A stretch of 64,000 nucleotides of DNA, taken from Hahella sp. CCB-MM4. Lineage in GTDB: Bacteria; Pseudomonadota; Gammaproteobacteria; Pseudomonadales; Oleiphilaceae. Under the pieces are notes generated by a model, which was not told where the DNA came from, ran no database searches, and was given only the letters and a program-made list of their open reading frames with translations. Location: positions 1-64,000 of the forward strand of contig NZ_MRYI01000021.1 of the NCBI RefSeq assembly GCF_002260525.1, in the 5' to 3' direction. A program made the position numbers and the translations under genes. Positions 1 to 64,000 of this stretch are shown one piece after another; position 1 is the first letter of the stretch; each line of letters begins with the position of its first letter.

Positions 1-199
1 ACAGCAGGTTGTACCGGATCAGGGAGAAGTAGATGGTCATGGCCAGGGGCACCGCCATCCAGACCAGCAGGACCAGGACGGATGGAGACAGCATGGCCAG
101 ACCGATGCGGTTCTTACGGCGATGTTCGCCTTGAACACTGTCTGATCCTGAAGTTGTGTGAATAGCCGGATTGCCGGCCTGAATGCTCGAGGTACTCAT
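1..199 (-). CDS. Sugar/polyol ABC transporter permease, N-terminal fragment (partial)
   Basis: Reading leftward from the ATG at 199 gives an open frame of about 66 codons that leaves the window. After a hydrophilic N-terminus of about 30 residues it enters a hydrophobic segment (SPSVLVLLVWMAVPLAMTIY) followed by FSLIRYNLL, which is the first transmembrane helix and periplasmic loop typical of MalF/SmoF-type binding-protein-dependent permeases. It lies 156 bases downstream of the periplasmic binding protein gene on the same strand, so it is very likely the first inner-membrane subunit of the same importer, and the second permease and the ATPase should lie outside the window. Family assignment rests on the N-terminus and context only. 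Confidence 0.8.
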   Translation of the reverse strand, partial: MSTSSIQAGNPAIHTTSGSDSVQGEHRRKNRIGLAMLSPSVLVLLVWMAVPLAMTIYFSLIRYNLL

Positions 200-228
200 T
201 CAATTAGCTCTTTTATCTTTATTGAGTA

Positions 229-258
229 ACGAAGCCCGAGGTACCTCTCAGGCTTCGT
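229..258 (-). promoter_or_regulatory. Hairpin between binding-protein and permease genes
   Basis: Perfect 8-bp arms ACGAAGCC (229-236) and GGCTTCGT (251-258), extended by GAGGT/ACCTC with small bulges. On the minus strand it follows the binding-protein gene and precedes the permease gene, and it lacks a clear run of T. Such hairpins after binding-protein genes usually protect the upstream message or partly terminate, giving more binding protein than permease. The structure is visible; the role is inferred. Confidence 0.55.
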
Positions 259-289
259 GAATTTCCGACGGATGAAACATCCTGGAAGT

Positions 290-379
290 TTAGTCACAGC
301 GAGCGCGCTTGATTAGTCGTAGCGAACGCGCTTGATTCAAAGTCGTCGCGCTGAATTAATAGTAACGGGCGCGCTTCAT
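290..379 (-). repeat. Tandem repeats derived from the 3' end of the binding-protein gene
   Basis: On the minus strand the gene ends with codons for MKRARYY and TAA (379-356). Downstream, 336-313 reads as IKRVRYD-stop and 313-290 as IKRARCD-stop in the same style, giving a 23-bp period. Between the gene end and these copies, about 355-338, is a shorter, more diverged piece containing TTCAGCGCG. It looks like repeated slippage or duplication of the gene tail, stop codon included. Confidence 0.7.
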
Positions 380-1669
380 TTCGCGTTCGGTAACCGACTG
401 TGAGTTTTTCAGTGCCTGATCAACCGACATCTGTCCGGCCAGGGCTCCAGAGACGAACTTGCCGACCTGGGTAGCAATGGACTGAAATTCGGGTATCGCC
501 GCGAACTGAACACCCACATAAGGGGAAGGTTTGAGTGTGGAATCCGCAGGGTTAGCGTTATCCATTGACTCAAGAGTTTTGGCAGCAAAAGGCGCTGCGC
601 TCATGTAATCCTGGTTAGCATAGGTGGAGGCACGGCTACCGGGAGGTACATTGGCAATGCCGTATTCTTTCGCAACCAGGTCGCTGTAATCCTTGGAGGT
701 CGCCCAGGTCACAAACTTCTTGGCCGCATCTTTGGCATCTGAGCTGACAGGTATTGCCAGTGCCCATGACCATAACCAGCCGGCACCTTTATCGGTCACC
801 TGCTTCGGCGCTAATGCAAAGCTAACGTTATCCGCTACCTTGCTCTGAGATTTATCAGTCACGAAAGAGCCGGCAACAGTTGCGTCAACCCACATGGCAC
901 ATTTACCGGAATTGAACAGCGCCAGGTTCTCGTTGAAACCGTTGGAAGAAGCGCCAGGAGGACCATAGTTTCCAACCAGATCCACATAGAAGCTGACCGC
1001 ATCATGCCATTCGGATCCATTAAACTCCGGGTGCCAACTCTCGTTGAACCAGCGTGCGCCAAAGCTGTTGGCCATCGTGGTCATCAGCGCCATATTTTCA
1101 CCCCAACCGGCTTTACCACGAAGGCAGATACCATATTGGTCGTTCTCCGGCTTGTGCAGGGTCTTGGCAAATTCGCGCATTTGCTCCCAGGTGGGTCGTT
1201 CCGGCATTTTAAGACCGGCTTCCCTGAATAAATCCGTACGATAGTAGGTCATGGAGCTTTCGGAATAGAAAGGCAGACCGTACAGAGTACCTTTCGCAGA
1301 CAATCCATTGCGCACCGCAGGAAAAATATCGTTCACATCATAGCTGGCAGGCAGATCTTCCATAGGAGTCAACCAACCCCGATCGCCCCAGATAGGCGCT
1401 TCGTACATGCCGATGGTCATAACATCGAATTGACCGCCTTTGGTGGCGATATCGGTGGTGAGGCGTTGGCGTAGAACATTTTCCTCCAGCACTACCCATT
1501 CGAGTTTAATATCGGGATTCGCTTTCTCGAATTTGTCAGACAGTTCCTGCATGCGAATCATATCGCCGTTGTTCACTGTACCGATGGTAACCGTGACTGC
1601 CGCAGAAGCTGCCAAAGAGGAAAAGGCCAATGAAGAGGCCAAAAGAGTATGGATCAAATTTTTGTTCAT
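356..1669 (-). CDS. Periplasmic substrate-binding protein of a polyol (mannitol/sorbitol-type) ABC transporter
   Basis: 437 residues with a Sec signal peptide (hydrophobic stretch at residues 5-20, likely cleavage near ASA at 22-24). The mature N-terminus (TIGTVNNGDMIRMQELSDKF) and the following ENVLRQRLTTDIATKGGQFDV segment are characteristic of the family-1 solute-binding proteins of SmoE/MtlE type, which bind sorbitol, mannitol or similar polyols in the periplasm. It starts at an ATG, is followed by an intergenic hairpin and then the permease, and is divergent from an AraC-family regulator as in pseudomonad mannitol loci. The polyol specificity is inferred from family resemblance, and a related sugar is possible. 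Confidence 0.85.
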   Translation of the reverse strand: MNKNLIHTLLASSLAFSSLAASAAVTVTIGTVNNGDMIRMQELSDKFEKANPDIKLEWVVLEENVLRQRLTTDIATKGGQFDVMTIGMYEAPIWGDRGWLTPMEDLPASYDVNDIFPAVRNGLSAKGTLYGLPFYSESSMTYYRTDLFREAGLKMPERPTWEQMREFAKTLHKPENDQYGICLRGKAGWGENMALMTTMANSFGARWFNESWHPEFNGSEWHDAVSFYVDLVGNYGPPGASSNGFNENLALFNSGKCAMWVDATVAGSFVTDKSQSKVADNVSFALAPKQVTDKGAGWLWSWALAIPVSSDAKDAAKKFVTWATSKDYSDLVAKEYGIANVPPGSRASTYANQDYMSAAPFAAKTLESMDNANPADSTLKPSPYVGVQFAAIPEFQSIATQVGKFVSGALAGQMSVDQALKNSQSVTEREMKRARYY

Positions 1670-2022
1670 AATTGTCGCGCTCCAAAGCTGACTGCTAATC
1701 AGCGGTTCTTATCTTTGTTATCAACCTCTCCCTGAAACCGGAAGGCTTCTGGAAGAATGAAGGTGATAACATTACACTCCGCGACACTGGTTAAAACAAA
1801 TCCAAAACCTACCGACTTTCTATACTTTATTGCACTTTCGAAAAAACGATAAAATGAGAAAAAAGATCTAAAAAGACGCAATAGTATTTTCACATCATAC
1901 ACTTAGCATACAAAACATCACATTCTGTCGAATAAAAAGAGTATTAGTTTTGGTTGTAAATTAATCGGCATAGCGTTATATCTAAAAGCCGAAAAGCCCA
2001 GTTTTACGACCAAAACAAGACT
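1670..2022. promoter_or_regulatory. Divergent promoter region of the polyol transporter and its AraC-type regulator
   Basis: A 353-base A+T-rich stretch without a supported gene. It holds three ACTTT elements at 1815-1819, 1824-1828 and 1834-1838 (AAAGT on the minus strand), spaced 9-10 bases, i.e. on one face of the helix, about 150 bases upstream of the binding-protein start. Evenly spaced direct half-sites are what AraC/XylS-family dimers bind, so this is a candidate operator. No clear sigma-70 hexamer pair was assigned. Confidence 0.45.
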
Positions 2023-2931
2023 ATGAACACGCAATCCGGGCGCCAGACAGAGCCTTCTTATGAGCTGATTAAAGAACAGAGTCCTAACTCTGTTCTTTAC
2101 CGGCAACATGGATTCCCTAACCCATTGGTTCGCTGGCACTACCATAAAGAATACGAGCTACACCTGATCACCGAGAGTTCCGGAAAAGTATTTATCGGTG
2201 ACTATATTGGAAACTTCTATCCCGGAAATCTGATCCTTACCGGCCCTAACCTGCCCCATAATTGGGTCACTCTACCTGTTGGAGATGAGACCTATCCAAA
2301 CCGGGATAAAGTGCTTAACTTTACTGAAGAATGGATTCAGGAAACCAAGTCAGTTCTACCCGAAATATCCACATTGGAAGAGCTACTGAAAAGAGCCCGC
2401 TTTGGTATACAGTTTCATGGCAAAAGTACCATCCGACTGGCCTATAAATACTTCAATGAAATTTCCGAAACCAGCGGCCTAAAGCGGCTCTCGACCTTCT
2501 TGAGACTGATGTGCGAATTGGCCGACACCCAAGAGTTTCAACTACTGTCCAGCGAAAAATTTCTTACCGTCAGAGGAGAGAAGAATCAGCAGAGAGTCAA
2601 TCAGGCTCTAAACTATATTCTGGCGTCCTATAACCTCGATATCAGCCTGGAGGAAGTTGCCGACCATTTGGGGATGAAGCCCACCTACTTCTCGAAATTT
2701 TTCCGTCAGGCAACAGGGCGTCGATTTGTGGAATTCGTGAATAGCCTGAGAATCACCCGGGCTTGTGACCTTCTCGCTCATAGCGAACTTCCCATTACGG
2801 ACATATGTTTCGATGTGGGATTTACCAATATCTCAAACTTCAACCGGAGGTTTCATGCACTTAAGGGCATGACACCATCAGAATACCGGAAGCTTTCTAT
2901 TGTCGCCGTTTCGCAGAATGAATCTATTTAA
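2023..2931 (+). CDS. AraC-family transcriptional regulator, probable polyol-operon activator (MtlR-like)
   Basis: 302 residues. The N-terminal half is a cupin-like sensing domain (RWHYHKEYELHLI at about residues 37-50). The C-terminal 100 residues hold two helix-turn-helix units, with ISLEEVADHLGMKPTYFSKF as the first and ITDICFDVGFTNISNFNRRF as the second, ending in the family signature GMTPSEYRK. The size and divergent placement next to a polyol binding-protein gene match the pseudomonad mannitol regulator MtlR, which activates its transporter operon when polyol is present. The ATG at 2023 is accepted. It converges on recA with a 138-base gap that holds a 6-bp hairpin (GCTTCA/TGAAGC near 2959-2975) but no convincing terminator. 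Confidence 0.85.
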   Translation: MNTQSGRQTEPSYELIKEQSPNSVLYRQHGFPNPLVRWHYHKEYELHLITESSGKVFIGDYIGNFYPGNLILTGPNLPHNWVTLPVGDETYPNRDKVLNFTEEWIQETKSVLPEISTLEELLKRARFGIQFHGKSTIRLAYKYFNEISETSGLKRLSTFLRLMCELADTQEFQLLSSEKFLTVRGEKNQQRVNQALNYILASYNLDISLEEVADHLGMKPTYFSKFFRQATGRRFVEFVNSLRITRACDLLAHSELPITDICFDVGFTNISNFNRRFHALKGMTPSEYRKLSIVAVSQNESI

Positions 2932-3069
2932 ATGGCGAGATAATGGAAGGACAAAATGCTTCAGTAAATGAAGCGGGTCGCGACAATCCCTTTTTCTGGG
3001 TCTCAGATTTGTCGCTGTAAGTCGGGACGACAGCCTTAGCTGCCGCCCCATATAACAAACAACCTAGAA

Positions 3070-4110
3070 CTACTCTGCAGCCCCCAATTCAGCTACAGGA
3101 ACTTCCTTTTCTTTTTGAAGTGGGTTGGGCATCAACTTCACGCGAATAGAAGTCTCGATCTCATTGGCAATTTCAGGATTTTCTTCCAGATACTTGGAAG
3201 CATTGGCCTTGCCTTGTCCGATCTTATCTCCTTTATAGCTATACCAGGCGCCGGCTTTATCGACAAAACCTTCCTTTACCCCGATATCGATGATTTCACC
3301 GGTATGGTAAATACCGCGCCCATAAAGGATCTGGAAGTCAGCCTGCCTAAACGGAGGGGATACCTTATTTTTGACGACTTTCACACGGGTCTCATTACCT
3401 ATGACTTCATCGCCTTCCTTCACCGAACCTACACGGCGGATATCCAAACGTACTGAAGCGTAGAATTTCAGCGCATTACCGCCAGTGGTGGTCTCGGGAG
3501 AGCCGAACATAACACCGATCTTCATCCGTATCTGGTTGATGAAAATCATCAGACAGTTTGCCTGTTTAACGCTTCCCGTCAGCTTACGCAGCGCCTGAGA
3601 CATCAAGCGGGCCTGAAGGCCTACATGGGAATCTCCCATTTCACCTTCGATTTCAGCTTTAGGTGTCAGAGCTGCCACCGAGTCGATAATAATGACATCA
3701 ACAGCACCGGAGCGGACCAGCATATCTGCAATTTCCAGGGCCTGTTCACCGGTATCCGGCTGGGACACCAGCAATTGATCAATATCCACACCCAGCTTCT
3801 CAGCATAGATCGGATCAAGAGCATGCTCGGCATCGACGAAGGCACAGGTTTTCCCCTGGCGCTGGGCTTCAGCAATCACTTGCAGAGTCAGAGTGGTTTT
3901 ACCAGAACTCTCAGGTCCGTATATTTCGACAATTCGTCCAAAAGGAAGTCCACCAATTCCCAACGCGATATCCAATCCGAGTGAACCGGTAGAAACCGAA
4001 GGGATCATTTCACGGGGTTGCTCCCCCATTCTCATGACAGCGCCTTTTCCAAACTGGCGTTCGATCTGGGATAAAGCGGCGGATAGTGCCTTCTTGCGAT
4101 TGTCGTCCAT
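3070..4110 (-). CDS. recA: DNA recombinase RecA
   Basis: 346 residues, full length. Walker [10 protein letters not shown] is at about residues 65-73 and Walker [11 protein letters not shown] at about 139-148. The N-terminal [20 protein letters not shown] and the loop region [17 protein letters not shown] are RecA hallmarks. RecA forms filaments on single-stranded DNA, catalyses strand exchange and triggers LexA self-cleavage. A LexA box lies about 110 bases upstream of the ATG. No recX follows it: the next gene is the convergent AraC regulator, although recX often sits directly after recA in related bacteria. Confidence 0.99.
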
Positions 4111-4168
4111 TATGAAACCTCTTTAATTCTGAATTCTGACTGCGCTGGACAAAGTCCGATAATCCTGG

Positions 4169-4212
4169 CCTGTAACCAGCTGGGGAAGCCTTCGGCCCTA
4201 TGTGGCTACAGG
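4169..4212 (-). other. Stem-loop in the recA leader
   Basis: CCTGTA (4169-4174) pairs with TACAGG (4207-4212), enclosing a smaller GCC-TTC-GGC hairpin near 4188-4196. It lies between the LexA box and the recA start, so it would be part of the 5' untranslated region of recA if transcription starts near the box. Function unknown. Confidence 0.35.
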
Positions 4213-4219
4213 CAAATTA

Positions 4220-4235
4220 CTGTATAAATTGACAG
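4220..4235 (-). promoter_or_regulatory. LexA (SOS) box upstream of recA
   Basis: CTGTATAAATTGACAG matches the CTGT-N8-ACAG SOS operator exactly, with an A/T-rich centre. It lies between the end of the cinA-like gene and recA, in the position expected to repress the recA promoter until DNA damage. Confidence 0.85.
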
Positions 4236-4316
4236 CATTATCCATATTCAGGGTCAGGATTACCAGACCTTATCTGATTATTTATTCTTCTATTCGAAAA
4301 ACACTCCGGATATCCG

Positions 4317-4814
4317 TCAACTACGTTCGCTCTGGATCCTGGAGATAGCTCCTACCAACGCCTGCTCGATGGAAAACTCCCTCACCTCTTTCCTGTCGCC
4401 TTCGAAATGAAAGCAGTGGGAGTCTATCTTGCCGTTCAGGTTCCAGGCCAGCCATACCATACCGACCGGCTTATCCGGTAAGCCGCCACCAGGTCCAGCA
4501 ATACCGCTTACGGCAATACATAGCTCAGCGCCGGTTGTCCTGGCCAATCCTTCCGCCATCCCGGTCACGGTTGCCTCACTCACGGCACCATGCAAGGCCA
4601 GTGTCTCATAGGAAACCCCTAACCAATGCTGCTTTGATTCATTGGAATAGGTCACCAGACTTTGCTCAAACCAATTACTGCTTCCGGCCACACTTGTGAT
4701 GGCATAGGCAATGCCGCCACCGGTACAGCTTTCTGCAGTTGCCACTTTATAGCCTTTCTGTTGCAGCAACAGACCCAGTTCGGCTGCAAGCTGTTCGACT
4801 TTGTCTGTATTCAT
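4317..4814 (-). CDS. pncC: CinA C-terminal domain protein, nicotinamide-nucleotide amidase (PncC)
   Basis: 165 residues, the stand-alone C-terminal CinA domain. The family signature ATAESCTGGGIAYAIT is near residues 26-41 and AVSGIAGPGGGLPDKPVG near 105-122. The enzyme deamidates nicotinamide mononucleotide to nicotinic acid mononucleotide in pyridine-nucleotide salvage. The ATG at 4814 is chosen because a GAGG ribosome-binding site lies 7-8 bases before it, and an in-frame GTG at 4820 would sit inside that site. It precedes recA on the same strand, the usual arrangement, and is divergent from mutS. Confidence 0.93.
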   Translation of the reverse strand: MNTDKVEQLAAELGLLLQQKGYKVATAESCTGGGIAYAITSVAGSSNWFEQSLVTYSNESKQHWLGVSYETLALHGAVSEATVTGMAEGLARTTGAELCIAVSGIAGPGGGLPDKPVGMVWLAWNLNGKIDSHCFHFEGDRKEVREFSIEQALVGAISRIQSERS

Positions 4815-5030
4815 TCCCACCTCGTTATTGATGTCATTATTACGGAGTGCCCTGCATACATTATGCAGATAGAGATACCTGATCGATAAATTTCATTTCA
4901 CGGGCCTGTACACCTTTATTAACCCCCGTGCCATCCCGTACAATTTCGCGTTCGCCCAACAGGATTTACTGTCCGGCGTCCCGCGAACGAATCTTATATT
5001 TCTCAACAAGATACTATAAAACTGGACCAA

Positions 5031-7601
5031 ATGACCGCCGCAGCAAAGGAAAAATCTCAACATACCCCAATGATGACCCAGTACCTGGGCATCAAATCCC
5101 AGCATCCTCACCAGATAGTGTTCTATCGCATGGGGGACTTTTATGAGCTGTTCTATGACGATGCCAAAAGGGCGGCAGAACTGCTGGACATTACGCTGAC
5201 TCAGCGTGGCCAATCAGCCGGCCAGCCAATTCCCATGGCTGGAGTCCCATACCACGCAGCCGAAGGCTATATTGCCCGCCTGGTGAGGCTGGGCGAATCC
5301 GTGGTTATTTGTGAGCAGGTCGGCGATCCCAGTACCAGCAAAGGCCCCGTAGAGAGACAGGTAGCCCGGATCGTTACCCCCGGAACCCTTAGTGACGAGG
5401 CCTTTCTGGAAGAAAGAAAAGATAACCTGCTGATGGCTCTTTCTGTAAGGAAAGACTTATTTGGCGTGGCCACACTGGATATCAGTGGGGGCAGATTTCT
5501 GGTCCAGGAAGTTGCCGGTGTCGATGCACTGGCAAGCGAGCTCCAAAGGCTCAAACCGGCAGAGATTCTGGTTAGCGAACAATTTCCCTTTGAAAACGCC
5601 CTTGAAGGTTACTTAGGGGTGCAAAAACAACCTCCCTGGTATTTCGACCTGGATTCGGCTCAGCGTCTGCTTTGCCAGCAATTCCAGACCAAAGACCTGA
5701 CAGGATTCGATTGTGAAGAGATGACTGTTGCTCTGGAAGCAGCAGGGTGTCTTCTGCAGTATGCTCAGGAAACTCAGCGGACCCAACTTCCCCACATCCG
5801 CTCAATGGTTCGTGAGCGCCAGGAAGATGGGATTATTCTGGACGCTGCCAGCCGTAAAAACCTTGAGATAGACACCAACCTGGTGGGCGAGTTTAAACAT
5901 ACTCTGGCCTGGGTCATGGACAAAACCTCCACGGCCATGGGTAGCCGATTACTACGCCGGTGGTTGAATCAACCCTTGCGGAATCAGGAACAGGTCAAGG
6001 AACGTCAGTCCGCTGTTACCGAGCTTCTGGAAACTTATCAATATGAAGAAATCAGGGAACTGCTGCGCAAAGTCGGTGACGGCGAGAGAATACTATCCCG
6101 GGTAGCTCTGGGCTCCGCCCGTCCAAGGGACCTGGCCCGACTTCGTGACACCTTGCATTTACTGCCTGAGCTACAGGAACTGATTAAAAACCTGGGGGCA
6201 GAACATCTGGGTAGATTGGCCAATGAAATCAGCACCTTCCCGGATCTGGCAGAACTACTCACGAATGCCGTAGAAGAAAACCCTCCCGTGGTTATCCGGG
6301 ATGGTGGCGTTATCAAGAATGGCTATGATAAAGAGCTCGACGAAATTCGTGGTATCAGTGAAAACGCCGGCGCTTATCTGGTGGAAATCGAGCAAAGAGA
6401 AAAGGAACGCACCCAACTGTCATCCTTGAAAGTTGGTTATAACCGGGTTCATGGATACTTCATCGAACTTAGCCGTTCTCAATCTGATCAGGCGCCGGCA
6501 GACTATATTCGCCGCCAGACTCTTAAGAATGCTGAGCGCTTCATCACTCCGGAACTCAAGGAGTTCGAAGACAAGGCACTCAGTGCCAAAAGTCGAGCCC
6601 TCAGCCGCGAAAAGCATCTCTATGAATCCTTGCTTACAACCTTGCGTGAGCAGTTAGTGCCATTGCAAACCAGTGCCAAAGCACTGGCAGAACTGGATGT
6701 CTTGAGCAATTTTGCTGAGCGTGCGGTCAGCCTCAACTTTACGGCCCCTGAATTCACCGATGAGGACATCCTCCACATCGAAGGCGGTCGCCATCCGGTT
6801 GTAGAACAGGTCAGCCAGGACCCCTTTGTTCCTAATGATCTCGATATGAGCGACCAGCACCGAATGTTGATCATCACCGGTCCCAACATGGGCGGTAAGT
6901 CGACGTTCATGCGCCAGACTGCGGTCATCGTAATACTTTCATACTGTGGCAGCTATGTTCCCGCCTCTAAAGTACGTCTGGGGCCCGTTGATCGAGTTTT
7001 CACCCGCATGGGGTCATCCGATGATATCGCCGGTGGGCGATCAACGTTCATGGTGGAAATGACAGAGACAGCCAACATACTGCACTACGCCACCCGCAAC
7101 AGCCTGGTACTGATGGATGAGGTGGGTCGTGGAACAAGCACCTTTGACGGTCTGTCTCTCGCATGGGCGTGCGCTGAGCATCTGGCACAAAAAATCAGCG
7201 CGTTTACGCTGTTCGCCACACACTACTTTGAACTGACAGCCTTACCTGAGAAGCACCCGTCTGTTGCCAATGTGCACCTGACGGCGACTGAGCACAATGA
7301 CCGGATTGTCTTCCTGCATACTGTTCACGAGGGACCGGCCAGTAAGAGTTACGGTATTCAGGTAGCCCAGTTGGCCGGTGTCCCGCAGAAGGTGATTTCC
7401 CAAGCCCAGAGGCAGCTGAAAGCACTGGAAAATGGTAACCACAAACCTGTTGTCCAGGCGTCACCTCTACAGGATGATCTTTTCGCCAGCGTGGAACCCA
7501 GTGAGGTGGAGACCGCCCTGGCTGATGTCGATCCTGACAGATTAACTCCCAGGGACGCATTAAACCTGCTCTATGAATTGAAAGAAAAATGCCGGACATA
7601 G
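5031..7601 (+). CDS. mutS: DNA mismatch repair protein MutS
   Basis: 856 residues, full length. The mismatch-reading motif is in [12 protein letters not shown] near the N-terminus, where Phe-Tyr-Glu wedges into mispairs. The ATPase has Walker [10 protein letters not shown] at about residues 617-625 and Walker [17 protein letters not shown] about 75 residues later, and the C-terminal region is the helical dimer/tetramer segment. MutS recognises mismatches and recruits MutL. It is divergent from pncC and is followed by fdxA, the same order as in pseudomonads. Confidence 0.99.
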
Positions 7602-7623
7602 TGGATTCGAATAACACTTACCT

Positions 7624-7659
7624 GATATTCCGGTAATGTTTATCCGATATTCCGGTAAT
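7624..7659 (+). repeat. Pair of 14-bp direct repeats downstream of mutS
   Basis: GATATTCCGGTAAT occurs at 7624-7637 and again at 7646-7659, start to start 22 bases (two helical turns). The first copy also sits inside a TTACC/GGTAA inverted pair. This could be an operator for fdxA or a remnant duplication. Confidence 0.5.
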
Positions 7660-7675
7660 AGCACGGGGATCAGCG

Positions 7676-7727
7676 GGTTGCCTGAGTATGGCGTGTTCTC
7701 TAAAATACACCACCTGCGCAGGCAACC
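7676..7727 (+). terminator. Long imperfect hairpin between mutS and fdxA
   Basis: GGTTGCCTG (7676-7684) and CAGGCAACC (7719-7727) are perfect 9-bp arms, and inside them GTGT and ACAC can pair. No T-run follows, so it is not a classical intrinsic terminator. It may end or stabilise the mutS transcript or lie in the fdxA leader. Confidence 0.4.
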
Positions 7728-7789
7728 ACATCGATTATGTAACCGGGCACCATCTATTGCCGCGACTATATTAGAATAGGGATCACACC

Positions 7790-8113
7790 ATGACTTTTGT
7801 TGTTACTGAGAACTGTATCAAGTGTAAGTACACCGACTGCGTAGAAGTATGTCCGGTGGATTGCTTCTACGAGGGGCCGAATTTTCTGGTTATCGATCCT
7901 GACGAGTGTATCGATTGCGCGCTTTGTGAGCCGGAATGTCCTGCTGAAGCAATCTTCTCCGAAGATGAGCTGCCAGAGGACCAAAAAGAGTATATTGAGA
8001 TCAATGCTGATCTCTGCCGCACTTGGCCGAATATCACCGAGAAGAAAGATCCTTTGCCAGATGCTGCAGATTGGGATGGTGTGAAAGGCAAGCTCAAGGA
8101 TTTGGCTAAATAG
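7790..8113 (+). CDS. fdxA: Seven-iron ferredoxin FdxA ([3Fe-4S][4Fe-4S])
   Basis: 107 residues, the usual length for Azotobacter-type ferredoxin I. The N-terminal cluster cysteines lie in [19 protein letters not shown] (9, 12, 17, 21, 25), and the second set is in [12 protein letters not shown] (40, 43, 46, 50). The extended C-terminal tail of about 50 residues is typical of FdxA. It is a cytoplasmic electron carrier. Its position after mutS matches pseudomonads, but rpoS and the rsmZ RNA found on its other side there are absent here. It is followed by a strong terminator hairpin. Confidence 0.97.
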
Positions 8114-8161
8114 TCCAGCCCTTTTGATCTCCTTCGTAGGAGGTGGCTTAAGAACGTCAGT

Positions 8162-8188
8162 AAAAGGAATGCGATGCATTCCTTTTTT
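8162..8188 (+). terminator. Intrinsic terminator of fdxA
   Basis: GGAATGC (8166-8172), a 3-base GAT loop and GCATTCC (8176-8182), with flanking A-run and T-run, followed by TTTTTTGTTTTAATTT. The A-run on the other side lets it also stop the facing DUF4124 gene. Confidence 0.9.
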
Positions 8189-8204
8189 GTTTTAATTTAG
8201 AGAG

Positions 8205-8672
8205 CTACTGCTCGCCGCATCGTTCCTGATACAGGCTATTCATTTTTTCCCGGTATGAGGCAATTTCGTCGTCAGTCATATATTCCTGACCGCCTTCATC
8301 GTTAAAGCGGACAAACGCGTAATCCTGATTCACGATATTTTTTTCCTTGCGGAGCTCTTTGCAGTACTCATCCACCTTCTTTTGTCGTTCCTCGACTTTT
8401 TTCTTCTGCTCTGCTCTTGCCTGGTCCTGCTGCTTGAACTGCTCATAAATCCTTTGGTAGTTCTGATTAATCCTTTCGGCATCCTTTTTTTGAGCGTCAG
8501 AGACTGAAGATTTTATTTGCACCCTTTCAGTCTTCTTGCCTTGCGGCTTGTCACCAAAATGTACCTGACCGCTTTCGTCAACCCATTTATAGATTTCAGC
8601 GCTTGAAGCACCAGAGAAAAACAGCGTCAATGTTATCAGTACGGTGTTGAGAAATTTCAGGTTAAGGTCCAT
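8205..8672 (-). CDS. DUF4124-domain exported protein
   Basis: 155 residues from the ATG at 8672, which has AGAAGAG about 8 bases upstream; an in-frame earlier start at 8702 would add ten residues before the signal peptide. A hydrophobic signal segment (FLNTVLITLTLFFSGASSA) is followed by the DUF4124 core EIYKWVDESGQVHFGDKP. The rest is a highly charged, glutamine- and lysine-rich segment (about residues 60-110) likely to form a coiled coil, then a short C-terminal part with two cysteines. Function unknown; probably periplasmic. It stands between the fdxA terminator and rnhB. Confidence 0.8.
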   Translation of the reverse strand: MDLNLKFLNTVLITLTLFFSGASSAEIYKWVDESGQVHFGDKPQGKKTERVQIKSSVSDAQKKDAERINQNYQRIYEQFKQQDQARAEQKKKVEERQKKVDEYCKELRKEKNIVNQDYAFVRFNDEGGQEYMTDDEIASYREKMNSLYQERCGEQ

Positions 8673-8840
8673 CACCAAACTCTTCTGCAATATCCAGTTC
8701 ACTATATGCCTTGTGCTTGCCTGAAGGATCCAAACCTTCTGTTGTCGCCTGATAAATCTAGCGCCAGGCTCTTACTGCGGTAATCCAACAACACACAATA
8801 TCAGCAATTCTAAACAGAGTTGACGAGGTTGCAACCACCA

Positions 8841-9455
8841 TCAGAGATTGTTCAGCATCTCGCGAACCGGCTTGTAACTACGTCGATGGATCTCAGACAC
8901 CCCTAAAGTTTTCAGAGCTGAAAGATGTTGCGCCGTTGGATAGCCCTTATGTACAGCCAGCCCATACCCGGGATAGACCGCGTCCAGTCTTTCCATTTCC
9001 AGGTCCCGCTCCACCTTGGCCAATATGGAAGCGGCGGATATTGCTGCCACCTTACTGTCGCCCTTCACTATTGCTTCAGCAGGGATGGCCAACTTGGGCA
9101 GTTTATTACCATCAATTTGCGCATACTCTGCCGCGGGCTCCAGTTTTTCCACCGCCCGTTTCATCGCAAGAAGACTGGCTTGTAGAATATTGATGTCATC
9201 AATTTCCTCAACCGTACACCAGGCCGTCGCCCAGGCAAGCGCTTTCTCCTTGATTTCATCTCTTAGAAACAGCCGCTTTTCGTGGGTCAGTTTCTTGGAA
9301 TCTTTCAATCCTGCTATCGGGTTTTCAGGATCCAGTATGACGGCGGCAGCGACAACAGGTCCGGCCAAAGGACCTCTTCCAACCTCATCCACTCCGGCAA
9401 TGAGCATGGTTCCCGTTTTGAAGTTATCAAATAAACTGATTTGTGATTCGGTCAT
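8841..9455 (-). CDS. rnhB: Ribonuclease HII
   Basis: 204 residues. The catalytic motif [14 protein letters not shown] near residue 20 supplies the first Asp-Glu pair, and the later IDGN and [14 protein letters not shown]-like ([13 protein letters not shown]) segments are the other RNase HII signatures. It removes ribonucleotides and RNA primers from DNA. It is the last gene of the lipid A block, 42 bases after lpxB. dnaE, which often follows rnhB in gammaproteobacteria, is not here: the next gene is the DUF4124 protein. Confidence 0.97.
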
Positions 9456-9497
9456 AACTTAGACTGAGTCATACCTTAATTTAATTATGCCTTAGCT

Positions 9498-10694
9498 TTA
9501 CTCATGTCTGGCTTGGGCTGTATCAGAAGAAAATTGGGACTGAATCAGCTTGGCGATGGATTCAGCCGCCACTTTGTCAGCATCCTGTTTGATCTGAAGA
9601 TGGAGGTCCGTAAACTTCTTCTCAAGAGATTTACTCTGCTCCGGTTGAAGGGACGCCAATACCGCTTTACCCAGAGACTGAGGGTTCGCATTGTGCTGAA
9701 TAAGTTCGGGGACCAGGGCTTCGTCTGCCAAAAGATTGGGCAATGAGATATATTTCGCTTTGAGCAGGCGCTTCATAATCCAATAGGTCAATGGGGCCAT
9801 TTTATATGCCACCACCATCGGCCGCTTAGCCAGCATCGCTTCCAGCGTTGCTGTCCCGGAAGCCATGAGAATCGAATCAGCCGCCTGCATGACGTCCCTG
9901 GAATGCCCATCCATTATGATCAGCGGCAGATCGACTCCCGCCTGCTCCAACTGCATTTGAATCTGTTTCTTTCGATGAGGATTAGCCGCCGGCAACAGGA
10001 ACGTCAACTGCGGACGACGCTTGTGCAGCCAGAGCATCGTTTGAATAAACACAGGCCCCAGCATTTTAACTTCTCCGCCCCTTGAGCCCGGCAGTACAGC
10101 AATAATCTGTCCCTCTTTCGCAGAAACACCCAATCGTTCCCGCGCCTCTGCTTTAACAGGATGGAGGGGCATCATTTCAGCCAGCGGATGCCCGACAAAC
10201 TGTACGGGTACTTTATGCTGTCGATAAAATCCGGCCTCAAATGGCAACAAAGTAAGCATCAGATCCACAGCTCGTGCGATCTTGAATATCCTATTCTGAC
10301 GCCATGCCCAAACCGAAGGGCTGACATAATGAGCGGTTTTGATACCCTTTGCTCTCAGACGAAGTTCCACACCGATATTAAAATCAGGAGCATCAATACC
10401 AATAAAGACAGCGGGACGACGGGAGGTGAAGTGTTCAAGTAGCTGGCGGCGCATTGAGAACAATTCCGGCAGCCTGCCAAGAACTTCTACCAAGCCCATG
10501 ATCGATAGTCTTTCCATGGGAAACAGCGAATTGAAGCCTTCGGCCATCATCTGCGGGCCCCCAATACCCTCAAACCTGGCACTGGGAAAAAGCTTTTTCA
10601 GTTCTCTGATTAGACCGGCACCTAGCAAATCGCCCGACGCCTCACCGGCAATGATGCCGATTAGAAGGGGGGTTTCAGGATCAGGTATCGACAC
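9498..10694 (-). CDS. lpxB: Lipid-A-disaccharide synthase LpxB
   Basis: 398 residues. The N-terminal IGIIAGEASGDLLGAGLI and the VGHPLAE and VLPGSRGGEV motifs are those of the GT19 family. It joins UDP-diacylglucosamine and lipid X to form the lipid A disaccharide at the inner face of the inner membrane. The only reasonable start is the GTG at 10694, whose first G is the last base of the lpxA TAG stop (TAGTG), so translation is probably coupled to lpxA. Confidence 0.98.
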   Translation of the reverse strand: MSIPDPETPLLIGIIAGEASGDLLGAGLIRELKKLFPSARFEGIGGPQMMAEGFNSLFPMERLSIMGLVEVLGRLPELFSMRRQLLEHFTSRRPAVFIGIDAPDFNIGVELRLRAKGIKTAHYVSPSVWAWRQNRIFKIARAVDLMLTLLPFEAGFYRQHKVPVQFVGHPLAEMMPLHPVKAEARERLGVSAKEGQIIAVLPGSRGGEVKMLGPVFIQTMLWLHKRRPQLTFLLPAANPHRKKQIQMQLEQAGVDLPLIIMDGHSRDVMQAADSILMASGTATLEAMLAKRPMVVAYKMAPLTYWIMKRLLKAKYISLPNLLADEALVPELIQHNANPQSLGKAVLASLQPEQSKSLEKKFTDLHLQIKQDADKVAAESIAKLIQSQFSSDTAQARHE

Positions 10695-11467
10695 TAACGA
10701 ACGATACCTCGTGTTGAAGCTTTCAGGCTATCAACAAATATCTGAACCTCGGGGAATTCACCTGCGGTTTCGGCAAGTTGTTCAAGAGCCTGCTCTAAGG
10801 TGAGATTCTGGCGATAGAGGATCTTGTAGGCACGGCGCAAGGCTTGCATAGCATCCTTTGAAAAGCCGCGTCTTTTCAAACCTTCATAATTCAGACCATG
10901 AGCGGTGGCAGACTGTCCACCGGACATCACGTAAGCGGGGACATCTTTAAGCACAATACTGCCCCCGGCACACATACTATGTTGTCCGATTTTGCAGAAC
11001 TGATGCACCATGGTGCCGCCGCCAAGAATAGCCCAGTTACCCACATGGACATGACCAGCCAAAGTCGCCATATTAGCCAGGATGGTGTTATCCCCTACGT
11101 TGCAGTCATGCGCAACATGCACGTAAGCCATCAACAGGTTGTGATTACCGATCCTGGTAACACCTTCATCCTGAACCGTTCCCCGATGGATAGTGCAGCT
11201 CTCCCGGATAATATTATGATCGCCGATCTCCAGTCTGGTCGGTTCGCCTTTATATTTCTTATCCTGATTAGCCTCACCCACACTTGAAAACTGGAAGATC
11301 TCATTATCGCGGCCGATCGTCGTGTGTCCGTTAATCACAACATGAGAATGAACGACTGTCCCTTCTCCGATCTCCACGTCTGGACCGATATAGGTCCAGG
11401 GACCAATTTTCACATCAGCGGCGATCTTGGCACCTTCTTCAATAATCGCCTGTGGGTGTATTGACAT
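10694..11467 (-). CDS. lpxA: UDP-N-acetylglucosamine acyltransferase LpxA
   Basis: 257 residues, the normal length. It consists of left-handed beta-helix hexapeptide repeats (for example [19 protein letters not shown]) with the catalytic-histidine region [16 protein letters not shown], and a C-terminal helical domain. It performs the first step of lipid A synthesis, O-acylation of UDP-GlcNAc from acyl-ACP. The ATG overlaps the fabZ stop by one base (TAATG). Confidence 0.99.
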
Positions 11468-11913
11468 TAAAGTTGTCTCTCAGCCGTCAGAATATCTGCA
11501 GAACAAGCCAACTTTTCATCAACCAGTGCTCTACAGCTAAATTTCCAGATTCCACGTTTATCAGCGACAAAGTTTGCCTCAAGCATTAACCGATCTCCCG
11601 GCACCACAGGTCGCTTAAAGCGCACGTTATCAGAACCTGCAAGATAATACGTATATCCGTCCGCAGGTTTTTTGCCTGTTGTCACAAAACCAAGTATTCC
11701 AGCCACTTGCGCCATGGCTTCGACAATCAAAACGCCTGGAAAAATGGGATGATCCGGGAAGTGCCCGGTAAAAAACGGCTCATTAATCGAAATATTTTTA
11801 TATCCGACTATAGATTCACCCGACTTGATTTCGACAACCCTGTCCACCAGCAGAAATGGATAGCGGTGCGGCAGGTATTCTCTAATCTCATTAATGTCCA
11901 GAACGGTTTCCAT
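11467..11913 (-). CDS. fabZ: 3-hydroxyacyl-[acyl-carrier-protein] dehydratase FabZ
   Basis: 148 residues, hot-dog fold. The conserved [13 protein letters not shown] segment is near residues 14-26, the active-site histidine is in [13 protein letters not shown] at about residue 50, and the glutamate is in VEAMAQ. It dehydrates 3-hydroxyacyl-ACP in fatty acid elongation and so competes with LpxA and LpxD for the same substrates, which explains its place between lpxD and lpxA. Confidence 0.99.
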
Positions 11914-11979
11914 GTATCAATGGCCTCAAACAAATACGCGAACGCTTAACTCTTCGAATTCCACCCCAACCCTTGAGGG

Positions 11980-12993
11980 TTAGCGGTTTTTTTCGAGATC
12001 CCTGACCCGCCTTGCCAACTGATCCAGCTGCCGAAAGCGAGCCACATTTTTTCGCCAACTTTTATTCGGCTCCACGGCGGTACCTGAGGAATATACACCG
12101 GGTTCTTTAATGTGATGTGTCACCAAAGTCATTCCGGTAATCTGGACCCTATCCGTGATTTCCAAATGTCCCGCAATGCCGACACCGCCACCAATCATGC
12201 AATGACGACCGATACTGGAACTACCGGACACTCCAACACAGGCAGCCAGCACCGAGTAAGCCCCGACCCTGACGTTGTGTGCAATCTGTATCTGGTTATC
12301 CAGTTTGGCCCCCTGCTCGATCACGGTGTCATCAAGCGCTCCACGGTCAATCGTAGTACCGGCGCCTATTTCCACATCGTCACCGATAATAACGCCGCCA
12401 AGTTGCTCAATCTTAACCCAATCGCCCTGGTTAGGGGCAAAGCCGAATCCATCAGATCCAATAACAGTACCGCTGTGGATCAACACCCTGCTGCCTATGC
12501 TGACGCCATGGTAGATCGTCACGTTGGGCCGCAGCTGCACAGCACTCCCCAGGATGGTATCACGCCCGATATAACATCCAGCGCCTATCGTTGACCCCTT
12601 ACCGATTCTAACGCCAGATTCGATAACGGCATTGGGACCAACAACACAGTCACTTTCAATGACTGCGTCCTCAGCTATATGAGCGGAAGGAGAAATACCG
12701 CTCAAAGTAGACAGCACTGGAGCGAAAAGTTGACTAGCCAAAGCATAGCCCATATAGGGGTTGCTCATCATCAGTACATTGGTCGAACACTGTTCTGCCA
12801 GCTCTGGCTGCAGTATGACGGCTGCAGCGTTTGTCTGCTCCAGGTATTTGGCATAGTTTTGATTGGCTAAAAAACTCACCTCCGAGGAACCGGCCGACTG
12901 CAATGTTGCCAGACCGGAAATAACAACAGAGCCATCTCCTTTAAGGGTAGCTCCGATTTTGTCGGCGATTTCAGCCAAGGTCCATTGAGACAT
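11980..12993 (-). CDS. lpxD: UDP-3-O-(3-hydroxyacyl)glucosamine N-acyltransferase LpxD
   Basis: 337 residues. It has an N-terminal uridine-binding domain (about 1-100), a long hexapeptide-repeat helix, and the catalytic-histidine region IQIAHNVRVGAYSVLAA at about residues 235-250, ending in a basic helical tail. It adds the second acyl chain to the lipid A precursor. It is separated from skp by 28 bases and from fabZ by 66. Confidence 0.98.
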   Translation of the reverse strand: MSQWTLAEIADKIGATLKGDGSVVISGLATLQSAGSSEVSFLANQNYAKYLEQTNAAAVILQPELAEQCSTNVLMMSNPYMGYALASQLFAPVLSTLSGISPSAHIAEDAVIESDCVVGPNAVIESGVRIGKGSTIGAGCYIGRDTILGSAVQLRPNVTIYHGVSIGSRVLIHSGTVIGSDGFGFAPNQGDWVKIEQLGGVIIGDDVEIGAGTTIDRGALDDTVIEQGAKLDNQIQIAHNVRVGAYSVLAACVGVSGSSSIGRHCMIGGGVGIAGHLEITDRVQITGMTLVTHHIKEPGVYSSGTAVEPNKSWRKNVARFRQLDQLARRVRDLEKNR

Positions 12994-13021
12994 GGATCAA
13001 ACCTGCAGATTACAAAAATAC

Positions 13022-13531
13022 TTACTTGCTGTTTAATGCTTCAATAAGTTTAGCAGTAATGTCCATACCTGAACTGGCATGAACAACGAGCTTGCTGGGC
13101 AGAATCAGATCGATTTTCTCTTTTTCGGCGATTTCCCGAATAGCTTCATCCACTTTAGGCTTGGACTCTTGCAGAAACTGCTCTTCACGTTTGCTGATAG
13201 CATTCTGATATTTGTTTTTCAGGAAGTTAAACTCCTGAGCTTTACTCTCCAGCTCAGTACTGAGTTTAGTACGCTCAGACTCACTCATGATCGCCGCATC
13301 TTTTTTCAATCGATCCTGCAGTTTCTGTGCATTTTCACCTACTTCACGCAGGCGTTGTTCTTCGTCGACAAAATCTTTCTTCAACTGTTCACCGAAAGCT
13401 TTGGCTGCCTTGGAGGAAAGCAATGCAGTCCTGAAGTCTACTACGGCGATTTTCTGTTCAGCACTCGCTGCCATCGCCATCGTCGACAATACTGCTGTCA
13501 GAATTAATGCGGTTACCTGACTCAATTTCAT
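13022..13531 (-). CDS. skp: Periplasmic chaperone Skp (OmpH family)
   Basis: 169 residues with a signal peptide (LTAVLSTMAMAASA, cleavage near residue 24), an N-terminal strand (KIAVVDFRTALLSSKAAKAF), a long charged coiled-coil arm rich in Lys, Glu and Gln (about 45-130), and a return to the body domain (IDLILPSKLVVHAS). Skp trimers hold unfolded outer-membrane proteins on the way to BamA, encoded just upstream. Confidence 0.95.
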   Translation of the reverse strand: MKLSQVTALILTAVLSTMAMAASAEQKIAVVDFRTALLSSKAAKAFGEQLKKDFVDEEQRLREVGENAQKLQDRLKKDAAIMSESERTKLSTELESKAQEFNFLKNKYQNAISKREEQFLQESKPKVDEAIREIAEKEKIDLILPSKLVVHASSGMDITAKLIEALNSK

Positions 13532-13672
13532 TATTTTCTCCTTTTATCTCTGGTGTGCCGGAAGGTATATGATTGTTCGCCTGGCAGCAACATAATCAAA
13601 TCCGATTCGAAAACTGGCATAAGCGACCGAGCGCTACGCAGGGGCACAAAGTATAACTTATATGGTTTCTAT

Positions 13673-15985
13673 CTAAAGCGTCTGTCCCAAACGGAACTGG
13701 AAGAACTGTGTCTCATCGTCTTCCTCACTATTCAACGCTTTACCTAAACTGAAGGACAGAGGGCCAACTGGTGTAATCCAAGTCAATGCCACCCCCGCAG
13801 AGAACCTGAGTTCATCGATTGTAGGATCATATCCGCGGCTGGTATCAAACACATTTCCACCGTCCAGGAACAAGACACTTCGAATCTGTGAATGGTCTTT
13901 CATGACTGCAAACGGGAAGATCAATTCTAGACTAGATTCCACCTTCACGTTTCCACCAAACGGATCGGGCGTCAAATCACTGCCATCCGGATCCGGGGTA
14001 CTTGTAGGCCCTAAAGAGTTGGACTCATAGCCACGAACGGAGCCAAAGCCACCAGCAAGATAGTGTTCAAAAAACGGCAGCCTATCCTGATCGCCATAAC
14101 CATCGCCATAGGCCAGCTCTCCCCGAAGATGCACGGCCCATTCATGATCCTGGGTCACAGGGTAATATTGATCATTGTTATATGACAGCTTGTAATAGGT
14201 ATAGTCACTGATTTCAGGCAGAGCGATCTTAGCAGTCAGTGCCTGCGACATCCCCTTCGTGGGAAATAAGCCCCGGTTCAGGGTTGAACGACTCCATGAT
14301 GCGGTAGTCTCAAAAAATGTATAGCTATTACCGTTTTCCTCAAGGAAGTTGGCAATCTCAAGTGCCGGAAACTCTGTGGTTTTAATCCTGGTATGAGTAA
14401 CACCCATACCAAAATTCAGGCGCGTAAACGGATCTATCGGATACCCGAAGTTAACTGAACCGCCCATGGAATCAGAAACGTAGGATGTAACATCCTCCTC
14501 ATCGTAGTCTGTCTCTTTATAGAACAGACTGAAACCACGACTAACGCCGTCAATCGTATAGTAGGGGTTTGTATAGGAGAAGTTGGCACTTTGGACTGAG
14601 GCGCTCTTATTTACCCCAAGAGAGACTCTCCGCCCTGTTCCCCAAAAATTCTTCTCTGAAATACTTGCTCCGACAACAACTCCGCTGCCTTGTGAAAATC
14701 CGAGGCTGGCAGAGAGGCTACCGGTGGGTTGCTCCTCAACGGTGTAATTAACATCAATCTGGTCATCAGTCCCAGGCACCAGAGGTGTTTCTACCGTTAC
14801 GGTTTTAAAGAATCCAAGTCGCTCCAGTTTGGACTTGGACAACTCTATGAGATCCGTCGAAGCCGCTGCGGCCTCCATTTGAACCATTTCCTGCCGCAAT
14901 ACTTCGTCGCTGGTGGTGACATTACCGCGGAAATTAATTCGCCTGACATAGGTCCGATTTCCCGGCTCGACATAAAACGTGACTGTCGCGGTGTTATCAT
15001 CATGGGGCTCTGGAACGGCATTCACACTGGCAAAAGTGTATCCCTCATTCCCCAGCCTCTTGGAAATGGCATCCGAAATAAAGGTGAGTTTCTGGCGCGA
15101 GAAAACATCTCCAGGTTTGGCAATAATAAGTTTACGCAGTTCTTCTTCGTCGACTTTGAGATCTCCTTTCATCTGTAGATCCCGTATAGTGAACTGCGGC
15201 CCTTCCTGAACATTGATGGTGATAAACACCTGCTCCTTGTCCGGAGAAACAGAAACCTGGGTCGATTCAATACTGAACTTGATATATCCGTTATCGAGAT
15301 AGTGAGAACGAATCCGCTCCAAATCACCATTAAGCTTTTCTTTGGAGTATTGGTCATTGCTCAATATGCTGGACCAAAACCCAGTCAGCTTTAATTCTAT
15401 AAGGTCGCGCAACTCTTCATCTGAAAAAGCGTTATTACCGACAATATTGATATGGTGAATCGCAGAAACAGGTCCTTCCTTGATATCAATTTTCAGTTTG
15501 ACCCGATTCCGGGGAAGCTCCTCGACCTGAGCATCCACCGATGCGTTATACCTCCCCTGGGCGACATAACTACGGAGAATTTCAAGTTCAATCCGCTCCA
15601 GAGTTGAACGTTGGAAAACCTCACCCTCGGCCAAACCGGCTGTTTTCAATCCTTTCAGCAGCTCGTCGGTCGGCAGGTTTTTGTTTCCCTCAACTTCGAT
15701 CTCACTGATCGAAGGACGCTCGACAACCGTTATTACCAGCGTACGTTCCTCACGCCCGACTTTGATATCGGTAAATAGCCCGGCAGCAAACAGGCTGCGG
15801 ATTGCCTCAGCCAGACGTTCGCTGTCAATTTCATCGCCAACGCTGACAGGAAATGCGCTGAAGACACTACCCGCCGATACCCTCTGGAGACCTTCGACAC
15901 GAATATCCTCAACTCTGAAGTCTGTATCAGAGGCACGCACACAAAAAGAGAGCACCAAGGCGAAAACAAATAAACTAAATCTCAT
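13673..15985 (-). CDS. bamA: Outer membrane protein assembly factor BamA
   Basis: 770 residues from the ATG at 15985, which begins a proper signal peptide (MRFSLFVFALVLSFCVRASD). A longer frame starting at 16075 would run into the end of rseP and adds 30 unlikely residues. Five POTRA domains fill about residues 22-420 (first strand FRVEDIRVEGLQRV), and the C-terminal 16-strand barrel contains FGSVRGYESNSLGP, the VRGF/Y-type lid motif. The last residue pattern FFQFRLGQTL is a little unusual, since many BamA proteins end in Phe or Trp. It is the core of the BAM complex. Confidence 0.97.
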   Translation of the reverse strand: MRFSLFVFALVLSFCVRASDTDFRVEDIRVEGLQRVSAGSVFSAFPVSVGDEIDSERLAEAIRSLFAAGLFTDIKVGREERTLVITVVERPSISEIEVEGNKNLPTDELLKGLKTAGLAEGEVFQRSTLERIELEILRSYVAQGRYNASVDAQVEELPRNRVKLKIDIKEGPVSAIHHINIVGNNAFSDEELRDLIELKLTGFWSSILSNDQYSKEKLNGDLERIRSHYLDNGYIKFSIESTQVSVSPDKEQVFITINVQEGPQFTIRDLQMKGDLKVDEEELRKLIIAKPGDVFSRQKLTFISDAISKRLGNEGYTFASVNAVPEPHDDNTATVTFYVEPGNRTYVRRINFRGNVTTSDEVLRQEMVQMEAAAASTDLIELSKSKLERLGFFKTVTVETPLVPGTDDQIDVNYTVEEQPTGSLSASLGFSQGSGVVVGASISEKNFWGTGRRVSLGVNKSASVQSANFSYTNPYYTIDGVSRGFSLFYKETDYDEEDVTSYVSDSMGGSVNFGYPIDPFTRLNFGMGVTHTRIKTTEFPALEIANFLEENGNSYTFFETTASWSRSTLNRGLFPTKGMSQALTAKIALPEISDYTYYKLSYNNDQYYPVTQDHEWAVHLRGELAYGDGYGDQDRLPFFEHYLAGGFGSVRGYESNSLGPTSTPDPDGSDLTPDPFGGNVKVESSLELIFPFAVMKDHSQIRSVLFLDGGNVFDTSRGYDPTIDELRFSAGVALTWITPVGPLSFSLGKALNSEEDDETQFFQFRLGQTL

Positions 15986-16025
15986 GAATACAACACGTAA
16001 ATTAGATTTGTAGGGAAACCAATTG

Positions 16026-17378
16026 CTACATTCTGGAGAGGTCGTTATAGAACGCGAAAAGCATGACAAATGCAATAATCGCCATACCGATTTTCAATCC
16101 CAATAGCTGTTTTTCTTCTGAAATAGGCTTGCCTCGCACCAGCTCGACAAAATAATAAAGGAGATGCCCGCCATCCAATACCGGAATAGGTAGTAGATTG
16201 AGAACTCCCAAGCTAATACTCAGATACGCAAGAAAGCTCAGAAAACTTTCCACACCTGAACTGGCAGAAGCACCAGCAACCTTAGCAATCGTGATCGGCC
16301 CCCCAAGATTTTCAATTGAGATGAGCCCCATTACCATTTTCTTGAGTGACCCCAGTGTCATGGCAGTCATATCCCAAGTCTTATTAAGAGCCTCACCCAC
16401 ACTGGCCAAGGGTCCATATTGTACGGTTCTTAGCAAGTGTTCAGGATATTTCGGAATCTGGGGGCCAGCTCCGATGTAGCCTGACACCTTCTCGTCCAGT
16501 TCCCGGCTTGCAGGTGTCATCAACAGTTCTACAGTCTCTTCCCCTCGGCGTACTTTCACATGGAGCAGCTTCTCGGGCGAGGACTTGATGACATCGACAA
16601 ATCCATACCAATCATCAATGGATTTACCGTCAATGGATATGATTTGATCACCCTTTAACAAACCTGCCGCCTTTGCACGGCTGTCTGGCTCGACCACGTC
16701 AATAATCGGCAATAATTCAGGCCTGAATGGCTCAATTCCGAGAGCCTTCATGGGATCTGGCTCTACGACCCCCACCAGCCACTGATCAATCCCCAACCTG
16801 TAAGTATTTTCCTGACCACTATCAATTGATCTAACCTCCAGCTCGATCTCGCCAGAGTCACCCAATCGTCTTAAAAACTGAATATTAACGTCCGCCCAGC
16901 TGGCTGTAGCGACCCCATCTACCGCGACAATCTCATTGTTCGGCTCAAGCCCAGCCATTTGGGACACCGATTCAGGCGAGACCTCGCCAACCACAGGGAC
17001 TACCGTTTGGGTACCGAGCAGAAACATGAACCAATAGGCCAATATGGCAAACAAGAAATTAGCAATCGGCCCTGCCGCGGCAATTGCGATACGACTTAAT
17101 ACAGGCTGGCGATTAAAGGCATAGGGTAGCTCTGCCTCACTAACATCCCCTTCCCGTTCATCCAGCATTTTGACGTAACCGCCCAAAGGAAGAGCGGCCA
17201 CAACAAATTCGGTATTGCGTTTATCTCTCCAGGTATACAGAGGCTTTCCGAAGCCAATGGAGAATCGCAGGACTTTAACTCCACATCGACGCGCCACCCA
17301 AAAATGGCCAAATTCGTGGATACTTACCAACACTCCCAGAGTGACGATTAGAGCGAGGATGGTTTGGATAATCATCAT
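16026..17378 (-). CDS. rseP: Regulated intramembrane site-2 protease RseP
   Basis: 450 residues. The zinc site HEFGH lies in the first transmembrane helix (about residues 22-26), and the third ligand region is PIPVLDGGHLLYY near the C-terminus. Two PDZ domains lie between (about 115-290), with IVAVDGVATASWADV and IISIDGKSIDDWYG as their carboxylate-binding parts. It cleaves anti-sigma factor RseA to release sigma-E. It lies just upstream of bamA, the usual pairing. Confidence 0.97.
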   Translation of the reverse strand: MMIIQTILALIVTLGVLVSIHEFGHFWVARRCGVKVLRFSIGFGKPLYTWRDKRNTEFVVAALPLGGYVKMLDEREGDVSEAELPYAFNRQPVLSRIAIAAAGPIANFLFAILAYWFMFLLGTQTVVPVVGEVSPESVSQMAGLEPNNEIVAVDGVATASWADVNIQFLRRLGDSGEIELEVRSIDSGQENTYRLGIDQWLVGVVEPDPMKALGIEPFRPELLPIIDVVEPDSRAKAAGLLKGDQIISIDGKSIDDWYGFVDVIKSSPEKLLHVKVRRGEETVELLMTPASRELDEKVSGYIGAGPQIPKYPEHLLRTVQYGPLASVGEALNKTWDMTAMTLGSLKKMVMGLISIENLGGPITIAKVAGASASSGVESFLSFLAYLSISLGVLNLLPIPVLDGGHLLYYFVELVRGKPISEEKQLLGLKIGMAIIAFVMLFAFYNDLSRM

Positions 17379-17431
17379 GAAGATACTATGTCAGTGGCCG
17401 GCTTCATATGTGAGTTAAATTTCAGTTATAT

Positions 17432-18631
17432 TCATCGGCAGTTTTCTATCCAGCTGAACGCCTGTTTTCGAGCCATTTTATCCGCTGCCAGCACTTCATC
17501 CAACGACTGTGCCGCATTAATTTCCACGATTGAAAGACAATGCTGAATAACTTCCGGTATTTGCATGAATCCGATTTCTTGGCGCAGAAACGCTGCTACA
17601 GCAACTTCATTAGCAGCATTCAAGATTGCGGGGGCAGTTCCACCGGACGCAAAAGCCGACTCAGCTAACGCCAGACATGGGAATCGATCTCTGTCAGGCG
17701 GAGAGAAATTCAGCCGAGATACCTTAAACAGATCAAGAGAAGCCACACCTGAGTCAATTCGATCAGGCCAAGACAATCCATAAGCGATCGGTGTTCGCAT
17801 ATCCGGGTTGCCCATTTGAGAAATAATGGACCCATCAGAATACTCCACCATTGAGTGAATGATCGATTCCGGATGAATATGAACATCCACAAACTCAGGG
17901 GAGATATCAAATAGCCAGCAGGCTTCAATAAGCTCAAGTCCCTTATTCATCAACGTGGCAGAATCAACAGATATCTTCTGTCCCATCGACCAATTAGGGT
18001 GTTTACATGCCTGGGCAGGAGTCACTTCAGCCAGCTGACTGGCGGAAAAATCCCGAAACGGGCCTCCGGAAGCTGTCAGCAACACCCTCCGTACACCACA
18101 CTCAGATAACTTAGTCCCGTTTGCCAATCTTTGAGCAGACATGGGCAAACACTGATAAATGGCATTGTGCTCACTGTCTATGGGCAATAACTCTGCACCG
18201 CTAGCATGCACAGCATCCATAAACAGGCGCCCTGTCATGACCAACGCCTCTTTGTTGGCCAACAACACTCTCTTTCCGGCATGAACCGCCGCAAGCGTCG
18301 GCGCTAATCCGGCTGCTCCGACAATTGCAGCCACAACGACATCCACATCCTGAGAACTGGCCACCGCTTCCAGGGACTCCATCCCACAAAGAACCTGTGT
18401 TCTAATTCCAGCGGTGTCTAGTCGTGCAGAAAAATCAGATACATCCACCTGCTCAGCCAAAACGGCATATTCAGGTGTATATAAACGACATAATTCGAAC
18501 AGGCGATCAAGGTTGCGATGGGCCGTCAGTGCGTAGACCTTAAACCTTTCCGGATGCTGCGAAATAACACTTAACGTGCTTTCGCCAATAGATCCGGTAG
18601 CTCCGAGGACAGTAACTCGCTTCACACTCAT
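17432..18631 (-). CDS. dxr: 1-deoxy-D-xylulose 5-phosphate reductoisomerase (Dxr/IspC)
   Basis: 399 residues. NADPH-binding [15 protein letters not shown] is at the N-terminus, and the metal and substrate motifs [13 protein letters not shown] and [17 protein letters not shown] are present. It makes 2-C-methylerythritol 4-phosphate in the MEP isoprenoid pathway. The start is placed at 18631, where the ATG shares its A with the cdsA TGA (TGATG), the expected coupled overlap; the earlier in-frame ATG at 18646 would overlap cdsA by 16 bases. Confidence 0.97.
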
Positions 18632-19461
18632 CAACCCTGAATCCATCCGGTCACCAAAGCCAATAATACAAAAATTGGCGCAGCTGCCGTCACACTATCT
18701 ATCCGATCGAGAATTCCACCATGCCCCGGCAATATCTGACTGCTATCCTTGATTCCTACGACCCTTTTACCCAGGCTCTCCAACAAGTCGCCAATAATTG
18801 AGAATATGGCAGCTGACAATGTCATCATCCATAATACTCCGGTTTGCGAAGGGGATATTTCCATAAGCGGGGAAACAACAAACGGCAGCACTGAAACAGC
18901 CACCAACCCACCAATGGCCCCCTCGACAGATTTACCGGGACTCACCGCAGGCGCCAGCTTACGACGCCCAAATGTTTTACCGGCAAAATAGGCCCCTATA
19001 TCGGCAGCCCAAACGATAAGAAAGATATAGATAACAAGCCAAATCGTTGATACTTCAGGGTTCACCTGCACCACACCGGCCCTGAGACTGACCAAAGCCT
19101 TCCAGGCGGGCACAATCACCAACAATCCGGCCAGACATCGCAGCCAGACCGGTTGCCAGATTGCAGTTGAAGAGGGAAAGTTTAGAATCAGATAAAACGC
19201 GAACAACCACCAGACTGCCGCAACTCCCAGCACGACAAGTGGTGATAGATACCAGGCCAACACGAGACACCCGGCAGTTACCAATGCATAAAGCAACCTA
19301 GATGACTGGCGCTCCCATCCAGAGATCCGTGCCCACTCCCAAGCTCCAATAGTCACGATTCCTCCAATAAAGAGAGCAAATCCGAGAATATTGGTAGCAA
19401 ACACCCCAATCAAAAACAGAGGCGCGATAATTAAAGCGGTAATTACCCTTTGCTTTAACAC
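18631..19461 (-). CDS. cdsA: Phosphatidate cytidylyltransferase CdsA
   Basis: 276 residues, integral membrane with about seven to eight hydrophobic helices. The signature is split over [14 protein letters not shown] and [28 protein letters not shown], read in two pieces near residues 180-193 and 230-257. It makes CDP-diacylglycerol, the precursor of all phospholipids. The start is the GTG at 19461, inside the last codons of uppS (7-base overlap); no ATG exists near the N-terminus. Confidence 0.97.
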
Positions 19462-20267
19462 GGCGAAGACTTAGCCAATGGACTTATCAGAAACTCATCG
19501 CCAGATTCAGACTTACCACTCAAACGGTCCACCTGATCATCGGTCTGCCCAAAACGGCGCTTCCGCATAGAGTATGCAGATAACGCCCTTTCCATCTCTT
19601 CGTGACGGAAGTCAGGCCAAAATACTTCAGCAAAATAAAACTCTGTGTAGGCAAACTGCCATAAAAGAAAGTTACTGATACGCTGCTCGCCCGCGGTTCT
19701 GATGCACAAATCAGGCGCTGGACAATCTCCCAATTCTACGTATTGCTGGATATGCTCGTCAGTCACCTCTTCTGGCTTCAACTGACCATCAGCAACTAAT
19801 TGGGCAATTTTTCTGGTTGCCTGAGTGATATCCCAATGCCCACCGTAATTGGCTGCAATTGCCAGGATCATACCCGTATTACCGGCTGTCAGGGCCTCGG
19901 CATCTTGCATATGAGCCTGCAAGGTAGCATTGAACTTACTGCGATCCCCAATAATTCTGAGGCGGATATTATTGCGATGAAGCTTTTTTACTTCTCTCTG
20001 CAACGCCATGAGAAATAATCGCATCAGAGCACCAACTTCATCGTCCGGGCGCCTCCAGTTTTCGCTACTGAAAGCAAAAAGTGTGAGAACTTCAACTCCC
20101 CGCTTTGCACAGGTTTCCACCACAGCCCGAACAGCTTCGACACCGGCTTTGTGGCCGGCGATGCCCGGCAAACGTCTTTGCTTGGCCCAGCGATTATTGC
20201 CATCCATGATAATGGCGACATGCCGGGGCCTTGAATCCGCAGTCATTGGTATTTCAGCGGAGACCAT
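19455..20267 (-). CDS. uppS: Undecaprenyl diphosphate synthase (cis-prenyltransferase)
   Basis: 270 residues from the ATG at 20267, which has GGAG 7 bases upstream; a TTG 18 bases earlier is less likely. The motifs HVAIIMDGNNRWAKQR (catalytic Asp), the FAFSSENWRRP region and the C-terminal DLCIRTAGEQRISNFLLWQ are diagnostic. It makes the C55 lipid carrier precursor used for peptidoglycan, O-antigen and, plausibly here, the glycans of the 33-46 kb island. Confidence 0.98.
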   Translation of the reverse strand: MVSAEIPMTADSRPRHVAIIMDGNNRWAKQRRLPGIAGHKAGVEAVRAVVETCAKRGVEVLTLFAFSSENWRRPDDEVGALMRLFLMALQREVKKLHRNNIRLRIIGDRSKFNATLQAHMQDAEALTAGNTGMILAIAANYGGHWDITQATRKIAQLVADGQLKPEEVTDEHIQQYVELGDCPAPDLCIRTAGEQRISNFLLWQFAYTEFYFAEVFWPDFRHEEMERALSAYSMRKRRFGQTDDQVDRLSGKSESGDEFLISPLAKSSPC

Positions 20268-20435
20268 CAGATACTCCCTCACCAAACCTTCTGGCTCAGT
20301 TCATTCTAGTCTTAGTGGCCAGCCATCAGTTCAGGCCGGCATAAATACACACTCTGAAAATGCGGAAGGCAGCCATGCTTCCTTCCAAACAAATATGCCC
20401 TCATACCGCTGCCAGCAGTAGAGGGCATCAGAAGA

Positions 20436-20993
20436 TTATACAGCCATCAGGTCTTTTTCTTTATCACCCAAGGCCTTTTCAACTTCAGCAACATACCTGT
20501 CGGTTAGTTTTTGAATTTCGTCCAAGGCACGCTTTTCTTCGTCCTCAGAGATTTCCTTTTCCTTTAGCAACTCCTTGATATCGCCATTGGCATCTCTACG
20601 CGCATTACGGACTGATACCCTTGCGTTCTCCGCCTCATTCTTAGCCTGCTTTACAAGCTCACGACGCGTTTCTTCAGTCAGCATCGGCATAGGAACACGA
20701 ATAACAGTGCCAGCGGTAGCTGGATTCAGGCCAAGATCAGATTTCATAATGGCTTTTTCGATCTGGGGAACTAAGGCTTTCTCCCAAGGAGTTACCGTCA
20801 GCGTCCGAGCATCTTCAACAACCACGTTCGCAACCTGTGGGAGAGGAGTATCACTGCCATAGTAGGAAACCATAACTGAATCCAGAATCGCCGGGCTGGC
20901 TCTCCCTGTGCGAATCTTAGCGAAGGCGTGACCCAGAGCTTCCAATGCCTTTTTCATTTTTTGTTCAGTATCTTTCTTAATATCGTTAATCAC
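20436..20993 (-). CDS. frr: Ribosome recycling factor
   Basis: 185 residues, the standard length, with the family segments [15 protein letters not shown] and [20 protein letters not shown]. With EF-G it splits post-termination ribosomes. The start is a GTG at 20993 with a strong GAGGGG site 6 bases before it, and it overlaps the last codons of pyrH by 8 bases, so the two are translationally linked. Confidence 0.98.
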
Positions 20994-21729
20994 CTGATTC
21001 CCCTCTTTCGATCAGCGTACCTTCATTCATACCGACAACAATATTGATCAAGGCACTGGATTTATTCATATTGAACACGCGAACCGGCATATCGTGATCG
21101 CGACACAGACAAATGGCTGTCAAATCCATCACGCCCAGTTTCCTTTCCAGGACTTCATCATAGGTAAGATGGTCATATTTAACAGCATCCAACACTTTCA
21201 TTGGATCGTCTGAATATACTCCGTCAACTTTAGTCGCCTTAAGAACCACATCAGCATCGACCTCGATACCGCGCAGACAAGCCGCAGAGTCAGTAGTAAA
21301 AAATGGATTTCCGGTGCCGGCACAGAATATGACCACGTCCCCTTCTTTCAGGTCGCGAATAGCGCGGCGGCGGTCATAGTGCTCTACCACACCACTCATC
21401 GGAATGGCCGACATAACCCGGGTGGATATATTTGACCGCTCCAAAGCATCCCTCATGGCCAGGGCATTCATTACCGTCGCCAGCATTCCCATATGATCAC
21501 CGGTCACTCGATCCATCCCGGCAGACTGCAAAGCAGCTCCGCGGAACAGGTTGCCACCACCAATAACCAGTCCGACCTGAACACCGATGCCGATCAATTG
21601 GCCAATTTCAAGGGCCATCCGATTCAGCACTTTGGGATCGATGCCGAAATTCTCGTCCCCCATCAGGGCCTCGCCTGACAGCTTGAGCAGTACACGCTTA
21701 TATTTTGGTGTTTGTGTGGGTGATGGCAT
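20986..21729 (-). CDS. pyrH: Uridylate kinase (UMP kinase)
   Basis: 247 residues from the ATG at 21729 ([20 protein letters not shown]). An in-frame TTG at 21804 would add 25 residues not seen in the family. Amino-acid-kinase-fold motifs are [28 protein letters not shown] and [12 protein letters not shown]. It phosphorylates UMP and is feedback-regulated by UTP and GTP in this group. The usual order rpsB-tsf-pyrH-frr is kept, but pyrH is separated from tsf by 401 bases with its own promoter region. Confidence 0.98.
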
Positions 21730-22130
21730 ATTTCTTAACCTAGCTAACCGAGTATTTGAAATCCTTGCTGCACTGGATGACAGCCCACTACGCCTGGATA
21801 ACAACTATATATTCTATATAACAACTACATATTCTATCGATCGACATCATCCATGACGGCATTCGCTGTCCATGACGTCTATAACCCTGGTTCTGGCTTA
21901 CAAGTTTTCCTTCCTGGAGTCGCCGCCAAATTATACGGCGTCAATCTGGTTGACGTAAGTTTACATCAGCCCGACAAGTAATCCAGAACACTAGCGAATT
22001 TTGGCCCCAGCCGAGCAAATTTCCAGAGTTTGCCTGACAAACCCGGATCTGTCGACCGCCTGGCCCAAATACTAAAGTGGCGAGAGCAGACCAATCCACT
22101 CTCGCCACATAACTTGCATTGCAGTGCAAC
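21730..22130 (-). promoter_or_regulatory. tsf-pyrH intergenic region with candidate pyrH promoter
   Basis: 401 bases without a supported gene. From the tsf side it first contains the terminator hairpin listed at 22077-22108. A perfect TATAAT on the minus strand (plus-strand 21930-21935) with a weak TTACGT 17 bases upstream is a candidate pyrH promoter. Just upstream of the -10 is a small inverted repeat CGTCAA/TTGACG (21939-21955), a possible operator. Confidence 0.45.
22077..22108 (-). terminator. Terminator of the rpsB-tsf operon
   Basis: Perfect 10-bp arms GTGGCGAGAG (22077-22086) and CTCTCGCCAC (22099-22108) around a 12-base loop. On the minus strand the stem is followed by TTTAGTATTT, a moderate U-tract. 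It starts 23 bases after the tsf stop. Confidence 0.75.
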
Positions 22131-22991
22131 TTAGCCTTTCAGCTGAGCAGCAACCTCGGCAGCGAAATCGACTTCTTCTTTCTCGATACCATCGCCAACT
22201 TCGTAACGCACCATGGAGACAACTTCTGCTCCAGCCTTTTTCACCAGATCACCTACTTTAGTGTCTGGATCTTTCACGAAAGGCTGTTCCAGCAGGCTGA
22301 TTTCAGACAGGAACTTGCTGATACGACCATCAACCATTTTCGCCACGATTTCAGCAGGCTTGCCGCTTTGCTCAGCCTGTACAGAGTAGATTTCACGCTC
22401 TTTGGTGATTACATCTTCACTGACATCATCACGAGAAATGTACTGTGGATTTACGGCAGCCACGTGCATTGCAACGTCTTTAGCCAACTCTTCAGAGCCG
22501 CCTTTCAGACCAATCAATACAGCAATACGCTTATTACCGTGGACATACGCACCTACAGTATCCGCTTCAACAAACTGTAAGCGACGAACATTGATGTTTT
22601 CGCCAATCTTCTGAACCAGACCAGAACGCTGATCTTCCAGATCACCTGCCATCAGAGCTGCCACATCGGTCTGCTTGCTTGCAAAAGCCTTCTCAACAAC
22701 CGCATTTACGAATGCCAGGAAGTTGTCATCACGGGCAACAAAGTCAGTTTCACTGTTAACTTCAACAACAAGACCTTGCTTATTGCTGTCGTCAACCATA
22801 ACAGCAACAACACCGTCCGCAGAGATACGACCAGCTTTCTTAGCTGCTTTCATACCACTGCTTTTACGCAGGTTTTCGATCGCTGTTTCGATGTTACCGT
22901 CAGCTTCAACCAGAGCCTTTTTACACTCCATCATACCAAGACCGGTACGCTCACGAAGCTCTTTTACCATGGATGCTGAAATAGCCGCCAT
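22131..22991 (-). CDS. tsf: Elongation factor Ts
   Basis: 286 residues. The N-terminal UBA-like part [20 protein letters not shown] and the EF-Tu-interaction segment [16 protein letters not shown] (TDFV at about residue 80) are invariant features. It recycles EF-Tu by GDP release. It is the second gene of the rpsB-tsf operon, with an attenuator hairpin in between. Confidence 0.99.
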
Positions 22992-23024
22992 TTTGAAATC
23001 CTCACTTGTCAGGTATTAAATCTT

Positions 23025-23054
23025 GAAAAAAAAGGGGACTACTCCCCTTTTTTG
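23025..23054 (-). terminator. Attenuator-like terminator between rpsB and tsf
   Basis: GGGGA (23034-23038) and TCCCC (23043-23047) lie within A-run and T-run flanks, so on the minus strand a G+C stem is followed by CCCCTTTTTTTT. It sits directly after rpsB and before tsf and would lower tsf expression relative to rpsB by partial termination. Confidence 0.8.
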
Positions 23055-23071
23055 ATTCTATGCGCCAAAGA

Positions 23072-23833
23072 TTACTCTGACTTTTCTGCCGCTTCTTCAG
23101 ATGCTTCAGCCGCTTCGTTGATTTCAACGAACTCGTCACCGCTTCCGGCAGCTACAGACAAACCTTCCAGACAGGTGTCAGCAACAGCTTTAGTGTAAAC
23201 CTGGATGGCACGAATAGCGTCATCGTTACCAGGAATTACATAATCAACCCCATCAGGATCGCTGTTGGTATCAACGATACCGATAACAGGAATACCAAGC
23301 TTGTTTGCTTCTTTAACGGCGATACGCTCATGATCAACGTCAATAACAAACAGCGCGTCAGGCAGACCGCCCATATCCTTGATACCACCGATGCTGCGCT
23401 CGAGCTTTTCCATCTCACGGTTCAGCATCAGAACTTCTTTCTTGGTCAACTTATCGAAAGTACCATCCTGACTCTGGGTCTCCAGGTCACGCAGACGCTT
23501 GATAGACTGACGGATAGTTTTGTAGTTGGTCAGCATGCCGCCCAACCAGCGATGGTTTACATAAGGCATACCTGCACGAGCAGCTTCTTCTTTCACGATT
23601 TTGCTGGCCGCACGCTTGGTGCCTACGAACAGGATCTTGTTTTTCTTTTCAGCAAGACCTGCCACGATTTTCAGCGCATCATTCAGAGCAGGAACAGTGT
23701 GTTCCAGGTTAATGATATGAATTTTGTTACGCGCACCGAAAATATACTTGCGCATTTTTGGGTTCCAGAAACGGGTCTGGTGCCCGAAGTGAACGCCTGC
23801 CTTCAGCAGGTCGCGCATACTTACTTCTGCCAT
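23072..23833 (-). CDS. rpsB: 30S ribosomal protein S2
   Basis: 253 residues from the ATG at 23833 ([20 protein letters not shown]), preceded by GAAGAG. A TTG two codons earlier is unlikely. The conserved segments [30 protein letters not shown] and [10 protein letters not shown] identify S2. It has an acidic C-terminal tail rich in Glu and Ala. S2 usually represses its own operon through the leader. Confidence 0.99.
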
Positions 23834-24216
23834 ATTCAATTACTCTTCAATGTTTGGGTTAAACCTCCATGCATCCCATACTCCAACCCATCCAGGCACC
23901 CGAAGCATGTGTCGATACATGTGCGTTATTTTGGAAACAGTGGCTTTTACCGATTACTCGGCCACGCCGACAATTTTTCCGGCGCGCTTTATACCACATA
24001 AGGGATCATATTAAAAGAAAATCACCAAAACCAGCCCATACCGATTATTTTCAGATATTATCAATCGCCCCTATCAAGGTCATAAAAACCGTTATATCAA
24101 GGCCTATTTCTCATCGGGATACGATATAGGTACAATACGCCTCCTGAAATAACCTACTGAATCTGTCGGATAGCCCAAACGGCCCGCCCAGATTTAGCGC
24201 AATCCGACCGGAAGAC
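23834..24216. promoter_or_regulatory. Divergent rpsB / map control region
   Basis: 383 bases without a supported gene. Toward rpsB (minus strand) a TATAAA at plus-strand 23988-23993 is followed by a G+C-rich discriminator GCGCGCC, the pattern of stringently controlled ribosomal-protein promoters; its -35 (TTTTAA, 17-base spacer) is weak. That would leave an rpsB leader of about 150 bases, long enough for S2 autoregulation. Toward map, see the entry at 24108-24136. Confidence 0.45.
24108..24136 (+). promoter_or_regulatory. Candidate sigma-70 promoter of map
   Basis: TTCTCA (24108-24113) and TACAAT (24131-24136) with a 17-base spacer, about 80 bases upstream of the map start. Match is good for the -10 (5 of 6) and partial for the -35 (4 of 6). 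Confidence 0.45.
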
Positions 24217-24987
24217 ATGAAAGTAACGATTAAAACTCCAGAAGAAATTGAAAAAATGCGCGTTGCCGGCCGTCTGGCCGCCGAGGTGCTGGAAATGATT
24301 GAAGAGCACGTACAGCCCGGCGTCACCACCGGTGAACTGGACCGTATCTGCCACCAATATATTACTGAAGTGCAGAACGCCATTCCCGCGCCACTGAACT
24401 ATAAAGGCTTCCCCAAATCCATATGCACCTCAGTCAATCATGTTATCTGCCACGGCATCCCCACTGATAAGAAGGTGCTCAAAACCGGTGATATCATTAA
24501 TATTGACATCACCGTAATCAAAGACGGCTATCATGGCGATACCAGCAAAATGTTTTTTATCGGCAAACCGTCTATTGCAGCCGAGCGTCTGGTCAAGATT
24601 ACCCAGGAATGTATGTACAAAGGCATCGAACTGGTCAAGCCGGGCACCCGACTTGGCGATATTGGCCATGTCATACAGAAATACGCCGAATCCAATCACT
24701 ACACGGTCGTTCGCGAGTACTGCGGCCATGGCATTGGAGCGGTATTTCACGAAGAACCCCAGGTAATGCACTATGGCACACCCGGCACAGGCATGGTTTT
24801 GAAAGAAGGCATGACATTCACCATAGAACCCATGATCAACCAAGGTAAACGCCACTCCAAGCTGCTGCCAGACGGCTGGACGGTGGTCACCAAAGATCAC
24901 AAACTATCCGCCCAATGGGAACACACGATCCTGGTTACCGCCACAGGACACGAAATTCTGACCTTGCGTAAGGAAGAGACTGTCTAG
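24217..24987 (+). CDS. map: Methionine aminopeptidase type I
   Basis: 256 residues. The five metal ligands lie in the expected order: Asp in NIDITVIKDGYHGDTS (two aspartates), His in YCGHGIGAVFHEEPQV, Glu in MTFTIEPMIN and Glu in SAQWEHTILV. It removes the initiator methionine. GGAAG precedes the ATG. Its TAG stop overlaps the glnD GTG by one base (TAGTG). Confidence 0.99.
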   Translation: MKVTIKTPEEIEKMRVAGRLAAEVLEMIEEHVQPGVTTGELDRICHQYITEVQNAIPAPLNYKGFPKSICTSVNHVICHGIPTDKKVLKTGDIINIDITVIKDGYHGDTSKMFFIGKPSIAAERLVKITQECMYKGIELVKPGTRLGDIGHVIQKYAESNHYTVVREYCGHGIGAVFHEEPQVMHYGTPGTGMVLKEGMTFTIEPMINQGKRHSKLLPDGWTVVTKDHKLSAQWEHTILVTATGHEILTLRKEETV

Positions 24988-27713
24988 TGACTTCACAGGT
25001 CGAAGCCTCATCCAGCCCATCTTCGGTTTTCCTTGGAGTGGAAAAGAGTCTGCGCACCCAACTCAGGTTTGCTAAGGACAGCTATGCAGAACTGACCCCA
25101 AATAAAAGAGACGCCCTGGCATTTCTTAAAAATGCACTTCAGGAAGCTAACAGGCATCTCAACGGCTTATACAAATCAGGTTACCCGATCAGGGAACTGG
25201 TTCTTGCCAGAGCCTACTTCATGGACCAGATCCTTAGCGCCCTGTGGTCAGAATGTAATTTACATCAGATTTCAGGAACCGCATTGCTGGCTGTGGGAGG
25301 CTATGGACGCGGAGAACTATTCCCGCACTCGGATATCGATCTACTTATCTTGATGGATGACGAGGTGGACCTGGCGGAGATCGGACCGACACTTGAACGC
25401 TTCGTCACTTCACTATGGGATCTAAATCTGGACATTGGCCACAGTGTTCGAAGTATTTCAGAGTCCATCACCCAGGCGAAAGCCGATATCACGATAGCAA
25501 CCAACTTACTGGAAACCCGCACCATTGCGGGTGAAGAGAGCTTACGCAGCCACCTTAGCGAGCGCGCGTATTCTGATGAGTCCTGGACTGACAAGAAGTT
25601 CTTTCTAGCCAAGCGGGAAGAACAGTTGGCCCGCCACCGGAAATATGGCGATACCGATTACAACCTGGAGCCCAACGTTAAAACCTCTCCTGGCTGCCTG
25701 AGGGATATCCAGACCATTGGCTGGATTACCAAGCGCCACTTCGGATTTGAGCGTACGGGCAACGAGGCAACCTACGACTTCCTCACAGACGACGAGTTCA
25801 CCATGCTGCGAAAAGGGGAAACCTTTCTGTGGCAACTGCGCTACGGTCTGCAGATGATCGCAGGGCGCAGCGAAAACCGACTGCTGTTTGACCACCAGCG
25901 AGCTCTAGCCACCATGCTCGGATATTCCGACAATGAGGAAGGCCTGAGCGTTGAACAGATGATGCAAAAGTACTACCGCTTCGCTCTGGCTCTTGGCGAG
26001 CTGAACGACGTGGTCTTGCAATATTATGACGAAGCCATCCTTCACCCGGACGACGAAGAAGACATTAGGCCTTTGAACCGCCGTTTTCAGGTTCGTAACG
26101 ATTATATAGAAGCCATCAACAATCAGGTCTTTGCTTATCAACCTTTCGCACTGATCGAGATATTTCTGCTGATGGCACAAAACCCGGGAATTAAAGGCAT
26201 CCGTGCCAGCACCATACGGTCCATCAGAGCCCACCGCCATCTAATCGACAACAGTTTCCGCAACGACTTGGCCAACACATCGCTCTTCATGGAGATTCTG
26301 CGCACCCCACACCCATTGCACCGCACTCTATCCTCCATGAAACGTTACGGCGTGCTAGGTAACTATCTGCCAGAATTCGGTCGCATTATCGGAAAAATGC
26401 AGCATGACCTGTTTCATATATATACGGTTGATGCTCACACCATTCGGGTCGTACAGAACATGGTCCGACTCCGCAGCCAGGAAAGTCAGAAAGATTTTCC
26501 TCTGGGGGGTCGCCTGGTTCACCGGCTACCCAAACTGGAACTGCTTTACATTGCCGGCCTTTACCATGATATCGCTAAAGGGCGCGGCGGCGACCACTCA
26601 GAGCTGGGAGCAGAAGACGTTGAAGAGTTCTGCAAGCGCCATCACTTGAGTCAGCGTGATACCAGCCTTGTGGCATGGCTGGTCAAGAACCATCTCTTGA
26701 TGTCAATGACAGCACAAAGAAAGGACCCTTCAGATCCGGAAGTGATCCACGACTTTGCCAACAAGATAGACACCCAAGTACACCTGGACTATCTCTATAC
26801 ATTGACGGTCTGCGATATCAGCGCCACCAACCCCAAACTCTGGAACACCTGGAGAGCTGCTCTTCTAAGACAGCTGTATACCGAAGCAAAACGTGCTATT
26901 CGCCTTGGACTGGACGCACCACCGGATAGAATAAAGTGGGTTGAGGAAACACAGTCTGAAGCAAGGGAAATTTTGCATAGACAGGATTTCGACGACGCCC
27001 AGATAGACACATTGTGGAATACGCTTGATGAAGACTACTTTCTGCAGGACTCCACCAGTGAGATTGCCTGGCAAACCTCTGTTATTCTTCAGCACCCCGA
27101 CCCACTACAACCACTGATCCGGGTACGTGAAGCCCGAGGCGGAGAAGCCGAAGGATTTCTACAGATCATGGTGTACCAACCTTCAAGGCTTGGCCAATTT
27201 GCAGCCATCACCAGCGCTTTGGAAGCGCTGCACCTGAATATTCATGAAGCGAGAATCAGCAGCTCATCGGACACTTACAGTCTTTGCAACTTCGTCGTCA
27301 CCCCTTCAGATACAGGCAGCAATCTCAGCAAAGACAGCATCGCCATTGAACTGAAGCAACAACTCAAGGATTTTGACGATCCGGCGATTATCAAGCGACG
27401 GACACCGAGGCAACTCAAACACTTTGCCTTCCCCACCGAGGTCACCTTCAGCAACGACACCACCCATCAACGTACGGTGATGGAGGTGATCACCCCTGAC
27501 CGCCCCGGCCTGCTGGCAAGAATCGGGGGCATTCTTCTGGACCACAAAATTGAGCTGGTGAAGGCACGAATTGCCACCCTCGGCGAACGCGTAGAGGACG
27601 TATTTATTATCACCACCCCAGAGGGAGAACCGCTAAGCGATCCGGACCTGTGCCTGGCACTCCGGGATGACCTTTGCGCCCAGTTAGACGAACAAAATAA
27701 TATCGACCACTAG
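24987..27713 (+). CDS. glnD: PII uridylyltransferase/uridylyl-removing enzyme GlnD
   Basis: 908 residues. The nucleotidyltransferase motif GGYGRGELFPHSDIDLLIL is near residues 98-116, the HD phosphohydrolase motif is in GLYHDIAKGRGGDHSELG near 525-542, and two C-terminal ACT domains are present (about 710-790 and 825-900), which sense glutamine. It sets the uridylylation state of PII according to nitrogen status. The start is a GTG coupled to the map stop. map-glnD adjacency is conserved in gammaproteobacteria. Confidence 0.98.
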   Translation: MTSQVEASSSPSSVFLGVEKSLRTQLRFAKDSYAELTPNKRDALAFLKNALQEANRHLNGLYKSGYPIRELVLARAYFMDQILSALWSECNLHQISGTALLAVGGYGRGELFPHSDIDLLILMDDEVDLAEIGPTLERFVTSLWDLNLDIGHSVRSISESITQAKADITIATNLLETRTIAGEESLRSHLSERAYSDESWTDKKFFLAKREEQLARHRKYGDTDYNLEPNVKTSPGCLRDIQTIGWITKRHFGFERTGNEATYDFLTDDEFTMLRKGETFLWQLRYGLQMIAGRSENRLLFDHQRALATMLGYSDNEEGLSVEQMMQKYYRFALALGELNDVVLQYYDEAILHPDDEEDIRPLNRRFQVRNDYIEAINNQVFAYQPFALIEIFLLMAQNPGIKGIRASTIRSIRAHRHLIDNSFRNDLANTSLFMEILRTPHPLHRTLSSMKRYGVLGNYLPEFGRIIGKMQHDLFHIYTVDAHTIRVVQNMVRLRSQESQKDFPLGGRLVHRLPKLELLYIAGLYHDIAKGRGGDHSELGAEDVEEFCKRHHLSQRDTSLVAWLVKNHLLMSMTAQRKDPSDPEVIHDFANKIDTQVHLDYLYTLTVCDISATNPKLWNTWRAALLRQLYTEAKRAIRLGLDAPPDRIKWVEETQSEAREILHRQDFDDAQIDTLWNTLDEDYFLQDSTSEIAWQTSVILQHPDPLQPLIRVREARGGEAEGFLQIMVYQPSRLGQFAAITSALEALHLNIHEARISSSSDTYSLCNFVVTPSDTGSNLSKDSIAIELKQQLKDFDDPAIIKRRTPRQLKHFAFPTEVTFSNDTTHQRTVMEVITPDRPGLLARIGGILLDHKIELVKARIATLGERVEDVFIITTPEGEPLSDPDLCLALRDDLCAQLDEQNNIDH

Positions 27714-27732
27714 TATCGGAATTCACACACTC

Positions 27733-28926
27733 ATGAATCGAGACCTGAATCTACTTCAGCCCTATCCGTTTGAAAAACTTGCCAGGCTCAAGGGTCAGGT
27801 CACACCACCGGCATCGCTTCCCCACATTGCACTTTCTATCGGGGAGCCAAAACACGAACCACCATCTTTTGCATTGGAAGTGTTACACAACAATGCCCAT
27901 CTGCTGTCCAACTACCCCACCACGAAAGGTACAGAAGAACTCAGAGCAGCCATTGGTAACTGGCTGACAGAGAGATTTAACCTTCAAGGAGTTGATGCAA
28001 ACAGCCAGGTGCTACCAGTGAACGGCACAAGGGAAGCGTTATTTTCATTCACCCAGGCCATGATAGACCGGGAAGCGTCCAATCCGCTGATAGTAAGCCC
28101 CAACCCCTTCTATCAGATCTATGAAGGCGCCGCCTTTCTCGCAGGAGGCAAACCAAACTTCATCCCCTGTGAAGACCATCTTGGAGGCATGCCGGATTTC
28201 GATGCGGTCCCCGAATCAGTCTGGAAGGATTGCCAACTGTTGTTCATATGCACGCCTGGTAACCCTACAGGCAAGGTTATCCCCCTTGAAACCTTGCAAA
28301 AGCTCATTGCCCTGGCAGACGAGCATGATTTCATTATTGCGTCAGATGAATGCTATTCAGAGATCTACTTTGACGAGGACAACCCACCGGTTGGCCTGTT
28401 GCAGGCGTGCGCCTCTACAAATCGACACGATTATAAGCGCTGCGTGGTATTCCATAGCCTTTCCAAGCGTTCCAACATGCCGGGGTTACGCTCCGGATTT
28501 GTCGCCGGAGATGCCGACATCCTCAGCGACTTTCTGCGATATCGAACTTATCACGGCTGCGCCATGCCGATTCCCAGTCAGGAGGCATCCATCGCGCTAT
28601 GGCAGGACGAACGTCATGTCCTGGAGAATCGCCAGCAATACCGGGAAAAATTTTCCCGGGTTATCGACATATTGAGCCCCCTATGGCCAATATCATCTCC
28701 GGAAGCCGCATTTTATTTATGGCCGGAAACCCCAATTGATGACGAAACCCTTGCCCAACGTCTGTTTGCCGAACAACATATCACTGTTTTGCCAGGCCGC
28801 TACCTTGGAAGAACAGTCAATGGACGCAACCCAGGTGAGAATAGAATACGTATGGCTCTGGTTGCCTCGGTTGAGGAATGTGTTGAAGCCGCAAATAGAA
28901 TCAGAAACCTAATCGAAAAACTTTAA
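27733..28926 (+). CDS. dapC: Succinyldiaminopimelate transaminase DapC
   Basis: 397 residues, class I/II aminotransferase. Substrate-binding LSIGEPKHEPP is at the N-terminus, and the PLP pocket shows FICTPGNPTGKVI, SDECYSEIYF and the Schiff-base lysine in HSLSKRSNMPGLRSGF. Its place after glnD and before the arsC-like gene and dapD matches the pseudomonad dapC locus, where it makes N-succinyl-diaminopimelate from the keto precursor. A 19-base near-perfect palindrome at 28641-28659 is inside the gene and is probably codon chance. Confidence 0.92.
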   Translation: MNRDLNLLQPYPFEKLARLKGQVTPPASLPHIALSIGEPKHEPPSFALEVLHNNAHLLSNYPTTKGTEELRAAIGNWLTERFNLQGVDANSQVLPVNGTREALFSFTQAMIDREASNPLIVSPNPFYQIYEGAAFLAGGKPNFIPCEDHLGGMPDFDAVPESVWKDCQLLFICTPGNPTGKVIPLETLQKLIALADEHDFIIASDECYSEIYFDEDNPPVGLLQACASTNRHDYKRCVVFHSLSKRSNMPGLRSGFVAGDADILSDFLRYRTYHGCAMPIPSQEASIALWQDERHVLENRQQYREKFSRVIDILSPLWPISSPEAAFYLWPETPIDDETLAQRLFAEQHITVLPGRYLGRTVNGRNPGENRIRMALVASVEECVEAANRIRNLIEKL

Positions 28927-28941
28927 ACACTCAGGTAACAG

Positions 28942-29286
28942 ATGATTAAACTTTACGGGATCCCAAACTGCGACACAGTCAAAAAGACCCGCAAATGGCT
29001 AAGTGAAGCAGGCATAGAGTACGAGTTTCATGACTACAAGAAACAAGGAGTCCCGACAGACTCACTACGTCAGTGGCTACAACAAGCAGGCACAGAAGTC
29101 ATAGTTAACAAGCGCGGCACCAGCTGGCGAAAACTAAGCGATGAAGAGAAATCTCTGGTAGAAACCATTGAAGGGGCCATATCGTTGCTGGAGAGTAACA
29201 GCTCCGTCATCAAGCGGCCGATAATAGAAGCTGGTTCAGATTTGATTATTGGGTTTAACCCAGACCAGATGGCAAGCCTGAAGTGA
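28942..29286 (+). CDS. ArsC/Spx-family thioredoxin-fold protein (YffB-like)
   Basis: 114 residues. The N-terminal YGIPNCDTVKKTRKWL holds the single active-site Cys at about residue 10 followed by the KKTRKW segment, and FHDYKKQGVP is typical of the YffB/ArsC-related family. In E. coli and pseudomonads the gene also sits next to dap genes. The family is glutathione-linked in vitro, but its physiological role is not settled; true arsenate reduction is doubtful. It lies 15 bases after dapC and in the same direction as dapD. Confidence 0.88.
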   Translation: MIKLYGIPNCDTVKKTRKWLSEAGIEYEFHDYKKQGVPTDSLRQWLQQAGTEVIVNKRGTSWRKLSDEEKSLVETIEGAISLLESNSSVIKRPIIEAGSDLIIGFNPDQMASLK

Positions 29287-29337
29287 TTCAGGACTGGAAT
29301 TTACAAACAAGCAGATAAAGAAACAAAGGTATTAGAT

Positions 29338-30357
29338 ATGTTGGCATTCGGCCTTGGCGTAGGCACCAAGAACAGTAAAGGCGATTGGTTGGAAGTGTTT
29401 TATGCCCAGCCTTCCTGGACCCCCTCAGCAGCAATTGCCGAGCTTGTCGGCTCATTGCTGAGCGGCCAGGGAAATCGCACCCTGGAACCAGACAACCAAC
29501 AATTATCCCAGCTGGCAGAAAAACTGGAGGGAGTTGATGCAGAGCAGGCTCAAATTGCCAAAGCACTGCAGAATTCAGCGCGCCCGGTCGTTATTACCGT
29601 GATAGAAGAGGACAGCAAAGCCTCCAGTACACCTGAGGTTTACCTGAAGCTTCAACTCATCTCGCACAGACTGGTGAAACCACACGGCATCAACCTGGAA
29701 GGCATTTTTGGCCTTCTTCCCAATGTGGCCTGGACCAACGAAGGCGCTGTAGACCTTGAAGAACTGTCAGCAAGACAACTGGCAGCCCGTGCCAAAGGTG
29801 GTAGTTTACAGGTTAATTCCGTAGATAAGTTTCCAAAGATGACTGACTACGTCGTCCCCAAGGGGGTCCGTATTGCAGATACATCAAGAGTTCGCCTCGG
29901 AGCATATATCGGTGAAGGCACCACCATCATGCACGAAGGTTTCGTCAACTTTAATGCAGGAACCGAAGGCACTTCGATGATCGAAGGACGTATCTCTGCC
30001 GGAGTCATGATTGGCGAAGGCTCAGATCTGGGCGGCGGCTGCTCCACCATGGGCACCCTATCCGGCGGCGGTAACATTATCATTTCCGTAGGGAAAAACT
30101 CCTTGATTGGCGCTAATGCGGGCATCGGCATTCCACTGGGAGATCGCTGCAGAATTGAAGCTGGACTGTACATTACCGCCGGCACCAAAGTGGCCGTTAT
30201 TGACGATTCAGGCAACGTTGTGGACACCGTCAAAGCACGCGAACTGGCTGGCCAGCACGATTTGCTGTTCCGCAGAAACTCTGTATCCGGTCGAGTGGAA
30301 GTCGTCACTAACAAATCAGCCATTCAGTTGAACGAAGCCTTACACGCGAACAACTAA
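29338..30357 (+). CDS. dapD: Tetrahydrodipicolinate N-succinyltransferase DapD (long form)
   Basis: 339 residues, the long type found in Pseudomonas rather than the 274-residue enterobacterial form. The N-terminal half is a helical domain with FGLGVGTKNSKGDWLEVFY at the start. The C-terminal half is a hexapeptide-repeat beta-helix (VRIADTSRVRLGAYIGEGTT, ISAGVMIGEGSDLGGGCSTM). It succinylates tetrahydrodipicolinate in lysine and diaminopimelate synthesis, directly before the DapC step. Confidence 0.97.
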   Translation: MLAFGLGVGTKNSKGDWLEVFYAQPSWTPSAAIAELVGSLLSGQGNRTLEPDNQQLSQLAEKLEGVDAEQAQIAKALQNSARPVVITVIEEDSKASSTPEVYLKLQLISHRLVKPHGINLEGIFGLLPNVAWTNEGAVDLEELSARQLAARAKGGSLQVNSVDKFPKMTDYVVPKGVRIADTSRVRLGAYIGEGTTIMHEGFVNFNAGTEGTSMIEGRISAGVMIGEGSDLGGGCSTMGTLSGGGNIIISVGKNSLIGANAGIGIPLGDRCRIEAGLYITAGTKVAVIDDSGNVVDTVKARELAGQHDLLFRRNSVSGRVEVVTNKSAIQLNEALHANN

Positions 30358-30372
30358 TCGGTTTATCGATAA

Positions 30373-31545
<1,173 letters not shown>

Positions 31546-31575
31546 ACTCAGCATAAGAGGATCTTCCTCCCTACA

Positions 31576-31857
31576 ATGGCTAAGAATATGTTCCAAAGAC
31601 TGAAAATGTCCGGCATGGACCAGAGTCGAGCCTTTCAATGCTTTGTTACGGGAGGAATCACCGGTATGTGCGGTATTGGAACACTCTTATTACTGGAAAC
31701 AGACAAACAAAATCTGGCTTCAGAGATCACCGCACTTCTGGCTCTTTTGCTGGCAGCCACCGGAATTCTGATGGCCGCCATCGGATATGCCCGTATTTTA
31801 ATTCTTCGCCTGACACAGACGACCCGAACCAACTCCATGGGGACTGAAAATGACTAG
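31576..31857 (+). CDS. Unknown small membrane protein, two predicted helices
   Basis: 93 residues; I do not recognise a family. Two hydrophobic stretches (about 25-42 and 50-78, the latter ITALLALLLAATGILMAAIG) predict a helical hairpin in the inner membrane, with a polar N-terminus of about 20 residues. It starts 31 bases after dapE, and its last codons overlap the start of the next gene by 8 bases, so the two are probably co-translated. Confidence 0.7.
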   Translation: MAKNMFQRLKMSGMDQSRAFQCFVTGGITGMCGIGTLLLLETDKQNLASEITALLALLLAATGILMAAIGYARILILRLTQTTRTNSMGTEND

Positions 31858-32242
31858 CTCCGAACGTTTTCCTGATATTGAAATCTATGTGCTCAATACA
31901 ACTCTGGAAAACATCATTGATTGGTTAAACACTGAGCTGTCAGAGGTTTCACAACCAATCCCACAAGGCACCGTGGTAAAGCTGACAGCGGTTTACCACG
32001 GGCAGACCATCCCTATCACAGTAACACCAGGGGCTGCCGGGAAAAAATTTACCAGCGTCATTTTTGATAGCGACGCCACTCCCTGGGACACGGACCTGGA
32101 CTGCGCACGTGCAGCCTATAAGCACTTTGAATCAGAAATTCGCTGCTCTGCCAGCAGCTGGGTTGAAGAGGAAGCAGAAGATGCGCCGGAACTGTGGTGG
32201 AAAGTGAACGATCAGGGAGAGAAAAAGATCAATTGGCATTAA
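31850..32242 (+). CDS. Unknown small acidic cytosolic protein
   Basis: 130 residues; no family recognised. It has no signal peptide or membrane segment. It is acidic, with aromatic-rich ends (WVEEEAEDAPELWWKV near the C-terminus) and a beta-rich middle (TVVKLTAVYHGQTIPITVTP). The 8-base overlap with the membrane-protein gene before it and the strong terminator after it mark the end of the dap-linked operon. A partner role for the small membrane protein is plausible but not shown. Confidence 0.75.
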   Translation: MTSSERFPDIEIYVLNTTLENIIDWLNTELSEVSQPIPQGTVVKLTAVYHGQTIPITVTPGAAGKKFTSVIFDSDATPWDTDLDCARAAYKHFESEIRCSASSWVEEEAEDAPELWWKVNDQGEKKINWH

Positions 32243-32270
32243 AAAAGGCTCCTTGAAGGAGCCTTTTTTG
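32241..32270 (+). terminator. Bidirectional intrinsic terminator
   Basis: A-run, GGCTCCT, 3-base loop, AGGAGCC, T-run: AAAAAAGGCTCCT and AGGAGCCTTTTTT. It begins at the stop codon of the 130-residue gene and also serves the facing cold-shock gene. Confidence 0.92.
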
Positions 32271-32294
32271 TAACCTTCTTTCAAAACAGGAATA

Positions 32295-32795
32295 TCAATT
32301 CCTTAAAGGCGAAACATCTTCAGCCTGAAGACCTTTATCCCCTTCAACCGTTCGAAACCTTACGCTCTGTCCCTGACGTAATGAGCGATGACCTCGACCA
32401 CGGATTGAACGAAAATGAACAAAAATCTCCTCACCATTATTACGAGTAATGAAACCAAAGCCTTTGTTGGGATTAAACCATTTAACCTCACCAGTTTCAC
32501 GGTCATCATCACCATTTAGACCCGCATCATCTTCATAATCGGCTGCCGATTCAGAATCTCCTGCGATCATGAATGCAGGAATAACAGCAGCAACAGCAAA
32601 TACGACAGCTGAAATCAGGAATATGGTGATACCAGATCCACTACCAAGTATGGAAGTTAACCCTTTCAACTCCCCATCCACCACATATTGTGGCGCCATA
32701 CCCAGAGCTGAAAGTACACCTGTTAATATAAAAGGGCCTACCAAGCCTACGACAATTGCAATGACAATAGATTTATTTATTTGATTTTGCTTCAT
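32295..32795 (-). CDS. Membrane-anchored cold-shock-domain protein
   Basis: 166 residues in two parts. Residues about 8-80 form two transmembrane helices (IVIAIVVGLVGPFILTGVL and ITIFLISAVVFAVAAVI). After an acidic linker (about 82-100, DYEDDAGLNGDDDRE), residues 102-166 are a complete cold-shock domain with GEVKWFNPNKGFGFI (RNP1) and EEIFVHFRSI (RNP2). The domain binds single-stranded nucleic acid; here it would be tethered to the cytoplasmic face of the membrane. It is transcribed toward the shared terminator and has a 400-base upstream gap. Confidence 0.88.
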   Translation of the reverse strand: MKQNQINKSIVIAIVVGLVGPFILTGVLSALGMAPQYVVDGELKGLTSILGSGSGITIFLISAVVFAVAAVIPAFMIAGDSESAADYEDDAGLNGDDDRETGEVKWFNPNKGFGFITRNNGEEIFVHFRSIRGRGHRSLRQGQSVRFRTVEGDKGLQAEDVSPLRN

Positions 32796-33195
32796 TTACC
32801 TAAAACTCTACGCTGAATTGAATGACGAACATAATCAGACAACCAGACCACCGCAGAATCAAACAACACCGGCAACCTCTAACTGAATGGACTATATGCA
32901 AACATATCCGGGATCCCTCCGGTCTGATGCAGACTTTCTGTTATCGTAACTGCCAGGCGAACAACGAAGCCTTCCGGCTTCATACTTCTGTTTCTGCAGC
33001 GTTCATGGCAAACTCACTGGCAGAAAAAACGCCAGCACTAAATATTGTAGACGGTTCTGGCGAATTTCCCGCATATTCAATCTGTTAGTGAGTAAAAAAT
33101 CTGCGGTCAAGAGTTACCGACCCAACAGATTCCGCTATGATAGCAGGAAGTAAGCTAACTTTCTCCCGACGACCATCCTCAAGGTGTTCTCTCTC
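32796..33195. promoter_or_regulatory. Region between the cold-shock gene and slyX
   Basis: 400 bases with no supported gene; an 88-codon frame at 32822-33088 has no recognisable features. For slyX, TTACCG (33114-33119) and TATGAT (33136-33141) with a 16-base spacer form a candidate promoter. Toward the cold-shock gene there is room for the long 5' leader that cold-shock mRNAs often carry, but no conserved cold-box was identified. Confidence 0.4.
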
Positions 33196-33396
33196 ATGGA
33201 TCAAAGAATTAACGATCTAGAATCAAAAGTAGCCTTTCTCGACGACCTGGTGCACTCGCTGAGTAATACCGTGTATCGCCAACAAAAACAAATAGATGAA
33301 TTAACCCAAGCACTTGAAAGGCTTAGTGGACAGGTCAAAAATATGCGCCCTCATTTAAGGGACCCTTCAGATGAGCCGCCTCCTCCGCATTATTGA
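33196..33396 (+). CDS. slyX: SlyX family protein
   Basis: 66 residues from the ATG at 33196; the in-frame GTG at 33184 lies within the AAGGTG ribosome-binding site. The sequence is one heptad-repeat coiled coil (DQRINDLESKVAFLDDLVHS, then YRQQKQIDELTQALERL), ending in the proline-rich PPPPHY tail typical of SlyX. Function is not established. It is the last core gene before the glycan island. Confidence 0.9.
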   Translation: MDQRINDLESKVAFLDDLVHSLSNTVYRQQKQIDELTQALERLSGQVKNMRPHLRDPSDEPPPPHY

Positions 33397-33629
33397 GCAC
33401 TCTGCAGAATTCGTGTGCAGATGCCCCAATAAAACCCTCTCGCTGGATACACGTCTCATGGATACAATTAAAAACAACAAAATTTGCATAAATCACTATG
33501 CTAAAGGGGTTTTTATTCGATGCGGCATTCAGTTCAGACTATTATTTTAATCAAGTCAGTTGTGATTGGAATTCAAAACCTCTGAACCAATTACCCATTT
33601 AGTGTTAAACCATTTCTCTTAGAATCTGT
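33397..33629. promoter_or_regulatory. Upstream region of the glycan island
   Basis: 233 bases, A+T-rich, with no gene. A distant complementary pair, AAAACCC near 33440 and GGGGTTTTT near 33512, could form a long hairpin. No ops/JUMPstart element of the kind used by RfaH-controlled polysaccharide operons was found, and no confident promoter. Confidence 0.3.
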
Positions 33630-35288
33630 ATGTCAACACTTGCAATAATACCTGCTCGAGGCGGCTCAAAAGGTATCCCGCGCAAAAACTTACGCCCGGT
33701 AAATGGAAAACCACTGCTATTTTACTCCATACAGGCATGCCTGATGGCGGAAGAGATAGATGCGGTAGTCGTTTCCACTGATGATGATGAAATTGCATTA
33801 TTTGCAGAGAGATTCGGAGCAAAGGCACTTATCAGACCCCAAAGCCTCTCTGGTGATGAGGTAACAATTGACCCGGTTGTAATTCATGCGACAGAACAAG
33901 CTGAGCTGCAACAGGGAACAAGCTATGACTTTGTGATTACAGTCCAACCGACATCCCCTCTTATCAGGTCAGTTGAACTCGACGAAGCGCTACTGAAACT
34001 TAAACAGTCCGATCAAAGCGATAGCATTTTATCTGTAGTAGATGATAGGCATTTATGCTGGACAACTGATGGAACAGGAAAAACGATTCCAGAGTATGAG
34101 AAACGGGTTAATCGACAGCACTTACCCGCCAGATTCAAAGAAACCGGAGCCCTGATTGCCTGTAGAAGAAATATCCTGGATTCAGGAACTCGAATCGGAA
34201 ACAACATTCTTCTCTACGAAATGCCGCCCAGTAGAAGCTTCGACATAGACTCTTACACTGATTTAGTACTGTGTGAAGCAGTGCTTAGAAGAAAGAGAAT
34301 CGCATTTGTCGTGACAGGTAGCAAAACCACGGGTACCGGGCATGCATATAGGGCCCTGCTGATTGCAAACGAACTAGTCCATCATGACCTGTGTTTTATT
34401 ATGCACGCCGATGACACTGTTGCGCTTGATATAATCCGCAGCCATAACTATGAAACTCATGTATCGCAAGACATACAAACAACTATCCAATACTTGAAGC
34501 CTGACCTTGTAATCAATGACACGCTGGATACAGCCGTAGATTACGTAAATTTCCTCAAGCACCTGCATGCCAAAGTAGTGACCTTTGAAGATTTAGGTGG
34601 TGGTGCTGATATCTCTGATCTGGTTATTAACGCGCTTTACCCATCCTCAGCAAACGACCGCGATGATTCTAGAGTAAAGACAGGCCCCCAATACTTCTGC
34701 TTGCGAGATGAATTTATCCATTTACCTCCCAAGAAAAATAATAGTGATGAAACTAATCTACTCCTGACATTTGGCGGGGTGGATGAAGGAAACCTGAGCC
34801 TTAGATGCCTGAAATCAGCTATCAAGGTTATCAAGGAACTTCATATCACATGCAGAATCACAGTTATTGTAGGCTCAGGTTACCAGCACTTTAGCGACCT
34901 GACCAAAAATGCTCAGAAATATCAAGATATTGCAAGTATAGAAATCATCCAGAAAACCCAAAGAATATCAGATTTCATGGTAAATGCTGACTTTGCAATT
35001 ACCTCTGGCGGACGAACCGTTCTTGAGCTTGCTTCAACGACAACTCCCATGATTGTCATCTGCCAAAATCAACGAGAAACCTCTCACGACTTATTAAAAA
35101 CCAATCCAGGAATCATAAACTTAGGTTTGAGAACTGACGTCATTGATTCTCAAATTGAAGATGCCATAAACAGACTCCTGTCTGATAAGACATTTCGCTC
35201 CTCGATGGAGGAAGAACTTCGAGATGTGGATCTCACTCGGGGAAAGCAGAGAGTTATTGGGTTAATTAACGATATTCTAGGAAACTAA
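33630..35288 (+). CDS. Fused CMP-nonulosonate cytidylyltransferase and PseG-like UDP-sugar hydrolase/GT-B protein
   Basis: 552 residues in two domains. Residues 1-220 are a NeuA/PseF-type cytidylyltransferase: IIPARGGSKGIPRKNL at the N-terminus, then the SGDEVT and QPTSPL motifs, which activate a nonulosonic acid with CTP. Residues about 223-552 begin IAFVVTGSKTTGTGHAYRA, whose G-T-G-H (His238) matches the catalytic His motif of PseG, and continue with the TFGGVDEGN and ITSGGRTVLELAST motifs of the PseG/MurG fold. PseG hydrolyses UDP-trideoxyhexose before the NeuB-type step, so the fusion would carry the steps before and after the next gene's product. Substrate identity is unknown. Confidence 0.85.
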   Translation: MSTLAIIPARGGSKGIPRKNLRPVNGKPLLFYSIQACLMAEEIDAVVVSTDDDEIALFAERFGAKALIRPQSLSGDEVTIDPVVIHATEQAELQQGTSYDFVITVQPTSPLIRSVELDEALLKLKQSDQSDSILSVVDDRHLCWTTDGTGKTIPEYEKRVNRQHLPARFKETGALIACRRNILDSGTRIGNNILLYEMPPSRSFDIDSYTDLVLCEAVLRRKRIAFVVTGSKTTGTGHAYRALLIANELVHHDLCFIMHADDTVALDIIRSHNYETHVSQDIQTTIQYLKPDLVINDTLDTAVDYVNFLKHLHAKVVTFEDLGGGADISDLVINALYPSSANDRDDSRVKTGPQYFCLRDEFIHLPPKKNNSDETNLLLTFGGVDEGNLSLRCLKSAIKVIKELHITCRITVIVGSGYQHFSDLTKNAQKYQDIASIEIIQKTQRISDFMVNADFAITSGGRTVLELASTTTPMIVICQNQRETSHDLLKTNPGIINLGLRTDVIDSQIEDAINRLLSDKTFRSSMEEELRDVDLTRGKQRVIGLINDILGN

Positions 35289-35293
35289 CAATC

Positions 35294-36346
35294 ATGGTTA
35301 CCTTTGAAATAGGCAAATTCACAGCCAGCCCCTATTCCCCCTACATCATAGCGGAGGTAGGAGTTAACCACGAAGGTTCATTGGAAACTGCCAAGCTGTT
35401 AATCAAGCAAGCAAAGGATGCAGGGGCCCACGCAGTCAAATTCCAGTCCTATAAAGCAGAAAAAATCGCTTCTAAATATAGCCCAGCATACTGGGATTTA
35501 ACTAAAGAACCGACAAAAAGCCAGTATGAGCTTTTTAAAAAGCTGGATTCCTTCGGCGAGCAGGAATACGAGATTCTGGCGGACTATTGTCGCAATATTG
35601 GCATTGATTTTATGTCAACGCCTTTTGACCTGGATGCCGTAGAATACCTAACACCATTGGTACCGGCCTTTAAGATCGCATCGGCCGATATTACAAATAC
35701 ACCACTGCTAAGGGCAGTGAGCAAAACTGGGAAGCCCATAATAGTTTCCACCGGTGCTTCCACATTGGCGGAGATTGAATTTGCATTGCAAACCTGCCGG
35801 CAGGCTGGAGCAAAAAATATTGCGCTCCTACACTGTGTACTAAACTACCCTACGCCCTTGGAGCAAGCCCAGTTATCTAACATTCAAATGCTTAAAAGGG
35901 TCTTTCCAGAAACAGCAGTCGGTTACTCAGACCACGTTATTCCCGATGAAACAATAAGCGCTTTGGAAGCCGCTACTCTGTTTGGAGCCTTAATCCTTGA
36001 AAAACACTTCACTCACGATAAGAAACTTCAAGGAAACGATCACTACCATGCAATGGATGCCACTGACTTAACTAGATTCGTAGATAAACTGGCTACCTAT
36101 AGGGACCTTATTGGCTCCGAATCCCAGCATCTAGAAAACCAGACAGCAGCCAGACAACATGCACGCCGCTCGGTCGTAGCAAACAGGGATATCAAGCAAG
36201 GTGAAGTGCTAACCGAAGATAATCTGACAGCAAAGAGACCCGGACACGGGATCAGTCCAATCCATTGGGATGAGGTAATTGGAAAGCAGGTCAGACAAGA
36301 CATAAAAAATGACACCTTAATTTCATGGGATATGTTGATTGGCTAA
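35294..36346 (+). CDS. NeuB-family nonulosonic acid synthase (sialic/pseudaminic/legionaminic type)
   Basis: 350 residues. The N-terminal TIM-barrel domain shows YIIAEVGVNHEGSLETAKLL, AVKFQSYKAEKIAS, FMSTPFDLDAVEYL and VGYSDHV. The C-terminal 65 residues (about 285-348) are the SAF/antifreeze-like domain with RRSVVANRDIKQGEVLTEDN and KRPGHGISP. The enzyme condenses a 6-carbon aminosugar with phosphoenolpyruvate to a 9-carbon acid. It starts 5 bases after the fused gene. Sequence alone does not separate Neu, Pse and Leg substrates with certainty; the PseG-like partner favours a pseudaminic-type or related di-N-acyl sugar. Confidence 0.9.
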   Translation: MVTFEIGKFTASPYSPYIIAEVGVNHEGSLETAKLLIKQAKDAGAHAVKFQSYKAEKIASKYSPAYWDLTKEPTKSQYELFKKLDSFGEQEYEILADYCRNIGIDFMSTPFDLDAVEYLTPLVPAFKIASADITNTPLLRAVSKTGKPIIVSTGASTLAEIEFALQTCRQAGAKNIALLHCVLNYPTPLEQAQLSNIQMLKRVFPETAVGYSDHVIPDETISALEAATLFGALILEKHFTHDKKLQGNDHYHAMDATDLTRFVDKLATYRDLIGSESQHLENQTAARQHARRSVVANRDIKQGEVLTEDNLTAKRPGHGISPIHWDEVIGKQVRQDIKNDTLISWDMLIG

Positions 36347-36353
36347 GTCGACT

Positions 36354-37499
36354 ATGAATAAAGATCTGCCTGAATATATTCTTCTTACCGGAGGTAAAAA
36401 TAACTGTGGAGACTTCCTGATAAAACATCGTGCCAAGGAGCTACTAAAGCAGTTACGTCCAGATAGAAGTTTCCAGGATTGGGACGCTTGGCATCAAATT
36501 ACCGATGACGATCTAGAAGTTATCAACAATTCCAAAGCTTTGGTCCTGACAGGCGGACCTGCTATTCAAACTCAAATGTACCCCTTGGTTTATCCTCTTA
36601 CTGACAACCTGAGTAAAATCAAAGTACCAATCATATGCTTCGGATTAGGGGCCAAGCCCAACTCAACTATTCTGGAACTGGGCCATTCTCATAAACTCTC
36701 TAACAGGACTCTGGATCTCTTAGATCGAATAAATCAAAGCGGCCACATATCAAGCGTCAGAGACTATGTTACGGCCAGACTACTCGAAAAGTACGGATTC
36801 TATAACTTCACTACAACAGGTTGTCCTGCTCTTTATTCGCTGACCAATCAAAGTAATCAGACTACGCCAGACATCAGGCGCATTACGTTTTCGACTAGCG
36901 CTAACTTTGCACATGACAAAAATCTGGAATCACAAATGAAGAGGATAATTTTGTCATTATCAGAAATAGCGGGAACTACTCTGAACGTAGCTTTTCATCA
37001 CTCACTTGATAGCACTTACCTGAACACCCATAACGCCAATTCAAAGCTGTTCTATAAGCAACGAGAGCTAAAAGAATGGCTTGACCGCATAAATGTCCCT
37101 TGCATCGATATTTCTGGCAGCGTGGATAATATGCTGGATCTATACAGTCAAACAGACATTCATGTAGGCTATCGCGTTCATGCTCATATTTTAATGTGCA
37201 GCTGGGCTAAAGACTCCATTTTGATTGCAGAAGATGGCAGGTCTACTGCTCTGAAAGAGGTGATATCCAGCGAGATTTTAAATGCTTATGAATATAAGCA
37301 CTTTTCAATTTCCAAAAAGCTGGAACGCTTAACTGGGTCCTTCATAACCCTAAGGAAGGTCTCATCAATGGTTCCTGAAAGAATCTGTAAAACAGTAAAG
37401 CAAATCATTGATAAAAATCACCATGAATCCAAAAGGGTCTCCGCGCTAATCAATACTCAACTTAATGTTATGAAAGACTTCATTAGGCAGATGCCATAA
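36354..37499 (+). CDS. Polysaccharide pyruvyl transferase family protein
   Basis: 381 residues from the ATG at 36354; an in-frame TTG at 36339 would overlap neuB by 8 bases. LLTGGKNNCGDFLIKHRAKE at the N-terminus, ALVLTGGPAI, CFGLGAKPN and the late VGYRVHAHILMCSWAK and DGRSTALKEV segments fit the WcaK/CsaB family, which adds pyruvate ketals to polysaccharides from phosphoenolpyruvate. Several members have drifted to other roles, so the exact reaction is uncertain. It lies in the same run as the nonulosonate genes. Confidence 0.75.
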   Translation: MNKDLPEYILLTGGKNNCGDFLIKHRAKELLKQLRPDRSFQDWDAWHQITDDDLEVINNSKALVLTGGPAIQTQMYPLVYPLTDNLSKIKVPIICFGLGAKPNSTILELGHSHKLSNRTLDLLDRINQSGHISSVRDYVTARLLEKYGFYNFTTTGCPALYSLTNQSNQTTPDIRRITFSTSANFAHDKNLESQMKRIILSLSEIAGTTLNVAFHHSLDSTYLNTHNANSKLFYKQRELKEWLDRINVPCIDISGSVDNMLDLYSQTDIHVGYRVHAHILMCSWAKDSILIAEDGRSTALKEVISSEILNAYEYKHFSISKKLERLTGSFITLRKVSSMVPERICKTVKQIIDKNHHESKRVSALINTQLNVMKDFIRQMP

Positions 37500-37505
37500 A
37501 ACAAG

Positions 37506-38780
37506 ATGCTGAAGTCTACACTTATAAGCCAATCTGCGATTTATTTATTAACAAATATCATAAATAAGTCCATACCATTTTTACTGCTCCCGGTAATTAC
37601 CAGATACCTCAGCCCGAGCGAATATGGGGTATTGGCAGTATTCCAGGTTATTGTTTCGTTCTCCTCACCTTTTGTTGGTCTAAGTCTGCACACACATATA
37701 ACCAGGAACTTCAAAAAGTCTACCGAGCAACACCTGAGGAGCATCATCAGAAAGATCATTGCCATACTCATATCTTCGACAGTATTGGCTCTATTTCTTA
37801 TATCTACATTTATTGCAATTAATACAAGCCTGGAGATATTGTCACTTCCTTTTTCGACCGTATGGTTAGATGCAGCGCCTTTAGTATCATGCCTATCTGC
37901 ATTTAATTTGATCTCTTTGTCAATTTACCGCAATGAAGGACAGCCAAAACGATATGCCTATCAAGAGATAGCACGTACACTTGTGACTGCGTCAGCCACT
38001 CTTTTTCTTCTCATCAATCTTGAATTTGGTTGGTACGCGATAATACTGGCCCAATTACTAGGGCTCATGATCGCTTCAGTGATTGGGCTCCTATATTTAC
38101 ATAACAAAAAGTATTTGAAGCCTAGTCAGGAAGAGGGAACAGAATTAACCTCTAATATCCTTCGGATCAGCATTCCAATGATCCCTCATACTCTGTCATC
38201 AGCGGCAATAATGTTAATAGACAGACTGTTCATATCTTATTATTTAGACTCTCAGAGTGTCGGAATATATTCCCTTGGTTATCAGATTGGCTCAATCACA
38301 TCTATCCTGATAGATTCATTCATATTAGCCTGGTCTCCTTGGTTTTATGCATACTTAAACCAGAATAAAGACAAGATTTACCTGGTAAAAAGAATTTATT
38401 TGTGTGCTATTTTATTCTTGGGAATTGGTGTTCTAACATCAATTTTGTCTCCCTTAGCGATAAAATTAGTCACACCTGAGTCCTATCATGGAGCAACGAT
38501 CATCGCGTCAATGATTTCTCTGGCAGCCATTCTTCATGGTTTCTATAAGCTTGTTTTCCCGTTTTTAGTTCATGTCGGTAAAACTGGTTTTTTAGCTCTA
38601 AGTACCACTACAGCCGCAATCACCAACATTGTATTTAATATCCTCCTAATCCCAGTTCTTGGGCTAGAGGGAGCCGCGATAGCAACAGCCCTATCATTTG
38701 GAGTTAGTTTTCTTCTTGTTTTTCTCAGAGCAAATTATTTATTTAAGATGCCTTGGTTTTTAAATGACGGCAAAAAATAG
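37506..38780 (+). CDS. Wzx-type polysaccharide flippase
   Basis: 424 residues, almost wholly hydrophobic with about 12 predicted helices. The start YLLTNIINKSIPFLLLPVIT and the ITRYLSPSEYGVLAVFQ segment are typical of the MOP-superfamily polysaccharide transporters; RISIPMIPHTLSSAAIMLID lies in the central repeat. It would move an undecaprenyl-linked glycan across the inner membrane. No Wzy polymerase or initiating phosphoglycosyl transferase accompanies it in the window. Its end overlaps the next gene by 17 bases. Codon use is A+T-rich. Confidence 0.88.
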   Translation: MLKSTLISQSAIYLLTNIINKSIPFLLLPVITRYLSPSEYGVLAVFQVIVSFSSPFVGLSLHTHITRNFKKSTEQHLRSIIRKIIAILISSTVLALFLISTFIAINTSLEILSLPFSTVWLDAAPLVSCLSAFNLISLSIYRNEGQPKRYAYQEIARTLVTASATLFLLINLEFGWYAIILAQLLGLMIASVIGLLYLHNKKYLKPSQEEGTELTSNILRISIPMIPHTLSSAAIMLIDRLFISYYLDSQSVGIYSLGYQIGSITSILIDSFILAWSPWFYAYLNQNKDKIYLVKRIYLCAILFLGIGVLTSILSPLAIKLVTPESYHGATIIASMISLAAILHGFYKLVFPFLVHVGKTGFLALSTTTAAITNIVFNILLIPVLGLEGAAIATALSFGVSFLLVFLRANYLFKMPWFLNDGKK

Positions 38781-40122
38781 CCCTATCACGCTACATCAGT
38801 TTTGTAAGGCTTTCTGGGAACTGGAGAGTCGCCACAATTTACTGGATCTCAAAGTCGGCGATGTTTATATCTGGCAGGCGGTACGCATGAACGCGTATTA
38901 CTTGATTGCACAGAAAAAAAACGTTCTTGAGCAACCTCACTCTACTCCATTGAAAACCAGCTTCAACCATAAACTCAAGAGGCTTTTGAGGAAGATTTCT
39001 AAAATTGTTAGAGACCCCATTTTTAATAAGGTGCGGATGATTGATAACAAAAATGCCGCCACCTGTATCGTCGAACACCCCCGGACAAAGCACTACAAAA
39101 ATACAGTTTGCGACATATATACAGAGAGCCTGCTTGAAGATCGAGAACTCTCCTCCAACTTGCTGTTATTGGACAATAACACCAACCAAAAATCCCAAAA
39201 GACTTACCACCCCTGCAGGAGAGATCTTGGCTTTACTGATGCGATATCAGATGCTCTGGGAACTGTGATATCAATAGCTCTAAGTTTTTCGTCAAATGCG
39301 ATAAAACTACGTAAACTTCAGGAAGCCATCATTAAAGAGTTTCAGATCAATGCACTCCCGAAAAACTATCTTTTAACACACTACAGCAAGTTTGTTGTAA
39401 GAAGATTTCTGATAAAAACGGTTTTCAGAATTTATCAAATCAAGACTTTATATATAGTTGTCTCCTATCAGCACGCCGCCATTATTTCTGCTGCGAAAAA
39501 GCTAGGCATTAAAGTTATAGAGTTACAGCATGGCACATTCTCAAAGTATCATTTAGGTTATAGCTTCCCTAACTTACAAACCACACTGCATTATTTCCCC
39601 GACTATTTCGGTTGCTGGAGCGAATTCTGGCGGCAGCAATTTACAAGGCTGGCGTCCCCTGCATCAAGCTATGTCCATGGGTTTCCCTATTTATATGATT
39701 CTTTGGCGAAATATAAGAACGTACAAAAGATTCCCATGACTATCGCCGTCGCTTCCCAAGGCGTGCTGGGTAACCGCCTGGCTTCAGTACTGATGAGTCA
39801 CGCCTATCGACTCAGGAAATTTAAAATCACCTACAAGTTACATCCTGGGGAATATGGTAGATGGAAGGAATATGAGGCCTTCAAGAATATATCCCTTCCT
39901 GACAACATCACTGTTGTCGAAGATTGTGACCTATACACACTCCTAGCAGAATCTGAATTTATAATCGGCGTCTTCTCTACCGCAATCTTTGAAGGACTGG
40001 AACTTGGAGCAAAGCCGGTGCTGGTAGACTTGCCAGGAATTGAATATATGGAAGACTTACTGGTCACTGGCAACGCATTACAGTTTAATCAATTTTTAGA
40101 CGAGTACGGAACCAATGCCTGA
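38764..40122 (+). CDS. Putative GT-B glycosyltransferase, candidate nonulosonate transferase
   Basis: 452 residues; not a family I can name with certainty. The C-terminal half has KVIELQHGTFSKYHLGY (about residue 252), YKLHPGEYGRW (about 358) and GVFSTAIFEGLELGAKPVLV (about 403). The His-Pro and Ser-Thr pairs at such positions recall the HP and S(S/T) motifs of bacterial sialyl- and polysialyltransferases and of CDP-glycerol-type capsule enzymes. The N-terminal 200 residues look unique. Placed in the same run as CMP-nonulosonate genes, it is the best candidate to use that donor. It overlaps both neighbours. Confidence 0.6.
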   Translation: MTAKNSPITLHQFCKAFWELESRHNLLDLKVGDVYIWQAVRMNAYYLIAQKKNVLEQPHSTPLKTSFNHKLKRLLRKISKIVRDPIFNKVRMIDNKNAATCIVEHPRTKHYKNTVCDIYTESLLEDRELSSNLLLLDNNTNQKSQKTYHPCRRDLGFTDAISDALGTVISIALSFSSNAIKLRKLQEAIIKEFQINALPKNYLLTHYSKFVVRRFLIKTVFRIYQIKTLYIVVSYQHAAIISAAKKLGIKVIELQHGTFSKYHLGYSFPNLQTTLHYFPDYFGCWSEFWRQQFTRLASPASSYVHGFPYLYDSLAKYKNVQKIPMTIAVASQGVLGNRLASVLMSHAYRLRKFKITYKLHPGEYGRWKEYEAFKNISLPDNITVVEDCDLYTLLAESEFIIGVFSTAIFEGLELGAKPVLVDLPGIEYMEDLLVTGNALQFNQFLDEYGTNA

Positions 40123-41008
40123 CACTCCTTTAGTTTCTGTCTATATTGCCACTCACAACAGGGCCGACCTACTCTCCAGAGCAATAGATTCGGTATTGAA
40201 TCAATCCTATAAGAATATTGAAATTATTGTTGTTGATGATGGCTCAATTGATCAAACACCACAGAGACTAGAGCAACTGTCAATCAAGATCGACAACCTG
40301 AAACACTTCAGATTTGAGGAAGCACGGGGCGCTTGTGCCGCAAGAAATCTCGCAATTCAGGAAGCAAGCGGACAATTTGTTACTGGGCTCGATGATGATG
40401 ATGAGTTTTTGCCCAACAGAATTGAGGAGTTTGTCCGGAATTATTCACCAGAATACAGCTTTATATGCTCAACTCACTACTCCAGAATTGATCATCAGCT
40501 AGTGCCCTCTCCCCTACAAAAAAGAGAAGTCTCGCTTTCGGACTTTAAGAAAAAAAACTACTGCCAAAATTTATTTGCCGAGAGGAGCAGAGTACTTTCA
40601 ATTGGAGGCTATGACACCACATTGCCTGCTTGGCAGGACTACGACTTTTCTTTCCGACTGTGCGAAAAATTTGGCGTTGCACTTAAACTGGACAACTGCT
40701 CATACATCGTAGATTGCACAGCTGCCGATCAACGAATCAGTACCAGCCCAAAGACATTGGAAGGTTATCGGATGTTCATGGAAAAGCATGGACACAAACT
40801 GACAACAGCAGAAAAAGACATGCAACTTGCTAACAGTCTATTCAACCGTCGGGTATCAACCACATTCATCGAGTGTTTTACCAAAGTTCATTACAATCCA
40901 GCACGCTACAAGCTTTTTAAGCTTTACGTTCTCACACATTATCCCCGGCTATACTATTTTCTGGTGCATACAGCGCGGCACTGGACTAACTTTACTGCCA
41001 AAAAGTAG
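40115..41008 (+). CDS. Glycosyltransferase family 2
   Basis: 297 residues. The GT-A nucleotide-sugar fold is clear: VSVYIATHNRADLLSRAIDS, then IIVVDDGSIDQTPQRL and a metal-binding DDDDE (GLDDDDEFLPNRIEEF) at about residues 90-105. ACAARNLAIQEASGQFV is the usual second motif. No membrane segment. It overlaps the preceding gene by 8 bases and ends the plus-strand half of the island; the next gene converges on it. Donor and acceptor unknown. Confidence 0.9.
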   Translation: MPDTPLVSVYIATHNRADLLSRAIDSVLNQSYKNIEIIVVDDGSIDQTPQRLEQLSIKIDNLKHFRFEEARGACAARNLAIQEASGQFVTGLDDDDEFLPNRIEEFVRNYSPEYSFICSTHYSRIDHQLVPSPLQKREVSLSDFKKKNYCQNLFAERSRVLSIGGYDTTLPAWQDYDFSFRLCEKFGVALKLDNCSYIVDCTAADQRISTSPKTLEGYRMFMEKHGHKLTTAEKDMQLANSLFNRRVSTTFIECFTKVHYNPARYKLFKLYVLTHYPRLYYFLVHTARHWTNFTAKK

Positions 41009-41049
41009 TAACTTGTATGAGAATAGTATTCAGCACTCTAACCAAAGAG

Positions 41050-42033
41050 TTAGACCTTCATCAAACTCCGGTTGTAAACATCGAGCAGCCTGCTCGCGAC
41101 TGACAAAGAATCCAACTTAAGACTGACCAATCGCTCACGACCGGATGTTCTATCGAAATTTTCTGCAAACGCCAACGCTTTCTCCAATGCGGAGGCCACA
41201 TCCTCAGCGTCTTGCCTCACGACAAAACAACCTTGAATATCCTCAAGTAGCCAGCTGACATCACCGACATCTGTCGCAACGATGGGGCATCTACAGGCCA
41301 TAGCTTCTTTGACAACATTCGGAGATCCTTCATATAAGGATGTCAGCAACATGACATCAGCGGCGCAATACCACTGAGCAAGCTCCGATTGGGACAAATT
41401 ATATATAGGTATCAGGGCAACCGATCTATCGCCCAGCTTTTGCAATGACTTTTGTGCTAACAGATAATTTTTTTCCGGCCTTGAAGGATCCGAAGGGAAA
41501 AGTATGACCTTTTGATGAGGAGATAAATCCAGTCTCTTCCTCGCTATGCTTTTACCAATACACTCAAAACGATCAAAGTTAACACCATTAGGAATTACAG
41601 AGCCTTTCACCTTATCAGGCAGCATTGCCAGCATGTCTTCGGACTTAACAATGACCTCACGGCTGAAAATTAAGGCGACTATACGGCTGATCGCTCTCAC
41701 AACGATTCCAACGGCAGACAAACGACCGTCAGCCTTCCTTTTTCCATACAAGTCAGTTCCCATCAAAGAAAGAACCAAAACGCTTCTCCGTCCACAACCG
41801 AGCCCTGCAATCAGGCCTGAAAGACCATAATGGGCATGAACGACATCAAAATATTCTTTCGAAATCTTCCTTCTCAGATGTACCACAGACTTCAAATAAT
41901 CCGCCACTCCTCCTCCGTCTATGGTGTAGTATTGAACGTTAACTCCCTGGCTCTCTAACGACTCACCCTGAGCAAGGATCAGTGGCGAAGGCATGCCTTT
42001 GCTTCGAGACCGACTCACAAAAAGTACATTCAT
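41050..42033 (-). CDS. Glycosyltransferase family 4
   Basis: 327 residues, GT-B fold. The N-terminal FVSRSRSKGMPSPLILAQGE and VVHAHYGLSGLIAG are donor-side loops, VIPNGVNFDRF is the family hallmark, and the C-terminal TSLYEGSPNVVKEAMACRCP holds the E-x7-E motif. It begins with an ATG overlapping the TGA of the amidotransferase gene (ATGA), so the two are co-translated. It is the last gene of the minus-strand half of the island. Confidence 0.92.
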   Translation of the reverse strand: MNVLFVSRSRSKGMPSPLILAQGESLESQGVNVQYYTIDGGGVADYLKSVVHLRRKISKEYFDVVHAHYGLSGLIAGLGCGRRSVLVLSLMGTDLYGKRKADGRLSAVGIVVRAISRIVALIFSREVIVKSEDMLAMLPDKVKGSVIPNGVNFDRFECIGKSIARKRLDLSPHQKVILFPSDPSRPEKNYLLAQKSLQKLGDRSVALIPIYNLSQSELAQWYCAADVMLLTSLYEGSPNVVKEAMACRCPIVATDVGDVSWLLEDIQGCFVVRQDAEDVASALEKALAFAENFDRTSGRERLVSLKLDSLSVASRLLDVYNRSLMKV

Positions 42034-43994
42034 ACAAAAACCGAGCTATCGAGCGTTACAAACCTTTCTCGTGATGTAACCAGATTCATCTGATACTCCC
42101 AGTTCCTTATGGAAACCAAGAGCCATATCCTCATCGCATGGTCCACTTGGCCACTTTGGTGCTCCTTCCAGATTTGTTGGATGAACTCTCGCCGGATAAA
42201 TCTCTCAACCAGCCCTGAATCATCGAACAATTTACTGTATGCCCACTCCCGCAATTCACCTCTCAGCCATTTTGCCAGAGGAATTGAAAACCCCGTTTTT
42301 TGCTTTGAAAAATACAGTTCAGGCGCTTTTTCCCTAACATAGTTCCTTAACGGCAGCTTGGTTGTCCCATCCTTGACCTTGTCACTGACCTGCAGCCCAT
42401 TAACATACTCAACCAGTCGATGATCCAACAGTGGCGCCCGACACTCGAGCGAGCTTGCCATAGATGCGATATCCACTTTAGTCAAAATGTCATCAGGCAA
42501 GTACATACATTGGTCTATTTCAGGCCAACGGGAATCCCTCGGCCCAGTACAAGCCTCATGGTATCTATGGTGAATAGATTCCGAATGGAACCCCCCCTTG
42601 GACAACCGCTCAGAGAATCCAGGCATAAAGGCCTTATTTTGCCAAAACTCATGAAACATATGGCTCCTGTTATTTCCCTTTGTTTCGAGCCTCCCAGCAC
42701 TTGCAACAAAGTCAATGCCGCGCTTTAAGTTTGCCCCACAGGGTAAAGTTTTGACCAAATTGGCAATAGCACATCTAATCCCATAGGGTACCGTGCCCAG
42801 AGCGGCATAGTATCGCTCTAATCCGTAGCGGTTGTATCCAAAAAAGACCTCATCCCCTCCATCTCCGGAAAGAGCCACCTTCACATCCTCCCGAGCGGCC
42901 TTGGCGACCAAGTACGTTGGAACAAAGGAATAGTCCGCAAATGGCTGCCCATAATGTCTTGCCAACTTCTCTGATAGCTCGCCTAACCTTGCATCAACCT
43001 GAATGTCCCGGTGACGACTTCCTATAACCTTGGAAGTATTGCTGGCGATCAAGGATTCATCCTCTAGACCGATATAGGCATTGTTGGAAATAGTATAGGT
43101 TCTAACAGGCTCTCGGGATAAAGATGCGGCACTCAAGGCCACCGTAGTGGAGTCCACTCCGCCGGACAAAAACACACCAGACTCAACGTCAGCGATCAGC
43201 CTCGATTTAACAGCATTATTTAGCAAATCACTGAACTCTTCCGAGTCAAACGATCTCTGTGCCCCCATTTGAGGATGCCAATATCTGCTTACTTCAATGC
43301 TATCAAAAGTCTTAGAAACTCTAGCTGTATGTCCTGCCGGCAATGAATAGCAGTTCTTGTAAATAGTTAAAGGCGATGGAACATATCCGTGTCTCAGGTA
43401 TTCGCCCATAGCCAAGTCATCTACAATGGGTGAAAATGATGACAGGTGCCAAAATGCGTGCAACTCGCTCGCAAATGCCAAACAGTCTTCGCCAACATAA
43501 TAATATAGCGGCTTTTCTCCAAATCGATCCCTAGCGAGAAACAGCGTATCGCGCTTTACATCATAAATTGCAAAAGCGAACATACCGTTCAGCTTGTGAA
43601 CCATGTCTTCAGCGAACTCCTCCCATAGGTGAACCAGGACCTCTGTATCACCATGGTTTCGAAGAACATGTCCTTTCCCAGTCAGGAAGTTTGCAAGCTC
43701 CTTATAATTATAGATTTCACCGTTGAAAGTTACCCAAACAGTCCCGTCCTCATTACTCAGAGGCTGCCGGCTTCCTTGCAAATCGATAATGCTGAGACGC
43801 CGATGTCCCAGATAGGCTTTATACGGCTGCTCACACTGAGCCCGACTTAGTACCCCCCCACTTCCAGAGCCGGGATTAAAAGCTGCAACACCGGCATCGT
43901 CGGGGCCTCTATGCTCCAGAGACTCGACCATGCGTAGAACTTCAGTCGCCCTGTTAGCAGGCGAACTACCGTATATCCCGGCAATACCACACAT
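42030..43994 (-). CDS. Glutamine-hydrolysing asparagine-synthetase-like amidotransferase (AsnB family)
   Basis: 654 residues. The nucleophile Cys2 is exposed by removal of Met1 (MCGIAGIYG), and SLEHRGPDDAG and LGHRRLSIIDL belong to the class II glutaminase domain. The synthetase half has the PP-loop SGVFLSGGVDSTTVALSAA (about residue 250) and VALSGDGGDEVFFGYNRY. In polysaccharide clusters such proteins amidate sugars, for example a uronic acid carboxyl, rather than making asparagine; that is the likelier role here. It overlaps the GT4 gene and follows DUF354 after 117 bases. Confidence 0.9.
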   Translation of the reverse strand: MCGIAGIYGSSPANRATEVLRMVESLEHRGPDDAGVAAFNPGSGSGGVLSRAQCEQPYKAYLGHRRLSIIDLQGSRQPLSNEDGTVWVTFNGEIYNYKELANFLTGKGHVLRNHGDTEVLVHLWEEFAEDMVHKLNGMFAFAIYDVKRDTLFLARDRFGEKPLYYYVGEDCLAFASELHAFWHLSSFSPIVDDLAMGEYLRHGYVPSPLTIYKNCYSLPAGHTARVSKTFDSIEVSRYWHPQMGAQRSFDSEEFSDLLNNAVKSRLIADVESGVFLSGGVDSTTVALSAASLSREPVRTYTISNNAYIGLEDESLIASNTSKVIGSRHRDIQVDARLGELSEKLARHYGQPFADYSFVPTYLVAKAAREDVKVALSGDGGDEVFFGYNRYGLERYYAALGTVPYGIRCAIANLVKTLPCGANLKRGIDFVASAGRLETKGNNRSHMFHEFWQNKAFMPGFSERLSKGGFHSESIHHRYHEACTGPRDSRWPEIDQCMYLPDDILTKVDIASMASSLECRAPLLDHRLVEYVNGLQVSDKVKDGTTKLPLRNYVREKAPELYFSKQKTGFSIPLAKWLRGELREWAYSKLFDDSGLVERFIRREFIQQIWKEHQSGQVDHAMRIWLLVSIRNWEYQMNLVTSRERFVTLDSSVFV

Positions 43995-44111
43995 TAAAAC
44001 ACCTCTATAGAACGTTCTGACTGAAACCGGAGCGATTCACTTCTTTGATACTAGGACATAAAAAAAAGGAAGGGGCGTATTCCAGCCATATATGAAGGCA
44101 CGTCGTAGCAC

Positions 44112-45152
44112 TTACTTTTTCGAGTTGGAAGAAACCACTTCTTCTATTTTTGAGATGACAAACTTTGGCATATCAACCATTCCCGACAACATCTCTTCAG
44201 CTCTAGCGCGAAACTCTTTTTCCGGAACCCCTAACACATCACGCACTGCCGAAAGAAGCTCATTTTTGTTGAGTGAACGAACGTTGTTTACCAACTTATA
44301 TCTAGTCTCCTGTTCATCTGTGTATCCACGCCCTGTTTCTGCACAGTACACTGACGGCACCCCCAAGACTGCAGCCTCTGAAGCCATCGTTGCGCTTTCT
44401 CCAACATACAACCGACAGAAAGCCAACAAGTGGTGAATATCTTGAAAGTGTCCGCGGTACCGGTACTTTTCATACCTAGAAGGAAGTGGTGCCTCCGATG
44501 TAATTATGACGTTATTATCCTTCAGTTCCTCCAGCAGGGCATCCAACAGATCGGTATTCCAACCTTTTTCTCCAATATCGTGATTAGCTTGCCAGGAAAC
44601 CATTCTGATCAAGACATTAGGTACATCTCTTTTCAGCCCGCAGGCTAGCGCTATGTCCAGGTTAGGCTCAAAATAAGGTCTTTGGAGGTAGGATAATTCA
44701 TGGTATCCCGGGTAACGATCACCTTTCCCCTTGGGCAACCACCCTTGATAGCACCTGGGAACATATATTTTAGTTGCAAACGGATAGGTAATCCTGTTTT
44801 GAAGTGATGCATTTTCAGTGTCATAGAACACTATTGATGGAGTACCACTAAGAACCCCCGTATGCGTAATGAAGGTACCACCTATGGCAATCATGACATC
44901 AGGACGGTACCTACGCACCACTTTGTATAAACGCCAGTCTCTGAATATTAGTTCCTTCAAAAGCCCGAAAAGGCCAGTCTGTGCTTTTGACAGCATCAGA
45001 TGCTTTTCTCCGAAGGAATCCAGCAGCTCAAGAGTACAATCCTTGTCTCTGCTTGTAACAACAACATCATCTCCCCTCTCTCGTAGGGACGTTATGATGT
45101 TCTTAAAAAAGTGAGCATGTGCTGGGTGGTTTACATCAACAAGAACTCTCAA
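44112..45152 (-). CDS. DUF354 family protein (GT-B-like)
   Basis: 346 residues. The start VLVDVNHPAHAHFFKNIITS and the DVMIAIGGTFITHTGVLSGT and FYDTENASLQNRITYPFATK segments are characteristic of DUF354, a family with a GT-B-like fold found in archaeal and bacterial glycan clusters. The only sensible start is a TTG at 45152, three bases after the stop of the GT2 gene, with AAAGG about 11 bases before. The reaction is unknown. It probably acts on a nucleotide sugar or lipid-linked intermediate of this locus. Confidence 0.8.
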   Translation of the reverse strand: MRVLVDVNHPAHAHFFKNIITSLRERGDDVVVTSRDKDCTLELLDSFGEKHLMLSKAQTGLFGLLKELIFRDWRLYKVVRRYRPDVMIAIGGTFITHTGVLSGTPSIVFYDTENASLQNRITYPFATKIYVPRCYQGWLPKGKGDRYPGYHELSYLQRPYFEPNLDIALACGLKRDVPNVLIRMVSWQANHDIGEKGWNTDLLDALLEELKDNNVIITSEAPLPSRYEKYRYRGHFQDIHHLLAFCRLYVGESATMASEAAVLGVPSVYCAETGRGYTDEQETRYKLVNNVRSLNKNELLSAVRDVLGVPEKEFRARAEEMLSGMVDMPKFVISKIEEVVSSNSKK

Positions 45153-45155
45153 GGG

Positions 45156-46037
45156 TTAACTACCTTTGGTATTTTTACCTTCCGAGTACAAGAGCAAGGT
45201 TACCTGTTCAGATACAAGCCCAATCAGAAAAACCAATACAGAGGTTATTAACAGCAGTGCACTCATATTAGTGAACCTGTTAAACATCATATAGGTATAA
45301 AGGTAGTACCCCACCCCCACACTGAAGAAGAAGAAACTGATGGGAGTAAACATCTTTAATGGTGAGTACAGAGTCCCTATCTTAAAAATGATGAGCAGGA
45401 ATCTGATCCCGTCCCGGAGAAGATTTATATGACTCTTGCCAACTCTTTTTTCTACTTTCATAGGCAAGTAGTAAACTGAATAACCAGATCTGAAGAAAGC
45501 CATAGTGGACGTTGTCGGGTAGGAAAAACCGTTAGGCAATAAATAAATAAATTCTCGGAATTTATCTGCCCTTACAGCCCTAAAGCCTGAGGTAAGATCT
45601 TCAATTTTATGTCCAACCATCCAAGAAGCTAGAGCATTATATAAAGAGTTTCCTGCCAAACGACCAAGACTTGCCTGCGACTCACTCCCTCGACTACCTA
45701 CTACAAGATCATAGCCTGCAGAAATTTTTTCAAGCATCGAAGGTATATAGTCAGGGTTATGCTGGCCATCAGCATCAAGAAAAACAAATATTTCTCCCGT
45801 AGCATTCCGTGCCCCCGTTTTAATTGCACTTCCATTACCCTGACTGTATGGGTGAGAAATAACCCTTACCTTATCGAATCTTTTACAAACTTCCACTGTA
45901 TCATCAGTAGAACCATCGTCCACGACGATGATTTCTGACACGTCTTCTATAGCTACTAACCTCGGAAGCAACCCAGTTAAACCCGCGGCCTCATTTTTTG
46001 CGGGAATAATACAACTGACACTTTTATTCGATTCCAT
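45156..46037 (-). CDS. Polyprenyl-phosphate-type glycosyltransferase family 2 with two C-terminal membrane helices
   Basis: 293 residues from the ATG at 46037, preceded by AAGAAG; a TTG six bases earlier is less likely. The GT-A domain shows VSCIIPAKNEAAGLTGLLPR, IIVVDDGSTDDTVEV and the metal-binding LDADGQHNPDYIP. The last 70 residues carry two transmembrane helices (FTPISFFFFSVGVGYYLYTY and LLLITSVLVFLIGLVSE), the layout of DPM1/ArnC/GtrB-type enzymes that make undecaprenyl-phosphate sugars. This would feed the GT-C-like protein encoded two genes upstream. Confidence 0.88.
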   Translation of the reverse strand: MESNKSVSCIIPAKNEAAGLTGLLPRLVAIEDVSEIIVVDDGSTDDTVEVCKRFDKVRVISHPYSQGNGSAIKTGARNATGEIFVFLDADGQHNPDYIPSMLEKISAGYDLVVGSRGSESQASLGRLAGNSLYNALASWMVGHKIEDLTSGFRAVRADKFREFIYLLPNGFSYPTTSTMAFFRSGYSVYYLPMKVEKRVGKSHINLLRDGIRFLLIIFKIGTLYSPLKMFTPISFFFFSVGVGYYLYTYMMFNRFTNMSALLLITSVLVFLIGLVSEQVTLLLYSEGKNTKGS

Positions 46038-46185
46038 TAACAATCTTCTTTTATGAATGGTTTCCAGGGAAGCTTACCGTATCCAGAACTAAATCAAGTA
46101 AAAAACGCAGATAGCTCAGTACGACAGACAGAGGCCTCTATTCATAGCCAAGAGTACCCAGCAAGTCAAATAGTGACTAATTGTG

Positions 46186-46629
46186 TCACTTACATGAAAC
46201 CGGCAAAAATACAGAATCTATCGATGTATTAGCATCAGCCAGAACTCCGGCATTGCCGCATTGCCAGGTTACCCCACCATCAGTAGATGCGAAGGCAATC
46301 GTACCATTGGCAATTGATGCATTGACCCCACCGGGTTTAAAAGTTGCCTGAATGACAACTGTTGCTCCCGCAGGAATTAACGTCATGGCTCCGACATACT
46401 TACCGTTAGTTATAGCGTTTACGTCAGCCAAAACAGGAAATGCCCCTGTTGACTGATAGGTTTCTGCTACAACAGTCCTGATTCCTCCAAGCAATTCCAA
46501 AGCTTCACTTACCTGTGACCTGGCCAGATAACTCTGATAGGCTGGTATTGCTATCGAAGCCAAAATTCCAATGATCGCCACCACGATCATCAGTTCAATG
46601 AGAGTAAACCCCTTCTCCAATTTAGCCAT
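46186..46629 (-). CDS. Type IV pilin, second copy
   Basis: 147 residues from the ATG at 46629, which has GGGGGAAG before it. The class III leader is MAKLEKG with cleavage before Phe8, then [18 protein letters not shown] with Glu5 of the mature protein. The C-terminal disulfide loop lies between TWQCG and the final SCK. It resembles the pilA product throughout, including the (G)GxTW(D/Q)CG and LPxSCK ends, and so is either a paralogous major pilin or a minor pilin. It sits downstream of the GT-C/TPR gene and upstream of the GT2 gene. Confidence 0.92.
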   Translation of the reverse strand: MAKLEKGFTLIELMIVVAIIGILASIAIPAYQSYLARSQVSEALELLGGIRTVVAETYQSTGAFPVLADVNAITNGKYVGAMTLIPAGATVVIQATFKPGGVNASIANGTIAFASTDGGVTWQCGNAGVLADANTSIDSVFLPVSCK

Positions 46630-46666
46630 TTCTTCCCCCGAAACTTTAACCACTTAATAAAACAAA

Positions 46667-46681
46667 TCAAAATTCGGGCCA
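46667..46681 (-). promoter_or_regulatory. Weak sigma-54-like site upstream of the second pilin
   Basis: On the minus strand TGGCCC-GAATT-TTGA keeps the -24 GG and the correct spacing, but the -12 GC is GA. It lies 38 bases before the pilin ATG, just after the preceding gene. It could be a weakened copy of the pilA promoter. Confidence 0.35.
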
Positions 46682-46685
46682 ATAT

Positions 46686-48575
46686 TTAGTTAGTCTGGAA
46701 TATCAAAGACTGAACAGTTTCCAATTCATGCGTATATTGACAATCTTGCCCTTTACTCTCACATAACACTCGGGCCTTCTCATACAGTTTCTTGGCTTCG
46801 AGAATATTGCCAGCCAAATACTTTCTCTGGCTAAGGCTCAATAAGATGTCCACTCTTTCCTTATAACTTAAGGCAACCTCCAACGCGCTAATCGCCTTAT
46901 CCGCCTCCCCCACTTTCTCGTACACTTGCGACTCAAGTATGCTCAGCTCAGCCCCCCATATCTGATAGTTGTTATTAGATTTTAGAGCATCGAGCATAAT
47001 TAGAAGCTCATCATATTGGACAACCATGCATTGCCCAGAGAGTTCCTTATTCACTAATTCCTGAATAATACGGACCGTTTCCAAATAGTATTTCCCCTGG
47101 GAAAGCCTATTTTCAATGACTGATAATGATGGTTTTTCAACATCTTTCTTAGTACAACCAATTTCCAACCAAAGCAAAATCTTACTTGGATCATCGGAAA
47201 AATGTTCGTTTGTTTCCTTATAGAATCGCGCTGCTGCATCAGTCATTCCCAAATTGTTTAGATACATGCCTACATGAGCATGAGCACGATTAGATCCTTT
47301 GTTGTTGTTATAAATATAGATGGCCAGCTTCAGTGGATTATCCCACACTCGAGAGAGAAAACTGGATGTAACAGCTAGATTCCCCGCCCATACAACTGCC
47401 AGAAAAATTACAAGGTATGATGCTATAGAGTGCCCCTTTTGCCTCAAAACATAAAAGGCGTCTGTTACTAAGCACAATATAATCAATATAACACCAATAG
47501 AAGCCAAATAGTTGCGATGCTCAAAGTATAACTCTAAGGGAATAATGGTGGATTCCAGAATATGCCATATATAGAAATTCAGAATCCCAAGAGAAATAAC
47601 CGGCAGACGTTTTCTTATCAATATAGCCAGCCCAATGGATCCAATATGAAACAATAAACAAAACACCGTCTCCAACGGCTGAAACAATCCCTTTGAAACA
47701 GGGTAATTATCAAAAATGAACTTGAAGCTCTCGGCCCTTGCAAGCGATATTGATTGCAAGTAGTCGAGCAACACTCTGGTCTCTGTAAGCATTCGCTCTA
47801 CGGGACCAAAATCTCTCTGGACATATCCCTTTAAAAGATAATCAAAACCTATAACAGCAGCCATCACAACCAACAGGACAGGAAGATATATCAGGCATAA
47901 TCTGAGCCTACCAATAAGTAATGAAACAGGTTCAGTACGAAGCACGGTCATTTCCAGTGCAACAACCATCCCCAAGGACAGGATAGCGTTCTCTTTGGAA
48001 AGTATCCCCAGGACAAGAAGAAGCAAAGCAACCAATAGCTCCGCCAACAATCTTACAGTCACCTTATCGCTCCCACTCCTTCTTATATGTATGTACATAA
48101 CAAGAAACATCAGCGAGAAGAAAGCGGACAAAAGCGTCATCCTTTGAACCACATAAAAGACGGATGAAATTTGCATTGGATGAATCATCCATACAACGCT
48201 AACGACTACAGCAAGGGGAGTTGATCCATATCGGGTGTTTTTTAGAGCAGACGCAAGAAAGACATAAAGAAGAAGGGAGTTAAGAATATGAATAACGAAG
48301 TTAACTACCTTGAAATCAAATGGTATATCAGGCCAGCTTTGATGCTGAAAATAGAAAGAAGCATAAGATAACGGACGCCCTATATCCCCTAAATCGAAGT
48401 AAAAAATATCTTTAAGAGAAGTGAGCTCATTGAATGCAGGAACAGAAGACAGTCCACGAAGATTAGGGAAGTCGTCCAGTAAAAATCCCCCATACAATGC
48501 GGGATAGAAAATATAGATGGCAAAAAAGACACTAAGTAGAAGAACAGTGCAGGAAACGAACTTATTTTTTATCAT
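46686..48575 (-). CDS. GT-C-like multi-pass membrane protein with C-terminal TPR repeats, candidate pilin glycosyltransferase
   Basis: 629 residues. About ten to eleven transmembrane helices fill residues 1-420. The first periplasmic loop has GGFLLDDFPNLRG with an Asp-Asp pair at 34-35, the catalytic-type acidic motif of GT-C enzymes, and WMIHPMQISSVFYVVQRMTL resembles the His-Pro...Gln-Arg motif of TMTC-type TPR glycosyltransferases. The last 200 residues are helical repeats (AHVGMYLNNLGMTDAAARFY; GEADKAISALEVALSYKERV) of TPR type. Lying between two pilin genes, it is a good candidate for the enzyme that glycosylates pilin from a polyprenyl-linked donor. Function is inferred. Confidence 0.7.
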   Translation of the reverse strand: MIKNKFVSCTVLLLSVFFAIYIFYPALYGGFLLDDFPNLRGLSSVPAFNELTSLKDIFYFDLGDIGRPLSYASFYFQHQSWPDIPFDFKVVNFVIHILNSLLLYVFLASALKNTRYGSTPLAVVVSVVWMIHPMQISSVFYVVQRMTLLSAFFSLMFLVMYIHIRRSGSDKVTVRLLAELLVALLLLVLGILSKENAILSLGMVVALEMTVLRTEPVSLLIGRLRLCLIYLPVLLVVMAAVIGFDYLLKGYVQRDFGPVERMLTETRVLLDYLQSISLARAESFKFIFDNYPVSKGLFQPLETVFCLLFHIGSIGLAILIRKRLPVISLGILNFYIWHILESTIIPLELYFEHRNYLASIGVILIILCLVTDAFYVLRQKGHSIASYLVIFLAVVWAGNLAVTSSFLSRVWDNPLKLAIYIYNNNKGSNRAHAHVGMYLNNLGMTDAAARFYKETNEHFSDDPSKILLWLEIGCTKKDVEKPSLSVIENRLSQGKYYLETVRIIQELVNKELSGQCMVVQYDELLIMLDALKSNNNYQIWGAELSILESQVYEKVGEADKAISALEVALSYKERVDILLSLSQRKYLAGNILEAKKLYEKARVLCESKGQDCQYTHELETVQSLIFQTN

Positions 48576-48584
48576 ATTCTTACA

Positions 48585-48621
48585 GTTAAAAAAGAAAAGC
48601 CCTCACATGTGAGGGCTTTTC
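48585..48621 (-). terminator. Terminator after pilA
   Basis: A near-perfect palindrome GAAAAGCCCTCACAT/GTGAGGGCTTTTC (48594-48621), followed on the minus strand by TTTTTT. It lies 20 bases after the pilA stop and before the GT-C gene, so downstream genes would get only read-through or a separate promoter. Confidence 0.92.
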
Positions 48622-48641
48622 TCAGTGTAGCTAATGAGCTA

Positions 48642-49106
48642 TTACTTACAAGAAGACGGCAGGTATTGGTCACCAACAGTGTTAGTGGCAGCGGAATTAC
48701 CAAGCTCACCACAATCCCAAGTAGAACCACCATCGTCAGAAGCGATTGCAAATATTGCGCCTTGGATATTAGCGTTAACCCCAGTAGCCTGCAGTTGTGC
48801 AGAGATAACGAAGTTACCGATGGTGCCTGTGATCGTCATGAAGTCAACATATTTTGCAGCGTCGGTACCAACACCACCACTGTATGCACCAGCACCTAAA
48901 TCTGCCAGGCTAGGCACAGTACCAGTGTTTTGAATAAATTCAGCAGCAGGCGCCTTCAAACCAGCAGTCAGGTTCACAGCTTCAGTTACCTGCGAACGAG
49001 CAATATAGTCTTGGTATGCAGGAATTGCTACGGCGGCCAAAATACCGATGATTGCAACAACAATCATCAATTCAATCAGGGTAAAACCTTTTTGTACTGA
49101 TTTCAT
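48642..49106 (-). CDS. pilA: Major type IV pilin PilA
   Basis: 154 residues. Short leader MKSVQKG, cleavage before Phe8 by PilD, then [20 protein letters not shown] with mature Glu5. Variable middle; the C-terminal disulfide loop lies between STWDCG and the final SSCK. It has its own sigma-54-type promoter and terminator and is divergent from pilB, the classic arrangement for a major pilin. Several Ser and Thr residues lie near the C-terminal loop, where O-glycans are attached in some pilins. Confidence 0.95.
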
Positions 49107-49177
49107 AAATCATTCTCCGAATATCGAGCTATAAATTTTCGGCCAAGCGTGACCGCCCGCACCTTGCCATGAACGAA

Positions 49178-49192
49178 GCAGTCTTCATGCCA
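49178..49192 (-). promoter_or_regulatory. Sigma-54 promoter of pilA
   Basis: On the minus strand TGGCAT-GAAGA-CTGC matches TGGCAC-N5-TTGC, with GG at -24 and GC at -12 correctly spaced. Transcription would start near 49166, giving a leader of about 60 bases. RpoN/PilR control of pilA is established in Pseudomonas. Confidence 0.8.
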
Positions 49193-49301
49193 AGTTTTCC
49201 AAAAAACTCTCTGCTGCTTTATTATCAAACACTTAAGACAGTTATATTTTATCCACACCAAAGACAACCAGAGTCCTCGAGCTGCCCCGCAGCGTTTATA
49301 A

Positions 49302-49318
49302 GTGACAATTTTTGTCAC
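49302..49318. promoter_or_regulatory. Candidate PilR-binding palindrome
   Basis: Seven-base arms GTGACAA and TTGTCAC around TTT. The TGTC core and position upstream of the sigma-54 promoter fit an enhancer site for the response regulator PilR. Assignment is by position and core only. Confidence 0.5.
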
Positions 49319-49450
49319 CCTGACTTTTTAGGACACATAAATCTTAAAATGCACCTTTCCAACTCCAAGGATAAGGCCTAAACTTTTGATTATTTGAACA
49401 ATCTTACCGGTCCATTATTTTATGATTCTGACAACTTCCAGTGAGCAACT

Positions 49451-51163
49451 ATGAACACGCAGGCGCCCTCCCCCTTAACTGGACTTGCAAGAAGATTTGT
49501 CCTGGACAATTTAATAGAAGAACAGGTTGCAAGAGACGCCCAGAAAAGCTCTATTACGAACAAAATCCCATTTGTATCCTATTTGGTACAAAACCAGCTG
49601 GCTGACCCAAAACAACTGGCTTACTCAGCGTCAGCGGAGTTTGGTGTACCAGTATTTGATCTCGACAGCGTATCCACGGAGCAGATTCCAGAAAAGATCG
49701 TCGAAGAGAAACTGATTCGAAAACATCACGCTCTTCCGCTTTTCAAACGCGGCAACCGGCTATTTATTGCAGTCGCTGATCCAACTAATCTCCAGGCTCT
49801 CGATGAGATAAAATTTCACACCGGCCTGAGCACCGATGCCGTTCTCGTCGAGGAAGACAAACTATCCAGCTCCATTGAGCGATATCTTGACTCCCAGGAA
49901 CAACCTCTGGGCGATTTTGATGACGGCGAGCTTGGCGATATTGATATTGAAGCAGGGGACGATACAGATCGCGACGATGATGCATCTTCTGATCAAGATG
50001 ACGCCCCTATCGTCAAATACATCAACAAGATGTTGCTCGACGCTATAAAATCCGGAGCATCCGATATTCACTTCGAGCCTTATGAAAAAACCTATAGGGT
50101 GAGATTCAGGACTGATGGGATTCTTCACGAAGTCTCTAAACCATCCATAAAGCTCGCGGCCAAACTTGCTGCCAGGCTAAAAGTCATGTCGCAACTGGAT
50201 ATATCCGAGCGACGAGTTCCTCAGGATGGCCGTATCAAGCTGAAACTATCCAAAACAAAGGCTATAGATTTCCGGGTAAACACACTTCCTACACTGTGGG
50301 GAGAGAAAATCGTATTGCGGATTCTTGACCCTAGCAGCGCCAAACTGGGCATAGACGCACTTGGTTATGAAGAAGCTCAGAAAAAGATGTACCTTGATGC
50401 TCTGGCACAACCCCAAGGCATGATTCTAGTGACAGGCCCCACCGGTAGCGGCAAAACAGTATCGCTTTACACCGGCCTGAATATTCTCAACACGACTGAG
50501 CGCAACATATCCACTGCAGAAGATCCGGTTGAGATTAACCTGGAAGGAATCAACCAGGTCAACGTTAGCACCAGAGTGGGACTGGACTTCTCTTCCGCAC
50601 TGCGTGCTTTCCTTCGTCAGGATCCCGACGTCGTCATGGTTGGGGAGATCCGAGATCTTGATACTGCTTCTATCGCTATTAAGGCCGCTCAAACCGGACA
50701 CTTAGTTCTTTCAACCCTTCACACCAACAGCGCCCCTGAAACTCTGACGCGCTTAATGAACATGGGGGTTCCTGCATTTAATATTGCCACATCTGTCAGC
50801 CTGATTATTGCTCAGCGTCTGGCAAGGCGTCTTTGCAACGAATGCAAAGAAGAAATGTCTGTTCCCGAGCAAGTGCTTAAGGAGGAGGGCTTCACAGATG
50901 AACAAATTAAAACAGGTTTTAAATTGTATACACATAAAGGCTGTGCTAAATGCAAGGATGGTTATAAGGGGCGCGTAGGTATCTACGAGGTTGTCCGAAT
51001 TACTCCAGCAATGCAGGAATTGATAATGAAGGAAGCCAGCTCTATTGAAATTGCTAAGCAGGCACAGGCAGAAGGCTTTAACAACCTCCGCCAGTCAGCC
51101 CTCAAAAAAGTTATAGACGGACTGACAAGCCTCGAAGAAGCGAATCGTGTGACGAAGGATTAA
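49451..51163 (+). CDS. pilB: Type IV pilus assembly ATPase PilB
   Basis: 570 residues. The N-terminal MshEN-like domain (about 20-145) is followed by an unusually acidic linker (about 155-190, runs of Asp and Glu), then the GspE domain with Walker A GPTGSGKTVSLY, the Asp box around DPVEINLEGINQV, Walker B VVMVGEIRD and the tetracysteine zinc site CNECKEEM...CAKCKDGY. It powers pilus extension at the inner membrane. pilC follows after 4 bases. Confidence 0.98.
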   Translation: MNTQAPSPLTGLARRFVLDNLIEEQVARDAQKSSITNKIPFVSYLVQNQLADPKQLAYSASAEFGVPVFDLDSVSTEQIPEKIVEEKLIRKHHALPLFKRGNRLFIAVADPTNLQALDEIKFHTGLSTDAVLVEEDKLSSSIERYLDSQEQPLGDFDDGELGDIDIEAGDDTDRDDDASSDQDDAPIVKYINKMLLDAIKSGASDIHFEPYEKTYRVRFRTDGILHEVSKPSIKLAAKLAARLKVMSQLDISERRVPQDGRIKLKLSKTKAIDFRVNTLPTLWGEKIVLRILDPSSAKLGIDALGYEEAQKKMYLDALAQPQGMILVTGPTGSGKTVSLYTGLNILNTTERNISTAEDPVEINLEGINQVNVSTRVGLDFSSALRAFLRQDPDVVMVGEIRDLDTASIAIKAAQTGHLVLSTLHTNSAPETLTRLMNMGVPAFNIATSVSLIIAQRLARRLCNECKEEMSVPEQVLKEEGFTDEQIKTGFKLYTHKGCAKCKDGYKGRVGIYEVVRITPAMQELIMKEASSIEIAKQAQAEGFNNLRQSALKKVIDGLTSLEEANRVTKD

Positions 51164-51167
51164 TTTT

Positions 51168-52388
51168 ATGGCTCAGGCAGCACAAAAAGCATCTACCTTT
51201 GTCTGGGAAGGTACAGACAAGAAGGGGCAAAAAACCAAGGGTGAAGCCTCTGGTTCCAATATCGCCCTGGTAAAGGCACAGCTACGAAAACAGGGTATCA
51301 ACCCTACCAAGGTCAGGAAAAAACAGCAGAGTATTTTTAGTAATAAAGCAAAGAAGATTACGCCGTTCGACATTGCTATTTTTACTCGACAAATGGCGAC
51401 AATGATGAAAGCGGGCGTACCTCTTGTTCAATCATTCGATATTGTTGCCGACGGCCTGGAACATCCGTCCCTGCGAACTTTAGTTTTAGATATCAAGAAT
51501 GAAGTTGCTGCAGGTAATAGCTTCGCTGGAGCACTCTCTAAGCATCCCAAACATTTTGACAGCCTGTTCTGTAACCTGATTGATTCTGGCGAGAAGTCCG
51601 GTGCATTGGAAACCATGCTGGATCGGGTTGCCACCTACCTTGAGAAAACAGAGACACTCAAGAAAAAAGTCAAAAAAGCCATGACCTACCCTATTGCAGT
51701 ATTAGTCGTAGCAGTCGTGGTCACCGGCATTCTGCTGGTAAAAGTGGTTCCCCAGTTTCAGGAACTTTTCCAAGGCTTTGGCGCAGACTTACCTGCGTTT
51801 ACCCAGTTCGTAATTAAAATATCAGAAGCACTGCAAGAATCCTGGTACATCATCCTGGGAGTCATGATTGCACTGGGTTATGCCTTTGCTGAAGGTAGAA
51901 GAAGGTCAGAAAAGTTTTCCGATGCAGTTGATGCCTACATTTTGAAGCTGCCTATTATGGGCGACATTCTCCATAAATCAGCGGTAGCAAGATTCGCCAG
52001 GGTACTGTCGACAACCTTTGCAGCCGGTGTTCCTCTTGTCGATGCACTGGATTCTGTTGCTGGCGCTACAGGAAATGCCGTTTTCCGCAAAGCCGTATTT
52101 AAAATTCGCGATGAAGTATCAGCAGGTACCCAATTGCAGTTCAGCATGAAATCCACCGGTGTATTCCCTGCCATGGCCGTCCAGCTAACGTCAATTGGTG
52201 AGGAATCGGGCGCTCTGGATGATATGCTGGAAAAAGTCGCCGACCACTATGAAGCAGAAGTGGATGATGCGGTTGATAACCTGACAGCGCTGATGGAACC
52301 GATGATCATGGCGGTACTGGGCGTTCTCGTGGGCGGCCTCATTGTCGCCATGTACCTGCCGATATTCCAGCTCGGTTCAGTCGTATAA
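51168..52388 (+). CDS. pilC: Type IV pilus inner-membrane platform protein PilC
   Basis: 406 residues with two GspF domains (about 70-195 and 275-395). FTRQMATMMKAGVPLVQSFD and FARVLSTTFAAGVPLVDALD are the paired repeats, and LTSIGEESGALDDMLEKVA is the family signature. Three transmembrane helices (AVLVVAVVVTGILLVKVV, the region near 225, and the C-terminal MAVLGVLVGGLIVAMYLPIF). It couples PilB to pilin assembly. Confidence 0.98.
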   Translation: MAQAAQKASTFVWEGTDKKGQKTKGEASGSNIALVKAQLRKQGINPTKVRKKQQSIFSNKAKKITPFDIAIFTRQMATMMKAGVPLVQSFDIVADGLEHPSLRTLVLDIKNEVAAGNSFAGALSKHPKHFDSLFCNLIDSGEKSGALETMLDRVATYLEKTETLKKKVKKAMTYPIAVLVVAVVVTGILLVKVVPQFQELFQGFGADLPAFTQFVIKISEALQESWYIILGVMIALGYAFAEGRRRSEKFSDAVDAYILKLPIMGDILHKSAVARFARVLSTTFAAGVPLVDALDSVAGATGNAVFRKAVFKIRDEVSAGTQLQFSMKSTGVFPAMAVQLTSIGEESGALDDMLEKVADHYEAEVDDAVDNLTALMEPMIMAVLGVLVGGLIVAMYLPIFQLGSVV

Positions 52389-52407
52389 ACCCCACTGTTT
52401 GTCTAAT

Positions 52408-52436
52408 AGCCTCGCTCAAGCGAGGCTTTTTATTTA
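52408..52436 (+). terminator. Intrinsic terminator between pilC and pilD
   Basis: AGCCTCGC (52408-52415), loop TCAA, GCGAGGCT (52420-52427), then TTTTATTT. It lies 20 bases after pilC and 17 before pilD, so pilD would need read-through or a promoter inside pilC. Confidence 0.92.
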
Positions 52437-52452
52437 TGTAGTCTCAGAAATT

Positions 52453-53328
52453 ATGGAATCCATCTTTACCCAACTTAACCAGAATCCAGCCCTGCTCTAC
52501 TTTACCGTTGTTATTTTCGGCTTAACGGTAGGCAGCTTTTTTAATGTCGTCATATTCCGTATGCCAAAGATTCTGGAGCAGGAGTGGCGGGCACAATGTG
52601 CCGAGTTGATGGAACAGGAATTACCTGGAGATCAGCCAAAAATCACGCTATCCACTCCCGCCTCAACCTGCCCAAAATGCGGACATCGAATCAAGCCATG
52701 GGAGAATATTCCTGTCGTGAGTTATCTTGCCTTAGGCGGTAAATGTTCTGCCTGCAAGACCAGGATTTCGATGCGTTACCCTATCATTGAGGTGATAACA
52801 GCAATCCTGGCTACCGTAGTGGTATGCCAGTTTGAGCTATCATGGATTGGACTTGCAGCCATCGCGTTCAGTTGGGCGCTGTTGGTACTCTCGATGATTG
52901 ACTTCGACACCCAGCTTTTGCCTGACATTATTACCCTCCCCCTGCTCTGGGTGGGACTTCTAGTCAACACCCAAGGATTCTTTACCTCACTCGAGGAAGC
53001 CGTATGGGGAGCTGTTTTAGGCTATATGGCGCTTTGGTCGGTATACCATCTATTCAAGCTTATTACCGGAAAAGAAGGCATGGGGTTTGGGGACTTTAAA
53101 CTTCTTGGGGCTCTTGGTGCCTGGCTCGGCTGGAAGATGTTACCGCTGATCATTCTGCTTTCTTCACTTGTCGGAGCCATCGTTGGACTGCTACTCATCG
53201 CCGTCATGGGAAGGGACAAGAATATTCCTATCCCATTCGGCCCTTACCTGGCTGCCGCCGGCTGGATCGCCATGATGTGGGGAGACGACATCGTATCGGG
53301 ATATCTCAATTTACTGAATCCCTCCTGA
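52453..53328 (+). CDS. pilD: Prepilin leader peptidase/N-methyltransferase PilD
   Basis: 291 residues from the ATG at 52453; an upstream in-frame extension would run back through the terminator and into pilC. The zinc-type cysteines are in CPKCGHRIKPWENIP and GKCSACKTR. Catalytic aspartates lie in SMIDFDTQLLPDIITLP and GMGFGDFKLLGALGAWLGW. About eight transmembrane helices. It cleaves and N-methylates both pilins of this locus and other type IV pilin-like proteins. Confidence 0.98.
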   Translation: MESIFTQLNQNPALLYFTVVIFGLTVGSFFNVVIFRMPKILEQEWRAQCAELMEQELPGDQPKITLSTPASTCPKCGHRIKPWENIPVVSYLALGGKCSACKTRISMRYPIIEVITAILATVVVCQFELSWIGLAAIAFSWALLVLSMIDFDTQLLPDIITLPLLWVGLLVNTQGFFTSLEEAVWGAVLGYMALWSVYHLFKLITGKEGMGFGDFKLLGALGAWLGWKMLPLIILLSSLVGAIVGLLLIAVMGRDKNIPIPFGPYLAAAGWIAMMWGDDIVSGYLNLLNPS

Positions 53329-53378
53329 TAGGTAGCATTAAAAGCCCGGCATCCAACAGATAAACCATATCGAACTCT

Positions 53379-53999
53379 ATGAATAACACACTTGTTATTG
53401 GCCTGACCGGTGGAATAGGCAGCGGAAAGTCCGCAGCCATGGCCGCATTCCAGTCTTTGGGAGTTCCGTGCATAGACGCGGATCAAGTGGCCAGAGAGGT
53501 TGTGGAACCAGGTAGTGCCGCATTAACCAGTATTGCAGAACACTTTGGAGCAGATGCCATTCTCCCCGATGGGGGCCTGCATCGGGCATATCTGCGTCAA
53601 AGAGTATTTGCTGACCCCATTGAGAAAGTCTGGCTGGAAGCGCTGCTTCACCCCCTGATTAATCGCCGGATTCGCGACTGGCTTACCCAATGCAATGCCC
53701 CTTACTGCATTCTCAGCTCCCCGTTATTGCTGGAAACCAGGCAACATGAGTTAGTCAATCGAATCCTGTTAATTGATGTTCCCGAGCACTTGCAGATCTC
53801 ACGAACCATGGGACGGGACAGTAATAGTGAAGATCAGGTACGTGCGATTATGGCCGCCCAGTCGCCACGGACGTTTAAACGCTCGAAAGCCGATGATATC
53901 ATTCTTAATGATCAGGATCTGACACACCTATCCGATGAAGTAAGTAAGCTTCACAGACAGTACAAGCAATTAGCAAGAGAATATAAGGCCCAAACATGA
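53379..53999 (+). CDS. coaE: Dephospho-CoA kinase
   Basis: 206 residues. Walker [18 protein letters not shown] is at the N-terminus, followed by [18 protein letters not shown] and [11 protein letters not shown]. It phosphorylates dephospho-CoA, the last step of CoA synthesis. It follows pilD and overlaps yacG by 4 bases (ATGA), an order conserved in gammaproteobacteria. Confidence 0.98.
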
Positions 54000-54193
54000 C
54001 CACAGTGCAATGCCCCACATGCAAAAAAGAAGTGACATGGTCAGAAGAGAGCCCTTATCGCCCATTCTGTAGCAAACGTTGTCAATTAATCGACTTAGGT
54101 GCCTGGGCTTCCGAGGAATACCGAGTGCCTGAGTCACAAACTCAGGATGAATGGTCTGAGACGTCAGAATCTATTGAAATCCCCAGGCACTAA
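53996..54193 (+). CDS. yacG: DNA gyrase inhibitor YacG, zinc-ribbon protein
   Basis: 65 residues. Four cysteines in two pairs: [10 protein letters not shown] and [20 protein letters not shown], the YacG signature. The acidic C-terminal tail is usual. In E. coli it binds GyrB and inhibits DNA binding by gyrase. Coupled to coaE by an ATGA overlap. Confidence 0.97.
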
Positions 54194-54267
54194 TTTCCCG
54201 TTATCTTCTGGAACGTGGGTAGCCGAAACAAATTCCAATTAGTCAGAAAAATAATAGAGAATACACT

Positions 54268-54744
54268 ATGCCGGACTGCCTGTTTTGCTTGATTGCCAAA
54301 GACCACGAGCCGTCCTCGTGTGTATTCGAAGACGCAGACTGCAAAGTTTTCCTGGATATCTACCCCGTCAGCAAGGGACATATGCTGATCATTCCCAAGA
54401 ATCACTACGTTACCTATGATGAACTCAGTGACCGGTTACGGGAAAGTCTGTCCAAGGTTACCCACCTTATGTGCAAGGCGGTAATGGCGTCAGATCTGGC
54501 CCCGCTGGGATACAATATCCAAGTGAACAATGGTACGGCTGCCAACCAGCACGTACCCCATCTGCATATTCACGTAATCCCTCGGTATAGAGGTGATGTC
54601 ATCAAGGTAATGACTCACTTTCTTTTACAGGCACCTGGCATATTTATCGGGAAACGGAGTCATAAATCGCTGTCACCCGTCGTTGACATCATCCGGTCAG
54701 CCATTTCAGATTTAGAGAATCAGCCAACTATATCAACCGGGTGA
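54268..54744 (+). CDS. HIT family protein (histidine-triad nucleotide hydrolase-like)
   Basis: 158 residues. The triad is HVPHLHIHVIPRYRGD at about residues 97-112, and the N-terminal DCLFCLIAKDHEPSS has a Cys-x2-Cys pair that can hold zinc in this family. The C-terminal extension (about 125-158) is not typical. Likely hydrolyses nucleoside phosphoramidates or dinucleoside polyphosphates. It stands alone 75 bases after yacG. Confidence 0.92.
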   Translation: MPDCLFCLIAKDHEPSSCVFEDADCKVFLDIYPVSKGHMLIIPKNHYVTYDELSDRLRESLSKVTHLMCKAVMASDLAPLGYNIQVNNGTAANQHVPHLHIHVIPRYRGDVIKVMTHFLLQAPGIFIGKRSHKSLSPVVDIIRSAISDLENQPTISTG

Positions 54745-54793
54745 TTGCTGTTAGTCAGTTTGTCTAGAGTGCGCCATCAAATGGATAACCGTC

Positions 54794-55504
54794 ATGCCTG
54801 ATCAGATTGTATTGGAACCCATCGGGGCTATTCGATCTTGCTATCCCGAAAAATTCGGAGTCCCCCGACAACCCGGTCTGGTTAAAAGTGCCAATGCATT
54901 CATTCATTTTCACCCGCCCTATAGCAACCCAGAGTGCTTTACCGGACTTGAAGCTTTCAGCCACCTCTGGGTAACGTTCCAATTTCATAAGAACATTGAT
55001 CAGGGTTGGAAACCCCGGGTAAGACCTCCAAGACTTGGAGGAAACAAGTCCTTGGGAGTGTTTGCCACCAGAGCCCCCTTCCGACCAAATGGGTTGGGGT
55101 TGTCAGCAGTCAGCCTGATAAAAGTTCATACAAATGAGGAAGGTGTCTGCCTGGAGATCGAAGGGGGGGATTTTGTTGACGGAACACCGGTACTCGACAT
55201 CAAGCCTTATGTGGCCTATACAGACGCTCTGGAGGCGACATCCGGTTTCGCTAAGGACAAACCCCAAGCAAAACTACCTGTAATATTCGAGCCTAAAGCG
55301 ACTATGTTTCTGGAGTTGCAAGGCCAAGGGTATAGAAACCTGAAGGACCTGATTATAGAGACGATCAGCCTGGACCCCCGGCCTCAATACAAAAACTCCG
55401 ACGATAAGAAAATTTATGGATTGGCCCTGTTTGATCTGAACATCAAATGGCGGGTATCAGCAGGCACAGCCTACGTGGAAAGTATTGAACCCGGCAATCA
55501 ATGA
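54794..55504 (+). CDS. trmO: tRNA (N6-threonylcarbamoyladenosine(37)-N6)-methyltransferase TrmO
   Basis: 236 residues. The N-terminal half is the TsaA/UPF0066 domain: EPIGAIRSCYPEKFGVPRQP, GLEAFSHLWVTFQFH and GVFATRAPFRPNGLGLSAV. The C-terminal half includes DGTPVLDIKPYVAYTDA and the Asp-Pro-Arg motif DPRPQY. It methylates t6A37 of threonine tRNAs with S-adenosylmethionine. It converges on the PilZ gene with only 12 bases between. Confidence 0.94.
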   Translation: MPDQIVLEPIGAIRSCYPEKFGVPRQPGLVKSANAFIHFHPPYSNPECFTGLEAFSHLWVTFQFHKNIDQGWKPRVRPPRLGGNKSLGVFATRAPFRPNGLGLSAVSLIKVHTNEEGVCLEIEGGDFVDGTPVLDIKPYVAYTDALEATSGFAKDKPQAKLPVIFEPKATMFLELQGQGYRNLKDLIIETISLDPRPQYKNSDDKKIYGLALFDLNIKWRVSAGTAYVESIEPGNQ

Positions 55505-55516
55505 AGCAGGGCTAAT

Positions 55517-55975
55517 TTACTGGGAACCGGGATCACTCTCAGGAAATTCTGTGGCGTACTTTTCAATCCATTCCCGGGCTGCTTCCTCCCCGGACAACAT
55601 CCTTTTCTCATTTATGTAGACTTCTCGTTTGTAGTGCTCGATATGGCAAATCTGCTCGACCATTCGTGCGGCATAGGCGTCTTCCAGACTCAGAAAACTC
55701 AAGCCTACCTCATACCCCAAAGAGGTGTAGTGACACCACATCACTTCTGCAATCATTTCAAAGGGTGGCACCACAGCTTTAATAACCACCTTGACCTTTT
55801 CTCGCACCGGATACGGCCTTGAGGTGGTGCAACACATTCCTCCGCTACTGATATTCTGTAACCTGGTAGCCTGCTCTTCGGTGGGAGTGGCGGCATCATC
55901 CTGGCTTTTTTCAATCGCTATCGGAATGTCCGTAGGGTGTCGAATAAACTGACGCATACTTTGACCGGTCATCAT
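55517..55975 (-). CDS. PilZ-domain protein, candidate c-di-GMP effector
   Basis: 152 residues. The two c-di-GMP motifs are both present: RQFIRHPTDIPI (RxxxR type, about residues 8-19) and NISSGGMCC (D/NxSxxG, about 42-50). The beta-barrel follows to about residue 110, and the last 40 residues form a helical tail. Its nearness to the pilus genes suggests a link to motility or biofilm, but PilZ proteins have many targets and this is inference. Confidence 0.9.
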   Translation of the reverse strand: MMTGQSMRQFIRHPTDIPIAIEKSQDDAATPTEEQATRLQNISSGGMCCTTSRPYPVREKVKVVIKAVVPPFEMIAEVMWCHYTSLGYEVGLSFLSLEDAYAARMVEQICHIEHYKREVYINEKRMLSGEEAAREWIEKYATEFPESDPGSQ

Positions 55976-56125
55976 AAGGGGGCTCCATAAAGAGAATTTC
56001 CCTGCCCTTTCTTATACTAATTAGGCCATGACCCGCTAAATTTCAACACTTGCACGTTACAATACAGACAATTTTTGATATTCAGTCATATTATTCAGGC
56101 GCTCCTGTCCTATCTAAATGCTCCG

Positions 56126-58477
56126 TCAAACATATTCACTCAGAGCGCCTTCCTTGAAGCGCCGGACAATCCCGGCCAATTCCTCATAGCGTATGGGCTT
56201 GGTCAAAAACTCATTCATGCCCGCCTCAAAACACTTTTGCTTTTCACCGGCAAAGGCATTGGCGGTAAGTGCAACGATGGGAATATTTCTGTAGGGTTCA
56301 TTGCTGGCCCGAATGCGTCTGGTCGTGTCATAGCCGTCCAATACCGGCATCCAGCAGTCCATGAATACCATGTCAAAATTGCCGGTACCCAATTGCTGCA
56401 ATGCAACTTCTCCATTTTCTGCCATTTCCACACGACACCCACACTTTTCGAGCATCTTGCGGGCTAGATTTCGGTTAACCTCATTATCCTCAACCAGCAA
56501 CACATAAAGCTCCCCGTGCGACGGACGTGTCTGCTCCAGCGATCTGGCAAGCGAGGGTGACAAGACCATTGCGGCATTAGACCTTCTTCCAGTCACCTGA
56601 TCGTATAGAACATCACGAACAACCAGCTCTCGATCCACCTTACTAAGATAAGCCGAGGCACCCGACTGATGGTACTTGGTAATCGTTTCCACTTTTGGAT
56701 GCGGGGACAACACTAGAATCGGCACGCCTTTATGCTCTTCCTGCTGACGAATATCCCGAATCAGAGCTGTCATTTGATCTATGGCAACATCTTCACTGTC
56801 AGCGATAGTTTCATCCAGAATAAAGGCATCATAGGGCTGTCCGGTATCCCTGACCTGATCCAGAAGCTGCTCCACATCCCTGATATTCTTCGCCACATCA
56901 ATCTGCAGCCGATCTTCTTCTCCCAGCTGTTCAATAATGGCGCGAAGACTAAGCTCGTTTGTATCAGCCAGTAACAAGTGCCCAATCTGCAACGCCGAAT
57001 CTTCCGAAGAGGTGGATAAATCCTCTCCAGAAAGGAGTCCCGCTTCGGTTTCAAACCAGAAGGTTGACCCCTTGCCTACTTCACTCTCGATCCCGAAACG
57101 GCCGCCAAGAAGCTCAATCATCTCGCGGGCCAGAGCAAGTTTCAGCCCAATCCCAACCTCAGGGAGACTCTCAGCTGTCGCAGCCTCAAAAGTATTGGCC
57201 AGTATCCTGCGCTTGTCTTCAGCACTGAGTCCTGCCCCGTTGTCTTCAACTGCCATACGCAGCGTCAGGGTTCCCCCTGAACTGGACACAGGAACCACAT
57301 GCAGTACCACCTGCCCTTTAATGGTCAAGCTGATTGCAACACTGAGTAGGCACTCCAGAATTCGCAACAAATTCACCCGATCCAGAATTACCTTCTTGGG
57401 AATTGCCGCATCTACATAACTTTCGATAGTCAGACTCTTTGCGTCAGCCTTACCGGAAAGACTGGCAATGGTTTCCTGCAGCAGCGACTTCAATTCCGTT
57501 GGGCAGGAATCACTTTCCAGCGCCCCGGACTCAAGCTTGGAGAGATCCAGCATGTCATTCAACATTGCCAACAGGGATTCCGAACTTTGCTGGACAGCAG
57601 AAATATACTCACGTTGCTCATCAGTCTGGGCGGTGTCCTGGAGCAGACCGGAGTACCCAAGTATATTGTTCATTGGTGTGCGAAGTTCATGGCTGATATT
57701 CGCGATAAACAGGCTCTTATTGTGACTTGCCTGCAACGCTTCTACACGCTCAAGGTGAGATTGTTTCTCGGACTCGTGCAACTCACTGGCCTGAGTCCTG
57801 ACGCGCCCCTGAAGTCCATTGATGAATTTGACAATTTTACTCAACTCATCCGCCAAGGGTGGCTCCTGGCGATCCAAAACCAATTCCTCGGGATCTGAGC
57901 TTTTCATGCTATGGGTCGAATGGCGGCAGATTTTTTCCAGGTGCCGCATAATCAGATAGCGAATCATCAGCAGAAGAAATACCGCTATCAGTAAAATCTT
58001 TATCAACTGCAGGACCAGCGTTCGGCCAAAATAGATCAGCGTGTCCTGATGTAGTGACTCCAGAGACACCAGAACAGTCAGATCCCCCAACCACAACTCT
58101 GGTTTGGTCTCCTGATGCATAGGATATGTACGGCTGATAGACGGCTCCCCCTGTGGTGGAGAGCCTAGCGTGAAGGTGGTGTCTATGCTGGTGACCAGAG
58201 TGGCATTATAGATACTGGGGTGCTTGAGAATACCTTCCAGAGTACCCTCGATCGCGGTTGTATCAATACTCCAGATACTATGCACCAGACCAGGCTGAAT
58301 CGCGCTGACGGTATTATCAAGCCCAGTCAACAATTCATCCATTTCGCGCTGATACTCTGACCAAGTCAAAAAGACGGTACTGGCTATAGCAATAACGATA
58401 CTAAACCCCAGAACTCTAACCGCTGTTTTCGCACTTAAAGGGTATGATCTGGCGCTATCAAACAGACTCAACCACAA
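56126..58477 (-). CDS. Hybrid histidine kinase with degenerate N-box and two receiver domains
   Basis: 783 residues, starting at a TTG with GGAG eight bases upstream; no in-frame ATG occurs before residue 46. Order: TM1 (about 22-40), periplasmic sensor (41-150), TM2 (153-175), linker, HisKA with ANISHELRTPMNNILG (His263), ATPase domain with VEDNGAGLS and VGIGLKLALA but LECLLSVAISLT where the N-box Asn is expected (Val380), receiver 1 (about 500-620, Asp555, Ser591, Lys613, one acidic pocket residue missing) and receiver 2 (658-780, Glu663, Asp664, Asp707, Thr738, Lys760, complete). No Hpt domain is present. The layout recalls BarA/GacS, but the kinase core may be weak. Confidence 0.88.
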   Translation of the reverse strand: MWLSLFDSARSYPLSAKTAVRVLGFSIVIAIASTVFLTWSEYQREMDELLTGLDNTVSAIQPGLVHSIWSIDTTAIEGTLEGILKHPSIYNATLVTSIDTTFTLGSPPQGEPSISRTYPMHQETKPELWLGDLTVLVSLESLHQDTLIYFGRTLVLQLIKILLIAVFLLLMIRYLIMRHLEKICRHSTHSMKSSDPEELVLDRQEPPLADELSKIVKFINGLQGRVRTQASELHESEKQSHLERVEALQASHNKSLFIANISHELRTPMNNILGYSGLLQDTAQTDEQREYISAVQQSSESLLAMLNDMLDLSKLESGALESDSCPTELKSLLQETIASLSGKADAKSLTIESYVDAAIPKKVILDRVNLLRILECLLSVAISLTIKGQVVLHVVPVSSSGGTLTLRMAVEDNGAGLSAEDKRRILANTFEAATAESLPEVGIGLKLALAREMIELLGGRFGIESEVGKGSTFWFETEAGLLSGEDLSTSSEDSALQIGHLLLADTNELSLRAIIEQLGEEDRLQIDVAKNIRDVEQLLDQVRDTGQPYDAFILDETIADSEDVAIDQMTALIRDIRQQEEHKGVPILVLSPHPKVETITKYHQSGASAYLSKVDRELVVRDVLYDQVTGRRSNAAMVLSPSLARSLEQTRPSHGELYVLLVEDNEVNRNLARKMLEKCGCRVEMAENGEVALQQLGTGNFDMVFMDCWMPVLDGYDTTRRIRASNEPYRNIPIVALTANAFAGEKQKCFEAGMNEFLTKPIRYEELAGIVRRFKEGALSEYV

Positions 58478-58886
58478 AACTCATTCTCCATCCAAGATCG
58501 CCATCGCTGATTATTCATCAGGATTACAGGGAAACCTGACACAATTGTCCTATAACGCCGGGGGATATTACACCCGCAACTATCTTCTTACAGTCCTGAT
58601 TTTAACCACTTTCTTTAATATAAAATCCAGAAGTAGGCAGTAGCGAAATCAGATTTAAAAGTTTGATTATGACGAGTCCTGGGTCTTGTATACCCGCCCG
58701 CTTAACATTGTAGCAGCGCACCCGGCGAATACTTAATTTACTAGACAAAATCGTCCCGGTCAGCCCCCGTACACCTCAAATAGTTATCCCATCCCGACAT
58801 TGTGAATAGCAAGCTTCGGAATCACCTGCTATCTTACCCTCCAAACACATTGAAATAGCTGTAATTTTTGTGAAGGAGTCGTTTTC
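58478..58886. other. Intergenic region, no gene seen
   Basis: 409 bases between the divergent hybrid kinase and the antiporter. Both strands lack a supported coding frame, and no terminator, riboswitch or clear promoter pair was found. It must hold both promoters. Confidence 0.5.
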
Positions 58887-60677
58887 TTGAATGAGCACCT
58901 GGTGATTGGGTTGGCTGCCATTATATTTTTTGGCGTTACCGCCCAATATGTCGCATGGAGGCTTAAACTTCCTTCAATCCTGCTGCTTCTGATTTCCGGA
59001 TTTGTTCTTGGCCCGATATCAGGCTTATTGTCACCGGACGAGCAATTTGGCGAACTTCTGTTCCCTGCAATCTCTTTTGCCGTGGCAATAATTCTGTTTG
59101 AAGGCGGCCTCAGCCTGAAAATCAGAGAGCTGAAAATGACCTCCGGCGTTGTCAGAAAGCTGGTCAGTATAGGCCTGGTGACGACTTTCATCCTGAGTTT
59201 TCTGATTTCCAAATTCACCCTGGATATTCCCTGGGTACTGGCCATTCTGTTCGGTGCCATACTGACGGTTACAGGTCCGACCGTGGTCCTCCCGCTTTTG
59301 ATGCTCATCAGGCCCAAAGGACAGATCGGCTCAATACTGAAATGGGAAGGTATACTCAACGATCCAATAGGCGCTCTGTTCGCCGTGCTGATCTTTGAAG
59401 CCGTTGTATCGGCTAGTGTCGGTCAGGCAACAACCCTATTCCTGTCAGGGTTTATGATCACGATATTTTTGGGAGCCCTTATGGGACTGCCAGCCGGCAT
59501 GCTGGTCGCCACTTCTCTAAAGCACCACTGGATACCGGAGTTTCTCAATAACGCTTTTACTCTGGCAATCGTGATCACCCTGTTCGCTGTTTCCAATTTG
59601 ATTCAACCTGAAAGCGGCCTGTTCAGTGTCACTGTAATGGGTATTTATCTTGGCAACCAGCGCCTGGTATCGATACGAAATATTGTTGGTTTTAAAGAGG
59701 ACCTAAGGGTTCTGTTACTCTCATCGTTATTTATTGTTCTGGCTGCCAGACTTCAATTTTCCGATCTGCAACAGATCCATATTGGCAGCATCATTCTGTT
59801 GATCATGCTTGTGGTTGTAGTACGGCCTGCAGCCGTCTGGCTATCTTCTATCGGTTCAAACCTCAGCTGGCAGGAAAGGGTATTTCTGTCATCCATGGCC
59901 CCGAGAGGGATTGTGGCAGCCGCCGTCATATCATTATTTGCAGTTCGGCTCGAGTCGATGGGCATAGAAGGATCTGAAATTCTTGCCCCCAATATGTTCC
60001 TGATTATCGTCGGCACTATCCTCATATATGGACTCGCCGCCAGACCACTGGCCAAAACCCTCCATTTATCTGATGACAACCCTCAGGGGTGTGTAATTCT
60101 CGGCTCCAACATCCTGTCCATAGCCCTGGCCAAAGCTTTAAAAGCTGAGGGAATCAGCACCACCATCATTGACGCTCAATGGGCCAACATCAAAGAAGCC
60201 CGCATGGAAGGCCTCAATACACTCAATGCCAATATTTTGTCCGAAACCGTTCAAGAGAAAATCAATTTTACGGGAATGGGAAAATTTCTTGCCCTGACTT
60301 CAAATCTGGAACTCAACTCCCTTGCCTGCATCCGCTTTTCAGATATTTTCGGCCTCAAAGAAGTTTATCAATTAGGTGAGCCTGAAGATAAAGACAAGCC
60401 GGCACAGTGGATTCCTGATGACTTGTCAGGCGTCGCTCTTTTCGGCCCCAATTCCACCTACAACGAGTTAATCAAGCGAATTCATCACGGAGCCAAAGTC
60501 AAACGAACTCCGTTAACTAAAGACTTTAGTTACGACGACTACAAGACCCAAAACGAAGGGAAGAACCCAGTTCTGTTATGTATCGTGACAGAAAATAAAA
60601 GCCTGCTATATGTTACCGTAAACAAAAAAATCCAACCCAAACCCGGGCAGGTCATTATCAGCCTGATTGATAGCTAG
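58887..60677 (+). CDS. CPA-type cation/proton antiporter with C-terminal TrkA-N-like domain
   Basis: 596 residues. It starts at a TTG with GGAG eight bases before it; the nearby ATG at 58891 is out of frame and soon stops. Twelve to thirteen helices occupy residues 1-390; GPTVVLPLLMLIRP and ILNDPIGALFAVLIFEAVV (Asn-Asp pair) are the ion-exchange core, and MAPRGIVAAAVISLFAVRL is typical of NhaP/CPA1 proteins. From about 395 a Rossmann-like domain follows (GCVILGSNILSIALAKALKA), in which the usual GxGxxG is GSNxxS, so nucleotide binding may be lost. Probably exchanges Na+ or K+ for H+. Confidence 0.88.
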   Translation: MNEHLVIGLAAIIFFGVTAQYVAWRLKLPSILLLLISGFVLGPISGLLSPDEQFGELLFPAISFAVAIILFEGGLSLKIRELKMTSGVVRKLVSIGLVTTFILSFLISKFTLDIPWVLAILFGAILTVTGPTVVLPLLMLIRPKGQIGSILKWEGILNDPIGALFAVLIFEAVVSASVGQATTLFLSGFMITIFLGALMGLPAGMLVATSLKHHWIPEFLNNAFTLAIVITLFAVSNLIQPESGLFSVTVMGIYLGNQRLVSIRNIVGFKEDLRVLLLSSLFIVLAARLQFSDLQQIHIGSIILLIMLVVVVRPAAVWLSSIGSNLSWQERVFLSSMAPRGIVAAAVISLFAVRLESMGIEGSEILAPNMFLIIVGTILIYGLAARPLAKTLHLSDDNPQGCVILGSNILSIALAKALKAEGISTTIIDAQWANIKEARMEGLNTLNANILSETVQEKINFTGMGKFLALTSNLELNSLACIRFSDIFGLKEVYQLGEPEDKDKPAQWIPDDLSGVALFGPNSTYNELIKRIHHGAKVKRTPLTKDFSYDDYKTQNEGKNPVLLCIVTENKSLLYVTVNKKIQPKPGQVIISLIDS

Positions 60678-60712
60678 ATTAACCTGATAATAATTCAAAG
60701 AAACCGTTATCC

Positions 60713-61738
60713 ATGACATTACAGATCCGAACCTCCAAGCATAGATTGGCCTGTATATTCAGTGCCACTCTGATATCCCTTTTTTCCGCAGCGACAAACG
60801 CAGACGCACCGGGCCGTTACATGAACCCTCTGACGGCCCCCATATTGTTGCCCACTACGAACATATTCGGATTACCGGATTTACAAACCAGGGAACTGTC
60901 TCCGGATTCCAGGTTTGAACTGTCGCTTTCGTCACACTTGGCCAACACCTATATTAACCGGTCTGCCGGAGAGGATGACGCCATTATTGATGGAGAAATC
61001 ATGGTGGCCGCCATTAAAGGTCGCTGGAAATTAAATGAGCATTATGATGTATCTCTATATGTCCCTTACGTCCAACAAGACGAAGGTCAGCTGGATAACC
61101 TGATCTATGACTGGCATGAATGGTTTGGCCTGCCCCAGGGAGGCAGAACGGAAGCAACCAACAATCAGTTTAAGTATCGGTATCGCCACAACGGACAAAC
61201 CTTAATGGAGTTGAACGATTCTGAGGCGGGGTTGGGAGATATTCGGCTGGGCCTTCAACGATCATTTGTCTGGGGGGAACAAACCTGGCTGGCCCAAATG
61301 GAAATTAAAGCTCCAACCGGAGACGCAGACTACCTTAACGGAAGTGGCGCCTGGGATGCCTCACTGGGCCTGGGGTGGCAGCAGGAAGTGGAATCACAGC
61401 TTGGCCGTTTCTCCCATTTTGCAGCAGCAGGTTTGAGCTATCTTGGAGACATGGACCTCCGTCTATCCAGTGCTCAAAACAACTGGGCGGCTAGTGCTCG
61501 TACGGGGTTTCACTGGCATGCACTGCAATGGCTGACAATCACAGCACAATTGGACACCCATTCACCACTTTATGACAGCGACTTGAAATCGTTCAGCAGT
61601 TTTCCGTTACAGCTTACCGCTGGCGGCCGCTTTATCATTAATAGGAGCACCGACATACAACTGAGCATGGGAGAGGATCTCAATACCGTTGTCTCCCCCG
61701 ATTTTGCAGTCAACGCCGCAGTTAGTCACAGATGGTAA
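60713..61738 (+). CDS. DUF3187 family protein, probable outer-membrane or periplasmic
   Basis: 341 residues. A signal peptide (ACIFSATLISLFSAATNADA) ends near residue 32. The mature N-terminus PLTAPILLPTTNIFGLPDLQ and the DVSLYVPYVQQDEGQLDNL region match DUF3187. Alternating hydrophobic strands through the rest, and a final aromatic residue (SHRW), suggest a beta-barrel. Function unknown. It starts 35 bases after the antiporter and could be co-transcribed. Confidence 0.82.
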   Translation: MTLQIRTSKHRLACIFSATLISLFSAATNADAPGRYMNPLTAPILLPTTNIFGLPDLQTRELSPDSRFELSLSSHLANTYINRSAGEDDAIIDGEIMVAAIKGRWKLNEHYDVSLYVPYVQQDEGQLDNLIYDWHEWFGLPQGGRTEATNNQFKYRYRHNGQTLMELNDSEAGLGDIRLGLQRSFVWGEQTWLAQMEIKAPTGDADYLNGSGAWDASLGLGWQQEVESQLGRFSHFAAAGLSYLGDMDLRLSSAQNNWAASARTGFHWHALQWLTITAQLDTHSPLYDSDLKSFSSFPLQLTAGGRFIINRSTDIQLSMGEDLNTVVSPDFAVNAAVSHRW

Positions 61739-61879
61739 TTAACGATAAAAAAGACAGTCTTGGATGATTAATCATTAGCAATGCAGTTGAGGCCGGCACG
61801 ACGTATCGATAATATGCCCCATAATCTTTAGGTTATTGATGATGGCACTCAGCCGACTTTTCTGGAGTTTAACCAAATT

Positions 61880-62443
61880 ATGAGACGATCACTGCAAATC
61901 GCCTTTCTGGCAGGCTTACCGCTGATTGCCGCCGGAACCGCACATGCGACTGAGCTGGATTTGAATATCAGCAACAAAGCCGCCAATGCCCAAATCAATA
62001 TGATTCCCGACTCGCGTAAGTTTGATGCCGGTGTAGGTTATATCTATCACGAGAGCAGTACGCACATTTTCAATGCAGACTTTCATGCTCGCGGTCAGAC
62101 GGCGATCGGTAATCTGCCAACCACCGTTGGCGTAGGCGTTCAGGGAACCATTTTTGATGAGGACAATCTGGACGGTTCAGCCCTAGGTCTCGGCGGTAAC
62201 GCTCATATTAAAATCCCCGCCGTGCCGGGATTGGGCTTAAAAGCAGCTCTCCACTACGCGCCGTCTATCACATCCTTTGGCGATATCGACAGACTGGTAC
62301 GCTTTGACAGCCGAGTAACTTACCGCATTATCCAAAATGCAGATATTTACGCAGGTTATCGTATTGTCAGGACCAAAGTGGAAAACGCCGGCAACGAAAC
62401 GCTGGATGAAAACGTGCACCTGGGCTTTACCCTGCAATTCTAA
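61880..62443 (+). CDS. YfaZ-family outer-membrane protein
   Basis: 187 residues. Signal peptide RSLQIAFLAGLPLIAAGTAH with cleavage near AHA at 22-24. The mature protein is a run of amphipathic strands (FDAGVGYIYHESSTHIFNAD, GVGVQGTIFDEDNLDGSALG) and ends in the outer-membrane signature HLGFTLQF with a terminal Phe. YfaZ is a small predicted barrel of unknown role. GGAG lies 12 bases before the ATG, which is a little far. It is followed by repeats and a terminator. Confidence 0.87.
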   Translation: MRRSLQIAFLAGLPLIAAGTAHATELDLNISNKAANAQINMIPDSRKFDAGVGYIYHESSTHIFNADFHARGQTAIGNLPTTVGVGVQGTIFDEDNLDGSALGLGGNAHIKIPAVPGLGLKAALHYAPSITSFGDIDRLVRFDSRVTYRIIQNADIYAGYRIVRTKVENAGNETLDENVHLGFTLQF

Positions 62444-62484
62444 GTTTTGCTGATCAGCGCTAATCCTGTTGAAGGAACCAATCC

Positions 62485-62545
62485 CCCGTTTATGGGACTA
62501 TAGGCCCGTTTAAGGGGCTACAGTCCTGATTTGGGGAATGATAGG
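62485..62545 (+). repeat. Degenerate tandem repeats downstream of the YfaZ gene
   Basis: Two adjacent 20-base units begin CCCGTTTATGGGACTATAGG (62485-62504) and CCCGTTTAAGGGGCTACAGT (62505-62524). A third, more diverged unit CCTGATTTGGGGAATGATAGG follows at 62525-62545 and forms the left arm of the terminator. Confidence 0.6.
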
Positions 62546-62568
62546 CATTATCTGCCCATTCCCCTTTT
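62533..62568 (+). terminator. Terminator after the YfaZ gene
   Basis: GGGGAATG (62533-62540) pairs with CATTCCCC (62557-62564), with an inner GGCA/TGCC pair, followed by TTTTCC. It ends the YfaZ transcript before the lipoprotein gene. Confidence 0.85.
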
Positions 62569-62700
62569 CCTACCACATCACAATATCCGTCGCTGCCCCT
62601 TTTTGTCACCTTCCTGACCCTTTAAACTAGCAGTTACGAATCATTCGTCACATGCACTTGAATCAGCCCTTGTCAGCGCTAAGATCCGGATAATAAGACT

Positions 62701-64000
62701 ATGCACACACGGAACTGTCTCATTAGGTTTTTGGGGATTAAAGTCGTCTCAGACTTCCGCTCAACCCTACTCCCATTAATGATAATGTTCAGCCTGGCCC
62801 TGACCGGATGTGGCGGTGGCGAAGAGTCCCTGGACGGCTTGGGCACCTTCGGTTCCCCTTCAACCAATAACGGCAATGGCGTTGATGACCCCGTCGCTTC
62901 CAATGAGATCAACCTTAGAGTCGAAGCCACAACCGGAATGCGCTCAGCTACGGTGTCACAACGGCTTTTCGACTTCATGACTCCCGCCAAAGCCTTCGCA
63001 ATCGATGCGGGGAGCAGCGTCAGTGCCGATATCAAAGTCAGGCACCTCAGCCGTGATGGCGAGGTTCTTTATGACGGAGTCATTGATGAGGGAGATTATT
63101 TTATAGTCGATAATGAAAACGGCACCTACACCATTGTTTTTGATGGCTCATCTATTCCAAATCGCATGGATCTGGCGATCATCGCCACCCTTTCCAACGG
63201 CACCGTACTGAGACGTGGTCTTCCCAATACGGCAGAGGGAATAGTAATTAACGCAGCGACAGAGTATGCGGTACAGCAATTCTATTCCAGCTTCAGCAGC
63301 CAGTCAGAACTGGACAATCTGCTTTCCTGTACTTCCGGATGTGACGGCCAATCCGAGACTCATATGCTGAACTGGCTCGCGCTGAATAACGCGGTAATGG
63401 ATTTCGAAATCACTATCCCAGACGACTATGACCTGGATGAAGCCATTGACCTGTTGGACAGTAATTCGCTGGTGCAGGACTATGTTGATCAATTCATCGA
63501 TACAATCAAAGAAACCAAGGTGGAAAGCATCGATAACTCCACCATTGCAAAGGCACTCAGTAACCGGTCGGGAAATTACAATTCCGTGCTGTTTGCCATG
63601 GGCCTGAATCAGGGGCTGCCAGATGAATCCGATGCAGACAACAAGACCGTCGTATTTTCCAACCAGACTTCTGACGTACTGACCAACACGGCTTCTGATG
63701 TTACCTCTTACATCTATCCCAAGATCGTTATCAGCACAAGCATACTAAGTTTTAACCCTGTCCTGATCGAACAGGTACCGTGGTCACGAACCTCTCTGAC
63801 CCAGCTCAGCGACAACACCTTCGATACCAGCAGCACCATTATCGATACTGAAACAAACCGCCAGGAAGGCACCGTATTTACCTTTTTGTCGCCTAAAGGC
63901 CACTTTGACATGGCTCGTCTCCAAACCCAGACGATTACTCAGGAGACTTCAGCCAGCCCCACCGGATGGCTGAATAATCCATTTTTCACCCGTTACTACA
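62701..64000 (+). CDS. Unrecognised lipoprotein, N-terminal part (runs off the window)
   Basis: An uninterrupted frame of 433 codons from the ATG at 62701 to the window end. The N-terminus has a hydrophobic stretch (STLLPLMIMFSLALTGC) with a lipobox LTGC at about residues 34-37, followed by GGGEESLDG, so it is probably a lipoprotein. The mature part is acidic and Ser/Thr-rich with alternating strand-like segments (VSADIKVRHLSRDGEVLYDG; GTYTIVFDGSSIPNRMD), and has a Cys pair CTSGCDG near residue 211. No family was recognised. The start is uncertain: no strong ribosome-binding site is seen. Confidence 0.75.
   Translation, partial: MHTRNCLIRFLGIKVVSDFRSTLLPLMIMFSLALTGCGGGEESLDGLGTFGSPSTNNGNGVDDPVASNEINLRVEATTGMRSATVSQRLFDFMTPAKAFAIDAGSSVSADIKVRHLSRDGEVLYDGVIDEGDYFIVDNENGTYTIVFDGSSIPNRMDLAIIATLSNGTVLRRGLPNTAEGIVINAATEYAVQQFYSSFSSQSELDNLLSCTSGCDGQSETHMLNWLALNNAVMDFEITIPDDYDLDEAIDLLDSNSLVQDYVDQFIDTIKETKVESIDNSTIAKALSNRSGNYNSVLFAMGLNQGLPDESDADNKTVVFSNQTSDVLTNTASDVTSYIYPKIVISTSILSFNPVLIEQVPWSRTSLTQLSDNTFDTSSTIIDTETNRQEGTVFTFLSPKGHFDMARLQTQTITQETSASPTGWLNNPFFTRYY

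Follow-up and report, generated by a model that had tools for sequence, protein, structure and literature searches.

Organization of the pilA locus

The window, a stretch of 64,000 nucleotides from Hahella sp. CCB-MM4, contains a pilin locus in which four open reading frames follow one another on the same strand (Table 1): pilA, then the gene of a membrane protein of 629 residues, another pilin gene and a GT2 gene. All four were found where the first-pass annotation had placed them. Both pilins match PF00114 as well as N_methyl above the cut-off, and the second pilin, which is 51% identical to PilA, has its likely ATG at 46629, just before the class III leader, as read off the sequence. PF00114 occurs at three places in the genome, two of which belong to this locus. 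As pilA is divergent from the pilB-, pilC- and pilD-like genes, it is taken to encode the major pilin. The names of these neighbours are presumed from their sequences.

Table 1. Genes and sequence features of the pilA locus; positions refer to the window.
Feature	Position	Strand	Basis
pilA, type IVa pilin, 154 aa	48642..49106	-	PF00114 67 bits, N_methyl; position
GT-C glycosyltransferase by predicted fold, 629 aa	46686..48575	-	ORF; structure model
Second type IVa pilin	46186..46653	-	PF00114 70.5 bits
GT2, DPM/GtrB/ArnC type	45156..46043	-	PF00535 115.2 bits; likely ATG at 46037
pilB-, pilC- and pilD-like genes (names presumed)	49451..53328	+	ORFs; context only
DUF354 protein, optional downstream member	44112..45152	-	PF04007 76.7 bits
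Asparagine-synthase-like amidotransferase, optional downstream member	42030..43994	-	PF00733 260 bits
Predicted intrinsic terminator 3' of pilA, before the GT-C gene	48592..48623	-	14-pair stem, then T run
Sigma-54-like TGGC-N8-TGC site 5' of pilA	49177..49192	-	position only

The terminator between pilA and the following gene is a probable attenuator; the scan gave 8 terminator-like sites versus 4.3 in shuffles. Terminators located 3' of pilin genes have been described as restricting the expression of accessory genes (PMC11841053, excerpt). The sigma-54-like pattern found upstream of pilA matches 8 times in the window versus 5.85 times by chance, and 19 of 100 shuffles reach 8 matches. Furthermore, positions 33630-41008 of the plus strand hold genes resembling those of nonulosonic-acid and surface-polysaccharide synthesis, among them a flippase-like and a GT2 gene assigned by Pfam as well as genes which we presume to be cytidylyltransferase- and NeuB-like.

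Predicted fold and conserved residues of the 629-residue protein

The AlphaFold model of the 629-residue protein, based on an alignment of 93 sequences, has a pLDDT of 94.2 and shows a membrane half made of helices, followed by a tail of helical repeats. The membrane half modelled by itself from 47 sequences reached a pLDDT of 91.6. In the second-look alignment of this membrane-half model, the first 46 rows, which span Z 18.6 to 10.4, consist of 42 GT-C enzymes and 4 GPI-transamidase chains, and row 47 drops to Z 5.5. The top row is 8age_A (Z 18.6, rmsd 4.8, 334 aligned), while PMT1-PMT2 (6p25_B) and ArnT (5f15) were aligned with Z 17.9 and Z 15.4. The four GPI-transamidase chains are PIG-U, which has the GT-C fold as well. 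When the whole model was treated in the same way, residues 1 to ~438 matched STT3, AglB, PglB and AftB, and residues 423-629 matched TPR proteins. The protein is therefore divided into a predicted GT-C core (residues 1 to ~425) and a C-terminal TPR-like domain (residues ~423-629).

Foldseek alone gave no match with E <=0.001 for either model, the best value being 2.7e-3 for the membrane half, and it listed TPR proteins first for the whole model. Families missing from the fold-search listings were not counted as excluded. At the profile level, hhalign aligned the protein to a profile of 19 PMT_2 proteins with a probability of 77.4% (E 2e-5), pairing the acidic DD and the conserved lysine of the GT-C protein, and the controls with reversed rows and with pilC gave 0.3% and 0.2%. 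The family libraries returned weak TPR or unrelated matches only: a GT-C family is absent among the Pfam matches listed for the protein and 29 aligned members, no named GT-C family of Pfam, NCBIfam or PHROGs was matched by the protein family, and the TPR signal in Pfam (TPR_14, 18.8 bits) is weak compared with the cut-off of 23.5. Since no Pfam GT-C family was matched, the assignment of the fold rests on structure and profile comparison. Similarly, phmmer against PDB sequences yielded TPR proteins and unrelated weak matches, TPR proteins lead among the matches listed (60 of 257) in a profile search with the whole protein, and a search with only the membrane half had no match.

By its predicted fold, the 629-residue protein is a GT-C enzyme, and the fold search thus agrees with the first-pass annotation, which had proposed such a core. 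The C-terminal TPR repeats proposed there are present as a TPR-like tail in the structure model, but their Pfam signal stays below the cut-off. For this tail a kinship with PilF was considered, with 2fi7_A as the best match of the TPR region (Z 13.2); because other TPR chains score within ~1 Z, no such kinship is claimed.

The residues D34, D35, R67, H96, Q144, R145, K194, H353 and R354 are present in all 93 aligned sequences, so that the Asp-Asp pair described for the first periplasmic loop proved to be invariant. The motifs of human TMTC proteins are DD, SHKSYRP, RxD, KE and ERxxY (PMC7801869, excerpt). Counterparts of the TMTC motifs M1, M2, M4 and M7, which were paired by eye, are D34-D35, R67-P68, K194-E195 and R354, each found in at least 86 of the 93 sequences. 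In this pairing by eye, DD, RP, KE and the terminal Arg seem to have counterparts, and Q-R-M occupies the position of R-x-D. In the TPR domain, C474 and C516 occur together in 77 of the 93 sequences, are both missing in 5 and are represented by C516 alone in 11, a pattern that would fit a periplasmic disulphide.

The linked GT2

The GT2 matches PF00535, the phage GtrB family phrog_841 (5.3e-33) and the DPM synthase 5mlz_A (1.5e-16) and shows two C-terminal hydrophobic stretches. Its earlier description as an enzyme of the DPM/GtrB type was thus upheld. Due to its likeness to DPM synthase, ArnC and GtrB it should make an undecaprenyl-phosphate sugar, and it is presumed to be the corresponding synthase. 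It is from this linked gene only that a polyprenyl-linked sugar is deduced as the donor of the GT-C enzyme. As the next genes in the window look like those of surface polysaccharides, the GT2 could serve another glycan. No match to the GtrA flippase family PF04138 was found in the genome of Hahella sp. CCB-MM4, and control matches were obtained in 7 of 14 cases.

Distribution and gene order of the cassette

Of 390 genomes sampled from the order, 64 encode a relative of the GT-C protein at E <=1e-10, Hahella sp. CCB-MM4 included; in the phylum this holds for 33 of 398 sampled genomes at 1e-15, some of which have only distant relatives. A tblastn search of the collections of plasmids and phages remained without a match. 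Two sets of loci were used for the analysis of gene order. At least 588 stretches of the named genome collection encode relatives, and the best 80, which are therefore not a random sample, form set A with 82 arrays of adjacent GT-C genes. Set B comprises 66 regions covering the order matches outside the window, 65 of which contain 69 arrays. The two sets share 5 arrays, which were taken once in merged counts. Arrays with too little sequence to be tested were left out, namely 2 of 82 (set A) and 9 of 69 (set B) upstream as well as 6 of 82 and 6 of 69 downstream.

The neighbour survey found the homologues usually beside pilin genes, so that the first-pass annotation was not refuted on this point. 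Of the 136 testable arrays of the merged sets, in which set A stands for the best 80 of at least 588 stretches, 120 have a pilin gene no more than 1.1 kb upstream, and the other 16 have none there. The count is 68 of 80 in set A, selected in this way (3 divergent), and 54 of 60 in set B (3 divergent). Downstream, a GT2 was counted at >=300 bits to the GT2 of the window; it lies within 1.1 kb in 90 of 134 testable arrays when both sets are merged (set A again being the best 80 of at least 588), and 44 of 134 have no such gene. Separately, 47 of 76 arrays of set A, with the same selection, and 44 of 63 of set B carry it.

More than one GT-C gene is present in 27 of the 146 merged arrays; two or three genes were found in 11 of 82 (set A, best 80 of at least 588) and 17 of 69 (set B). 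The optional downstream members are less common: a DUF354 cluster and an asparagine-synthase-like cluster were each found near 12 of 146 GT-C loci, the window being counted in both. The two pilin genes flanking the GT-C gene, to which the first-pass annotation had drawn attention, are a feature of the window but not a general trait, as the wider cassette mostly carries its pilin or pilins upstream only. Among the loci examined, the order pilin - GT-C - pilin - GT2 was seen besides the window only in L114, and in two Rhodanobacter loci (L077 and L106) a pilin sits between two GT-C genes.

Some loci show other arrangements. A MAG contig labelled Klebsiella pneumoniae (L084) carries pilin - GT-C - GT2, and its label may be a binning error. 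In L086 (9911-11893) and L091 (9809-11914), the GT-C gene is located outside the pil cluster, past the end where pilD lies, on the opposite strand and with no adjacent pilin.

Co-occurrence with pilins and control loci

The linkage between the two enzymes was compared with 40 pilA regions from genomes without the GT-C enzyme. Of the pilB-bearing loci in the order sample (set B), 43 of 51 with the GT-C enzyme carry the GT2, whereas none of the 35 pilB-bearing control loci does. Taking all 44 of 63 order-sample arrays against 0 of 35 control loci gives p 4e-13. The coupling of the GT2 to the GT-C gene is real, and the suggestion that both act as a pair gains support from this gene linkage.

PF00114 is found in 61 of the 64 GT-C genomes versus 221 of 326 others (Fisher p 1e-6). 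In two of the three GT-C genomes without PF00114, G149 (L156) and G264 (L123), a pilin is recognized by a locus-derived profile. Eleven regions with distant GT-C relatives (L261-L271) contain no pilin, which assigns the pilin linkage to the GT-C subfamily of the cassette. A pilin is also missing from the region of L273, which encodes a fairly close relative (215 bits), while that of L272 has one. When pilB was corrected for, pilin divergence was still correlated with that of the GT-C protein in a set of 60 loci (partial r 0.24, a value that none of 2000 permutations reached), and GT-C and pilB divergence are hardly correlated (0.05). It therefore seems to be the pilin, and not pilB, that the enzyme accompanies.

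Wzy_C-like ligases were found in 10 of 40 control loci versus 0 of 147 cassette loci, using a profile built from the control loci, which favours ligases there; the ligase of L190 is the only one that was checked against Pfam. The L190 locus (4809-7617) belongs to a genome of the window's own family and has the order pilin - Wzy_C protein - pilin at pilA, with an unrelated enzyme in the middle.

Candidate acceptors

PilA is presumed to be the acceptor, and the second pilin is presumably a second acceptor or a variant subunit. That a pilin serves as acceptor is suggested by gene linkage, co-variation and the homology to TfpW described below. In the contrast of linked and control pilins, the sharpest Ser/Thr column (0.53 versus 0.05) falls where the alignment is rich in gaps and is not relied upon, so that no conserved acceptor position stands out convincingly among the linked pilins. 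Their overall Ser and Thr content is little different (0.225 versus 0.203, p 0.0008). The C-terminal residue is Arg or Lys in 60 of 115 distinct linked pilins and Ser in 8, which makes a C-terminal Ser acceptor of the TfpO type unlikely for most of them. Control pilins end in Ser in 12 of 61 cases, and both pilins of the window end in Lys.

Proposed function and alternatives

Taken together, the set probably represents a widespread two-enzyme cassette for the O-glycosylation of pilin. The GT2 would load one sugar, probably a hexose or a derivative, from a nucleotide sugar onto undecaprenyl phosphate at the cytoplasmic face, and a flippase would turn the lipid-linked sugar over to the periplasmic side. 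There, D34-D35 in the first periplasmic loop would form the catalytic or metal site, K194 and R354 would hold the lipid phosphate, and the GT-C enzyme would attach the sugar to a Ser or Thr residue of a pilin still located in the inner membrane. This pilin would be held by the TPR domain, which is assumed to lie in the periplasm and may be locked by a disulphide between C474 and C516; once modified, the pilin would enter the pilus. The terminator after pilA would keep the level of the enzymes below that of the pilin. In Gtr and pentofuranose systems a GT-C enzyme uses a lipid-linked sugar on the periplasmic side (PMC11127046, excerpt).

Instead of adding one sugar at a time, the GT-C protein could act as an oligosaccharyltransferase and transfer an oligosaccharide already assembled on its lipid carrier. 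STT3, AglB and PglB are among the closest solved folds, genes for glycan synthesis lie downstream, and a preprint title cited in PMC11841053 (excerpt) applies both terms, glycosyltransferase and oligosaccharyltransferase, to TfpW. This reading is nevertheless unlikely, since the linked GT2 is similar to enzymes that produce lipid-phosphate monosaccharides and the PMT/ArnT-like profile match points to single-sugar donors.

It is improbable that the genes form a Gtr-like system which decorates LPS or another surface glycan and owes its place next to pilA solely to history or regulation. A pilin upstream in 120 of 136 arrays (set A being the best 80 of at least 588), the correlation of pilin and GT-C distances beyond pilB and the lack of co-occurrence with Wzy_C-like ligases argue against it, and the 11 pilin-free regions of distant relatives mark the linkage as a subfamily trait, although the GT2 is GtrB-like, genes of the polysaccharide type come next in the window, no pilin lies directly upstream in 16 of 136 arrays and the relative L273 lacks one. 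Finally, a GT-C-derived accessory protein or chaperone with little or no transferase activity would resemble the TfpY-like proteins of P. aeruginosa, which are encoded with pilins and act in assembly (PMC11841053, excerpt), and would suit a protein-binding TPR domain and a superfamily in which PIG-U is called inactive (PMC7801869, excerpt), but it is very improbable in view of the invariance of D34, D35, K194 and R354 in 93 of 93 sequences and of the probable lipid-sugar synthase that travels with the gene.

Going beyond the two-enzyme glycosylation cassette, the TPR-bearing GT-C enzymes may constitute an undescribed class that builds a pilin glycan stepwise in the periplasm from undecaprenyl-phosphate monosaccharides and spans gamma-, beta- and magnetococcal Pseudomonadota. 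Tandem GT-C enzymes would each add one linkage, the TPR domain would grip the pilin, and the cassette would swap with Wzy_C ligases at pilA as an alternative surface coat, plausibly driven by phages specific for pili. This extended proposal is tentative and may well not hold as a whole.

Comparison with known systems

Pilin glycosylation as such is already known. Few pilin-glycosylating enzymes are named in the papers considered here, namely TfpO, TfpM, PglS, PglL and TfpW (PMC12645811, PMC11841053, excerpts), and no description of a TPR-bearing pilin GT-C cassette was found among the titles and abstract beginnings listed for open-access papers. If the proposed function is correct, far more bacteria (64 of 390 genomes sampled from the order) modify their pili in a way that is related to TfpW but involves a donor enzyme of its own. 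Sugars on pilin reportedly confer protection from pilus phages (PMC11841053, excerpt), and the cassette could thus be a widespread and swappable protective coat.

The three-component Gtr systems likewise combine a GtrB-type GT2 with a GT-C enzyme (PMC11127046, excerpt). They differ in having GtrA, which was not found in the genome of the window, and the set described here is linked to pilin and not to O antigen.

TfpO, TfpM, PglS and PglL share periplasmic pilin glycosylation with the proposed cassette, and the first three are gene-linked to their substrates (PMC12645811, excerpt). In contrast to the GT-C protein, all four carry an O-antigen-ligase domain; PF04932 (Wzy_C) is not among the matches listed for the 629-residue protein or 29 aligned members. 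In addition, the substrates of TfpO have a C-terminal Ser, whereas the pilins of the window have Lys at this position.

TfpW is the D-arabinofuranosyltransferase of group IV pilins in P. aeruginosa. A profile search with the membrane half gave a match in 5 of 25 genomes of one genus, including a protein of 641 residues encoded directly 3' of pilA (E 8.8e-16) and followed by a 245-residue protein. As strain PA7 carries TfpW and a TfpX of 244 residues (PMC11841053, excerpt), the 641-residue protein is very probably the TfpW of PA7. The GT-C protein of the window shares 24% identity with it over 154 residues (pairwise 1e-5) and is, judged by these alignments, a distant homologue. Both are GT-C enzymes of ~640 residues located directly after pilA, with DD in the first loop and a C-terminal tail. 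However, the tail of TfpW aligns only weakly with the TPR domain of the window protein (4.3% probability), and its region has no GT2, a TfpX gene following instead. The linked GT2 argues for a donor other than D-Araf. Proteins similar to TfpX (E below 1e-3) were detected at 10 of 147 cassette loci, with a weak match in two cases, and the window has none; examples are L096 (6948-7721) and L140 (5862-6662), in the latter of which the gene lies between GT-C and GT2.

In the first tree, TfpW grouped with distant relatives, and the long-branched L269 and L270 fell inside the pilin-linked family. After removal of these two sequences, the pilin-linked family forms one side of a branch with a support of 95 and TfpW lies outside, whereas a joint clade of TfpW and the family is not rejected by the AU test (p 0.25). 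Because of the homology, a GT-C enzyme with a soluble tail beside a pilin can be regarded as a variant of the TfpW kind. The distinct variant suspected in the first-pass annotation thus has a distant homologue in TfpW and is not unrelated to it.

The predicted architecture of a GT-C core with C-terminal TPR repeats is shared with TMTC1-4, the eukaryotic O-mannosyltransferases of family GT105 (PMC6801728, excerpt), and DD, RP, KE and the terminal Arg resemble TMTC motifs in the pairing by eye. The TMTC proteins differ by DUF1736 and R-x-D, while the protein of the window has Q-R-M and is linked to pilin. DUF1736 (PF08409) is not among the matches listed for it or 29 aligned members, and the PF08409 profile, whose sensitivity is unproved, matched neither in 150 genomes nor in any control. 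If the proposed function holds, the enzyme would provide a bacterial model of the TMTC-type architecture, in which a GT-C core is joined to TPR repeats.
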